Assembly (NCBI GenBank): GCA_950295325.1
Contig: OX485809.1
Coordinates: 10,230,001 to 10,294,000 of the forward strand
Direction of reading: 5' to 3'
Source: Polytrichum commune
Lineage: Eukaryota > Streptophyta > Polytrichopsida > Polytrichales > Polytrichaceae
Length of the DNA stretch: 64,000 nt
A program made the position numbers and the translations under genes. The notes beneath the pieces are model-generated. The model worked only from the letters and a program-made list of their open reading frames with translations. It did no database searches and was not told the DNA's origin. How positions within the stretch are numbered: position 1 is the first letter of the stretch; each line of letters starts with the position of its first letter. Below are positions 1-64,000 of the stretch, piece after piece.

Positions 1-318
1 GAGGTAGGGTCGGGCAGAAATAGGCAACTCATCAAGAAACTCAACAAACTCCTAGGCTTATGCACATAGGAACATTGTGCAAAAACAGAAGAACGTTGAT
101 TTCTAGTTGAGTGATGTTAATATATGATGTTTGTCGTGCCTTTGAAGCGTTTGAGGATTGGGTGGTTGTTGCACAGGCATCCCCCATGCTGGCCCTGGAG
201 GCACTCCCCATCGCGGTGGCCCAGCCATGGCAGGATACATTCCCGGGATGGCATACATGTGCTGCTGTGGATGTGGCGCCCATCCTGGCGGCCTCCAGTA
301 CCCGCCGCCTCCGTTCAT
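1..318 (-). CDS. Possible 5' exon(s) of a Pro/Gly-rich protein gene, cut by the left edge
   Basis: An ATG at 318 opens a frame of about 71 codons rich in Gly, Pro, Met and Trp (PPGWAPHPQQ, GPPRWGVPPGPAWGMP), a composition that does not look random. A second open stretch lies at about 1-51 in another frame (EFVEFLDELPISARPYL) behind an AG acceptor, so the gene may continue leftwards through an intron; I could not find a convincing donor joining the two. A CT-rich tract at 483-512 (GA repeats on the minus strand) and a TATA-like GTATAAGC near 475 lie upstream, as expected for a plant leader. I do not recognise the family. Opposite-strand frames over the same bases are Cys/His-rich and look like shadows. 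Confidence 0.3.
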
Positions 319-482
319 TGCTAACTTCTCACTCTACCTTCTACTCGTCACCTTCATTTCTACTCTCTGCACAACACCAAAATCCGCAAACACCATCTTA
401 TGCATCCCTCTTCTCTTGTGCCCACATCACATAACCACCTGCCCTTTCCCCCTTCAGCAACAATAGCACACCAGAGCTTATA

Positions 483-512
483 CTCTCCCTCTCTTTCTCT
501 CTCTCTCTCTCC
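483..512. repeat. CT/GA microsatellite
   Basis: An almost pure CT run. Its position just upstream of the minus-strand frame ending at 318 suits a GA-rich 5' leader, which is common in plant genes. Confidence 0.85.
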
Positions 513-1710
513 GCGAAACTGAGTTGTGGGCGCTCTTCGGTTATTGCAAGGACGTTTACGTGAACAGAGTCTTTGTTGGTGTCGCCATAGCCGTGGAGTT
601 TTGTTGCAAGTGGAGTTACGTGACCACAATCGGCCAGCGCCGACATGCCGTCGAGAGAAGAAGGAAGGCTCCGAAGGAGGTTTTAGGAGCGATGAATGAT
701 GCTGATGGCTTAGTTACTACCTCCCTATGTTTGTGTCACTCTAGGAGAAACAATAACCTTTTATTGATAGGCACACTAATTATTGTCTTTAGTGTCAATT
801 AACAATTTGAAGTTATGCAATGCTATAACTATTCATTGTCTATCTTGTTGTCACGCCAACAAAGGTCAAATTGGTTGATTGGACAATATTGAACGCTATC
901 ATCTTTACTTCGTTAAAAAATACATTAATATCACAAAAATAGAGCATTGTGTAACTCCAAGTAGCAAGTGACACTGAATACAATATTTAGTGTAGTTTGT
1001 TTGTCAATTCTACTTTTGGGAATAAATTCAAAAGTGAAACTTTTTAGGAGATGCAAGCGTTGAAGGGTGTAACGATACGTATATCCAAAACCAACATTGA
1101 ACCTAAAATTAATGTTATGTATCGAAATCATATGTTTGGAGGCTTCAATGTTAGGTTATGTGTCATGCATGCTTTTCTTGTGGGGTCCACCGATTTCCAA
1201 AAAAAAATGTTCGAGTTTGTGACTAATTTGCATATGTTAGGTTGGTCTTGACCTAAATATGGCTTTTAGTGTGCTTGGTTTGTAACCCTTACTGTATGAA
1301 GCGCTCAAGTAGTGGTTGTGGGCCATTCTTTCCTAATTCCTAACCCGTGTTTGTATATCCATAGGATGTTTAAAAAAGAAGAAAGAAAATAAAAAAGAAA
1401 TGCATGTAAATTCAAGTACCATAGGTTTCAAACCTTGGAATTTTTTGGTGTAATTATATGGATTGGAATTATCAAAATGGAATTCGCCTACTCATCATAC
1501 CACCTTGTAATGTGATTATGATATATACATATGAATGAGGTTTGTCCATTATTCAAGCACATCCCCAAATCAACCAAGCTTCATCTTTCACGTGGGAATC
1601 CAATTCACTCTTTCATACTTACACATTTAAAACAATATTTGATTCCCAACCATAGTTCAACCTCTAAAGAAACAACAATCATTTCATGAAAGAAGGTCCT
1701 CATGTGCAAA

Positions 1711-2995
1711 ACATATTACTATAAGGTGTTGTCTTGTTCAACGTTGAGTGTCGAAAGCTAATTTCCATGTCACATTGAACATGATCTTGATCCATGTGGA
1801 TACAATATGGGACAATTTTATTTTTGAAATTTATTTATTTTGTGTTGAACAAGACAACACCCTAAGGTTTATAAAATCCATGACTCAAAGAAAGGTCCAA
1901 TGTGGGAATCCTCGCGGTTTTGGGCCAAAGGTTACCCAACTCTCATGCAAGACCATGTCCCTTGGGCATTCTAGGCACATGGCAAAAGCTACTTGGCTTG
2001 CCATCCACCCAATTTGCAAGGGCATGTTTGTCACTTACAATTTGCATGCCAATTTGTGGCCCACATCCAAATCTTTTCTCTATTATGAGAGGTTATTTAT
2101 TGCCCACAAAACATAACTACACTAATTATTAAACATAGTATTCGTGAAAACATCATATTCACATATGACACTTTTTTTCTTTCAAGACTGACTCAATTTC
2201 TAGTCTTGTGTTTTGAAATAATTTTTGTATGGGCACCTATGGTACAAGTTCATAGAATAAAAAAGTCTATTTCTATCATAAATGTCATGTTTTGATTGCT
2301 ATGAAGAGTGATCAAAGTAACAATGAAGACCATTAACATTCACAATATTTAGGGTAGTTCTATTTTGCGGACTTTTATAACAATAAAATAATCTAGTGTC
2401 ATATGGTGTTTAATGTCATTGTGGTAACTTTTTCTAATGACACTTTCTATGAATAAGTTTATAAAAATTATCATCCCCACTTTACAAGTATGGTATGATC
2501 CTCTACATCCTAACATTTGTGTCATAAAAATATTGTCACGATGATTGAAAGTTGGATGAACTGTCACTTAGTAAGTAACAATAATTACAACATTGTAAAT
2601 CTATAATGTCCAAATTTTTCCTTAGATAGATGACATATAAAGGTAGCTATACATTTAGTGTTAGTGACTTAACATGGGCAGTTTACAATTAGTATTGAGC
2701 AAGACAAATGAAATTGGTGACACCAAATACAATATGTAGTGTACTTATTGTATTTCATCATTCCTATATAAGCTAGGAGCATCTCATGACATGTCTTGAA
2801 TCCTTTCCACCCCATGCTTTGTAATGGTAATCCATTCTCCAAAATGCACTTCTCCTTTTCAATGTATTGAAAGTCCACAAATATGAGAAAGATTGGCTAT
2901 CAATACACTCATTGCTTCAGGCCAATTTCCCACATGGTGTACAAAAACGTCAGGCCTACTAATGTTGAAATCAGACAACACCCTATAGTAATATT
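1711..2995. repeat. Inverted-repeat (TIR-like) pair with internal hairpin
   Basis: The 23 bases at 1711-1733 recur in inverted orientation at 2973-2995 with about two mismatches, so the 1.28-kb interval is bounded by terminal-inverted-repeat-like ends. Inside it, 1723-1742 pairs with 1844-1862 (about 18 matched bases, 100-base loop). No transposase frame is visible; this could be a non-autonomous DNA element or several overlapping ones. Confidence 0.5.
2651..2742 (+). repeat. Dispersed repeat copy, inverted relative to 6201-6292
   Basis: About 90 bases match the reverse complement of 6201-6292 with scattered substitutions (shared core AGTATTGAGCAAGACAAAT). The partner copy lies inside the last intron of the Treslin gene. 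This is a low-copy dispersed repeat, probably a MITE (miniature inverted-repeat element). Confidence 0.7.
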
Positions 2996-4609
2996 TCAAG
3001 TGTAGAAACAACTTTGTGGTCAAAACAAAGAGCTCTGGATCTTATGTTAGAAATTATATATCAAAGGAAAGAAATAGCATTTGTTATAAGGAGACCCATA
3101 TTAATTTGTTATAGTTGATGCTCCCTTATTGAGGTCATACAATTATCAGGGTTCATATGAAACTCTGACAGACCTTTCTGAGATTTGACATGAATCAATT
3201 AATCTCGCATCATCTGAGACATGACAAGAGTCTATTAATGTCACATCATGCAACATAGGTTGTCAGCAGGTTATATAGTATAACAAGAACAGCAACTACT
3301 AACATTTGAACTTTACCACAGCAAAGAACATTTGCATCAAGATGGTCGAGTGACTGGAAGTGGACCACCATATAATGGTTGTGGTAGTTTTAGTATGCCA
3401 GTATGCTACATGGAACAACCTCAAGAGTACTGGTTGAGGATTTTCAAGTTTTCTGATGCTGTAGAATCAAAGAAATTTGTTTTGATTCTATTGCAAATGA
3501 GATTAAACCCTGATTTTATCAAAAAATATTGTAAATGTGACGTGTTACAAGGAATGATCAAATCCACACAATTAATCATAGTCACAAATCCAATTATTCT
3601 GAATCTTGATTAAACTGCCAATCAAATATAGATGTAAGAGACTTGATAGATATCATAAGTGGCAGAGTGGTGATAATTGTCAAAAGACTACTGATGAAGA
3701 ATCCGCTCTGCTTATTGCTACTGACCTGAAAAGCTCAGATGTGATTCTCCAGGTCTTTTGATCCCTTCACAACACAGTCCAGAGCTTCAAGCCAACATCA
3801 TTGGATACTTCAAAAAGCCGGCTTACTTCCAGAGGACATGTGGTCGCCTTTCAGAATTCATCAGCTTGTATCCAAAAGGAGCTGAAACTTGGTATGATTT
3901 GGCAGGTACATGAAAATACTACACTGGTGAAGAATCCAATTATCTGGTCAAAACTAATGTCACGTGGACAAAGCCTGTTCAGTAATGCCAAAGGATGGTT
4001 TCTTGAACTACTTCATCAGCAGTAAGCAATGTATCCTGTTGAACAGCACATCAAAGAGTCAACCTTACAGGTTCAATAACAGGTGCAATTTAAGCTTGGT
4101 ATGAAATTGCAATACATCACTTCAAAATGCACAAATGTAGATAACAACTGCCTACATACAAGTAAGAACCTTTCAAGGTAAAACCGTTCATTGATAACCC
4201 ATGGTTCAATGGATTTGTTTCTCAAAGAAACACAAATACAGTAGACAAAATATTCATGAGTCTATGATAAGCCACCAACATAAACTATGTGTATGCTAGA
4301 CAGAAAAGATACTGGTCACTTACCATTTGGTCCAAACCAGTATGTGCTCCATGTGCAATGCTAGAAACAAAACTTTACAGATCTGGGGAGCTCCATCTGA
4401 TTGAAGCTAATGGGGGGACATAGATAAACTTCTGGGTCTCTTTTTGGACCCAGACTCCCCATTTTTCAGTGCATGTTGACCTGGAGAACCTGAAAGCAGT
4501 GATACAAAGCGTTAGAATCATAAATACTTGCTATTGAGCCTTAGTTAGTGAAACTCAAACAGGTTGCTCACTCTGCTGCATGACCAAATCCTTTCCTACC
4601 AATAGTGAT

Positions 4610-7600
4610 TCAATAAGTAGATATAACATAAAGGGCTGCAGGTTCACCTTCTAATACAGGCCTTCTCATTCTCCTCTTCAGCGCTAGTATGGAGTTCTCA
4701 TTTTTACCAGTGGTTTTCATGGTGGTTGGAACCACATTAACCCTATCAGTAAGACCCAACTTTTTCCGATTATGAGCTCTGGGAGTGCTCAACCTTGCCT
4801 CTGGTTTTAACCGTGGCTGTACACTTGCACAATGCTCTTGTAATAGAAGCTCTTCACTAATATCTTCTGTACATTCTCCTAATTGGTTTTGGCAGTTGTC
4901 AGCATCTGAGACAATCAACTGCTGATTGGTTTTTGTAATGACTTGTTCCAATTCAATGTGGTCCGTCTGGAAAGAGGGACTGGCATCTGGGTGAGTACTG
5001 CAAGGTACAGCTGGAAAAAGTGATTTCCTGTTCAACCTTCGAACTGGAACATGGTTTCTATTTGCACTTTGGGAAACTTTGACACTATCGGCAGAGAGTG
5101 GTCTCTGAACTCCCTCTGAGGCACACCGTTCTACTAAAGATGGCACTAAACAGATGTTGGTTGGGCTCATATGCCTTTTCAGCTGCTGCAGAATTCTCTT
5201 CTTACCAGATCTGTTCACACCGAGGACATTTTCTTCTTGACTTTCAGGTTCAGCAGGTGAATTTTCACATGAGAGGATGTTGTTGGGCATTGGCAATGTG
5301 GCCGGATCCAAACAGAATACTTTCAGGGATCTACTAATTCTTAGAGGGGAATCCTTGTGATTCCTGTGGGATCTTGTGCTGCTCCTCATCTCAGGTGAAG
5401 AGAGGACTTTCAGGTTTTCTAGTTCAGCACATCCATTGGGGCTTTGCTTTCTAATCCTTTCAGAGTCAGACCCTGGTGTTGCATTGAAAACTCTGACGCC
5501 CATTGTGCCTTCTTGTTCAGGAATCTGTGTTTTCTCTGGGGATGGGACCGGTGTTGCTTTGATGATTTCTGAATCTATTGGTGACATGCTGGGAAGGTAC
5601 TGTGAAAACCTGGGAGACATCCGCCTACTTATCTCTGGGCTTACACTTTGACTGATGTAGAAATCGTTTTCAGCGTGGTCTACCACTTGTGGCCTAGCCA
5701 GGACTAATTGTGGAGAGGGACACTGGCCATTGGAAGCAGGCGATGCATTTCTAGAAGCCAAAGCTGGAGACTTTGAATGATCCGGTGAGCAGTGTGGCAA
5801 GCTCACTTTCTTCGACTTGCTAGCTCGCACGGACTTTCGCCTGTTCCTTGTGTTTACTTTTGTCGTCATTATACCCATCACAGTGGCTTTGTCAATCTCA
5901 TGAACCGTATTCAAATTCAAGTCGACTTGTGTAGCAACAGCATCAGAATTACACCCTCCAATAATTCCAGACCTTGGCAAACACTGTGTATTATCCTCCA
6001 CCACAACATCTTTACAAATGCCACCACAAATGAGTAATCAGTACTTGGAAGCAAAAAATCTTTGTCCAAATGTAATGGAGTGATATTACCATTACTGGTC
6101 AGTATGACTAAATGAGCATGACCACAAAGCTGCAGAGACAAACATCCCTTCGAGAAATATATTCATCTCTTCAAGTGGGCTTGTCAGTTGTTTGAAAACC
6201 ACACTAAATATTGTCTTTAATGTGACCAAATTTATTTGTCTTGCTCAATACTAAGTGTAAACTGTCCATGTAGTGTCACTAACACTAAATGTCAACCTAA
6301 CATTATTTGTCATTCCTTGTGAAAAATTGTGGGATTCACCAAGTTGCAATTACAATTACTTACTAAGTGATTTTTCATCCAGATTTCAATCACCCATAGT
6401 AATATTTCATTACAGAAATGATAGGAGGCAGAACATACCAAACTTTGTTCAGCAGTGGATGAACTAAAAAGTAAGTTGGGATAACAGTACATTATTTTGT
6501 CTAATTAGTGTGGGCTACCATTCAGAGTTATGTGTTGCTATAACTTTTTATCAAATTTTTCCAACTAAGTTATGTCATATTCTTCGGTGTGGACACTGAC
6601 TACTTATGTTATTTGGGTAAAATTTGACACTCTCAGCAAAACGTATAACTCCAAATGGTAACCCACACTAATTAGACAAAATAATGTACTTGTAACCTTA
6701 TTCATAAGAAGTGCCATTAGAAAAGTTGCCAGTGACATAAAATACCATGACAGAAAATAAAATATTTAGTGTAGAGAAACGGCATTTAGACATGTAAACA
6801 GGAACCATCTTTCTGTCTGAATGAGCTGCAGAACAAGTAGGACACTGACACACGCATTTAGAAGACGTACCATGGTTTGAAAAGCCAGTGGCTTCAAAAC
6901 GTCCTAGATCTTCAGGGACACCAAGTGCTAGAGGCTCCTCCCTTCCTCGGGTAGAGAGTGAAACGAAATTGGTGGTATCCGCAGCACCAGCATCATCTGT
7001 GAAGGTATGAAGCTCCTCTTCTTCAAGAAAAGAACCAGGTCCAAAAGATCGATATTCTCGTTCAGTCTTTTGCAACTCCCGCTTGGCCTTCATCACTTCT
7101 AGAGCTATCCGTGGCAAGCCTCTCCCTGGGGGTTTCTTATGATTGCCAAGTAGCAAGCGTCGTTTTCTTGCCGTCGGTTGATGCTGCCTCGCAACTCGTG
7201 AGGGTGTCCCAAAACCAAACCCAACCCCAGGGACTTTGAGAGGTGATTCAACCTCGCCGTTCTCCTGTGGAACCACTGGTGTTTCGCTAAAAAGCTCACG
7301 GCGATTAACCATAGGCGTTTCCATTACAACACTGTGCTCCCTCGGCTGAAGCTTTGCTAATGTTGAGCTGCTAACCTGGGGCAGTTTCTGTGCCTGGTTA
7401 ATATTAAGTTTGACCTTCTTAACTCTGTGATGCGAGTCTAAAGTGCCGAAGTGAGTGAGTTTGCTAGCGAGCTTCCTCTTCTCACTTGCCCGGGTAAACT
7501 CGTTCTCCAGAAGAGGCATTTTGGTCCTCTTCTTACCTGTAGCAGACATCGTTGCAACGTTAGGTGAATGTGCTAGTTCGGAAATGGTCTATATTGCCCG

Positions 7601-10600
7601 TTTCTGCTAGAGTGTAGCATTACATGCAAAGTTCCAAGACGGCAATACGGCCTCTATTGACATAGTCTCCCAAGCAGTAATGTGGAACATTCTGTTGAGG
7701 CTCTGTGACGGTGCAAACAATCAATGATTTATGTGATCGTCAAAATTATTATTTGATGAGTCCAGGTGCTGCCTGTCCATCCTGATTCACACCTCTCTGC
7801 GTTTTAAAGAAGAAATGCCAGGTCTTTTTCTTTGCGCATGCTCTTCAAGAGCGATGGGACACAAAATTGTCACTGACCTTTAGTTCGAGATGATTTTTGA
7901 TCCCTTGATGACTTAGAGGTTTTGATCGTTGAATCAGCTTCATCTGGAATTGTGACCACCTGAGCCGGCTTTTCTACCACTTCATCTTTCAGTGCTTCAT
8001 TCAAGTTGAGAGCAGCCTCCTGCAGGATATCAGTTTTAATGACCCACGATTATTTTACAAGACATCTTATCAATATATCTCACAACATCATGCAGACCGT
8101 TATAAGACGTTGCAACAATAATGCTGAAATTGAGTGAAGTCTTTTTCCTTCGCCAGTGGTGCTTCTGAAACCTGAAATATACGTATACCTGAAAGACACC
8201 CTCAAGAAGAATAAAGAACTGACCATATTCTCTATCACATTCGTCTCCAGGGTAGGATGTGAGTCAGGAATCGGCTCAGCATATCCATTGAACTCCATGC
8301 TGTCAAATATGGCGGATACAGTAATGGGAAGACGATCCTTGTACCTAATTTCACATTTACAGAAACAAACCTGTCAGCCAGTTTTGAATCTCTCAAGGAG
8401 AGGTATGAAGACTAATTGAAGACCAGACCAATTCCTTCCCAGATCGAATAATGTTCAAGTTCTGAAATTGTGGACAATACTCGCAAGCATTGCAAGAAAA
8501 TCAACAACCAACAACAGATTATGTTCTTTTCCAACATGTATGCACTTACTTAACAAATCTCCATAACACAAGATTTGGGCCAAATTATCACTTATAAAAC
8601 ACAAGTGTGCACCATTACCTATTTTGGATGACTCTGATGCTGTAATCATGGAGGCTTTCCCCACCAAACACACCACCTCCTAAAAGGAACAGGATGTCAT
8701 CTAGAAGCTTGCAAATCTCTTTCACCAATATAGTCTTCTGCTTCTCAAGAGGTCCACAGTTATCACGTCCAAGCAACTCCATGCGAAATAGAATCTGAAG
8801 CTCATATCTGCTAGGTGTTAAAGAAACAAATCACAAGGAACCCAGGATACTGGACTTCCAGTACATTTGGAGCCAGAGTAGAAGGCCTTGGTGAGACAAT
8901 GGAAATGGAGCCCGGAGACAGACAATGAGATAACTTCATTTAGAAGATTGTAAATGACTGCCTAAATTTAGAAGATTGTAAATGACAAAGAGATGCTCAT
9001 AGGAAAAGAATAATTAAGACAAATAAATAAGAGATGATCATAGGAAAAGAATAAATTAAGACAACATGCTGAAAGGCATAGTAGAAATGTTATCAATACA
9101 TAAGGTCCCATGAAAGGATACATCCTCAATTTTTCTTCAGCAGTGTGTACAACTTTTGAAATCATGCCAGGTGATGGCAAAGAGGTAGGCTGACAATCCT
9201 TGTACTGTTTGGCAAGTTTTTTTGGCTTCACCAGCAGCTTCTTCACTAGCTCATTCGCGACCTCCTCCTCTAGACGCTCATCAGTCCAACTGATGTCATT
9301 GCAGCTCTTCATCTCAGAGTTATTGAGAGTAACCACACGGTCAACTTCCATAGCCACATGCTCACTTTCATCAACAAAACATAATCTTGCCCCTGAGTCA
9401 AGACGAATGGTCTCACATTCCACGATATCAAATGCCATCTCCGAATTCAGGACATCCTGAGGAGCAGCTAGTCCAATTTTGTCATTGACATCCAAACATC
9501 GTTCTGCTTCAAATGTCTCGCCATCCACATAGGACTCACATACCTCTTCACGGAGGCATATAAGATCATGTTTGCTATTGTGAGCCAAAAGACCACAGTT
9601 CATGTCGGCAATTATTGGAAGTTCAGTTGACACAGGTGCAACCTTCTTTGCAAGATCCCTCATTGTTAGAACCCGCTGGGCCATTTGTGCATTACACACT
9701 AAGCTTTTCACAAATGGCTGTACTTCTCCATATTCAGCCTTTACACAGTCTTGTACCATCTGATCAATTGACGAGAGGAAAGCCTCTGCCTGTTCCTCTG
9801 TGTACACGTCCAAATGTGTAGGTTTCTCCTTGCCTTCAATTGGTATGATAGGGCTGTCAGATGGTCTTGCACTCTCAGCATGACTAACAGGGGGCCATTT
9901 TTCATCAACTTTTGGAGCTTCTCCCTCAGGTTCTGCACATTCTGATTTGCAAAGAACCTGAGTAAAACACGCAATTATAATTTCAAAGAAAGCTGCTATG
10001 ACATCAACCTTAAACTGTTATTAATGCTCTGGCATCACATTTTAGGGATCACAAATACCACGAATACATAAACAACAGTCTAAATTTGTACAAGCGCAAG
10101 GAAACTGGGTAACTAATCTTGCACTGTCTAGATTCACTTCAGAAGCAAGAAGAACATGTGAGTGAGAATCACTAGAAATGACCTTAGATCATTCTTATCA
10201 CATATACTGCACAATCTCAGGTGCACTCTTGGAACCCCTGTATGATCTAATCTCTTAGGTATCTGATTTAGCAGCTGATGAGACCATCTCCACCAGTGTA
10301 ACATACCTGCTGTTTCTTGTTGGACTGGTAGGACTTGTTGTATTTGTTGCACCAGTTGTGCTGCTTGCTCTTTGTCCTTCAACAGATGATCAAGCCAGTA
10401 TCTTATCGTAGCTAAGTTCTTAGATGGCCTTTTTCCCAGTCCAGGGCGAAGGTACTTATTCTCAATCTGGTTTTTCCCAGTACCTACTGTTTGTCTCTGG
10501 AGTATAAACCTCCAATGATTTATCCAATTATAGGCCTGTACTTTGCTGCCGGCATTTTCTTTAGTGTCTATGGACTCTCTATCGCCAGCTGCTTTCTCCC

Positions 10601-12876
10601 GCTTCGCAGGAGGGCCATCGTTACGTGCCATAGCTGATGCAGAGCGTTTCCTAAGAGTTCCCTCATTTTTAACCACTGAACATTTATCACCAACCAAATG
10701 CTTCTGTGGAGCGTTGGTGACTCCCTCCTCAATAGTTGTCATTGTAGTGCATGGAATAGGTGCTATTAACACTTTGCCTTGCACAACACTACTCTCATGG
10801 TTACCAGAGCCCCAAATCTTTGATGGCTCCTTTTGCAGCAAAGCAGCATACTGTACAGTAATGGGTTCAAGAAGAGCTGGACTACAAATGCCATCTTCAT
10901 ATAGATCAACCTCAGCAACACTTTGCCTCCGTGCAATTGCAATGAGTAGTACCTGCCATGCACGCTGCCCAGGAGCAAATGTCATAGGCTCTTGCTGCAG
11001 CTGCCGTAGTATCTCATCACCATACGAGTTACTTGCGACCTCATCTTCATGGTTCCTACCATCCTGCAGAGAGGACGCATCCTTCTCTGCTTGCCCACCT
11101 TCTAAATGGTGGTACAGAACATAGCGAACTGATCCTTTGAAGTCAACTTTTTGCTTGAGTTGAAGAGACTTTACAACAATCTTCACCTTGGCAGCATGTC
11201 CAACTGGTGAATTCTCTGAGAAATACTCCCTCATCCTTTTAGATGAGGCCCCTCTTTGCAACAAATCAGAGATGTTTTCCTTCATTGACCTACTGTCAAC
11301 AACATTCGAACCAACACGAACTGCAACCAATTTGCACACCTCCTGTTTAAGTTGCACGGCATCTCTGCCCTGGACGTGAATTTGAAGTTTCGCTTTAATC
11401 TGACCATTGTTGGGCTGCAATAAGGGAGCAGGATAGGCAATGGATGACCAAAGCATCGACAGTGGAATACAGTCTGAGGCAATTGCAAGAGTTTCCATAG
11501 CCATGTAACCCCACTGAGAACCTGCAAAGACTGAACACATGACATGTTGTTGGAGTCTCCACTGTTCTTCATCAGGAACAGTGGGCCTCTGGCACTTCCC
11601 ATGCGAGGATGGAGTCAAACTGGCCACATTGATCCAGGAGGCGTGGATATTGTGAGACCGAAATGGCTCCTTAAGTGTGCCCAATTTCGACGAGAAGCAT
11701 TTGAGGAGGCCAGTGTTTGAGACCGGCACTGGAGTAGACGAACCGACAAAGCTCGCAAAATGCTTCTCATCAGATGGTATATGGGAAAACAAGATAACAA
11801 CACTCTGCTGGATTTTGAGAGAGTCTGGACACACGCTTCTCATCTGCCTGACCTGGTCCTCATCTGAAGAGGATCCATCACTTAAGAAAAGTGGATCCCA
11901 AGTATACTCCGAGAGAAGCTCTTGGAGAGCTCGGATGACAAACTCCAATTTCCCTTCTCCATGTTGACAACCACCACCTCCTCTTATGTTGCTCTCATCT
12001 GCAACACTCCGAAGGTTTTGCTGAAAAGTGCCAAGATTCTCCTCTGAGGTGTTGAACCGGACAAGAGGGAGATTCTTCCCCAACAGTGCTTGCATCCTGG
12101 ACCTGGATGCTAGGGGCGACAAAGACGAATCGAAAAACTTATATGCCCACATAGTACCTCTCTTACAGCCTGTGCTGTGCTCATTGCAGGCTGCTAGCAT
12201 CCTCTCAACACAGCTGTGAATTAGCGTAGCATACGACAGCGCTGCCTTCGGATTACCCTGCACCACAACACTCAAATTTGTGAACTCCCCCACATGAAAC
12301 ATGGCATGCCAACATAAGAACAAGAAGGAAATGACAATTTTACTGTTCCAGGTAATTGCATTGTATAACAATGAGACGAAGAGTAATGACAATCCTGGGA
12401 GCCAAACTTGTTCGTTGTGGATTTTCAATCATCAACCTCTCCATATGACCTGAGGGAAGGGTCTATCATGGGATCTTTGTGAACTCTCCCAGATAAGACA
12501 TGCCATACTAACATAGAGACAAGAAGGAGAAACGACAATTTTCACTGTCCCACATCATTGCCTTTAGAAACAATGAGACCAAGAGCAATAACAATCCTCG
12601 GGAGCCGGAAATGCTCGTTGAGGGCTTTCAATTATCAACCTCTCCATGTGACCTAAGAAGAGGGCCTACCATGGGAATATAATTGCATTCTACGGACGGA
12701 GGACAGAAGAAGAATACTCTTTAGAAACCAAGGAGGTGCAACAAGGAGATCCTGCAAAGCTATAGAACCATAAGACAGTAAATGGCACACACCTGCAGAG
12801 CGAACACTCTAACATCCACCAAAATTACAAGACGCTCCAGCCTTCCCCGTCCCAGAGCAAGTATTCCAGTCTTCAT
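4610..12876 (-). CDS. TICRR: Treslin/TICRR-like (Sld3-family) DNA replication initiation factor
   Basis: Coding exons, in order: 12793-12876, 10307-12257, 9122-9941, 8619-8810, 8224-8344, 7878-8019, 6871-7536, 4610-6009. All junctions are GT-AG and keep phase, giving 5,376 nt (1,791 aa); vertebrate Treslin is of similar size. An in-frame stop lies upstream of the ATG and no other ATG intervenes. Residues 1-500 form the Treslin N-terminal (vWA-like) region. The Sld3/Treslin (STD) domain is at about 950-1055, seen as YELQILFRMELLG, VKEICKLLDDI and RYKDRLPITVSAIFDSMEF. A basic stretch (RASEKRKLASKLTHFG) follows, then S/T-P sites at about 1176, 1189, 1201 (SPLK) and 1214 (TPSR), and a Ser/Pro-rich, probably disordered tail. 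In the family, CDK-phosphorylated Treslin/Sld3 links TopBP1/Dpb11 to CDC45 loading at origins in the nucleus. Family assignment rests mainly on the STD domain. Confidence 0.85.
6201..6292 (-). repeat. Dispersed repeat copy in intron, inverted relative to 2651-2742
   Basis: Reverse complement of 2651-2742 with scattered substitutions. Intronic location. Confidence 0.7.
6487..6694. mobile_element. MITE-like foldback element (about 208 bp)
   Basis: The first bases (AGTACATTATTTTGTCTAAT, continuing to about 6535) reappear inverted at the right end (about 6650-6694) with few mismatches, giving TIRs of about 45 bp around a short AT-rich core. No coding capacity. I cannot define a target-site duplication with confidence. 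Confidence 0.75.
12277..12675. repeat. Tandem duplication of about 199 bp in intron 1 of the Treslin gene
   Basis: Two adjacent copies start at 12277 and 12476 with TTTGTGAACTC and end near GGG-CTA-CATGGG. They share long blocks (AACCTCTCCAT, GACAATTTT, AACAATGAGAC) with moderate divergence. The left copy starts some 20 bases from the exon 2 acceptor, so the duplication supplies part of the intron end. Confidence 0.8.
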
Positions 12877-14060
12877 TTTGACTCCTTCAGAAGACAATAT
12901 CAAGATAGTAGAACTTTCGAGTACGGCGTCGAAATAGTCTCATTCATACTCCACCGTGAAACTTGAATGGCATTCAGTGGCGTCATATTAGATCATAATC
13001 CTGCAGAAAGAAATAGACGGAAGGTACTTAATTTGCCATACTTTCAACTTGGCTAATAAATTTGGATAGGGAAGGCCATGGAGAGTTTGAATGACAGTAC
13101 TTGCGGTCTACCGATCTGAACTCACTCTATGAGCAAACAAGTGCACTGAACATCGATCGGAAGCTGATGCCTTGGTTTAAGCATTCAATGATTTACTATG
13201 GATCAAAGAGTAGCAGCTGGCAGGGCACAGAAAGCAACCAGAGAACCAAATCAGCTGAGATCTCCAGAATTATAAAAGAAGAGAGTTGCAGATTCAGAAT
13301 TCCCATTGACTATAACCAATGTAGAGTGGAATCCAAATGACATTCATTCAATGCGTCAACGTCAATACACATATTGGAACATGTATAGAGAAACCAAGCT
13401 CAAAGAGAAATTCCACAAAAAGAAAAAACTAATCTTCCAACACGAGGATGTTTAACAGAAACTCAAGGAAATCCTTACCTACAACTCAAGCCCGCGAGCA
13501 ATCCCGACGGAACCATAACCAGCAACGAGAGGCCCAGCTTCTCTAGTCACTTGAAAAGCACGAGAACTTCCGAGAATCAGAAGCTCCGTAGGAAAGAACA
13601 ACGTGACCAGAAGGGCAAACAGAAGCTAGCCGATTCTAGCAGAGCGACAATAGAGCCCGATCTGCCCAGTTGCTTCGGCAACATTGGAGTCCGTTGCTGC
13701 AGGAGGAGACCTGTGCAATGAAAGAAGGCGGAATGAGATTTGGAGGGAAGAGTGGACCAGCGACCAGCGCATGGTGGGGGTTGGTAGGACGGCGACCATT
13801 GAGCGGTAACGCTCGAAATGAAAAGGCGGGAGAGAGTAGGGCGGCGTGTATTGGACGGAGGCAGAAGGTGGAGAGGGGAGGCTATGAGTGGCACATGGCT
13901 ACGACCGACGGTCGCTCGAGTGGATTTTGGCGGGAATGCAACGGAACAGAGGACCTGATGAGTGGAGGTTGCCGTGATGAGGTGGCAGTTCCTCATTTGG
14001 CCTGGACGGGATTAGGGCCAACACATCAGCACCAAAACCAAGTCTCCCTCCTGTAATCGA
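12877..14060 (-). promoter_or_regulatory. Putative leader and promoter region of the Treslin gene
   Basis: No conserved frame. Frames of about 130-140 codons at 13577-14056 on both strands look like leader or promoter sequence. The transcription start cannot be placed from sequence alone; GC content rises in 13,650-14,000, as expected near a 5' end. Confidence 0.35.
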
Positions 14061-14338
14061 GCACTAATTACTAATTAAGCCTTAATTCAGGTGCCCAAGT
14101 TTTATTTATCTATTCAAGTGGCGTTTTCCATTTATAAGGTATAAAATATACATCTCACGAGGCAACTCAGTGATCCCAAGCTGGGCTTGGGGAAGAAGTG
14201 AGGAGAGACTCACGTAGTGGGTTGGGGCGAACCAATTCATATACTGGTTTTTTGGAGGCAAGGGTTTAGGCATCCAACAAGAAACGAGTGTATAGGTTGG
14301 TTCACCCAAATCTCATTTGGGGTCTTTTCACATTATGA

Positions 14339-14550
14339 ATGTCCAAGTCAAGAGGTTGTGGGATTGAATGCCCAAATTTTGTTGAGAGTTTTAAAAAATG
14401 GGTTGAAAATAGCCAATAAAATATAGGAATTGGAGCCTTCGACCGGGCATAGTGTAAAGCCTCCAAAGGCCAGCCCAAAGTCCAAACCTTTGGCCATGAA
14501 CTCCCACGGCCTCTTGACTTGGACCGCCAAGTGTGAAGCCTCCAAAGGCC
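14339..14550. repeat. Foldback with internal direct repeats
   Basis: GTCCAAGTCAAGAGG at about 14340 recurs inverted at about 14510-14524. Within the loop, GAAGCCTCCAAAGGCC or a close variant occurs twice as a direct repeat (about 14455 and 14532). No gene. Confidence 0.6.
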
Positions 14551-16625
14551 GAGCCGAGAGAGCTGACTAATCTTGTCTTGATTAGACTCTTGTTAGGATA
14601 TGTTATCCTTTTGTAGAGTTATGTTATGTATTGTTAGACAACATACATCCCTCGGGTAGGGTCTCAATAATCCATTGTTAATATATTATATGTTCCTCCT
14701 ATCAGTGGTTTTCTGTTTTCACAGAGCTTAGTCCCACTATTTACTGTCCCCCTTGATTTGTACTGAATCCTTCGCACAGATCAGTATACATAGGAACACT
14801 TTCTGTATTCATATCACACCCTTACAGTGCTCATTCCATCCATTTTCTACTTCTGCCACTTAGTTTATCAACTTTCTCATACGGTGTTTGGATACACCCC
14901 TACAAGATTTGTTCAAGACCTCTTATGGTCATGAGCACTCTTAGCCTGGGTTGGTCTTTTATGTAGATTCTTGGAACCATAAACAGACTCGATAATCATG
15001 GTATGAGTCAATTCTAACTTATATTTTCGGTTCCAGCTACTCAAGAAGAAGTGACCAGAAAGTTCCGTATCCTTCCCCTTTTTATCTGACCCATATAATC
15101 ACTTACCCTGTTCAAGATCCTGTATATTCCTTTCATATGGTCAATTTCACAATTCGTGGGGTTATTGGACCACCCTTACTTCTCATATGGTCATCTTTGT
15201 GTGCTTTATCTATACATGACTTTAGTTAAGTATTTTATTTTAAGCACAGTTGAGATCGGTTCTAAGTCATACTCATAATTCTTCCTCCAACCATATGGTG
15301 GGGGTCAACTTAATCCTTTCTCAGTCTAACATGGTTTCTGTGGAGCCTCGATCTAACAGATCCGCTGCATCATACTATGGGTAACTCATACTCTTATCTG
15401 GTCAATTTCAGGAATACGTACTAATTTCAGTACATACTTTCTTGAATTCTTCAGTAAGTCATATGGTCACTTTAATCTGTAAGTGGCCTTTCACATACAC
15501 ATTTAGGTACATTCTGATTTTTATTGCTTTCAAATGGAAGCTATGGAGGTACTTCAGATTCCAATCCATAAAACATTATTACTCTCCTCTTCTGGTCCTA
15601 GTAGCTTCAGTAAAATGAAACGACAATCACTGTGGTTTGTCAAGATAAGCTAATGACAGTCTTATACTGAATGATAGCTACATATAAGCAGGGACAGAAT
15701 TCAGAAATATCTTTGTCTTATTTTATTTCATATTGCTTGTCTACTCATGACAAGGGTATGTATTAATCAGTATATAGAAGTAGTATTTTATTTTCAAGAA
15801 AAAGATACTCATAGTCAGTATTCCCAATATTATGGAGAAATTTCTTGTGAGTGTTGCTATGAGTGGCCATTTCTTCGGGATGTGCATAGCCCTTGTAGAA
15901 GAGGTCCTCACCTGTGCCCATGCTCCCCACAAATACCACATAGTATGTTAGTGGAGCGTACAACAGGTGTATTCAGACCTTCTTACTTGTTATCGATGTC
16001 AACAAGTCCTATACATCTTCCATAGAATTTCATGATAAATAATATCATATGTGTATTTGCATAATTTGCAAGAAACTTGAAACATAAATAGGGAGATTGT
16101 GAGTATATGACTAGATCACCCATGTACTACTACTCTTTATCTTGTGCAATCTGTGTAGTAACACTACTCATATTTCAGCACCTTGAATTCACTGTCGGGT
16201 GAATTCATCTTGTTCATCCTGCTGTAGCAACTCTTGCTTGGGAGTAATGTAGAGTGTTGTCTTTAGAACTCGCCTTTACTGATCAAATGTGGTTCTATCA
16301 GAGATCCAGATCACTATGCATAGCTGTATTTACGGCAAGCTTTAGAGAACAGATGCTTTGTAAAAGCTACAGTGCGGTCGGCTCAACTCTCAGGGTGGAG
16401 ATCACCTCGCATTCTCTCGTTGCTGCAGCTATCTGTCTGCTACTACCCTCTCTTGCATACTGGTCCTCTCGTACTACCTCACTCAGCCATCGGTGGCACT
16501 GTTGTGAGAGCCGGTACTGGCGTACTGGTTTTTATAGTACTATTTTTATTCTTGCGGGCTGCCCTAAAGGGATTTTTTAATTGGCCCGTTCTTCCAATTT
16601 TTCAAGAAATAGAGAGAGATCCAGA

Positions 16626-16652
16626 TAGAGAGAGAGAGAGAGAGAGAGAGAA
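16626..16652. repeat. GA microsatellite
   Basis: Pure AG dinucleotide run, preceded by shorter GA runs from about 16610. Confidence 0.9.
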
Positions 16653-17267
16653 TCCCACTTTATTCCCTGTCCAAAACAACTCCTCCAATTTAACGGCCAA
16701 GATCTTGTCAGTTTTATTTTTATTTTTTTTAAGAAAAAAAATTGATAGCCTCTCGACCATAGTTTGGGCATCCGTTCCTATCTGACCCAAACTTCCTTTG
16801 AGAGTCCGTCACCTTGGTCAAAAAGTATTGCCATCTAGGCATTTTGGAGAGAGACAACCTTTGGACTTTGGCCTCTGGTGTGAAGGATCAAGAGGTTGAA
16901 TTCTTGGTTTCTTGCAATCTGATTGATGGAAATTAACAGCCTCTTGACCTTTGGCCATAGTGTGAAGCAACCCTTAGTGTACATAATGTCAAAACTAACA
17001 TCAAAGATTAAAGAACCATGAGCACATGAACTCACAAATGGGATCGGTGACATAAATCAAAGACCACATGCCATAGTGGCAAGATCTACAAGCTCCCTTG
17101 TAACAACATAGTTGGAGGCACAAGAACAATGTCAATAGGTTTGTGTAACAATCAATCGTGTTAAACCTAAATGTGTATATTTGTGCACCTCCTCGGTCGA
17201 AGAAATCCATGTCTCTTACCAAAAAAAAAATGGAAGATAACACATGCTTGGGCATACATGTAGAATG

Positions 17268-17340
17268 GAGTCCGGACAATCCATCATGTTGTAGGGTAAT
17301 CACTTTGTCTAGTCTATAACATGATGGATTGTCCTGACTA
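17268..17340. repeat. Short perfect inverted repeat (hairpin)
   Basis: GGACAATCCATCATGTT at 17274-17290 is exactly complementary to 17318-17334. The pairing extends outward with one or two mismatches to about 23-25 bp, with a loop of 27 bases. This may be a small foldback element end pair or an RNA hairpin. Confidence 0.8.
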
Positions 17341-17688
17341 TATAAATAAAAAAATATATATATTTAAATGTGTAAGGGCACTCAAGCTTTTGTCCTCATT
17401 CCTTAACCCTCAAATTTACGAAAAGCCTCCAATCCAAGGTTGTTGATCAACTTGTGTAGTATATGCATAGTAACAGCGTCCAAGAAGATTTTTGGACATA
17501 ATTGATCAAAAGCCTAGTGTTTCCAAGTCCAACCAATTACATGTTGTGATATTTCATGCTTTCTTCATCAATTTGAGGTATATTCCATAGAATCCTCTAC
17601 AATGAACAGTAATCTTCCTACAGTCTTTAGCCACAACCAATTAATTCCTCAAGCTCAACCAGTTCATCTGTAACTAAACTAGCGTTCC

Positions 17689-17707
17689 CCCCTCCCCCCC
17701 CCCCCCC
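17689..17707. repeat. C-homopolymer tract
   Basis: A run of C broken by one T. Length may be unreliable in the assembly. Confidence 0.85.
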
Positions 17708-18235
17708 TTCAATTGTATAATAGCAAGTTCTATCCTTCACACAAGTTTGTGGATTCCACCCTCACATCATCCCAGTACACTAGGTACATCGATTAAGGAG
17801 ATAAGAGGTAGAGTATCACAATAATGATGAAGATTTTTTAAGATTTTTTCCATTATCATGCGGTTTTGTCAACATTTTGTACACTTTCCACTCCACTCCA
17901 AGCCAATCATATCACCTCATGTCTACTTACAACCTCTTCATAGATGACCGCGAACATGATAGATCGTACAAATGCTTCACTCACACACTGGTAAGGGTAA
18001 CTAGAGATGTCCTTTCAAGCTTTCGAGCAACATGTTGGTTAGTGGTGACTCCCTTAGTTTTGTTGGATTTTATTCGATAATTGAAAGAGGATATCTTAGC
18101 TTGTAGTTTTTGGACAACATATGAATGTAGTACGAATCTTCAAAGTGTTGATTATGAGTGTCTAAAATCAACCCTAGGCCATCATGTTCATTTTAGGTAA
18201 GAATCTTTAGGGGTTGCTTTCGGGCAAGGGTCATA

Positions 18236-18352
18236 TTATCATATATATGTATATGGTATATGCCCTATATACCATATATCTATACAGGGCATATATACCC
18301 TATATAGGTCATATATATGCCCTATATGTATAGGGTACCATATACCGGTATC
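18236..18352. repeat. Cluster of TATA-rich palindromes
   Basis: Repeated ATATGCCCTATATA and its complement (GGCATATATACCCTATATAGG) alternate in both orientations, so the segment can fold into several hairpins. No coding capacity. Confidence 0.75.
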
Positions 18353-18990
18353 TCACATTTGCTGTTTATGAGCATTCCTTGGTGCTCCTAAAGAAACTCC
18401 ATTTGACCACCAGATTGCTTCCTACTCATAAATACTGCTGTGATAGGAACGTCAGTGTGATTGGCAAGAAGTACTAACTTATCAATTGGTGGCTTGAACT
18501 GGTATGGCGTGGAAAATACATTGACAATTTGAAATATTATGTGGGGTGTCAAGACTTCAACATAGAAGGAGAACAAGTTAGCTGACATGGATCTGGAAGA
18601 GAGTTCGAGTTGATAGCAAGTGGGTGGTTTGCTTTTCAAGGAATTATGTACAAGCAATTTCATAATCTCTGCAAAGGAAGACCTAATCTTATCCTCCTAG
18701 CCAAATCTCATGCCATGGAGCTTGTGCATTTTTGCTTGAGAAAAGAAAACAGGCCTTCGCAGATGCCACTTTTCAGGAAAGGATGTGCATCCACCAATAC
18801 CTCTGTAAGTCACTAAAACTTGAAACTTATGGCACCTTCTGGGTGCATCAAGTTGTTCTTGCTGGAAGAGTAGCACAGAGATCATTGCATGGCCACAGGG
18901 ACAGACACAAGGATGCATTCTTGAGGGAGCCTGGAACAAGTCCTACAAGGGCTTGAGTGAGATAGCACCATTTTCTTCCCAGACATGTCC

Positions 18991-21900
18991 CTATTCAAGG
19001 CGAGCCCTCTTCCCAACATTCAAATCTTCGTCGTCCTCATCAGATGAGAAAGACACTGGGCGCTTGCCTCTAGCATTTGATGCAGTATCTTCATTGCTAT
19101 TAATTTGGGAGGTTCCCTGCAATTTGCATGTAAAAGACCTTTCTCAGTAACCAAAGTCGCCTGTGCAAAACTCCATACATCATGGAACGAATATCCACAA
19201 TGAAATGTCCAAGAAAAGTTTACTCAAAGAAAGTCTTTCATTTGCTATCAGCAAACACACTTGCAAAGTGTTCTACGAAGTTCAGGTTCTGAAATTTTGC
19301 TGACAGTGAAATTAAGGAAAATGCACATAGCAGCAACAAAATGCAATTTGGTTGCACAATTAGATAAAGAAAGTGCGCCCTCACCTTGTTTGATGCTCCT
19401 GACATATGAGTCGAACTCAAGTTTTTGGCCATGAAGTGTGCAGCCTGGCCAGCAGGAAGCTGTTCTTCAGTAGCAGAACCTATCATGAAAGGCTCCTCAG
19501 GGCTTAGGGGCCCTCCACCCAAAGGTTCTGGTGAATCTTCCCTACCATCCTCCACATCCTCTTCAGTGTTCTCAAAGTTTGGAGTTGTACCAATTGTCGT
19601 TGCTTGTGATGAGTCTGGCTTCTGGGCCATGGCAGCTGCAGAAGGAGGACGAGATTGTGAACTCCTACTACCAACAGTTGACTGGCGCATGGTTTGGCGA
19701 ACTTGGAAGAGGGGGGTGTTGTCATCCTCATCATCCTCATCATCATTGTCAATAGCATCCTCGGACTCACTTGGAGGAGGTGTCTCCTCCTCACTACTCG
19801 TTTCAGGATTCTCAAAAAGCTTCTTGCCTCTCAAGTCTCTCTTCTTCCTACCTGGTCTTGGTGGCCTCCCCATGCCTCCAACCTCTCTTTCTCCTGAAAC
19901 TTTTTCAGATTTGTTAGCATACAACCTTCAATCTATGCAAGTAGAGGAGATGAATTTGTGGTAAAACAGACAGGCACAAGACCAAGATGGAATATAACAA
20001 TGGGATGCATTGCAACCTTATTTTGACTCTCAGCATTCAGCCAATTGAACCAAAGAACATGATGCATGGGAGTAGACTACAAATCTCCTGCAAGAGTAGG
20101 ACAAAGTACTCTTGGCAACAAAATTGACTTTCGTCAGAACCTCTGATCACTTCCACATAATTCAAAGTATACAGAGGAGATTTATGGTATCTCACCAGTA
20201 GGCTCACTTCGCACTATTTTCTCCTGGAGAGCCTCGAGAAAAGTGAAGCAAGGCCTCCAACCATTGGGGTCTGCATCAGTCTCAATTCCCTCAAGCTGCT
20301 TTTCCACATTAGCAACACTGCAAACATATATTGTGGTTTATAATGTGAACAAACAACTTTGATAAGGTGCCGTGCTTGAGAATATTTACATGCATGGCCC
20401 CTTCGCTATGTGCAGAAGCGGCAGGCCCACAATAATATTATGCAGTCACACCTAGTGCAGTGCAAAAAGCTGATACACTAATGTAGGGAATTGCACAAAA
20501 CATGAAACCCCAAACACTTCATTCTCAGATGAAACAAGGATGCAAAGAGCACTAACATGTCCTTCACATCACCGGCTGGAAGCTTCAAGGCAAATTGTAC
20601 AACTCCGGTCTCCAGAAAAGAAAGCTGCTTTGGTGCATCCGTGAAGGCAAACTCAATGCCTCCATTAACTATTCCCAAGATGCTTGGTCGAAACTCCTTC
20701 CGTTGAAATCCAAAAAATGTGCCTGCAAGTCGATTCCCAAGATCCTTGCAGGCTACAAATGACCCACTCTGTGTAAAGTCCTCATCACTGCCCGTCACCT
20801 CCTCTAGGTGTCTCTGATATGCCTGTCAAACACCCATGCCAACAAATCAGAACAACAGACAATCCCACCACTTAACAAAGGCAATTGCCACCTACTGAGG
20901 ACCAACTATCATAAGGTAGGTGTCATACCCACTGCACTTCATCAAAAATTGGCACTCTTGAACACCTTTGAAATTTTATACAATCTCCATGTTATGATTA
21001 TCAGAAAGCCATGATTTTTTGCCTGCTTGCAAGCCTACTCGGTGGAATATGGACAGTGAGACAGGTGAGTTAAATACTAACAGGGAAGATAATGCCAATT
21101 ATTACCTAGAAACCTGTAGACAGTTCCTCTGTGCCACATTGACGAATTTGACACCAAGGAAGGTAAGAGTCAGTTTACCCGCTTCATGGCATCTGAGTAG
21201 ATAAGAGATAGATCCTCGAGTTTGCTGTTCTTTTTCACTTGCACCAGCAGTTGTTTGATAGTTTCTGCCACAACTTTGCCATGTAGAACAAAGTGTGACA
21301 AAAGTTCAGGTCCAAGATAATCCTGAGGCAATCAACAAAGCTAATCAGTAGATGCACTGCAGCAATATAAAATTGACACAACCAGAGGTGAGCGGATTAA
21401 GAGAGAAGTCTAATGTTCAGTCCACAAATCATACCTTGGGAACCATGTCATGCGCAATTAACTTTGCTGCGCATGATACAATAGCATCTTTCTCATTCAT
21501 GTACTCTGAAGCCAGGTGTTGCTCTGTTACTTCCTCGTCACTATCATCTGCATCAATGACATCATGTGTTAGAACATTGCCAGTACTAGACAAAGTTCTG
21601 AATCTGAAATGCAAGAGATTTTGTGGGTCATTTTAGAAGAAGGACATCTTACTTCACAATCAACATGCCCAGTCCCCACACATTGGACCTGAACAAGGAG
21701 GCAAAAATGATGAGAACCACGCACCAGGTGCAGAGAGACGGTATTCACAGAGCTTCCAGAATTTTTTCAGCAACTTTTTTGGGGGACAGAAACCTAAGTC
21801 TTGAAGCTTTGTGCCATTCAGTTTGGCTTCACTGAACAAGCTCCATGTGTCTGATAGTATGGCACACATCTGCCACCAACGCAACAATTTAAAAAATCAC

Positions 21901-24900
21901 AAATATCGGTTGATGGTCACCTAAGTGGTCATCATGTTGTCTGAGTAGTAATTTTTTTTATCTTTACATATGTTTGAACAGAGAAAAGTAATACCACCAT
22001 CCATTTTGCAAGATTTTCTTATAATAACAATCTGGTGCTAATAGCCAAGTTCAGCAAGAACCTACAGTGCAAGTCAAGGAATTGCGGGAGATGCCCTGTT
22101 CCCAGCTTTCCAAGAGACATCCCATAATGACTTGCAGATGTTCCATGAGCGTGGTCCTCTTTGTGAGGACTTGCTTTGATGCAGAATTGTCAGTATTGTC
22201 AAGATCAATGGACTTCAAAGCCCAAGCAAGGTTTAGAAACATGTTTAATAGCACCAAACGGATCACCTGTCAAATTCAATGAGTAATGATTAGGTGTTGT
22301 GATGCAGTTTAACTTTGACCATGTGAACTGTTTGGCCCAATACACCTGCACTGAGTAGAAAATCAAACAATGTATGATAGAATAGAGAGACCTCAAACTG
22401 CAGTGATCAATGCAAGGATGTCCTGTACAACAAACTAAATTCAAAAGACATGGAGAAGGTTGGATAGACCCCAATACCTCGTCATCCAAGTTATTGTAGT
22501 CATCAAGAATGATTTTCAAGTCGTTAAACAGATGAGTGTCTGATACATTAACTGTCAATTGGAGCTGGTACAAACGACTTAAATTTACTGCCAAGGAGTA
22601 GTCATCCTCAGTACCCTGCAACAACCATCATCGATATGCCAACTCCAAGATTCAGGATACAGCAGTAAATTAAGAGCATGCTTCAATTTTGAGAACAAAG
22701 AGACACAATCTTTGTAGACCATAAAACTTACCAGAGCCCAAGTTGACTGTAGATTAACTTTTGCCAAGGACATCATTTTCTTTAGCCACAAGAATCTTTG
22801 GCATGACATCCACCCTGAAGGAAATGGTTGACAATATAGCAACAATGGACTCAAAACCCTTACGAGTTTAATGAGGTTTGGCATGATTACCCCCACCTGT
22901 GTGACTGCTGACCGTAATTTCACAAGAAGGTCATCAGCTGTCTCCTTGATTATATGATTGGCTGAGTCCTGTAACTCTGCCTGACTCTCACTTGCAGCAA
23001 ATCCTAATGCCTTGATACAAGTCCTCAATATGTTCTCATCTCCATGTTTGAAGAAGGCCTCTTTAATAAGTTGCAGCACGGTTGTGAAGTTCTACAACAA
23101 CAAAAAGAAATCATGTCAAAACTTTGTGGTCAAGTGAGTTGCACAACCACCTGAAGATTTGCAAGAGACAGCAGAACTGAAAATTTTGACGAGACCTGAC
23201 TTTGCAACTCTGACCATACTGGGTGGAGAATAACTTCAGAAATAAGCTCCAATCTTTGATTGATGGGAGTCTAAACACAAGAAGGAAAAAACAAAGGACT
23301 ACAACAAATTAAAGGTAAGGAAACCAAAACAATCAAATGGGACATCAAACGTGTTATACATAGCAAAACAAGATTCTCACACCCGTCCTGAGATGGACAA
23401 AGAGAGATGTATGGCAGTAAGCTACATCACTCCCAAAACCAGTCCTCAACAGAAGTGAGAATGTGTAACAGCGGAAGGGTTTTTTAAAATTCCTCTTCTA
23501 ATGATCCACTTAAATTCATCACGATCAAAAACAGTGATCTATTGGATTGACCAACTTGCGTTAAAGAGTGGTGGCAGGTCTCGTCTACCTGCTCTTGCCG
23601 TTTCAAGGAATAAAGCCCAAGTTGCATGTACATTATGATCTCCACAATTGCTGCAACCTTTGCATTGTCTGCCAAATACTTGCGCAGCAACTTAGCATGT
23701 GACTTCACCATGGCTAGTGACATCTCCCTTTTTCTAGTTTCTTGTGCTTCCTGTACCCAAAGTTCAATCATGTTGAGATCGTTTGCGCTCAGTAGAGAAT
23801 GCCAGACTTACCATGTTCTGGGCATCAGTTTTTCAAGTTCCAATTCCCCTTCCACACCTAAAACTTCAGCCTTTAGGCATCTAAAAATTATGTGGATAAT
23901 GTTGCTGACACAGTTGAACCAATCGATCAATATGATCACCAATCATTCCTGGGTAGTAATAGCCTATACAATCCAACAAGCAGATGGTCGCAATCTCAGG
24001 TCTTACAATCAGGGGGTTGAACTTCTTGAAGTCCTTACCACATTCCTACTGTGACAACTCTTGCTCTATCTAACAGCAATTACAACTACATGAGGGTAAA
24101 GTATGTGACATTGCCAGTATTTAAAGATGTGCAAACATCATAATTCTGCATCAGAAATTAAAACAATGCTGCTGACGCTCATTCACCAACTTAGAGAGTC
24201 CTGTAATCTACTTTCCATAGTGCATCTCATTTTAAGACTTAAATGTACAGCATATCAGAAATGACTCATTAATAAACTGCAGAAATTTCTCTCTACACAA
24301 GTGAAGTACATCTTTGCTCCAGCAAGTGCATGCATAATCATCAGGTGAAGTGCCCACCTTTTGAGCTTTAGTGAGTGAATGAGGTTTACGCTGCTCCATG
24401 GAGGGAACTATCTTCTCACCAACTGCTTTCTTCACCGATGCTAAAAGCACCCGCACAAGAATTGTGGCGTCCTCTTCATTGAGCTCTTTATTCGTTGGAT
24501 CCTCCAAAAGCATTGTAGTCATACATTTCCAATCCTGACCAATCAAGACATACATCACATGAATATATTATAGCTCCAAGAATTTATCATGTGGGAGGAA
24601 AGGTTTCAGATTTTGTAAGTAGGGTATCAAATTGATCATATACACCTGCAAATTAAAACAAAAATAGATGACTTACCTTCATTGCAGAGCACTTTTCCCA
24701 AAGTGCATCAATCACATAGTCACACAATATTGGATCGGCACAGAATTCCCGTAGTATTCTCAACAGCCGTTCCAACTGTTCATTTAGGTTCTCCTCATTG
24801 TCTGCTGGAAAAGAGAACGTCAGAACTAAATCCACAAACTTGTCAAAAATCTAAGAGTTTGTTGATATTTAAAATAAAAATAACATTAAACTGGTAGTAG

Positions 24901-27900
24901 ATACACAGAAAAAAACTGATAGCTAACATAAACTATGTTGCTTTCTCAAGATTAGAAGAATGTAACACATGGTCTTTGGTCAGCTGGAACATGAGCAGTT
25001 CAACCTTCTCACATTGAACATGCATTCTCCAGAGTTACAAGAACTAATCACCAAGGAGAAATGAGATGTGTGAATTTACTAATCCGCAAGTAACGTATTA
25101 ACTGAAGAACACAAAGTAAACAAAAACCAAAGAGGCATAGAAAATCTACGGCAAACTGCTGGAAAAATTCATTATTTCTGATGCAATGATATTCTTATCA
25201 GAAAGACCTTGACTACTTAAAGCTCTACACCATTGTGCTTTGGGTCATGAAAATTATAGACCATTAGATTGTGGATCCACTTTGATACCACATGAATAGA
25301 TAAAAACTCACTCTCCTTGAAAATGCAGTCAATGGAACAAAACTAAGATGTGGAGGTAGGTGTTTTGTGAGGTTTCGTTGAATCCAACTGGGTCTACGAA
25401 CAAGCACAGATCTGGTGGAGTCACTAGAGCTTTTCTCCTGTGTTCCTTATGAAGTTCCTTAAACTTCTGAATAAGTGGGGAATGGCAAAACATCTGTAGC
25501 TAGGGACATATATGGCAATGCAACAAACCTTCAGAAGAATGAGCGATTAAATGATCGTACACCAAGTCCCCAACAGCATGGCGAATTTGTGGAGCCTCAT
25601 CAATAAGAAGGTCGTACAGAGAGCCCAGCTCTTCATCATTTAAAAGTTGATGCCTATATACCCAACTCCAGATTAATAATTGAACCATAGACCATCAGAC
25701 TGCGAAAAAATGACTCTTTAATATAAAATGTACACATTGAGGCGATCAACAGACATCTTATGCACTGTGCACTCTGAATTCAATTCACGTGCTGATCCAC
25801 TCTCCAGGATGCTTCCAAACCATCACTCACTTGAGTAGTTGCTTCAGCAAGCCGATAGCGTTTACAGCCACAGTCATGTCAACATCATCTGCCATCTCCA
25901 CCATTCGATTGGAAAAGCGAGCAGAGAACAAAGACAGCGATGGTACATGATCATCAACTGCATACAAAGCCTGGAGTGCACCAATTGAGCTGTTGCGAAC
26001 AGCAGGATTCTGCATTGATGTGGTCACCATAAAAATGAGTTAAATACCATCTATACTTGGTGAAGATAAAAATGTCAGTCATCAAGTCACTAAAACTGGG
26101 AGAGCACTACAGCAACATAGACAACAGGCCAGCAACACAGATAGCAATAAAAGTTGACCTCTCAGTGATTCTTTGGATGAAGGGTAATTTGAGATTAAAA
26201 GGAGAAATCCCAAATCACAAACAGTGTGAAGGAGGACTTAGAGATAGTTAGTTCAAAACCTTATCATTCAGTGTCCAACCAATGTACTTCAAGTACAGGT
26301 CCTGAAGGAACAGTGACGGATAAGAGACAATCCAGGATCCCATAGCAGTGATGCACGCCTGCCGGATTTCAGGATCCACATCCCTGTAACGATGCATGAA
26401 AAGCCTGTACAAGACAGATCTTCTTTAAGTATTAAAGACAGACAAAGAATGCAGTAGGCTTAATTTGATGAAGCTGGGGTATGTGAGGGCATCAAGTCAT
26501 TAGGTCTATACAACAGGGCACCAATGTTTCTCTCAAAGCTGACATTCATTGGTGCAACATTTTCATTTGCACCACCGCAGTATCCCAATATGAAGAAATA
26601 AAAAAGTTGCATGGATATAGAGTAGAATTTAACACACTCATCAGAACGTTTGGCTCCATGAGAGAAGACATCTAAACAGGTGTCAGGTAATTGATGGTAA
26701 GAAATATATCATACAAACAGCGGCCATCACATCTGCAATCTTCTTAGTAAAACACAGGGTGGATAATCTCAAAAGTAGACATAAGTACACTAACCCTGTA
26801 AAAATCCTCCTCATCATCTCCTCTACCATAGTTATCTTCTCATGCTTCTCTGATAATTGTTTATTTAGAGATTCAATACGTGCTCCTTCCTTGCGTTTTT
26901 TCTTCTCTGCATTCAGCTGGCGCTGGGCAGTCTCTCGAGACTGACCCAAAGTTTTTGCAACAGTCACAAACGATGTCACTAGCTGGAGCCCTATCAGAGT
27001 AGCAACATGCCGGAACACTCTCGGTGGAGTACTGGCCATTAATTGGACAGAAAGCAGTCAAAAGGTGTTAGTACAAACAGAAATAGTTGCGACTCATTAA
27101 TAGAGGTACAGTAACAGAAACAAGAATAATGGCAAATACAACATCTGAATACCGTGAAAGAACTTAACAGACTGGAGAACACCTCAACATAATCTCTATA
27201 GTACATGATACTTGATTGTCCAGTAATTCTTGAAGCAAGTATATAGCCTTGAAGAGTACCTTTTTAAGCCTGATCACAGGACCAGTAGTCAAAGCACAAG
27301 TGACCACTACAGTGCAATAATAAAGCACAACTAAGATTCCAAAAGAACAGATAATAATAAAAATGCCTTAGTGCATCGTACCAAGATAGTGCAATAACAT
27401 AGTCCATGCACTTTTCCATCAACTGTTGGTCAAAAAGAGCACTCTCTTGCGACTCGCAAACGAGAATGTCCCAAAAGGAGAGCAAATTATCTTTGAAAGT
27501 ACGTCCATCCTTTTTAGCCCCAAGGTAGTCCTCCACAGCACCCTGCCAAGTACATTAAGGATATACACTTCCATATAAATTTATAACTAGAGTGTCATGT
27601 TTGAGCATGTTGTGGCATGCTAAGAGCCAATCCCCACTTTCTTGGGAAACTGAACTCGAATTTGGATGTTTGAACCCCAACCAGGCTAGAAGAAGGCCCA
27701 ATTGTCATGGAAGGCTTTGGCAGCAGTTCAAGAGAACTCCTTCTGACATTTAGACAAATATATCCTTGTAAGCTTGGTGTTAACATTCCTTGTAATTGTA
27801 GTCAAGTTAGAAAAAGGATATATAGGGACATACAGAAAATACTTAATTCCATGTGTAAAAGTTTATCTAGCGGAAGATGGAGTAAAGACCAATCTCAGCC

Positions 27901-29131
27901 TAAGGAATAATAACTGGCAATTCCACTTTCTGAGCTGACATCCTTCATTATCTAAGCATTCAATTTAGACTACTTTCAGGATATTCTCAAATCTAATTAT
28001 TTACAAGCAAAAATTTTACATCATAGAGGATACTTGTTTTGCCTTTGAGAGCATCTCTTTCACAACATCATCAACATCCAGCTCAATGAAAGATTCCTCT
28101 TCCAAATCAAGTGTCACTCCACATGCCTGCGATCACAACACTGAACTTGAGTTATTTCATGAAGCTCTTATAGGTCAATATTCAGCCCAGCCTCCTCAAC
28201 TCATTATGAATGCTGCAAATTCTCCAAACCCTGCAACCAATCCAGGTCATACTAACTTGCAAAGTGCACAACATAGTAAACTAGGTCAAATCATACCAAG
28301 ACAGATCATAATGCACTACACAAACCATTTCCATATTGAGGTGTTTGTAAGGTTGTGCACAAACCTCAAACATTGTCAAAAGTAGCTCAGTCAATGCTTC
28401 CACTGGATTGGCTTCATAGCGTGTAAGCCACTTCAAGGCTGCTACGTCCACGTACTTGCCCTTGTGTTTGATGATTTCTGATCACAAGAATTGAAGGCGC
28501 ATGAGGGACAATAAACAGAAAGTTTCACTAACATGAAGTTTACCTTTCAAAATCTTCAGGTTGGTACTAGGACCATTTCAAATAATTCTAGAGGCCTTAT
28601 TCTACCTCCATTATGTGTACCTTACCCCACTTAGCCCTGCACACAACGACCCTGCAAGCATCTACAAACATCCATAGTCGCCTGCACTCTGTTGCATTCA
28701 ATGCTTCTACTGTTCCTGAGAGAATCCCTTCATTGTAAGTGGACTTTCTGACTTATGCCGGAAAAAGAGGGACATATTGACGTTAAAAGCTTTAACATCA
28801 TTTGGTTTTATTTAGTTCAGTAACTCTTTCCATACCATGGAAAAGTTGGGACATACCAATCAAGCTCTCGCTCTCAATGTCAGAACTTGCAGCTGTGTGC
28901 TTCAAAGGCTTCTTGGTCTTTGCTGTGCTCTCCTTCTCCCCGTCCCAACCTCCTCTTAGGTGTTTCTGTGCACAAAGTGCGAATTTAACCTCTCATGCTT
29001 GAAGAAGAGCCCCTATAACCCTAAAAACAAGGGAGTCAAGAGCATAGTACCTGAGCACTGTGTGGTCGTTTTCTTGGCGGTTCATCTTCCTGGTCTTCTT
29101 TATCACTATCTTCCTCCCCACTGCTATCCAT
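18991..29131 (-). CDS. SCC3: Cohesin subunit SCC3 (STAG/SA family)
   Basis: 22 coding exons: 29051-29131, 28857-28965, 28365-28477, 28034-28126, 27382-27542, 26795-27031, 26260-26404, 25831-26009, 25529-25653, 24677-24804, 24358-24534, 23589-23750, 22897-23091, 22478-22615, 22066-22266, 21721-21869, 21435-21603, 21179-21322, 20557-20822, 20196-20317, 19385-19893, 18991-19116. They total about 1,242 codons against about 1,100 in Arabidopsis. The acidic N-terminus leads into the STAG region ([24 protein letters not shown]). The stromalin conservative domain is at about 265-355 ([39 protein letters not shown]), followed by HEAT-like helices and an acidic, Ser/Pro-rich tail ending KRARLE. SCC3 binds the kleisin and DNA in cohesin for sister-chromatid cohesion in mitosis and meiosis. 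Nearly all junctions keep phase with good sites; the donors at 22066 and 21721 are weak and those two boundaries are uncertain. Confidence 0.93.
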
Positions 29132-31600
29132 TAGCCTGCATGATGCGTTGTCCAAGTAACTGAAATTAATAGAAATTGACTAGATAAAAGGGTTTTAACA
29201 TATGGCAAGTGTCTTCCATCATCACTTCTAAGTTTGGCATGTCAAAGTAAAACTTGTATAAGTTGAATAGCGTTGTCATACACAAATGAACATGACAATC
29301 AAGAAGGTCCACAATATTTAGCAATTCACAAGAACAATAGCTCATGAAACATAACTGCCAGTGATAAGATCCCCTGGATATGAGGCAAGGCAACTAGGAC
29401 CTTGAGATTGTACATCATCAGTTCTTAAATCTCCAGACAGGTCAAGGTGATCTGAATATGCACACTAAGAGTGATGCTCATGACATCAGAGGCAGCCTCT
29501 TATGTCGTCTTATGTATCAGCACATTTCATCCTCACACCAACACATGGAGAGCAAAATTTCAATCATCTCTGAGAGGTTAGAGTATCTAGCCTAGGACAT
29601 ACAAAGATGAACAGCTCGCCATTTTTGTCTCTGCAAGGTCAGTTGTTTCACATGGTCACTCCTCTTCACATATATAAAGGCTTAAGTCATGTGATACTCT
29701 CTACACAAATTCCAACTGAAGCACATCAAGAGAAAGTGGAGATGTTCTCTCTCTCTCTCAATCACTATGCAAGGCCAAGGATAATAGCTGAATGTAAGAC
29801 CGCTTACTCTTTAAGCAACCGCGAATTGAGTACGGCTTGGCGACGGTCCCTCTTTTGGGTTTCAGCTACTGGTCTACCTTCCATCTCTTTCTCCAGCTCT
29901 CGGCCTCTCGAAATATAGGCGGTTCTCTGCAGATTGTCAGTTCCGGGATGTGATCAGTGGTAGTCTTTTGAGCACACTGCTTTTTTGCACGTCCTTCACG
30001 GCTGGTCCAAATTCTGCATGGAATGCAATCTTTCCATGAGAAATTGTTTAAAATTGTCAAAAGGTTCAATGACCGCAGTTAGCCCTTCTGATACTGCGGT
30101 AACCGTCAGAGTTACAATCAGCAGGCGGTGACCACAACTATATCGAGGAGCAGTTACTACCAACACAGGACAGAAGAGCTGTATTTTCAATGTGGAACTC
30201 TAAATCTAGCTAAGAGAGGTATGCACTGAAGCCTTTCGAAAACCTTGCAGGGCATCACATAAAAAATCGAGGGAAAGCACATCAAGGCCACTCTCCGTAT
30301 CCGTTTAACTTGAAAGAAAATGTGAAAACGATCTGAAAGCACCTAATGACCATTGGCCTGTTATTAGGAAGCTCACCAACAAATACAGCTAGAAGGAGTA
30401 AAAGAAAAGGATGAGGAGAAGAGGACTCCCTTCTAAATGTAGAACCCATGCGTGAGCAAGTCTCCACCAATTCTACATCAAGCGCTAAATTGCTGCCACT
30501 TTTTCTGCTAGACAGGTGCCTTCAGAATTGAAACCGTGATGAATAAACACCAGAGGAGGCGAAATACGCATTTAGGCTCGCTCGTACAGAATATAATCGA
30601 TGTCCTAGATAAGCTAGCTCCACAGAGAAGCATGGAGTAGTCGTGAAGAAAAAGAAGGCATGAAACCTAATAAAGAGATAGGAAGCGAAGGCCACGACAG
30701 GTAGGAAGAGGAGAAGACCTGAGAATCCAAAGGCCAAATTCCAGGCCAAATTTTAAAAGGACCACAACGAATGATCGAGGAAGAAATAAATGGCCAGAAT
30801 AATTAGGCATCAGTGAAGCAATGCAACCAGTAACCGCAGTTGCAAATTCCGAAACAAACCAAAATCAAGACAGGACCAGAGCAGATTACTGCATACTAGT
30901 AGCAAAAATTCGAGAATCTAATTTCAGAGAGAGAGAAAAATTAAGAGTGAAAGGAACAATCAGTGGTGAGCAGGATTCTTCGTTAACGATGCGAGTTCAT
31001 GTGTGCTAAAACTAAGAATGCGAGATTCTAGAACAAACAAATTTCAGTAAAAACGATGCAGAGCCGAGCCGAAGTCCGTGAATGAGTTTCTCACAAAACA
31101 AAAATAAATTAATGAAGAGTGAAAGGAACCAACCCTGGCGAGCAGTACCTTTTCTCCTCTATGCAATTGAAGGTGTGGCAAGGGTTATAGGGAAAAGGAA
31201 CATTATGAACTGCAGAGGAATGGTCCGTGAATCGGATTCTTGAAGACCGAACCTAAGAAAGATGATTTCGCGTCGCTGTGAAATCAAATGAATGTGCTGT
31301 AGTGTGGGTTTGGGGTTGCAAGGAGTAGATAAATTGAGAGCAAGTGATTCAAAGAACAGTAGAGGTTCTTGAATCACATTTCTGAGGACTGGAAAGAAAT
31401 GGAGATCGAAAGAAACTGACCGTGAAGAGCAGGATTTTTATTCCGGCAACGAATGATGCAATTAAAGGTGCTTCGACCAGGAGAAGAATCGCGGAGTCGC
31501 AAGCAGAGGAGGCGGCAGCAGCAGCAACAGCAACAAAAGCAGGGGAGAAAGGATTGACTAAGTTAATAATTAAGGCGGGAAAGTTGAAAGGCTAGGTAGA
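29132..31600 (-). promoter_or_regulatory. Putative long 5' leader (with introns) and promoter of SCC3
   Basis: No conserved frame. The sequence just above the ATG (TGCAG, then GCTAATGG) looks like a splice acceptor, so the first exon(s) are probably non-coding and lie further right. Purine-rich and CAG-repeat sequence at 31,490-31,560 fits a transcribed leader. Loosely repeated blocks (GTGAAAGGAAC and variants near 30,950 and 31,115; GAGCAGGATT near 30,968 and 31,425) occur. Confidence 0.35.
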
Positions 31601-31709
31601 GGACGACGGTTCTGCTCTCCTCCGCAATGCCAGAGTGCTCAATACGAGTGGAATGGCTATAGTTTGTTCTTTATTGCTTTTGTCTGTGATAAGTTTAAAG
31701 CTTACTAAT

Positions 31710-32016
31710 AAGGGTGGGTTTACACTAAGTCCAAGACATAAGAAACTCTAAAATCAAAAGCAATCTTATTGGTCGAGAGCAAAATTTGGGGCCCAAGGAG
31801 GTTACATTAGGGTTTAGTCCAAGGTATGAATAAAATGAAGTGGCACTAATTTGGCATCACTATCTTGTCAAACCTCAATAATCTCTACTTTTGAAAGAAT
31901 TTTTTTGAGTTCGAGAAATCAATTTTCGATCTTCAGTCCAAAAGTAAGGTTCGTTTAGTTAAGGAGTGTTTGGCCTCGAGTTTTTTGGACCCAAACCCTA
32001 ATGTAGACCCACCTTT
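31710..32016. mobile_element. Small TIR element (about 307 bp)
   Basis: Left end AAGGGTGGGTTTACACTA and right end, read inverted, AAAGGTGGGTCTACATTA match with four differences. A further copy of this end (GTGTAAACCCACCCTAA) lies at 58,186-58,203. Flanking TAA/TTAA suggests a 3-bp target duplication, not certain. No coding capacity. Confidence 0.65.
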
Positions 32017-32711
32017 AAGTCATGTCTTGCATCATGTTCATAATTGGTCGCTCATCTAAGAAAACACTTCAAATTGTATTCTTTCATCAATTGCGGAGAG
32101 CATTTCAACTAGCTTTGGTTGTTGTTTATGAGCATACCAATGATGCCTAATAGCTAATTTTTCATCCAAGAACATGTGGATTATCATAAATTATTACTCT
32201 CTCTCTCATCCATGAAGACTCAATATCATCATAATTCACATGTTCTCTTCATGAGTTGATCAACTATGATTTATAACCAACTCAAGTATGCAGACAACTC
32301 GTAGCTCTCATACCTTGTCATTCACTCTTGTTGGTTATCTAAGTCCATAAGCAGCTTAAATAGGTGGATGTCTCGTTGTGTCACAACTCATCCATCTACT
32401 CACTTCATGTTAGCTATGTAGAGAGAGAGAGAAAAAAAAAGAGAAAAACTTCGATCTCCGAAGAGACCGACGTGAATGAAGTGTCTGTTCGATCCTCCTC
32501 CAATCCAATGCCCACAGGACAGAGGTATGGAGGTGAAGATCTACTCCTCCCTTTCGAGAGTAGACACTATAGTCACCAGTCACTAGTAACATGAACCAAA
32601 ATGGTTAGTTATTAGGGGGGGGGGGTTAGTATGATTTGGGTCGCCATGTTTCTAGTTCATTGTTAGTGGATGGGGTGGAGAAGCTTAGTTGTTAAGGTTT
32701 TATGGCTTTAT

Positions 32712-34385
32712 CTAGGGGGGGTCTAGTGTTTGGGGTAGTGGTTGATGGTTTTCTATTCTTCTTTTGTGTAGGAGGATAGTCATGGCATATTTTATGGCGA
32801 TAGTATTGATGTTTTTAAAGGTATTTTTAATGGTAGACATAGGTATTTTAAATTTATTTTTGAGTGATTTCATTGAAGGAATGTGTGTAGTGGCTCTAGC
32901 GCCAGCGGTGATTATAATAAGGGGGTCAACTTTCCATCCTCTAGCCGCAATACTATCAATTAATGGTTTGTACTTGTTATTTTTTGCTTCGAGTGTTTCT
33001 GAAGAGAATCTATCATTACAGTATGTAAATTCGAAGAATTGTATGGTGAGGTTGGGGTCCAAGTCTGTGGGGGGGTCGTTTTGGTATGGTAATCCTCTAA
33101 CACAGAGGATGTCAGGTCTAAATCTGGAGTTACAATGGCATCTTTGTGTACCGCATGTGCAAGGGAGTGGCCAGTTGGGAACAGTGTTTTCCTGGGGTGT
33201 ATTATTAAAAGTGCTAGCATTCATGAGAGTATAACATCTAGATTTCTCAGATGAGATTAGTAGTTTCCTAATTTCCCATACTGCTTTGTTGTGTCTTTTG
33301 ACGTGGAGTGAATGTATATGTTGTTGTTTACACGTAAGTAGTACATGTAACCACGTGTCCGGTTCGTATGAGGTGCAAATGGGGCATGTAATAGAGGGAT
33401 ATGTTTGTCTACCGAAGAACAATTGTTTTCGAGCATTGCCCATATAGGTTCATGTTCGGAATTTGATGAGGCATGATTTTTGTTTATCCGTGACTTCCGG
33501 ATTTTCCCAGAATTCGTTAGAAAGTTCTTTATCTATATCTGCATTTCCTATCCATTTGTAAGTGTTGGGGGTTTGTGTGGCCATGTTTTCCAAGTTATTT
33601 TCCCTATCATATTTAATAATTTGTTTTTCTAGGAATCTAACGGGGCCTTTATCAGGAACGTCCGTCATTGAGGTCCAAACGTCCTTTTGGTAGTAGTATG
33701 GGGTGGCATGGGCATGCTCATATGGGTGAATGGCAATTTTGTGTTCTAGTTCTAGCCCTTCTTTTGCCAATTTGTCTGCTTGTTCGTTGCCGGCAATATT
33801 GACGTGTGCTCTAACTTTGTATAATGTGATTGGTTGTGTTCGGTTTTGAAGTAGTTGTACCATGGTGGCGAGGGTAATTTGGTCGGGGTGGCTATTGTGA
33901 AGTGTGGGGTGTTTAATTTGTGTGTTGAGTAAGTGTAATACGTTTAGACTGTCGGTAAATATGTATGCGGGTTCGTTTGGGTATAGTGTATTAATGGTTG
34001 TTAGTGTTTCATGTATTGCTATCATTTCTGCTCGTAATATGTTTTGATGTCCATGTAGTCTTTTGGAGATGTTAAGGCCCTTGGGGCTATAGATTCCATA
34101 GCCGGCTCTTTCTCTTCTCTATACTCCAGGGTTAATTTCTTTGGGTTTCATGAAAGAGCCGTCTGTGTAGTAGCTGAATTGAGGGTGGAATTTTAGTGGT
34201 AAGTTAGTTTGGTAATCTGGGAGTTGTGGAATAGGTGTGTTATTATTTACAAGTGTGTTTGGGTAGTTAGATTTAGCCCATTTTTTGCTAGGGTTAACGG
34301 CGGTATTCACGGTGGTGGGTGGTGCAATTTGTGTGTGAATTTGTAATATTTGGAGGTTATTTGCTATGTTGGTGAGTTGATTCAT
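32712..34385 (-). pseudogene. LINE RNase H domain and C-terminal Cys/His finger (broken)
   Basis: One frame, interrupted by stops at 34119 and 33450. RNase H residues are visible: YTDGS (first Asp) near 34,160, an RAEMIAIHE segment with the Glu near 34,030, FTDSLNVL (Asp) near 33,955 and AHVNIAGNEQADKLAKEG near 33,790. A C-x2-C-x9-H-x4-C finger (CPICTSYEPDTWLHVLLTC) follows near 33,350-33,390, as in the C-terminus of plant LINE ORF2 proteins. In autonomous LINEs the RNase H domain removes template RNA during target-primed reverse transcription. Confidence 0.8.
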
Positions 34386-35864
34386 TTGTTCGTAGGTACC
34401 GATGTGATTGTTTTGGTGGTGGATACAGAATATTCATAGTGTTGATAATTCTTTCCTCGTGATATTGAGTTCGGGGGGAATTGTGGGTTCTTCGTATATA
34501 ATGGTGTATGCTGCAAAGTGGGCAATGATGTGTGTGTCCGATAATGGGCCAGTATATGGGTTAAAATTGTGGTACCAATCCATGTCTTTTGAAATAAGTA
34601 TAGTGATTGTATTTGGATCGTTTTTGGCCGCAATGCGGGCCCAATGGATGGCTTGTTGTAAGACTGTTGCGTTATGGGGGTGGGCGTAACCAATTCCTTT
34701 CCATTTTTGGTCAAATGTTTTTCCTAGGGATCCAAATATTCTATCCCTGGAGAATGGTGAGTGGAATTGGGTGAATTGTATGGGGCAAGTAACTGGAGAT
34801 GAGAAGTATGAATGGTTGATATTGAAGGATGTTATTAGGAAGTCTAGTATTGGAGTTGGTATTGTGTATTGGGCACGTTTAAGTGGATCGTTTTTTGGAA
34901 TACGGTATTTATACCTTTAGTATAGCCACACGATTTCTGTTTCAAATGATTGGGTAGGTGGTTTTAGACTATGTGGGGTATCTTTAGCTTGATGGTATTG
35001 TTTCCATAACCACAATAATATAGTTTTTGATATGGTAATGAGGTGCTGACCGTTGTCTTCATATATGTGAGCGACGTCGAATTGTGTTTGGATAGTGTTA
35101 GTGTTTGTTTCGATGTCACTCTCTGGGTTGCATTCATTAATGGAGATATGTGCCAATGGGATAATTGTGGCAGGGATAACGTATCTAGTGTCTTGTTGTT
35201 GTTCTATGGAGAAATATGCATTGATGATGTTTGAGAAGTGTTTGTGTTGTCTTTTTGTATAATATTGGGTAAGTAGTTCGGTGTTGTGACGACTAGTATA
35301 TGCGTCACAATAGGGGAATAAATCTCTTTGGGTGCGCCATTTGTTGTATGTATTATTATTTGGGGTAATCCATTGGCATAGATATGATGTGTCTTTTCTT
35401 TGTATCCCATTAGAATCTGTGAGTTGTCGTTGTTTGTGGTCAAGTATTGTGTGTATGGGAAATTTACGGGGGTTTTTAAGCATATTATTGGGAGGTGGGG
35501 GTAGGTGGGGGACCGGGGGGTTCGGGGGGTGTATAGGGGGAGTTGGGTGTTGAGGAAGGATGTTGTGGTTTATTATTGTATAATCATTTTTTAGGGTTCG
35601 TGGAGGATAGTGGTTTGGGCATGTGAGTGGATATTCTCGGTGACAGGAAGGGTGGCAGAATAATTGGTTTGCGATGTTTAATGCACTCTTTATGAATTTT
35701 GTAGGGTTGGAGTGGTATATTTTAAAGTCATCTGGGTTCATTAAGGTGACACCGTTGGACATGGTTATTTGTTCTAATTTTATTATATTATGCAGTAGAA
35801 GTTTTTGTAATAGTTTAAGTGAAGTGTTGGGATTTAGGCCCTGTAGGTTTTGTGCTTCTTTCAA
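34382..35864 (-). pseudogene. LINE ORF2 region between reverse transcriptase and RNase H (broken)
   Basis: Two frames (34917-35864 and 34382-34714) contain no domain I recognise. Their composition (N, T, H, P, I) and orientation match the rest of the LINE, so they are most likely the linker of the same polyprotein after frameshifts. Confidence 0.6.
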
Positions 35865-36169
35865 CCATGCGGTTTCGAGTGGGGACGGATTTAATAGAAA
35901 TGTATCTATTGTGCTTTTTAGGTGGACTCCGCTTCTTGTTTTAGTAGGAATAACGTTATGGTAATAGGTGATCTAACACAGTGGTGGTATTTAATGCGGG
36001 ATATTTCTTTGGAGCCTCCAAATTTAGCTAGTATAAATTGTGTCAATCCATAATAGATTTTGCCAAGTCTACCTTTGTCATTGAGGGCGTTTTGTAATTG
36101 TTCTCCAATACAGCGCAGGTAGGCATTTTGTAGTGAGAATGCTTCAATTCCGAATAGATCATGTGGAAG

Positions 36170-37882
36170 TTATGTAGCAATATTAGATGTACATTTCGGT
36201 AATCCGCATATTATCTTGTGGAGTGCTATAATTTTTTTGTCGAGTTTCTTGATGGCCGGAATAGAGTATGGTACTGCGTAAAAGCTATAGGCTATTCCAG
36301 CACGTATGACTGTGTCTGCCATGTTGATTTTTTGCTTCATGGTGGCTGGACATGCTACGAGGGCTTGACATTGTTTGATGGTTTTTGCTGTAGTGGTGTT
36401 TATTTGTGTTTTCCATTTAAGTGAAGGTGCGAGGTTTATTCCAAGATAAGTGTATGGTTCGTGTTGGTTTAAAACTGGAATTGGTTGCTTTCTATAATTT
36501 ATATTAGTAGATTGGATCAAGGCTTTGAATGTTATGGGATTCATTTTTGATTTATTAGGACATCCGGTCACTGTGTATTTGGGTATTCCTAGGTCCATTC
36601 TTGCCCATCCGCAAAATTTGTCTAATTTATTTAGTTGTACTTGTAATGATTTTAGTTTGTTAGCAATAGCTGCCAAGTCATCTACATATGCTGCGGATGT
36701 AATTTTTTCTTTAGATGTTCCGAAGGTGTATCCATTATCACCTTGATGTAGCCATCTAAGGAGGGGTTCTAAAAATATTATAAATAAGTATGGGCTGAGA
36801 ATGTCTCCTTGTATTGTATATCTTTGAATGAGGATAGGTAGGATTTTACCAAAGTGTTCTCCCGTAAATATAGTAGATGTTTGTGAGTATATGTTCCCAA
36901 CGAGGTTTATGGCGTCAGCTGGATAGCCCAGGTCCTTCATTATGGCTAAAAGTCTTGCATGGTCAATGGAGCCGAAAGCATTTTTTAAGTCGATATAGAG
37001 GATGTATATATCTTGGTTCGTAAGTCTAGCATCTTCTAATGCTGCAATGAGGAGTTGAAGTTGCCTAGATGTTCCTCTTTCAGCTCGAAATCCTTCTTGG
37101 TTGTCATGCAATATTTGGTATCTTTCCCCATAAGCTGAAAGGATAGATGTTAGTGTGCTTGTGTATAATTTATATATGGTGTTAGCTAGTGCGATAGGTT
37201 TGTGGTTGGTAAGTTTTGACGGGTTCTCTTTCTTATATAGTAAAATTGTTAAATTGGTTTTCCACGATGCGGGAATTTGTTTTTGTTTGTAGCAGTGTTT
37301 GAAGAATAGATAGAGTAGTTTGTGAAATCGTGGGGGCATATTTTTTAAGATTGAATTAAAGATTTTGTCTGGGCCCGGAGCTTTGTTGTTGCCTAGGTTT
37401 TTAAGGCAGAAGTCTTATGTGTCTTGGTCAAAGTATGTGTGCAGGGGAATTTGGGGATCACCACGTTGATCGATTGTAAATCCTTCTAGGTCGTGCCATG
37501 GGTATTGCCTAACACCACATGTGCAGTATGGTAGGTGAATATTATGGTAGTGACATGTGGGTATTGTTGGGCGGTTACTGATGGATTGTTGGATGTGTAT
37601 TTCTTTTGCAATGACTTCAGGGCTAGTTAGGATATTGTTTTGTCTATCCGTAATGGAGTCTAAGGGGGAGGTTTCGGAGTGTTTGAAGACTTTCCTATTT
37701 ATCTTTTTGGGGCTTTTTTCATACATTTGTCGATATTTTGATACAGCTTTTAGAATACAGTCTTTGGTATATTTTGTGGTGATTTTCCTGGCGTCTTTAT
37801 TAGCGGTTTTTGCAATGGCAGTTATGATGTCTATCCATTCATTTGGAGGAGTGGTTGTTGTGGGTGGGTGTGGGATTAACAC
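36170..37882 (-). pseudogene. LINE reverse transcriptase (interrupted)
   Basis: One frame with a stop at 37415. Segments in order: NNKAPGPDKIFNSILK near 37,390, YIDLKNAFGSIDHARL near 36,980 (catalytic Asp), TIQGDILSPYLF near 36,800, AYVDDLAA near 36,680 (catalytic Asp pair) and YLGINLAPSLKWKTQI near 36,440. These are the conserved blocks of non-LTR reverse transcriptases. Catalytic residues are intact; the stop and the flanking frameshifts disable the copy. Confidence 0.9.
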
Positions 37883-37905
37883 ATTTTGGTGATTTCGAAT
37901 TTCAT

Positions 37906-39090
37906 TTAGGATAGGGTGAGTTTGCCAGTGTGGGTTGTTTTTTGCAATGTATATAGTTTTTCTAATAAGGTGATATGTTTCAAGGTATTTTTTCCATTTT
38001 TTAGATAGTTTTCGTGGCAGGAAGCCACCTTGCTGTGCAGTTTTGTTCGTGAGGGATGGTATTGGGGCTGCTTTGCAGGTTTTTCAATGGTTTCAGAGAT
38101 TTTTTCTACAATATTGTCTAGTGTTTCACATGCTTCTTGCCATTGATCAGAGTTGAGGTGGTTGTGGTCCTGTAGTAGTTTGGTTAGTTCGTTTAGTTGT
38201 GTGGAGTATGTTTCGAAAAATTCTATATTGAATTTTTCTAAGTTTTTCGGAGGGATTGGGTTTAGTATTTTGGTTGGTGTGATATTCATGGGGAGTAGGG
38301 GTCTAGCTATAGGTGTGTTTTGGGGTATGTGCAGAGTGACTGGGTAGTGGTCTGAGTTTAGATTCATGTCTGTGTTTGTTGTGGAGGTAAATCTATTATT
38401 GTATGGTGAGTTGATATAGAAGCCGTCTATAAGGCTGGTTGATGTGTAATTATAGCCTCCTTGTCTAGAGAGGGTAGTGTCTGTAGGGATATATTCTAAA
38501 TTGAGGGTTGTGGTGAAGTTTTTCCATTGTATGTCTTCTTCTTGTGGAGGTGTGTTATTGTTATGGTTTTGTCTACCAGTGAGTGCAATGTCTCGGTTAA
38601 AATCACCACATAGGATGTGCGTGTGGTTTGGATGTGCAATGATTTGATTAGTGATTGCGGTTTTGAGGTACGGAATGAGGTGGATATCTTCTAAGTGTGT
38701 GGGCATATACATGTGTATGATTAGCCATGGTAGGAGTGGGTGATTGTTTATTTTTATTATTTGTAAGTATGGGGAGATGTTTGCTGGTGAAGGGATCTTG
38801 GTGACGTTTCCGGGAAATGCGTATTTATTATGAATTAGTGTGAGTAGGCCACCTCTTCCGGGGGTGTAAGGCATTCTTTGTTGTATACATCTTGTGAGGG
38901 CGTGCATGTTGTTAAAAATAAGTTTGTATTCAGGGAATAAATTTTGTATGTATTTTGTTGATTTAGTTGCTGTCAATTTGGTTTCTTGGATATTAATGAT
39001 TGCAGTGTTTCTGAAGGAGTAGTTTATTAGGCTTTGTAGATTTGATAAGGTTGTGTTAAGCGACGAGGCATTCTAAGTTATCATGTTTGT
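37906..39090 (-). pseudogene. LINE APE-type endonuclease domain (interrupted)
   Basis: Endonuclease/exonuclease/phosphatase fold motifs: IINIQETKL near 39,000, HILCGDFNRD near 38,605 and NLNSDHYPVTL near 38,350. The Glu, Asp, Asn and His expected for target-site nicking are present. A TAG near 39,076 sits where the usual Trp-Asn start of this domain would be (TWNASSL read as T-stop-NASSL). Confidence 0.85.
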
Positions 39091-39285
39091 TTCGTGGTTG
39101 ATATTTATGACGTTTCTTGGAGTTGGTGTAGGTGTGTTTGGGAGTAGAGGCGGGTGTGAGTATTCGTTTATGTTTTCTAGGCATCGGAGATATTCGGTTA
39201 TTAATTTTTCTGGAAGATAGAAAATTTTTCTTTGAAGTGTGGCTGGAGTAGGTGGGATTTCCTGGCTGTGGATGAATTCATTTAG

Positions 39286-40186
39286 TTAAGTATGTATAGT
39301 GTTTTTAGGGAGTATTATGTTTTGGTTATTTTCTACAAATGTAGTGTATGGATGTTGTGTTAGAATATGTCGTACGGGGGGGTTGTTAAGGTTGGCTAGC
39401 CTAATAATAAGCGTATTGGTCCATATATTGTTAAAGTGGTGAATGTGTAGTTGGGCTAGTATATTGTTACATGTGTTTATTGAGGGGTTTATAGTGATGA
39501 TTAAGGCATATAGTATGTGAGTTGTTGGGGAATGACTTTGTGTTTGGATGTATTGATGCAAGTATGTATATGTAGTGGATGCTTGGTGATGTAGTGGATG
39601 ATTATGTTTTAGTATGGGTGCAAATGTGGTAGCTATGTGTTGATATTCGGGTTGCAGTTTTATCGTATTTGGAATAAAGTATTATTTGGTTTTTTTTTTT
39701 GTGTGAAGCGGGATGTGTGTGTAAAATATCAGGCATTGGTCCGAGGTTGGGTTCTATATCTCCACATTTTAATAATGTTAGTTTGTTAATGAAGTAGTAC
39801 CCATGAAGTTGTATCGTTTTTGGTTTTTTCTTGTTTATTTTTAGATATTTGGTAAGTATGAATCTAGTTGTTATAAAAATGTTGGGTAAGGCAAGTATTT
39901 TGTTTGATATTTGTTTGGTTGAGAAGTGTGTATTTGTGTTGTCTTTAGGTGTGTGGTCTGTTATTGAGTGAGGTGTCCAGCTGTTTACGATTTGGTATTT
40001 GTTTTTATTTTTGTGGCGAGGCCGGGTGGCCGAGGCTGTTTTATGTTGAAGGCGATGTTTCAATTGAAGTGTATGTTTAGAATGACATTTATATTTTGTG
40101 TGTATAGAGTGGTTGTGGTAGGATTCGTGTAGGTGTGGGTATATTGTTTGTTTATTTTTGTTGCGAGGCCGGCCGGCCGAGGCCAT
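39286..40186 (-). pseudogene. LINE N-terminal ORF with 2A-like motif
   Basis: Two frames (39602-40186 and 39286-39561). Residues coded by 39737-39760 read D-I-E-P-N-L-G-P, preceded by LLKCG. This is the layout of ribosome-skipping 2A peptides (D-V/I-E-x-N-P-G-P) known at the N-terminus of several animal and protist LINE polyproteins; one Pro is replaced by Leu through a CCC-to-CTC change. Upstream residues are basic, with a PR-x-KNK segment twice. No other domain recognised. Confidence 0.6.
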
Positions 40187-40462
40187 TTGGTGTTTTGTTT
40201 GGTGTTTTGTTTGGTGTTTTGTGAGGAGTTTGGTGAATATTCATATTTTTGTATTTGTTGTGAGTAACCTTTTAGTTTGTGTGAGTGTCATTTTATTGTG
40301 TGATACCGGTTGTTTATTTGTCTGTGTGTTGTTTATTATGTGTTTAATGGGCGTCTTTGTTTTTATTTTATTTATTTGTATTCTTAGAGTGGTATTGGTA
40401 AATACTACGATTGTTTTGTTTGGTTTTAGAATGTGCGTTGTGAGTTTTTTACATATATGATA

Positions 40463-40875
40463 TGATGATACTATACGGTATTTGTATATATGTTTGTTGT
40501 ATTTTGTATGTAAATATAATTTTATATTATATAATTTTGATATTACGTATGTTAGAATTAGTCTTGTCCGTATAGTGTTGAAGAATACTATACGGTGTTT
40601 GTATTGTTTTTTATATAAGTATATTTTTATTTTATATTTACTTGTTGTTTTGTATATAAAGTTTTGTTTTATACGTATAGTATTTAATAATACTATAATG
40701 TTTTTGTTTTTGTATTTTATATAGAAATATATTTGTATTTTATGTTTTATTGATGTTACGTATGTAAAAACTCGGTTTTTATTTCTAGTATTTAGTAATA
40801 CTATATGGTATTTGAAATTATTTTTGTTGAATATTGTATAAAAATATTATTTTATTTTATTTTTTCTTATCGCTA
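40463..40875 (-). repeat. Degenerate tandem repeats upstream of the LINE ORF
   Basis: TACTAT, preceded by an inverted ATAGT a few bases away, recurs at about 40469, 40588, 40691 and 40799, spacing 103-119 bases. The intervening AT-rich sequence is alignable (TTTGTATT, TTTTATATT, ACGTATGT). Its position directly 5' of the LINE coding region resembles promoter monomers of other LINEs. Confidence 0.6.
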
Positions 40876-40889
40876 CGAATGTCAAAACT

Positions 40890-42190
40890 AGTTTGACGTG
40901 TCCATATTACCTTCAATTTCGGGTGTGTCGGGGTGATCCGCTTGGAGGGTTTCGAGGGTGATGCGCATTTATTTTTGGAGGAGTGCAATTTGAATTCTTG
41001 AGTTGCGATTTGATTATGCTTGAACTTTATCGGCATACATTCTTGCTTCTTCTACAATTTCCTCTTTAAGGAGGCTCATCTCTTTCCGAATTACTACTGC
41101 CCCTTTATTTACAACCTCTTCAACCATCTTGCTTAAGTCCGCTTTTGTGTATCCTTTCAAAGGTACATTCTCCATTGCTTGGATTGTGTTTGCAAGTGCG
41201 GTATTGACATCCGAAAACCCAAGTCTAGTTAGTTCTATTGGAGAGGGGGCGTCAATTCCATCTAGGCTTTTGGGATGAGGTGAAAATTCAACGTATTTGC
41301 CAAGAATTAGGTGATTTTGCTTCACATATTTCTTATATACCGCTGCGTTTAGACACTGCACATTGCATGAACCCACATGTTTCCCTTTCTCTAATCGGAA
41401 GAAAATACCCGCTACGTTTTCCTCTCCAAGAGTTTCTTTATTCCCTCCTCTAAGGCAGCGGTTGTTTTGGTTTTGTTAAGGTTTTTTGCAATTAAAACCA
41501 CCGCATTTTTCCTGGCTTTGTCATCCTCTGAAAGGTTCTCGGCATTAGCAAAGTTAAATTCCATGATTTCATTAAAGAATGAAATCTTGTAATTTTAATT
41601 TTCTTAGCTTGGTCCGGGGATGGGGTTTTTATCCAAGCAAATTCTGTATTATCATTTTTTTGTACGCTGGTAACTTCAAATTCATATCCTCGTTTGAAGC
41701 TATCATTTACTATTTCCTCGTGTAGTTGGAACCATTTCTTGTCCTTGAATGTTGGACTAGAAATTTTAACCGAGAGTAAACTTGCTATTGCTATTGAGTC
41801 AAACGACTTGAAGACCTTTCCCCTACAATAAGAAATGTTGTCCAATTTGAGGATGAATGATCTTATTCCTAGTAGAAGATCATTACCATCTTTTACCGGA
41901 TTCTTGATGTGGAGTTTAATTGTTCCACTCCACCTCTTAGAGCCGTGAAAACAAAGTATAGCAATCGGTTCACTTAGCACTTCTCCTAGTTGAATGTTCA
42001 TTTTTTCCAGTCTAGCTTCCGTTTTTGCATAGATTTCATCTCTTGTTAGGTTTCGATCACATAACTCAAATGCTATGGCAATTTGATAATATAGAGAAAA
42101 TCCATTTTCATCAACCTCAACATCAAACGGAATGTCGTGTAAATAACGATCGTGTGTCACTGCAGCTCGAGTACCAACCACCACTAACAA
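40890..42190 (-). pseudogene. Unrecognised ORF, broken, probably element-borne
   Basis: Joined by eye across at least two frameshifts near 41,580 and 41,400: DIPFDVEVDENGFSLYYQIA, GSKRWSGTIKLHIKNPVKDG, VLIAKNLNKTKTTAALEEGI, VGSCNVQCLNAAVYKKYV, YVEFSPHPKSLDGIDAP, and a C-terminal coiled-coil-like stretch. The middle part (IAKNLNKTKT..., then NVQCLNAA, then YVEFSPH) is laid out like an RRM, as in some retroelement ORF1 or gag proteins. Base composition is ordinary, unlike the adjacent LINE, so it probably belongs to a different element. Two TAA stops precede its end near 40,895. Function unknown. Confidence 0.5.
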
Positions 42191-42521
42191 ACAACACTAA
42201 AACATAGCAAAGTCACACATAAACAACACACCTCGACATGCCCCCCCTCAGCTGATTATGGAGTCCCGCCAAGCAGCTAGGACCAATGCCAATCTAAAGG
42301 GCATGGATAATGAAAGATTGCTCCGCAACTAACTAGTGTGGTAAACGTTATTCTAAGGAACTATAGGCTGGGTGCAATGTGAGCCCCATCCTTAATCGCC
42401 TCTGATGTTTGGCCATCAGATCCCAAAGAATTAAATCCAGCGCCTCATGTTGATTGCGTCTCTAAGCCATAACTCCTCATTTTCCATTTGGGCAGGCACA
42501 AGATGATGAAACCACACATGA

Positions 42522-45500
42522 TCATTGAATACGATTGGTGGAAGCACCAAGTACCGAAGATCCTCGACAGCGAGGACAACTCCACTGTCCAGATGGTAGA
42601 GAAGTCAAGGGTGGCTTCAAGCATGCCATGTGCCAACCGCGTTGACATTGATCACACAAGAGCATAGTAGCCGCTCCTTTCTTCTCTCCACACACAAAAC
42701 ATGGAAGACCCTCTGGCACGACGGCCAGTTCAGGATGAACTGTATCCTCAATAGGTAGATGACATGGGACACAGTTTTTTGAATGCTCGCGACATTGCCT
42801 GCCATCCTTGCCTTCCAACAACAACAAACCACTCGGCAACACCTCCTTCATCCGAAGTATAGTGCGCCCCGCCCTGACATCCAATGTCGTAGGCGCCTCA
42901 CGTTGGAGATAGACATAATTCCCTTGCCGAAATCTCCGCAACTGAGGTCGGTAAGCACCACTACGAATGCGTGCATAACGCAATGTGTCACGGATCTGAG
43001 CAATGGACAAATTCTCCATGGCCATAGGCATGGCCCTCTGGAAGAATTGAGCCCACTCCTGCAAACACTCTGCCCAAAGGTCTGGGTCATCCAAGTTCAC
43101 AACATGAGCTAGTTTTTCCCAAATAAAACTCGGGAGTATAGGCTCACGTCCATACATTAATTGATACGGGCTGTAGGATGCCAAAGAGGCATGCCTACTA
43201 AATCGATAGCCCATAGCAATCCAAGGCAACATAAGGTCCCAATCCCGGTGGCTTCCCCGAAGTAATCCATACTTCCTCAAGCCACGATTGGTTGTCTGAA
43301 CAACCCGTTCAGCCAAGCCATCTGCCTCCAGATGATCCCGAGAGGTGGTGCGGTGATCTATGAGCGCCTTAGTGCACAACTCCTCAAAAACATCAAGGAA
43401 CTCCTTCCATTGGTCCGTCAACACCTCAGCCGGTGCTCCAAAACGTGCCAACACACGATCCAAAAAGGCGGTCCCGGCCAACTCTGCAGAGTTTTGGGGT
43501 AAAGCAACAAGCTCAATCCACTTGCTAAAATGCTCCACCATCACCAACACGTACTTTGCTCCATGTGGCATGACAACCAACGGTCCCGCAAAGTCTAGCG
43601 ACCAATGGTAGCCCAATCCCATGATAGGTAAGGGCTGTAACTGAGGTGACAAGGCGTTAAAGCTAGATCTGACCCGGTCACAAACTTCACACCTCCCGAC
43701 ATAAGCAACCACCTGCTGATACATGCCAGTCCACCAATATTGGCCACGCAACATCGAATGTGTCCTGCGTATGCCAAAATGGCCAAGTTCCTCGTGCACT
43801 TGTCGCACCAAGGAGGCCCTCTGATCCGGCCTAGGAACAATACGCCTTGTCCCATTCGGCCACAATCGAAATAACAAACCGTTCTCCCAACGGAACCTTG
43901 TTATTCGATGTCCAATCCTATCCCTTTCCATTGCCGAAATAGACAAAGAAAAGGTACCCTGTTGAAGCTTATGCAATACGGGAAGATCCTCCCATATATC
44001 CACAATAGCTTGAGGCCGATCAGTCTCATCATCCGAACCCTGTATCAGAATCTCAACAGATGCACCAGAAAATAAAGTAAGGTAGGCAGCCGCGTGCCAA
44101 CCTGGAACCGCCTCTCGATCACAATCTCCATGCCATCTGGCCCCGGTCAAGTCCTCATCTGAAGGACTTGGATTGCGTGAGAGTCCATCTGCATCCATGT
44201 TGGTAATTCCAGCACGGTGTACCACCTCAAAGTTATACTCCTGGAGCAATAAAGCCCACCTGGCAAGCTTGCCAGTAAGCTTATCCGACTCCATGAGCCA
44301 CCGTAACGGCTGATGGTCAGTCACTAAAGTAAAGTGTTGACCATAAAGATACGGCCGAAAATGGGCAATAGCCCATACCGCCGCCAATGCTTCTCCCTCG
44401 TAGGATGAATAATTAGCCTCCGCCGTGTTATTGCTTCGCGAAGCGTAAGCAACAACATACTCCCGACTAAAATCATCTTTCTGAGTGAGAACTGCTCCCA
44501 AACCCAATGAACTCCAATTTGTATGCAACTGGAAAGATTTGGAGACATCTGGACGTCGAAGCACTGGAGCTGTACCCAGTTTCTGCTTCAATGTCTCAAA
44601 CGCCTGTTGTTGCTCACGACCCCAAGTCCACGGTTGGTCCTTGCTCGTGAGAATGGTGAGAGGCTTGGCGATCAAGCTAAAGTTCTTGACGAATCGCCGA
44701 TAGTAATTCACCAAGTCCAAGAAAGCACAAAGTCTCGGCACATCAACCGGTGCCGGAATCTTCTGCAAGGCGTCCACCTTAGCTTGTTGTACCCCAAGAC
44801 CTCCTGGAACAATCATATGCCCCAGATATGCCAGCCGGTCATGGAAAAACTTGCACTTGCCGTGATGCAAGCGCAATCCCCACCGCTGCAACCGCTCAAA
44901 AACAGCTTGAAGATGCCTTACATGCTCTTGTGGTGTTATACTGAAAATGATAACGTCATCAATGTAACACCGAGCAAAGGGTAAGCCAGAGAGAACTTGG
45001 TCCATCACTCTCTGAAACTCCGCAGGTGCATTCTTTAGGCCAAACGGAAGAAACTTCCAATGGTAAAGTTGATCCTTCCCATCTTGATCAACTCCCCATA
45101 ATGCGGTTTTCATTTGGTCTCTCACAAGTAATGGGAGTTGGTGATAGCCGGATCTCAAGTCCAACGTGCTAAAGACTCGAGCAAATCCGAGGGCATCGAA
45201 CAACTCCTCCGGGATTGGCATGGGATATCGATCCGACTTGGTCTTCCGATTAACTGGACGGTAATCCCCGCACATCCGCTTCTCCGTCCAATTGCCAAAG
45301 ATATCATTTTTCGATGGCATAACCGTAGCACAAGCATACTCCCCGTTAGAAAATTCGATTAGCCTTGCTACCAAAAGCTCTCGGCAACGAGCCTGAACGC
45401 CGCTCCGCTCGGAAACACTGAGCCTATAAGGTCTCCGAAAAATGGGATGGTTGTCCTCCAACTGAATGTGGATGGGCTTTCCTTTATAACCTTCAAGATC

Positions 45501-45656
45501 TTGAAGGCTAAAAGCAAAACACCTACGGTACGAGCGAATAAATGCTCGTACTTTCCATGCCTCAGCACCAGTGAGATGAGGGCCCAATTCCAATGGCCAA
45601 TCATCAAACTCTGTAGTCTCCCTCTCCACCAAAGGAGAACCACCTGATGCTGGCAC
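42522..45656 (-). CDS. Gypsy pol: reverse transcriptase, RNase H, integrase and PHD finger
   Basis: Open for 1,044 codons; the frame continues upstream to the TAG at 45669, so 45656 need not be the start. RT: FSTLDLRSGYHQ (about 162-173) and YIDD (231-234). RNase H: LHTNWSS (Asn380 in place of the usual first Asp), SYEGEAL (Glu), TDHQPL (Asp447), DADGLSR. Integrase: His621, His626, Cys656, Cys659 zinc site, then Asp688, Asp748 and Glu783 of the DDE triad (LTDQW has Trp where Gly is usual). The C-terminal PHD finger is at about 986-1030. No protease motif recognised in this frame. The RNase H substitution suggests an inactive enzyme. Confidence 0.92.
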   Translation of the reverse strand: MPASGGSPLVERETTEFDDWPLELGPHLTGAEAWKVRAFIRSYRRCFAFSLQDLEGYKGKPIHIQLEDNHPIFRRPYRLSVSERSGVQARCRELLVARLIEFSNGEYACATVMPSKNDIFGNWTEKRMCGDYRPVNRKTKSDRYPMPIPEELFDALGFARVFSTLDLRSGYHQLPLLVRDQMKTALWGVDQDGKDQLYHWKFLPFGLKNAPAEFQRVMDQVLSGLPFARCYIDDVIIFSITPQEHVRHLQAVFERLQRWGLRLHHGKCKFFHDRLAYLGHMIVPGGLGVQQAKVDALQKIPAPVDVPRLCAFLDLVNYYRRFVKNFSLIAKPLTILTSKDQPWTWGREQQQAFETLKQKLGTAPVLRRPDVSKSFQLHTNWSSLGLGAVLTQKDDFSREYVVAYASRSNNTAEANYSSYEGEALAAVWAIAHFRPYLYGQHFTLVTDHQPLRWLMESDKLTGKLARWALLLQEYNFEVVHRAGITNMDADGLSRNPSPSDEDLTGARWHGDCDREAVPGWHAAAYLTLFSGASVEILIQGSDDETDRPQAIVDIWEDLPVLHKLQQGTFSLSISAMERDRIGHRITRFRWENGLLFRLWPNGTRRIVPRPDQRASLVRQVHEELGHFGIRRTHSMLRGQYWWTGMYQQVVAYVGRCEVCDRVRSSFNALSPQLQPLPIMGLGYHWSLDFAGPLVVMPHGAKYVLVMVEHFSKWIELVALPQNSAELAGTAFLDRVLARFGAPAEVLTDQWKEFLDVFEELCTKALIDHRTTSRDHLEADGLAERVVQTTNRGLRKYGLLRGSHRDWDLMLPWIAMGYRFSRHASLASYSPYQLMYGREPILPSFIWEKLAHVVNLDDPDLWAECLQEWAQFFQRAMPMAMENLSIAQIRDTLRYARIRSGAYRPQLRRFRQGNYVYLQREAPTTLDVRAGRTILRMKEVLPSGLLLLEGKDGRQCREHSKNCVPCHLPIEDTVHPELAVVPEGLPCFVCGEKKGAATMLLCDQCQRGWHMACLKPPLTSLPSGQWSCPRCRGSSVLGASTNRIQ
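42567..42701 (-). other. PHD finger at the integrase C-terminus
   Basis: C-x2-C (CFVC), then C-x2-C (CDQC), x4-H-x2-C (HMAC), then a final C-x2-C (CPRC) with the usual Trp before it (GQWSCPRC): the C4HC3 pattern of PHD zinc fingers. PHD fingers commonly read histone H3 tails, so this could steer integration to particular chromatin, a role played by chromodomains in chromoviruses. All eight ligands are present. Confidence 0.88.
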
Positions 45657-45662
45657 AGACTC

Positions 45663-45671
45663 TAATTGCTA
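45663..45671 (-). promoter_or_regulatory. TAG stop in a leaky-stop context between DNMT and pol
   Basis: The stop ending the DNMT frame reads TAG CAA TTA, with pol continuing in the same frame. TAG followed by CAR-YYA is the type I readthrough context known from tobamoviruses. If functional, it would give a DNMT product and a smaller amount of DNMT-pol fusion. The alternative is a simple CAG-to-TAG mutation of a Gln codon. Confidence 0.5.
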
Positions 45672-46994
45672 ATGAGAGGAGGGGGCATTAACCATGCCCC
45701 CAGTCTCGGTGCTAGTACTAGAGTCTGATATTTCTTCATTACCACCAATATGTGATAATGAAGCCACCACCGGAGGCGAAGAAACCAAAGCAGTGTAAAA
45801 ATGTTGAGCTCGAAGCTCCTCCATCACATGCTGCTCGAATTGAAAAATTCGTTCGGCTTCTCCAACCATAGCGTGAATTCCTTCCTCCATGGGTGTGGAC
45901 CGCTGTGCCCCCTGACCAGAGTCCTCTGCCCCCAGAGACAACCACTGGTCACCACGATGCCTTTGCAATGAAAGGCATAAAGCAACAGTCCACACCATAG
46001 TATGAAGATCCATAGCTTGGCCCAACACGAAGCGTCGTTGGCCCTCAGAAAGGCCGGGAGCTGCGGTGGTGCCAGTGCGGAATCCCATGGCACGTTCCTG
46101 TTCGTCAGCCAATGGTTCGGTGTGGGTTTTGGTGTGAACATCCCACACCATACCCGGCCCCTTATCGCAGAAAGCGAATGACTGTGGAAACGTCATAAAT
46201 GTGGGAAAGGCCCGCCGTGGTGCCCCCATTTTGTTGACCAATGCCAACGGGGGTAAATCATCTCGAATAACCGGCAAAGATGTCCGGTTTGAATCCAAGA
46301 TGTCATCCACCTTTTGATCAAAAGGTGGAGGCACTGCAGAAAATGCTGCAGCTAAAGTAGATGACAGTGCGAGGTTGGTCCAAATCCACCGAGGTCGGTG
46401 GGCATAAGAACCAATGCTAGCGGCATCCACAAAAATAGGATCTCCAAGGTGTTGACGAACATAACAATCGCCTTCCAACACCTTGTCCCGAGAGTCTCCC
46501 AACAAAGGTACATTCTCGAAGATATACCCTGGAGGGGAAGGTTGGTGGGTAAACCACCACTGCATAAGCCGGATGAGGTCCCAGAAAAGGCTAGACCTGG
46601 GATCCTCTAAACCTCGGCCTGCTCCAGCACGTGAGTGGCCTTGGCATGGCCATCCCGCAATCACCATATCCACCGGGCCCAAGTGTCGTAAGTCGGCCTC
46701 ACTGATGAGTGTAACATCACGAGGGAGACGTGAAAAACACCCATGAATGGCAGTTGGGTGTAACTACTGGGGGTACAATACCATCAACTGGTGAAGATGG
46801 TGACGAGCCACACGGGTGGACACTTGAGAGTTGTCCACATAGACATACCGTCTGACCGTGAGGCCAGCCTCCAATACGGCCGCTAAGCCTGTGCCGATGC
46901 CCCCAAACAGTTCCACCAAAGTATTCCCCGCGTCTGGCGGCTGCCATAAAATGGGATGTGCCAATGCCGAGAGGACACCCGGTATGACCGGTAT
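45669..46994 (-). pseudogene. Cytosine-5 DNA methyltransferase domain of the Gypsy element (one internal stop)
   Basis: One frame from about 46,994 to the TAG at 45669, broken by a single TAG at 46764-46766. Motif I (SAM binding): VELFGGIGTGLAAVLEAG near 46,890. Motif IV: VIAGWPCQGHSRAG near 46,650, with the Pro-Cys catalytic pair. Motif VI: FENVPLLG near 46,515. Motif VIII-like: AHRPRWIWTNL near 46,395. Motifs IX/X: RAMGFRTGTTA near 46,085 and LGQAMDLHTMVW near 46,010. Motif order is that of eukaryotic DNMTs; the sequence looks closer to DNMT3/DRM-type than DNMT1, but this is an impression. No regulatory domain is seen. Catalytic residues are intact apart from the stop. It presumably methylates cytosines of element or host DNA. 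Confidence 0.88.
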
Positions 46995-47111
46995 GACTCA
47001 AAAAAAAAAAAAAAAACTTAGGTCATTGGTTGGCCTAGCCAACTACTACCACCACTTCATTCTAGATTTGTTTTAAGGTTGCTAAGGCCTTATTCAACTT
47101 ATTGAGGAAAT

Positions 47112-48000
47112 GGCTATCCCAAGAGTGGGATGAGCCTTGTCACCAAGCCTTTGGGAAGCTCAAGAGCAAGTTCCCTTCACAAGATGTGGTTAAGTTTCCG
47201 GGTTTTCATAAGCATTTTGAGGTGCACATGGAGACAAAGGACTTTATCATTGGCGGATGTTGATCCAAGATGGATGACCATTGCTTATGAGAGCATTAAG
47301 CTCCATGGTTGTCGAACCTTGTCCGGCTTGTGCAAGAAATGGCTATCCCAAGAGTGGGATGAGCCGTGCCACTAAGCCATTGGAGAGCTTAAGAGGAAGT
47401 TGTCTTTGCCACCCGTGCTCAAGCTTGCGGAGTTTGCCTAACCTTTTGAGGTGCATACGGGGGCGAGTCACTTTGCCATTGGCGGATGTTGATCCAAGAT
47501 GGAGGACCATTGCATATGAGAGCAATAAGCTCAATGGTTGTTAAACCTTGTCCGGCTTGTGCAAGACATGGCTATCCCAAGAGTGGGATGAGCCGTACCA
47601 CCAGGTCCTTGAGGAGCTTAAGACGAAGTTCTCTTCGCCGCCCGTGCTCAAGTTCGCGGAGTTTGACATACCTTTTGAGGTGCATGCGGGGGTGAGTGAC
47701 TTTATCATTGGCGGATGTTGATGTAAAAAAAAAAGATGGCCATTGCATATGGGAGCATGAAGCTCGATGGTTGTCCGACTTGTGAAAGAAATGGCTATCC
47801 CAAGAGTGGGATTAGCCTTGTCACCAAGTCTTTGGGGAGCTTAAGAGCAAGTTCTCTTCGCCGCCCGTGCTCAAGTTCGTGGAGTTTGACAAACCTTTTG
47901 AGGTGCATACGGGGGCGAGTAACTTTGTCCATGATGGATTGTTAATGTAAGATGGATGGCCTTTGCATATGGGAGCTTGAGGCTCGATGGTTGTCAAAGA
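47112..48000 (+). repeat. Four tandem copies of a 229-bp RNase H segment
   Basis: GGCTATCCCAAGAGTGGGAT recurs at 47112, 47341, 47570 and 47793 (spacing 229, 229 and 223). Each unit carries the same order: KWLSQEWDEP-like, FEVH-like, IGG-like and IAYES-like segments, i.e. the end of the RT connection and the start of RNase H. The first three copies share the GGCGGATGTTGATC frame break (the fourth is diverged there), so amplification followed loss of function. Copy 3 has an A-run (about 47,725-47,734) absent from the others. Confidence 0.88.
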
Positions 48001-49342
48001 AGACAACCAACTCATGACAAAGAACTTCTTTGCCGTAGTGCATTGCTTGAAGATGTGGCGACATTATTTGGGGTCGCACAAAGCAAAGGTCTACATGGAC
48101 AATGGGTCCTAAAAGTATTTTAACATGTACAAGCGCAAGTGAGCGCCAAGTCATTGCGGTGGCATGATAGTTTGGTGCTTATGAAGGTGGATTTGATCCA
48201 CAAACCGGACCGTGGAAATGTGGTGCCGGATGCGCTAAGTAGACGGGAAGAGTTCCAAGCAATGAGAACCATCCAAACCTTGTGGCTAATGTGTGCCGGC
48301 GAAGGAAACTTGTAATGCAAGATACGGGAGGGGTAAATTCACTACCCCGAGGCACAAAAGCTTTTAGGTGAGCTTAAAGAGGTTAAGTTGGTGGATGGAT
48401 TGTTCAAGTGCAAGCAAAGTTGGGTGTATGTGCCACAAGGCAAGTAGAGGCTATCGGTTTTGAAGGAGGAATTTGATAGTCCTATTGCCGGCCATAGAGG
48501 AGAAAAAAAAAAAAAAAAAAAAAAAAACCGCCATAGAATGGTGTCATGGAGTTACCATTGGCGGTGCATAAAAGGAAGATTTAGCCCACTTTGTGAAGGC
48601 TTGAATTAAAGTGCCAAGTGAACCGAGCCTCTTATCAAAAGCAAGGCGGTTTCTTGCAACCGTTGCCTATCCCGTCGGCGCCATGGCATAGTATGTGCAT
48701 GGACTTGATCACAAGTTTGCCGGAGTCACATGGGTATGATGCCATCTTGTTGATGGTAGAGCGGTTTGCCAAGTTGGCACACATGGTGCCGATGTGGGAG
48801 CCGCCACCGCGTTGAAGACCGCATAGCCTTTTCTCAAAGGATGGTTGAGGCACCACGGGTTGCCAAGAGTGATTGTGTGGGATCAAGATCCAAAGTTCAC
48901 AAGTGCATTTTCAATGCATTTCTCTAAGGAGGTCGGAAGGAAACTAAGGTTTAGCACGGCCTTGCATTCCCAAATGGATGGGAAAACGGAGCGTGTGAAT
49001 GGAGTCTTGAAGCAATACTTGAGGAACTTGGTGGGGGCGGACCAAGGAGATTGGGCGGACTATGTGGGTCGAGCGGAGTGTAATTGCAATGTAGCCACGC
49101 ACTTGGCTACCAAGGGGTGGTCTTTGGTGGTGGCTTATGGAGTGGATGCGTTCCAACCTATTAACCTAGCTCTCGAGGGGGCACATTCAACACTAGAGTT
49201 CAACCAAGATGGTGAGGACTTGGCCAAGGATGGTAAACAAGTCTTGGAGATGACCAAGTTGTTGGTGGAGAAAGCCCGAAGGTGCTACGGAGTGCAAATC
49301 AATGCCGGAAGACGCGAAGTGGAGTATGAGGTGGGCCAATAA
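48001..49342 (+). pseudogene. Gypsy RNase H end and integrase (broken)
   Basis: Readable pieces: FAVVHCLKMWRHY and YMDNGS (RNase H), KPDRGNVVPDALSR, then integrase core WHSMCMDLITSLPES near 48,690, VIVWDQDPKFTS near 48,870 and SQMDGKTERVNGVLKQYL near 48,970. The last frame runs 48,845-49,342. An A-run at 48,503-48,526 sits where the integrase zinc-finger segment starts (IAGHRGEK). Several stops and shifts. Confidence 0.85.
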
Positions 49343-49804
49343 GGTGTTGTTGAATGTAGACAACTTCACCTTGCCCAAAGGCCTTACTTCAAAAGTTCAT
49401 GTCCAAAATTGGAGCTTCATTTTCCATTGTGGAACAAGTGTTCAAGGACATGTATAAGTTGGAATTACCGCCAGAGATCAAAGTGCATCCGACATTTCAT
49501 GTCTCATTACGAAAGTCATTTTAGGACGACACCTTGTAGCCCGATCACAAGCAAGTGATTAGGCCACGTCCTGACCTTGTAGAGGTCATTTGGAACATGA
49601 GGTAGGAGGACATCCTCAAGTGTAGGAAGCCCAAGTGAAAATGAAAGAAAATGTACAAAGGAGTACTTGGTGAAATGGTGGGGATACCATGAGAAAGAAA
49701 CCGCTTGGGTGGCGGCAAGAGACATGGTCAACACCAATGAATTGGTGAAGCACTTTGAAGAAACTAAGGCTAAGGATTCCAATAAAATGAAGTGTAGGCA
49801 TTGA
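49343..49804 (+). pseudogene. Integrase C-terminus with chromodomain
   Basis: The frame 49,658-49,804 reads KEYLVKWWGYHEKETAW then VAARDMVNTNELVKHFEETK, the standard chromodomain layout of chromovirus integrases; these bind modified histones and direct insertion into heterochromatin. The upstream linker (near 49,480, VHPTFHVS) is also typical. The upstream frame is broken. Confidence 0.85.
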
Positions 49805-50618
49805 TGAGGACATCAATCTCCTTTAGTGGGGGAGAGACGCTAGTAGCACACTTAGCTTCGAGGTTAATTACTCCACAACATGAACTTGTTCTTTGGCTTG
49901 AGGGAATAAAGTCCAAACTTTAGTGGTGCAAAGAGAAAAGTATGAGATGAGGTCCTAGTCTTGTACTTGTGCTTGGTTAATGGAAGAGGGGGAATAGATA
50001 TGCCAAACTAGGTTGGGTAAGCCGAGTAATTGGGGGCCATGGCTTGGAGGGGCCTTGGATAAAACCAAGAAACTTCTTAGTTGTGGGCTTGTCCGGGCGG
50101 GGACAAGGTGATGGCGCGTGCTCATAAAAGTGCTACCCGCGAGCTAACGAGAGTTGGCGCATGGGAGTCATGAACCCATGTCTCGAAAGAGCAAAGTGGG
50201 AACCGAGTCGGGCGGGACTTGGCATCATCCCCGTGCGATCGAGGCGTGGCTTCACAATGGAAAGCCATCTCGGAGTTGCAACCAAGACAACTTAGTGGAA
50301 GCGTTGAGGTCTCGCCTAGATGTGTCACGTTAGGCTAGGGGAGCCTAACGGGGGAGGCCCCAAAGGAGGGGCAACCCAAGTGAGTCCCAAAGTACGTGGG
50401 TCTAGTGTAGGTTAGGTCCTTGGAGGAGAGATCTAAGGTCGCTAACGGACCACCTAGGAACGACACCTTTGGGACTATGCCAAATTTGAAGATGCATTGT
50501 GGGGGTCGCGCCCTAAGGTAAACACAATGCCGCACCATAGAGGATGGCAACTTGAGAATTGGTGTGCCGACTACGAGTATAGTCGATGAGGGCATCGACT
50601 CCGTTTGGTGGGGGTGAA
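49805..50618 (+). other. Non-coding tail of Gypsy element(s), with two polypurine-tract-like sites
   Basis: GATGAGGACATCAATCTCC...AGTGGGGGAGAG at 49,803-49,838 and GATGAGGGCATCGACTCC...TTGGTGGGGGTGAA at 50,586-50,618 are related. Both look like the 3' end of a chromovirus just before its LTR; only the second is followed by a clear LTR start. The tail may therefore be two nested or recombined elements. No ORF supported. Confidence 0.5.
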
Positions 50619-51593
50619 TGTCGCGCACCTCTCCATGAGGAGTGCCCGAAACACCATGGGCACAAGGGGGACCCCGGAGTGACACCCGGGACTTGTGGCG
50701 CCGTTGGTGAGAGGGCCCAAGTGATCCTAGTGTGGGTGAGGGCCCTGGGCGTTGGGAACGCCTCCCACCCACGGAGACTAGGAGGCACAAGGGGAAAGCC
50801 ATGAGTTATGCGTAGCTCATGGCGTGGTGATTCTAGAAAGCTCAAGAACACCTCAATCGGAGGTGTGAGCTAGGAGTTATGGCCATTTGAGTGGGGCGCT
50901 GTCCCGGGACAGCGCCCTGGTACAGCAGTGCCTGGGAGTGATTCCCGGGACTGCCAAGCTTCAAACAGGCATAACTTCCTCAAGACTTGCCCAAATGGGG
51001 CAAGTGAGGAGTCCATCGGCATCTACGTGAAGCGTAGATGAGGATGGAGTGGTTGGTTGTTATGATGAGACATCATACAAGGAAGTTATGATGCTCTGAA
51101 GCGGCTGGGGGGGTTCTAGGCCCAGCAGCTAAAGGAAAATGTCCACTTGGCCCCAACTCTGGGTAGAGAGACAAGAGGTTGGTTGACGGTGGGGTAGGGG
51201 CCCCGCGTGAAGTCCTAGAGGCTTATATGGGTGAGGTGGTGTGGCCTCACCCACCCGAGGCCGAACGGCACGGCCTTCATGGGCATTGGCCCAATGTGAG
51301 GCCATAGTTGCCTAGTATGGTTCGGGTTGTTGTAGTGTTGCTCCGGCAACGCGATGATCAACATAGGATTGGACTTCCATGGATGGAAGTCCACATTGGG
51401 GAAATGGGTTACCGATTAAGGGGTGAGTCCCGAAAGCAAAGTAGGAGGGTTGGTTCCCTCCTATGAACTATAAGGTCCGGGGTAGGAGGAGCTAACCATT
51501 AGCATGGCGGAATGCGAATGGTTAGCGCTCGTAACCTTTGCTAGAATTGAAAATTGGCAAGATTGTCAAGGGGGATTAGCAAGGGTTGCGACA
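50619..51593 (+). repeat. 3' LTR, 975 bp, TGTCGC...GCGACA
   Basis: Begins TGTCGCGCAC immediately after a polypurine tract (TTGGTGGGGGTGAA) and ends GGGTTGCGACA; the six terminal bases are inverted repeats. A TATA-like GGCTTATATGGG lies near 51,218. Contains several direct repeats (GACGGTGGGG, CCCGGGACT). No second copy is present in the window, so age by LTR divergence cannot be estimated. Confidence 0.85.
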
Positions 51594-52433
51594 GGATGCC
51601 TTCCCTTCCAAAATCCTACCTGCTAAGTGAAAAACCTTAGCAGGTTGGAACTTTGGCGATGACCACTCCATGGCCGTGAAAAAATGTGTGTGCAACACCT
51701 TGGATGCCAACGTGTGCGCCACATCAGTCGCTGAATGTGAAATCTCATCGTTCGGATGACGACCACTGACAGATTGGACGGCATCGGCCAATCCAAAAGA
51801 TAATGGTAGCCGTGCCTAACCAATTTGGTCCGCGGGCGCATTGTCCCGAGCTCGCGAGCTTGCCACATATTCATTTGTAGTTGAAGGTATAGATTGTGAC
51901 ACGGCTTGAGCACGTGTCACAGCCGCGGAACTCACCACCTCGCCCGAGGCTCCGAACATATAGTAATCCGGAGTGGAAGAACTAGCCTAAGCTCCGGAGG
52001 AAGACGGTGAGGCCAAGATTTGGCCGGATGACGCCAAACTTTTGAACCTCTCCTCCATGGCTCCAATCTTCGCCTCCAACGTCTTCTCCCGGTCGGAAGA
52101 AGGACGTTTCTCAGGATGGAGAACAAAGCAGTTCTCTACCGCGTGATTGTTCCGCCTACAATGGGAACACTTCAACTGCTTGGGTAACTGATTACCTGTC
52201 GTCCCCTTCGCCGAGCCCTTAGCGGGAACAAATGGTTTCCGCTTCAGAGTAATGACGGTCTGGGCTTGCCTTTGCTTCGAAGGACAGTCCTTTTTAGCGT
52301 GGCCGGCCTGCCCACAAGACCAACAATACATAGTCTTGTCTACCTCGGCCTCCGCCAATCCCGCACAATCCCGCACAATCCCGCACAATCCCGCCAATCC
52401 CGCCAATCCCGCACAATCCCGCCAATCCCGCAC
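51594..52433 (-). pseudogene. Gag with two zinc knuckles, likely of the DNMT Gypsy element
   Basis: One frame with TAG stops at 51987 and 51816. CWSCGQAGHAKKDC (C-x2-C-x4-H-x4-C) near 52,310 and a second knuckle CSHCRRNNHAVENC near 52,165, then EKTLEAKIGAMEERFKSL, a short coiled coil. Zinc knuckles package element RNA. The frame reaches 51594, exactly where the plus-strand LTR ends, so the insertion interrupts this ORF. The 5' part is replaced by a minisatellite at 52,356-52,450, so the N-terminus is unclear. No protease is recognised in it. Confidence 0.75.
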
Positions 52434-52450
52434 AATCCCGCCAATCCCGC
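52356..52450. repeat. Minisatellite of mixed 9- and 10-base units
   Basis: Ten uninterrupted units of CAATCCCGC, with or without a leading A. The order by length is about 9-10-10-10-9-9-10-9-10-9. It lies across the 5' end of the readable gag frame, and its total length is not a multiple of three. Confidence 0.9.
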
Positions 52451-52454
52451 GGTC

Positions 52455-54440
52455 TGGACAATGGGATGGTCACCAAATCAACAACCCAAATGAATTATAA
52501 TCTAGGTACAAAGAGAAAAAGGGTCAAAGGCAACTTGCACCTGCAACCACCACCAAAACTTATGGTCTGCTGGTCATTAACCCAGCCTCACCACAAGTGA
52601 AAACAAGCACCGCCCACTTGGTGCACAAACAAAGGTCCCGTCGGTCATTAATCCGACCTCACCTCCACAGTACCCTATCACAATCTAGGACGACACAAAA
52701 TGGGGCAGTGCTAGAACACTCCAGCACTACAGCCCGCCACAGGGGAAGGTACCAAAACAAAATACAAGGAACAATGCAAGAACAACACTGGATCCTCTTC
52801 CCCAAAACAACATTCAAGCAGAAATTGAAAACGACCGCAACCAACTGGCACCCGCCTGCAGTTGGTGGTCAAAATAAAGAACCCCTGTTGTTTAAGAAAA
52901 GAAATTGCATAAGCACATCGCTCATCTAGTGCTACAACATAAAATCCTCTCGTCCCCGAAGTCCCGGGAATTTGTGTTTCTAAACACAATTCGCTCTTAA
53001 CAATGATATTGTTAAGTCGAATGGTAATTCCATGTACCAATTTGCCCCACCCCTCGGCAATTCCCTAAACAATCTATAAACTTATCCCAAAATAAAATCT
53101 ACAACAACAATCAACCTAACCCCAAATAAATCCTAACACCTACAACATCCTAAAATGATTCATAACACCCACAAATTGCCCTAAATAAAAGAGAATGAAA
53201 ATCCCCGCTTATGACAAATACCTCTATCAAGTCGTTGCGGGAGAAAAATAAGCTAAGTGCAAATTCGCCGAGATTCCACGTCCTTCGCGTGTTGCCGGAT
53301 GCTCCCGCAAACCTCTCCCGCAATGCTCCACCCCGCCCAACCTCAAAAAGGCCGTAATGTTCGATAAGGCATTTAGAAACGCCGGTATCGGAAATTCTCC
53401 GAGTCGCCAAATGTGTTCTTGATTAATTGCAATAACCTTGGCAACAATACTTGCTCAAAAGTTGGGTTCATAAAGCGAAGAATGGCATATTGGAAACTCT
53501 ATAGACATATATATCCATATATCTATATTGTAGTTTTATTTGATTTTTTTTTGAAATTTTTTTTAAAAAAAAATGCGGGAAGGGGCTGCTGGCTGCTACC
53601 GGCCAGCAGCCTGCCCTGCTGCCGCAGGGCTGCAGGGGGGGGTAGGCTAGGTGAGGGGGGTAGGGCTGGGGCTAGGTAGTTAGGTAGGTAGTTAGGGGAA
53701 GGAGCGAGGAAGGGGCCGGGGGGGGGGGGAAGGGCCCGGGGAAAGAGAAAGGAGGGGGAAGGGAGGAGGGGGGTGGGACCGGCTTGCTGCCGGCCGCCGC
53801 GGGTTGACGCCGCGTGCCGCCGGGTTGAGAAACCAGGAGCTCCAAGAGGAGCTCCGCCGCCTCTCCTCTCTTCCTACTTTTTTTTTAAAAAATTTTTTAA
53901 AAAAAAAATTGTTTTGAATGAAATCACACTTGAATCAAAATCAAGAGTGTTCTTGACAAGCTCAATAATGTAAATTCAAGCTTGCAAGCAAACAAATGGC
54001 ACGAAATTCCGTGGAGAATTCAATATTTCTCACTATAATTCAAGGTGATGTCTAAACTTCACAAGCACACATCTTTCTTCTTGTTGCTTCAACAATCCGC
54101 GGCTTCCTCCGCTCCAAAACTCCGGAACTTCGTTGCTCCTTATCTTCACGCCGTCCCTAGCGCATTAAATTTCAAGAATAAAGTAGAAAACATAAAAAAA
54201 TGAGGCATTCTTGCCAAGTGAGAAAGAAGAGAGTAGAACACTCATAAGAGCTCTAATTTCTCTCCAAATGTACACAACTAGTCAAGCAATCTCTCACTCC
54301 ACCAAGGGAGAATCCAAGAGTGTAAGTAGGAGAAGAAGAACTCAAGATTTATTGCAAAATCATGCAATCTACACCTCACACAAGCTCTCTTCACACACTA
54401 ACTCACAAGACTTGACTTGGCAAGAATGCCAAGCCAAGGA
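52455..54440. other. No supported gene; contains a G-rich island
   Basis: No domain recognised on either strand. It may hold the 5' leader or LTR of the minus-strand Gypsy element, but I see no LTR ends. The segment 53,520-53,910 has A/T homopolymer blocks at both edges around a G-rich core with palindromes. Confidence 0.5.
53520..53915. repeat. G-rich island bracketed by T/A homopolymer blocks
   Basis: Left block (about 53,542-53,573) and right block (about 53,879-53,911) are both runs of T followed by runs of A. Between them lies very G-rich sequence with GGCTGCTACCGGCCAGCAGCC-type palindromes and runs such as GGGGGGTAGGGCTGGGG that could form G-quadruplexes. Confidence 0.7.
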
Positions 54441-54449
54441 GGAGGCTCC

Positions 54450-54941
54450 TCACTTAGGAGCCTTCCTCTTCACATCTAGATTCATCCATCCAAATCTAGA
54501 TGGATGAAACCCAACGGATAAGGTGCGGCCGTCGACGCCGCATATCGTGACAGGAACTTGAGTAAGGTTAAAATGCCCGCCCTCTTTTCCATCCAATCTC
54601 TTAGAAGGCCAAGCTTCTTGGAGAATGTATGGAAATGAGGGAATAGCTTCTAAGTGTTCTAATGCCTCATTATGTTCCATCCCAAATCTTACGAGTTCAC
54701 TAACTGAGAGAGTAGGTTCTAACATTTCACCATTGTCACATGCTAGTGCATTGAGTGTATGGTATCCAAGCCAAAAGGGAGGGCATTGGGGGGCGATTTC
54801 TTTTCCCTTAGCCTTCTTTTGGATTGATACAATCATTACCCCGACTGACCGTTTTTTACCATTCAACACAATATCCATATTATCATTTTTTTGCTCAAAA
54901 AGCTTCCTAGTAGTGGCAGCAACGTTGGCGGATGAAGACAT
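54450..54941 (-). CDS. Hypothetical protein, 163 aa
   Basis: ATG at 54941 opens a frame of 163 codons, with 29 further open codons upstream. Features: KLFEQKNDNMDIVLNGKKRS, LGYHTLNAL, LSVSELVRFGMEHNEALEHL, then a Val/Gly/Phe-rich end (VTICGVDGRTLSVGFHP). No signal peptide or membrane segment. I do not recognise the family. Composition looks protein-like, with no homopolymer bias. It lies between element remnants and may be an element gene or a captured fragment; expression is unknown. Confidence 0.4.
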   Translation of the reverse strand: MSSSANVAATTRKLFEQKNDNMDIVLNGKKRSVGVMIVSIQKKAKGKEIAPQCPPFWLGYHTLNALACDNGEMLEPTLSVSELVRFGMEHNEALEHLEAIPSFPYILQEAWPSKRLDGKEGGHFNLTQVPVTICGVDGRTLSVGFHPSRFGWMNLDVKRKAPK

Positions 54942-55445
54942 TCTATTACAAGTACAATTTTTAAGTAAGTGACATATTTTTGTGGAGATATAGCAGAGTT
55001 TATTACCCCTATTACAACTCCATTCCACAAATTAAGTTGTGGGCCTGTTTGGATGTTGTTTGTAGGGAAGAAGCATGCATAAAATGTGTGAGAGTGTGCA
55101 CCATGAGAGTTTATCCAATATGACGTGGCTGTGAGCCAAAAAACAAGAGTAATGAAGGTTGCATGAGCAAACCTCATTTTTCTAAGTAACCTACTTCTAC
55201 TACTAGGAATTGAAATGCTATGTGTCTATTCTCCTAGTGGGTGCGCTCTAAGTGAGGATTCTTGCAACAAAAAGTTTTTACTTTGTAAATTAGTGTGTTT
55301 GTGTTTAATGTGAGAGCTACCCTGTTATGAGTGGCTAATGTGCTAAGTGAGTGCTTGTGTAGTTTCCTCTATATGCAACTGAAATTGAAAAAAGGTTTCG
55401 GTTTTAGAAGTCCTTACCTTAATACACCAACTGGATTTGCTTAGC

Positions 55446-56480
55446 AAACTTCAAGGCGGCAGCTTCACTCCGTATAGACAGCAAAAAACTTCAAGGCGGC
55501 AGCTTCACTCCGTATAGATAGCAACTTCCTTCGACAGATAGTTCCTTCGCCCTCAGCTGCACTCGGTCTTTACTGCTCTACAGACTTCAGCTGCAGACTG
55601 TCTTTGATTACTCAATCTCAGCTCCTCGGTAGAATCCGAGTTCAGTCTCCTCACACTCCGCAGTACCTCTTTCTCCTTTCGGTGTAGGTACCGACTTTGG
55701 TGTAGAGCCTTCAGTGCGGAGCTGAAACTCTGGTGCAGAGTAGGAACTTCGGTGTAGAACAGGACTTCGGTGCAAAGCAAGAACTTCGGTGCAGAGCATG
55801 ACTTCGGTGCAGAGCCAAGAAATTTCGGTGCAGAGCCAGAACCTCGGTGCAGGAGCAACAGGGTATCCTCTTCACCCGCTGGTTACTTCTAGAGATGGAT
55901 ATTTGAACTACTTGATACTTATTTTCTTCAGTTTCCGGTGCAGGTCCAGAGTGCACTCACTGATGCGATCTAAGTGGGAGAATCAGAATATGTAGGTTGG
56001 GTATGCACTATTATATTCACTGATGCGATCTAAGTGGAAGAATCAGAGTATGCAGGTTTGATGTGCACTGCTATATCTATCTGTGTTGGGTGTCAGATCG
56101 GTGTCGAGGATGGTCGCAAGCGGGGAGCAGCATCTGGGGTCGTCGGTGGTGAGCAGGGCGGCATCAAACTTCGGGGGCGTCTAGTCTTGGTGCGGCCGCA
56201 ACTTCGGAGGCGCCAGTCTTTGGTGGTAAGCGGGCAACAGTTTCGGCGCATCTACATCTGCGAGACATGTCTTCACTATTCTTCGGGAGCTTCAATCTGA
56301 CTACATCTACGGGTTTCGATCTGCACTATACTCCGGAGCGGCAATGGCTACGGGATCTACACTGTCAACGTTATGTAGTAGTAATGGGTTGGTGAGAACG
56401 TAGTGGGGGGAAGATGAAGAGAGCGTAGCGGGGGAAGATGAAGAGATCGTAGCAGGGGGGAAGATGAAGTGCCTGTGTTG
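55446..56480. repeat. Cluster of four different minisatellites
   Basis: (1) A 40-base unit twice, 55,446-55,523 (AAACTTCAAGGCGGCAGCTT). (2) 16-20-base degenerate units, about 55,682-55,855, core ACTTCGGTGCAGAGC. (3) A 60-base unit twice, 55,957-56,076, core CACTGATGCGATCTAAGTGG. (4) About 27-base units three times, 56,400-56,470, core GGGGAAGATGAAGAG. The open frames across this region are products of the repeats. Confidence 0.8.
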
Positions 56481-57057
56481 AGGAGAGGTTTATGTATTGT
56501 TGTGACGGGAGGGGGGGAGATCCTTTCCCGGGTGCCCTTTCAGACTCTGCAGGGGTGGGTGGATGAGGACAAGAAGTTTCGAGGAGCAACTGGCTAGTCG
56601 CTACAACTCTCTGACTTCTTCCTCTACCTCCAACAGCTCCTTTAGAAATCCTCCAGGGCTTCGCCGAGAAAGGTGTCCTCCCTCAGCTCCTCTCCTCCTA
56701 GAGCCTCATTGCCGAAATCCTCCAACCTCCTCTCTATCTTGTCCAACTACTACGTCTATCCTCGATTCCAAAGCGTTAGCTATGTAGTCCATAGATACTT
56801 CCATGTTGCCAAATTATTTCACGTATCCTTCATCACAAATTTCTAACTAGAAATTCCAATATTGAATAAGGAACTTATTATTTTTTGCATACATAACATG
56901 CTTGAGGTTTGAGAATCAATTATCATGTCAAGAACCTTATCATTTTCTCCATTTAGTAAATTTTGTTACTAGGAAAATCAAGAGTCATTGAGAGAGATTG
57001 CATTTGTAAAAATATAAAGTAGTTGTAAACATGAAATGTCATTTAGACTTCCTATTG

Positions 57058-57302
57058 GGTGCAAGCATGGTAAAGTGGACCAAAATAGTGCTATGGTATA
57101 CTAAAACCATTTTTCTTCTTCTAATTAAAGGCCTAAAAGTAGTAGCAATGTGTTGTTTAAATTGTATTCTTTTCACGATGACCGATATTGTTGGCTTTGT
57201 AGATCAATATGTTTTTTGAATATCTATGATTTTTTTTCACAGTTTTGAATCACATGAACCTAAGCAAGGATCATGAGTTGTCCACTTTACCATGCTTGCA
57301 CC
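57058..57302. mobile_element. MITE-like element with perfect 23-bp terminal inverted repeats
   Basis: 57058-57080 (GGTGCAAGCATGGTAAAGTG then GAC) is exactly complementary to 57280-57302. Total length is 245 bp, AT-rich inside. Non-coding. Confidence 0.85.
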
Positions 57303-57616
57303 TTATCGTATAAAATTTATTCATTTTGGGAAAGAAAAAGAATCAGTTAAAAGATTGAAGTGTCTGCACAAAATCTTAAAAATTAATGTGAAACCATGTA
57401 TACGTCTCTCATCGGGGATTGAGGGTGGAATTACTTTTAGGAGGAGCATTATCTCGAGTGGTGACTGTTGAGATTTGACGGAAAAAAATGACGGCACATT
57501 AGAGTTATCCTTAAAATGATGGGATCAATCGTTTGCTCTTTGGAGGTGCATATTTTCTTTGTTGTGTTAGGTGGAAATTCCATGAATCCAACAAATACTT
57601 TGGAGAGATGCATCCC

Positions 57617-57692
57617 AAGGGTTAGTATCCATGTAGGTCACTCACCCACTAGAATTTGGTGGGTAAGTGGCCTACATGGAAACTAACCCTTA
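57617..57692. ncRNA. Near-perfect hairpin of about 36 bp stem (miRNA-precursor-like or foldback)
   Basis: AAGGGTTAGTATCCATGTAG... pairs with ...CTACATGGAAACTAACCCTTA over about 36 positions with four or five mismatches and a loop of about 4-8 bases. Size and pairing fit a plant microRNA precursor, but an ordinary short foldback element fits equally well. Confidence 0.35.
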
Positions 57693-57699
57693 GCCCACC

Positions 57700-58485
57700 A
57701 ACCTCACAACTCCTAATAAGAAGTGCCCAAGCTCAATAAACATGTATCCAAGTGAAAAACGATCACCCCTACATCAATTTTACTCCCAAAGATTGAGAAT
57801 AAGAAGAACGACTCCTCAAACTTGTGTTTATTTACAAGTCCTTACACAAAAAACAAACTATACAAAAATAAATTGTCTATCAAACCGATGATTTTTTTTT
57901 TCATGTATGTCACCCTCTATTTGATCTTTTGAGGATAACTCTTTTAGCACCACTTCATTTTCTCAATGCTTTAGAGGGCTCCCTATTTCATCTACACATA
58001 AGCCGGGATGTAGTTTCCATGTGGGATACAAGGGTCCTGCGCGAATGTGAGCATGACACGTGGTATATTTCTTAGGGGATTATAATTAATTTGTGTCAGA
58101 ATGGTGTCTTGGGTCTGGACCCTAGGTGTATGCTCTCGACCAATGGGATCGCTCGATTTTGGAGTTTCTTTGCTCTTGGGCCCGTGTGTAAACCCACCCT
58201 AAAAGTTAATTCCGAGGGTCCGCTAGGTTTTGGAAGTAAGCAACAGTAGAAGTTTGTACGTAGCTCATTCAACTGGAGCTCATCGGGCTCGATCGATATG
58301 CCGAGCATCAGGCAACTTAGATGTGCTAAATTTGTTTGAAGCATCTTTTCCAGCAGGGGATCATCGATTCTCTGGAGATCCAGGGTTTCGTATCGGTACG
58401 AGAAGTTGCAAGAAAATCTGTGCAGGTGGGGAGAAATCGATTTGTGTGGGAGCAAGTTGCAAGTGCAAATCAAAGGAAGCCCGGG
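57700..58485 (+). promoter_or_regulatory. Upstream region of the THO3 gene
   Basis: The sequence GTGTAAACCCACCC (58,186-58,199) matches the end of the TIR element at 31,710. Right of it the sequence becomes less AT-rich and is probably 5' leader. An open frame from about 58,336 continues into the gene, but the first ATG giving a family-like N-terminus is at 58,486. Confidence 0.4.
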
Positions 58486-61400
58486 ATGTCGGTCGCGGAG
58501 GCTGTGGAGGCAGTGGCGACTCCCTCAGCCCCGCTCACTGGCAAGGCTTTGTTCCGGAACTTGCATACTCGCGAGTTTTTAGGTCACAAGAAGAAGGTGA
58601 GCACTTTGGAAGCGATCGTAGAAGCATTTGCGTGCCCTAGTGCATTTGCCTGGGCAAGCCTTGTCGTGCCTCCGAAGTCCAGGAATTAGGTATACAGTAT
58701 TCGAGTGTTCTGGAATTTTTGGAAATTTTATCGAGGGATGCAAATCGCCGTAAAGTTCTTTTTAGCCGAAGGGAGGCAGAATACAACATTCAATGTAGGC
58801 CTTTTTGTCAGTTCTAAACCTACAATTTGCTACGTTTGTGAGCGATTGAATTGTATCAGAAAGGGGGACGAGGGAGAGTTGAACAGGAGAAAGATGGAAT
58901 GAACTGGTCCTCTTGTCGGAATTATCAGCATTTGCTGACAACTGAACCACCAGCTATGAGCTTCTAAGGTAGACGTGGCTTAAGTGGACACTTTTCTGAG
59001 ATCGAAGCTTTCTTTTGAGGTAGTTGCAAATGTGTGTGGAGGAGATGGCAAAAATCCAATACCAATTTGGAGTTCGTTGAAAGTTGCTATGAATTTTTAA
59101 ACAAAATTCTTCTGCCCAAAACTTAGCCATGTAGCCCCCGATGGAAACACCTTTGTTGCTAAAAATAATCTCCTTTCCAATCCCCGTATTGAGCCATATA
59201 TGTTGCTTAATTCATTCTCTCCAATTAAACTATATTAGAAATTTGGGGGATTTGTGGGTGCATCCACTTTCAAATCGTGTAACAAGCCTTCATGAAATTA
59301 GTTGTATGTTAGAGCTAATTTGGTTACATTTTAGGTTGAATGTGACTTCGGAAGGTGAGCGGCCACTTAATGATGTTGACTGCCACAAATCAACCTTGAC
59401 GTAGATATTCCATTTTTGGAGTTGTTGGATCAAGACACGTCTGCCTTAGTTGTCATGATATTGTAAGTCTGGCGGTGCTCAGTACATATTTGGTTTGGCT
59501 GTATACCGGCATTGAACCTCGAGGTTTTGAGTGTCATCTAATTGTAACCTAATTGGTTCTCCTAGAATAAAGTAACTCAGTTTAATCTGAATTCCTCTAA
59601 ATTCTTGTGAACTACTGCTAAATAAAGGCAACAGGCAGTGTGGTGTATTTGATTTATAACTGAATGGGGGAGAGATTTTATGTGTTACCGGCGTTAGGGT
59701 CTAAGGATACTCATGTTGTCGTGATCCCCCTGATTGAAGGCTCCTGTTTTATTTTCAGGTGCACTCTGTGGCATGGAATTGTTCGGGGAAGAAGTTGGCG
59801 TCGGGCTCTGTGGATCAGACTGCACGGATATGGCATATTGAGCCACATGGCCATGTAATCATTCTGACTGATCAATGTGATCCTTTGTTTTCTTCCCTTG
59901 TTTATTTTTGGCAAGAGTCATGGGTGGACAAAATTACTGAATGAATGTTACGGTTTTCTTGGGGAACAGAGTAAAGCAAAGGATATGGAGTTAAAGGGTC
60001 ATACAGATAGTGTAGACCAGCTTTGTTGGGATCCCAAACATGCGGATCTGTTAGCAACAGCGTCAGGAGACAAGACAGTGCGTCTTTGGGATGCCCGCAG
60101 TGAGTATTTATCAATGTATTTTCTTGCTTTACCTACTCTTTTGATTGCAAGTTGATCCACAGCGCATGCACTCCTTTAAATTTGTTCATGCTGTTACCAG
60201 TTCTGAATGGTGCACATGAACAAGTTTTAAATATCTAGCATGTTTAGCTTGTTAAATGTGATCCTTACCAGTGTTAGTCTATCACATTGTGGCATACAAA
60301 CAATGGCCTGAGGTGCGAGTATAGATTCATTGGGTTCTGAGCCCTTACTCTGTTGAAATTTCAAATAGCTTGCAATGTGTTCTGATAGCACTTGAAGTAA
60401 ATAGATGGCATTGGGAGGGTTCCAAAATTGATAGAATCTGCTCCATGGGTAATATTTTCATCTCTAAACAAAGATCACATTGACTGCAGCTGGGAAATGC
60501 TCTCAACAGGTGGAGTTGAGTGGTGAAAACATCAACATCACATACAAACCTGATGGTAGTCACATTGCTGTTGGTAATAGGGTACGTTTATGAGCAACCT
60601 TTTTTTATACTGATCTTCTCTTTCACATCTTTAACCTCAGTAATTTTGAGATTCTATTGTTTCATAATTAAATTTGGGAACAGTAATTTATTGTTTCTAT
60701 ATTCATTGTTTTTAATGGTTCTAGTTCATCACTTCCGGTTCCCTTTTAAGCTTTATGCTGGATAGTTTATATCCAACATACTTTGGAGGAATGATGAGCT
60801 GAAGGACTATATTTGCTTATCCGAAATGGTTTTGCATATGCAGGATGACGAGTTAACAATTATTGATGTCCGCAAATTTAAGGCCATACATAAGCGCAAA
60901 TTTACCTATGAGGTAATCTCTGAAGCATACTCCCCTTTCACAATGAGATTGGATCAGGTATATTTTGAAGTAGGCAGCTGAGAGGAACTGAAATGTGCAG
61001 GTCAATGAAATAGCGTGGAACACAACTGGTGGGCTTTTTTTCCTGACAACTGGATATGGTCAGTTACTTTCCTCTTTGCTCATGTTTAATGCATTCTAAA
61101 TTTTTGTACAACACACATTGTAATTTTAGTAAACAGGTGTTTTCCTATCTGTTCTGATCTTTTTGGACAGGAAATTCACCCCTTTCTGTGCAGCTTCAGG
61201 CAACTTTTTTTCGTTCACTGGATGCAAACTCACAAACTTGGGTTCTCTGTATACTAGGGACTGTCGAGGTCTTGGAGTATCCCACTTTGCAGACATTGCA
61301 AACTCTAGTAGCTCACACAGCCGGTTGCTACTGCATTGCCATTGATCCTACTGGAAGGTGCAGACTGACTGTTCTGCATGACTTTCAACAAAGTGATATT

Positions 61401-62967
61401 TATTTTTCCTTATCAAGATCGGTGATCAAGTGTGTAACCTTCTGTGGTGCTGATGACAAGTTTCCTGCTAACATGAGAACGTTATGTCTGTTTTGGTGGC
61501 ACAGATACTTAGCAGTGGGGAGTGCTGATGCATTAGTGAGCTTGTGGGATGTTGCTGAGATGTTATGTGTTCGCACTTTCACCAAGCTTGAGTGAGTCCT
61601 TATTGCACTTCCCTTGAGTTCTATAAGCATCATTCACTAAGAGTCAACACTAACTTTTTGCAAGGTTTAAGATTGAGGGCAAGCTTTCTTAGTGCTAGGT
61701 GGATTATTCAGAATTAGTTTTAAAAGTGAATGCATTGATGATGTCACCATTTCTTTGGTTTGTTCAATATGCCATGTCTTTTCAGAATCTTTATTTGGAA
61801 GATTTTTGTGCAAGCATCACTGTATATATGGAACTCATTTACGCCTCTACAAATCTACTTGTGCTCGTTCTGATTTTCCATGTGTTGCAGGTGGCCTGTG
61901 CGGACAATCAGTTTCAATCATGACGGGCAATATATTGCTTCAGCCAGTGAGGATTTGTTTATCGATATTGTGAGTGCTCATAATGATTTATGTTGTCGCC
62001 TGTTGCTAAGGCATGTAGATGAAGTGGCCTTTCTGTAGGGGGTTGAACAATCCTTCTGACAATGGGTATACAGAGACCAACCAGAAGGAATTTACCCCAC
62101 TAGGTGCATCGTGAAAAGTGAAGGGGTTGTTCTGGTTTAGAAATTCCAATTCATCAGCGTGTGTTGTAGGCATGTCTACAGGATCATCAATGGGAGCCAC
62201 CAAATAGTCAAGCTGTTGTTCTTGTTGAATGTTTTCTGTCTTGGTTCAAAGTCAAGTCTGTCCACCGATCAAATATATTGGGTTTGCAGTAATTTATTCA
62301 CCGTCTGCTGCAGGCTGAGGTGGACACTGGGCGGTCAGTTTATCAAATACCATGCCGGGCAGCCATGAATAGTGTTGAGTGGAATCCAAAATATAATTTA
62401 CTGGCATTTGCAGCTGATGACAAGAATAAGTACCAAACTGATGAAGGTATTTTTTTATTCTACTACTGTTCCTTATCCTTCAAATAAGTGAAGAGTTGCT
62501 TACGATTTAACAGAGTTTATCTAGAAGGTCAAGTGAACCTCTCTGGAAGACCTCCTTGTACCTTATTGAACTCCCAACATTTGTATTGGTAATTAGTTTG
62601 AGATTGATAACATGGTTAACTCTGACAATTGGTACTGTAACACCTGGATGGAAATACAAGGTTACAATATTCTAAAAACACATCATTTGTATCTAAAAGC
62701 ACATCATCTTGTGAGATATTTTAAATATGTATAGCATCAAACTGAAACAATCAAATTAAATGAAACAGCCTTCAGGTTTGTAGCAGAAGGGGCATTTTAG
62801 ACGGAAAGTACATAGAGACTGACTGTCAGGTGAAGTGTTTGATGTCGTAGTGTGTGAGGGCGACTGAAAACTTCAATGCCACCACTCATAACGGGTTTTC
62901 CCTCTTGATTGTGGGGTTGTGGATGATTGCAGGTGTATTCAGAGTATTTGGCTTCGAGACCCAATAG
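58486..62967 (+). CDS. THO3: THO complex subunit 3 (TEX1/THOC3), WD40 protein
   Basis: Eleven coding exons: 58486-58596, 59759-59854, 59970-60099, 60490-60581, 60844-60912, 61001-61058, 61258-61357, 61505-61591, 61891-61969, 62314-62446, 62933-62967. All have GT-AG introns and keep phase, giving 329 aa (Arabidopsis TEX1 is about 315). WD40 propeller blades are seen as HKKKVHSVAWNCSGKKLASG, GHTDSVDQLCWDPKHADLLA, NITYKPDGSHIAVGNRDDE, KFTYEVNEIAWNTTG, HTAGCYCIAIDPTGRYLAVG, TISFNHDGQYIASASEDLFI and RAAMNSVEWNPKYNLLAFAA; it ends GVFRVFGFETQ. In the family this subunit is part of nuclear THO/TREX, which couples transcription to mRNA export and, in plants, to trans-acting siRNA production. ATG at 58,486 matches the usual start. 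The shortest exon is 35 bases. Confidence 0.95.
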
Positions 62968-64000
62968 GTTAGCTATGGAGAATTCACTCCTGACCTCTGG
63001 TTTGCAAATGAGAATAGAAATTTCTTTTTTTGGGTATCCAAGTGTGGTCCCTACAATATTTCTAAACTATGAAAGTTCTTGGTGATTATAGGAGATTATT
63101 GGTTTCCTACACTCATGGTGGATAACACTCTGTTGGTGGTGAATTGCTACAAGTCCTGCATGAGCTGTCTGTGGTTTGTTTGCATATATTTTCCAGGATT
63201 GTTAGCCCAATTATCTTATCCTGTAAGTGACTATATTGAGTATACTATAATGAGTATACTGAATTCTAAATTAGTGCAGATGGTCAAGCATTCATCTTCA
63301 AACATTGTGTGGGGTTCATGGATGTAGACTTCATTACTAGTCTTGAAAATTAGTGTGGGCCAACTAATTTATAAATTCAGTATAGTTTCTGGTAAGAGGG
63401 GTTTTTTGATCATTGATACTCAACTCTCTCAAGCTCAAACCAGACCTTCCGCAATAAAATCCGAAACCCTAGAAGATGACATCAACTTTGTAAAAGTTCT
63501 TAATCTCCTTTCAACCATATCTTCAAATGACCACTCTGTACTTACCTTTGGAAATCTGATGATGAATGACAGCTATTGAAAATTTGAGCATACCACTTTA
63601 TTCTTGGTTTGCTTCATTGGAGCAAGATTCAAGTAAGGGAGGAGTACCAATTATGACCAGTTACATCTTGGCTTGGGGGCCTAAAAATTCCTTGATATGA
63701 CCCAATTCCTTAAAAAATAGATATTAATGAACTACACCAAACTCAGTTTCGAGCGCGCCATGAACATAATTGATATTTAGAGAATTCAACTTAATACTAT
63801 GTTTCATTTTTTTAGCGTGTTTCCCAACAACTCTTCGTTGGAGATAAGCACCATATGAGGATTGAAAGTTTTTTCAGAAAACCATTTATTGGTTGGGAGG
63901 TTGGCCATGAGGTCAATGAAGAAGCATAGATAGTATGATAATCCAAATCCACTCTTCAAAACACCAGAAAAAACGTAAACCTTGCACACTCTCCCCCAAA
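62968..64000. other. Downstream of THO3, no supported gene
   Basis: Probably 3' UTR followed by intergenic sequence. Only short frames without recognisable domains. Confidence 0.5.

Follow-up and report, generated by a model that had tools for sequence, protein, structure and literature searches.

The window, by which we mean the whole stretch of 64,000 nucleotides analysed here, carries a worn copy of a retrotransposon family that we assign to Ty3/Gypsy, that encodes a DNMT3-type cytosine DNA methyltransferase (DNMT), and whose members appear to join the chromosome through a site within their repeats instead of through the termini that reverse transcription produces; that would be unusual for an element of this type. 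By the textbook account, LTR elements and retroviruses integrate linear cDNA by its primer-site and purine-tract ends. Here the primer site, the purine tract and the insertion ends can all be located to the single base in many copies, and the insertion ends fall elsewhere than the other two. The overall model, which we regard as reasonably probable, is that of a Ty3/Gypsy element with a Gag-level DNMT3, readthrough of a UAG codon, self-primed reverse transcription and displaced integration at an internal palindrome. The DNMT3-bearing Gypsy element and the DIRS-like repeat order are already known; less expected is that order in company with a DDE integrase, TG...CA ends and 4-bp target duplications. 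The split direct repeats, the predicted self-priming, the UAG context and the proposed displaced integration site go beyond the preliminary description of this DNA.

That description had placed a DNMT and a Gypsy pol at 42522-46994, and both lie there on the minus strand, with RVT_1, RNase H, H2C2, rve and PHD domains all above the Pfam cut-offs. They form the 3' half of a decayed Gypsy insertion delimited by blastn to copies L010, L020 and L024, the parts of which are as follows.

42133-54552, minus strand: whole insertion, a subfamily-B DNMT3-Gypsy copy of A-coding-B form with foreign DNA inside (blastn to L010/L020/L024; target-site duplication TTCC on both sides)
54553-54556, minus strand: target-site duplication, 5' copy, TTCC (sequence)
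42129-42132, minus strand: target-site duplication, 3' copy, TTCC (sequence)
54220-54552, minus strand: repeat A1, starting TGTCACG (sequence)
54415-54429, minus strand: 15-nt self-primer within A1, predicted RNA 5' end (reverse complement of the primer-binding site)
54207-54219, minus strand: 13-nt primer-binding site directly 3' of A1 (sequence)
51594-52997, minus strand: remnants of leader and ORF1 (Gag part), pieces missing (blastn to L010 968-1507 and 2572-3340)
46993-51593, no strand: foreign DNA replacing about 0.9 kb of ORF1 (gap between blast segments; repeats)
45672-46992, minus strand: DNMT3-type methyltransferase and variable tail, end of ORF1, with in-frame TAG at 46764-46766 (Pfam PF00145; PDB search with the homologous copy L010)
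45669-45671, minus strand: conserved UAG between ORF1 and ORF2, then CAATTA (sequence)
42525-45668, minus strand: ORF2, pol (ORF and blastn)
44811-45281, minus strand: reverse transcriptase (PF00078)
44235-44624, minus strand: RNase H (PF17917, PF17919)
43341-43829, minus strand: integrase, H2C2 zinc finger and rve core (PF17921, PF00665)
42567-42701, minus strand: PHD finger (PF00628; PDB search)
42239-42250, minus strand: polypurine tract directly 5' of B (sequence)
42133-42238, minus strand: repeat B, the sole B of the window copy, ending ACACGACA (blastn and sequence)

The wear of this copy is evident in its in-frame TAG, the missing parts of ORF1 and the foreign DNA. None of the family's long direct repeats was found in 34000-54000, a stretch that excludes A1, and the copy has one A and one B.

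In the 408 Mb genome there are 182 distinct places that match the DNMT. Among the matches listed, a DNMT lies upstream on the same strand in 87 of 116 pol copies, the pol copies having been found without reference to the DNMT, and all seven fetched from the remaining 29 encode one (five complete, two partial; the other 22 lay outside this check). A DNMT inserted once beside a single Gypsy pol, so that other copies would lack it, is refuted by this genome-wide pairing, and with related proteins existing elsewhere as well we give it practically no weight. A Gypsy lineage that carries a cytosine DNMT and ends its pol in a PHD finger, as first proposed, is supported by Pfam and by the genome copies; the association of DNMT and retrotransposon is not itself new, since KnitGypsy-Dnmt3 precedes it in the accessible part of PMC5890265. 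A search of viral contigs for relatives gave eight pattern matches, none of them a relative. The 20 copies that were read at length were chosen for long open frames.

The window DNMT matches PF00145 (Pfam, E 2.2e-12). Core residues of the motifs that we take to be I, IV (PCQ), VI (ENV) and VIII (HRxR) are invariant across nine aligned sequences, and the presumed motif X is found in all eight alignment rows that reach that far. The best PDB match of the DNMT of copy L010 is DNMT3A (E 1.4e-7), covering residues 52-169 of 291, followed more weakly by 3g7u, a cytosine methyltransferase (4.3e-5), M.HhaI (9.7e-5), 4onj (0.003) and DRM2 (about 0.04), and an AlphaFold model of the domain has a pLDDT of 78.6 and a pTM of 0.84. 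By its catalytic motifs and closest match we class the family's enzyme as DNMT3-type. Of the seven pairs for which a DNMT dN/dS ratio could be obtained (it could not for one distant pair), five give 0.11-0.30; two pairs of young subfamily-A copies give about 0.45, and the tail behind the DNMT gives 0.51-0.89. The domain thus appears to be mostly under purifying selection.

The DNMT had been described as lying in the same frame as pol, immediately 5' of it. The shared frame stands, but the domain is not a simple N-terminus of pol: the captured DNMT3-type domain is, as judged from the reading frames, the C-terminus of ORF1 (Gag-protease-DNMT), and ORF2, with the order RT-RNaseH-integrase-PHD, follows in frame after one UAG. 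The UAG is present between DNMT and pol in 36 of 36 copies inspected and so is not damage to the window copy. In 35 of these 36 it is followed by CAR-YYA (the exception being TAATTA), which we take to be the TMV-type readthrough motif and which occurs in five spellings, CAATTA, CAATCA, CAACCA, CAGTTA and CAGCCA, while the surrounding codons vary among subfamilies. The best PDB match of pol is Ty3 (E 3.1e-101); the protease match reaches only E 0.0014-0.004, under Pfam's cut-off. The domains and the UAG context are read directly from the sequence, and from them we infer that pol is produced by occasional readthrough. Some related database Pol proteins (P0027, P0028, P0030 and P0036) are predicted as separate Met-initial ORFs, as would be expected if the UAG were a plain terminator and pol arose through an internal start, splicing or a subgenomic RNA; we consider this rather unlikely, however, given the unshifted frame, the single UAG and the retention of CAR-YYA in five spellings among differing neighbouring codons. 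The position of the DNMT at the C-terminus of ORF1 means that the enzyme would be expected at the Gag level, and it may be packaged in the particle. A DNMT3 in the Gag-level product would change how much of the enzyme is to be expected and where, and gives a sharper form to the idea of self-methylation found in the accessible part of PMC5890265.

CpG depletion from self-methylation was not seen: the CpG observed/expected ratio of the window copy is 0.70 and that of six copies 0.68-0.75, compared with values of 0.39 and 0.49 for two stretches of the window that flank it and of 0.73 for a neighbouring LINE stretch. Mismatch rates at CG and CHG are about equal, which looks more like ordinary plant silencing than the trace of a CG-writing element.

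Copies in all three subfamilies read A-coding-B-GC-A-B, with A1 at the left and B-GC-A-B at the right, so that two identical LTRs do not stand at the extreme ends. The 17 copies read at both ends all have TG...CA ends and perfect 4-bp target duplications, and in all 17 A1 stands without B. The sequence TTACACGACAGCTGTCACG has 138 exact copies in the genome, against none for a reversed-pattern control, and among 100 junctions listed all 39 that lie within 9 kb of a same-strand DNMT match are downstream of it. Of the 85 DNMT matches in the fully listed region, 46 lack an exact junction within 9 kb. In the region fully listed in both searches, no exact junction lies upstream of 28 of the 74 exact joints, and these 28 could be solo A-B units. 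Of 16 U5|U3 joints, 14 read as exact and the other two are shortened at CTTG microhomologies; a joint shortened in this way may also come from later deletion. Left-duplicated copies were not seen among these elements.

Could this layout have arisen by ordinary linear integration of an element whose LTR is A-B, with later rearrangement having added B-GC before A2 and removed B after A1? An A-B unit with TG...CA ends does resemble a normal LTR, and the possible solo units would suit it, but A1 stands without B next to intact duplications in 17 of 17 copies, the primer-binding site (PBS) follows A1 and not B, and the layout is common to three subfamilies; we therefore hold this to be very improbable.

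The PBS points to self-priming. In one copy from each of three subfamilies primer and PBS are perfectly complementary over 13, 15 and 13 nt, with compensating changes, whereas the match never exceeded 10 nt at the 972 control positions of each subfamily and was 5-7 nt long when primer and site came from different subfamilies. The pair is present in 16 loci (the fetched DNA missed the primer stretch in two and the site in two) and in the window copy too. Inspection by eye of the A1 end found no tRNA primer; self-complementarity accounts for the site. A purine tract lies directly before B1 in the three subfamilies (PPT), and with the complementarity would indicate that reverse transcription makes the repeat B-GC-A.

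Complementarity, termini, duplications and junctions are observed; the route that links them, including end joining and the integrase's choice of site, we infer as follows. The RNA 5' end, inside repeat A, would pair with the 13-15-nt site directly behind A1 and prime reverse transcription, giving linear cDNA with B-GC-A repeats. Insertion would then occur at the palindrome GACA-GC-TGTC inside the repeat and not at the cDNA ends: the U5 and U3 ends would become joined together, the DDE integrase would cut the palindrome copy near the U3 terminus, the left cDNA end lying about 107 bp away in subfamilies A and B and 233 in C, and the resulting TG and CA ends would enter the target with a 4-bp stagger to give A-coding-B-GC-A-B. 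The A-coding-B form of the window copy could reflect cutting of both palindromes, or later recombination between two B repeats. The site choice needs an extra assumption, because a free cut in a two-repeat circle predicts half left-duplicated copies.

The repeat order is also that of DIRS/Ngaro elements, as the accessible part of PMC5890265 says likewise for KnitGypsy-Dnmt3. One may thus suppose an RNA of the form A1(part)...B1-GC-A2-B2(part), in which B1-GC-A2 acts as a splint that restores the ends and closes a circle on which the DDE integrase acts, B2 being copied and not joined. We judge this unlikely, since the PBS and PPT sit at the ends of B-GC-A, two joints are shortened, and B1 and B2 of subfamily A look copied from one template per cycle: the difference between them is 0.33 bases inside one element, as against 4.36 from element to element (nine elements), the contrast being weak in subfamily B (0.67 against 1.00, six elements). 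DIRS/Ngaro elements share the split direct repeats in the order A-coding-B-A-B, but use a tyrosine recombinase and are not known to make target duplications. The present family has a DDE (rve) integrase, TG...CA ends and 4-bp duplications, and ORF1 and ORF2 have no Pfam match to a tyrosine recombinase; by these features and the PR ... RT-RNaseH-INT order its sequence is that of a Ty3/Gypsy element. Self-primed reverse transcription, predicted here from complementarity, would be shared with the Gypsy elements Tf1/Sushi and Tcn1 (PMC6317226, accessible part), from which the present family differs in its PHD finger, DNMT and proposed displaced integration site; a chromodomain gave no Pfam match in it.

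The nearest known system is the DNMT3-bearing Gypsy element KnitGypsy-Dnmt3 of Klebsormidium nitens (de Mendoza et al. 2018, PMC5890265), which, as far as the accessible text goes, has the same Gypsy domains, DNMT3-type enzyme, A-coding-B-A-B repeats and purifying selection; that text describes neither target duplications nor priming for it and does not explain its repeats. There the DNMT lies inside the Pol polyprotein ORF, whereas here a UAG separates Gag-PR-DNMT from pol, a PHD finger closes pol and the host is another plant. We see about equal chances for and against a conserved lineage, ranging from Klebsormidium to bryophytes, whose integrase uses other ends than those that reverse transcription makes, the DDE integrase cutting one LTR palindrome on end-joined (circular or tandem) cDNA. 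If so, a Gypsy element would have a natural route of integration through circle junctions, in a particle loaded at the Gag level with a DNMT3 of its own, and this enzyme may methylate the cDNA ahead of insertion. With the primer and purine-tract sites lying apart from the insertion ends, the old question of whether the integrase of a retroelement can act on cDNA joined end to end becomes testable in a plant. Land plants are without DNMT-bearing retrotransposons according to the accessible part of PMC6338049; plastid psbA and telomeres put the present host in the plant lineage, and if it is a bryophyte, as its closest named relatives suggest, the family would place such retrotransposons in land plants.

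The K. nitens protein P0080 (KFL_009030040, partial) has the order PR-DNMT-RT-RNaseH-INT and falls on the PR-DNMT-RT side in both DNMT and RT trees, its exact position being poorly supported. Gene models of Marchantia polymorpha (P0117 Mp_2g26090 and P0121 MARPO_0091s0058) and Closterium (P0103 and P0137) likewise have the DNMT upstream of RT; these are fragmentary database records, apparently not described as elements, and such models may splice across a stop. In both trees Marchantia nests within the group of the window family and Closterium branches outside it.

The pol ORF of the window and the cytosine methyltransferase (DNMT) domain upstream of it on the - strand share one frame, and comparison with other copies places both in the 3' half of a single insertion, running from 54552 down to 42133 with TTCC on either side. 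The preliminary description had put the domain immediately 5' of the Gypsy pol and in frame with it; position and frame hold, while immediate continuity gives way to a stop codon.

42525-45668, - strand: pol ORF (RT, RNase H, integrase, PHD finger)
45669-45671, - strand: single TAG between methyltransferase and pol

This copy is decayed, pieces of ORF1 (Gag-protease-DNMT) being gone, 46993-51593 being foreign DNA and a further in-frame TAG lying within the DNMT. The foreign DNA contains four 229-bp tandem repeats (47088-47997) and a + strand ORF (48845-49342) that by eye resembles an integrase piece from a different Gypsy family.

The genome searched comprises 408 Mb and has seven large contigs. 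A PF00145 search gave at least 123 places (352 candidates, 123 scored), a few of which could be host DNMT genes, and a search with the DNMT protein at least 121 (595 candidates, 121 scored); combined, they mark at least 182 distinct DNMT-matching places. Among pol matches found independently of the DNMT (the best 116 scored of 3095 candidates), 87 are preceded on their own strand by a listed DNMT match, 0.8-6 kb away and at a median offset of 1587 bp. Seven of the other 29 were examined upstream, five of these pieces having been picked for long open frames, and all seven encode a DNMT (five complete, two partial). The association noted in the window recurs in other copies, and from these sequences the DNMT seems to be a constant component of the family.

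Twenty stretches of 10 kb, taken around copies with long open frames, fall into two subfamilies, A and B, plus an outlier, L026 (subfamily C). ORF1 is typically about 1360-1390 codons and ORF2 (pol), which is broken in several copies, about 1046 where unbroken, measured stop to stop. By eye, ORF1 carries a pair of cysteine motifs resembling zinc knuckles and a protease motif, DSGA. In Pfam both kinds match weakly, below cut-off: zf-CCHC at E 0.0037, which matches L010 alone, and proteases at E 0.0014-0.004. The DNMT sits at the end of ORF1. In a PDB search it matches DNMT3A best (E 1.4e-7), ahead of the cytosine methyltransferase entry 3g7u (4.3e-5), M.HhaI (9.7e-5) and DRM2 (about 0.04), and an AlphaFold model from nine sequences has pLDDT 78.6 and pTM 0.84. 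The PHD finger is closest to those of CHD4, PHF12, MLL, KDM5-type proteins and UHRF1. For the DNMT, two pairs that span subfamilies A and B give a dN/dS (NG86) of 0.11 (a rough value with dS near saturation; a third such pair was not calculable); the ratio is 0.15-0.30 within subfamily B (three pairs) and about 0.45 among near-identical subfamily-A copies (two pairs); over the same eight pairs the tail from the DNMT to the stop gives 0.51-0.89.

The TAG at the ORF1/ORF2 boundary is present in all 36 copies read there (the 20 ten-kb loci, the window, L001-L008 and seven further upstream pieces), and in 35 it is followed directly by CAR YYA, in five spellings, L071 having TAATTA; the coding sequence flanking the TAG on either side varies from one subfamily to another. 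UAG followed by CAR-YYA is the readthrough context of the tobacco mosaic virus type. We infer readthrough of this UAG at the Gag-Pol boundary, in which case the DNMT would belong to the more abundant, Gag-level product.

Insertions have the order A1-coding-B1-GC-A2-B2 in 13 copies (A1/A2 and B1/B2 being first and second copies of repeats A and B) and A1-coding-B1 in four (L009, L011, L019 and the window). All 17 copies readable to both ends have TG...CA termini and a perfect 4-bp target duplication; the other four of the 21 are L021 and L024, whose sequence stops short of the A1 start, and L025 and L028, whose left flank is not covered, the right side of L028 also lacking a junction. Across the genome there are 138 occurrences of the junction TTACACGACAGCTGTCACG and none of its reversed control. 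Among 100 junctions listed, all 39 lying within 9 kb of a PF00145 DNMT match on the same strand are downstream of it, at 4.3-4.7 kb bar two at 5.5 and 7.3 kb. In the fully listed region 46 of 85 DNMT matches have no exact junction; divergence, truncation or an A-coding-B layout may account for these. We also note that, of 74 exact A|B joints, 28 lack an exact B-GC-A junction on their upstream side (e.g. C1:3611167, C2:8538374) and could be solo A-B units or else copies that have diverged, that three A|B joints lie about 4875 bp from a DNMT match rather than about 5100 bp, and that some copies (L013, L025) have a tandem duplication within repeat A, in L013 of 133 bp and in A1 and A2 alike.

The sequence directly after A1 is ACTTGACAACAAT in subfamily A, ACTTGGCAAGAATGC in B and ACTTGTAAAAGAT in C, and its exact reverse complement lies within the element's own A repeat over 13, 15 and 13 nt respectively, as against a longest match of 9-10 nt at 972 other positions per subfamily and 5-7 nt across subfamilies. 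The 13-nt complementary form is present in 16 loci and the window, the count leaving aside L024 and L025 (primer stretch not covered) and L021 and L028 (site not covered). At the sequence level these three compensating primer/site sets speak strongly for Tf1-type self-priming. All three subfamilies have a purine-rich tract immediately ahead of B1, and with the primer site after A1 this predicts B-GC-A as the repeat unit of reverse transcription, in which U3 would start at B and U5 end at A. Polyadenylation-like words follow the primer within A in subfamilies A and B, and none was found there in C. The termini of the insertions, TG of A and CA of B, fall within this unit, where the palindrome GACA-GC-TGTC stands.

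At A2|B2 the predicted U5 end is then fused to the predicted U3 start. Of 16 copies, 14 have this joint exact; the other two, L018 and L025, have an A2 truncated at a CTTG microhomology, and A1 of L018 is complete. Both A repeats of an element bear its own marks (the 133-bp duplication in L013, CCC in L020), and B1 and B2 of subfamily A differ by 0.33 bases within an element and 4.36 between elements (nine elements), with a slight contrast in subfamily B (0.67 and 1.00; six elements). Because such marks are common to both A repeats, and in subfamily A to both B repeats, they point to one template per cycle. On this reading of joints and marks we favour joining of the cDNA ends followed by cleavage at the internal palindrome. 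Retroviral integrases make recessed CA ends with 2-nt overhangs, and cutting CA-GC-TG 3' of CA on both strands would yield two such ends. The duplication is strictly rightward, 13 to 0 in the copies read and 39 to 0 for the junctions listed close to a DNMT. If a two-repeat circle were cut at random, such a bias would not be expected. Under end joining and palindrome cleavage, the bias would follow from loading of integrase at the U3 end, some 107 bp away from the palindrome, and this loading is the model's weakest link.

C/T mismatches amount to 1.67% at CG, 1.44% at CHG and 0.78% at CHH in subfamily A (24 of 45 pairs, 10 copies) and to 1.43%, 1.49% and 0.75% in subfamily B (all 15 pairs, six copies), the pairs not being independent; at A/T sites the rates are 0.31% and 0.37%. 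The pattern resembles plant CG and CHG silencing, and would be compatible with an element DNMT either active or inactive.

The DNMT protein search found 26 related proteins and the pol search at least 1187 at E <= 1e-60 among 8000 scored, the best 120 of which include Calypogeia, Riccia, Marchantia, Klebsormidium and Closterium. Among the matches listed, the closest named pol relatives are proteins of the liverworts Calypogeia, Riccia and Marchantia, with 62-63% identity across 42-73% of the query length; second proteins from Calypogeia and Marchantia have 47% and 51%, and those of Closterium and Klebsormidium 32-51%. These relatives suggest a bryophyte as the likely host. In 145 related proteins, many truncated, the order GAG-PR-DNMT occurs in 16, and a DNMT before RT within one protein in 15, including Marchantia, Klebsormidium and Closterium. 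The liverwort gene models P0117 and P0121 (Marchantia polymorpha; PR-DNMT-RT-RNase H) have the appearance of Gypsy remnants that bear a DNMT. In a second group (P0020, P0022-P0026 and, in part, P0072-P0130) the DNMT is placed after RNase H and ahead of integrase; this order occurs in 20 proteins, three lacking RT and none from a named organism. Such proteins stand apart as one group in DNMT trees and in one RT tree; another RT tree puts P0020 on the opposite side, and P0037 changes position between the DNMT and RT trees. These trees, built without host DNMT3 sequences, would fit either one old capture and one move, or two captures. KnitGypsy-Dnmt3 of Klebsormidium resembles the present family in combining DIRS-like repeats with Gypsy domains, as a figure legend has it without explanation there (PMC5890265). 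Among the papers listed by searches of an open-licence library, outside which subscription journals and preprints mostly lie, we found no report of self-priming, target duplications, the UAG or a displaced integration site in such elements.

In the assembly, three of five contig ends examined have CCCTAAA repeats (of the other two, one is masked and one is without), and a 146.6-kb contig has a psbA ORF and trnH. The small contigs C9, C10 and C15 (carrying L053, L043 and L045) look like contaminants, their contents including GC-rich bacterial-looking DNA and a cox1 that we take to be fungus-like. Elsewhere in the window, 4613-12428 holds four long open frames (- strand, 296-764 aa) with no Pfam match at E 0.01, and 22588-23091 matches the cohesin subunit SCC3/SA HEAT domain (PF24571), probably a host gene. 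LINE-like ORFs (- strand, 32715-42132) directly adjoin the insertion, with the following features.

33453-34118, - strand: RNase H (PF00075, Pfam match)
37906-38976, - strand: endonuclease-like ORF (by eye)
40502-40822: 108-bp tandem repeats
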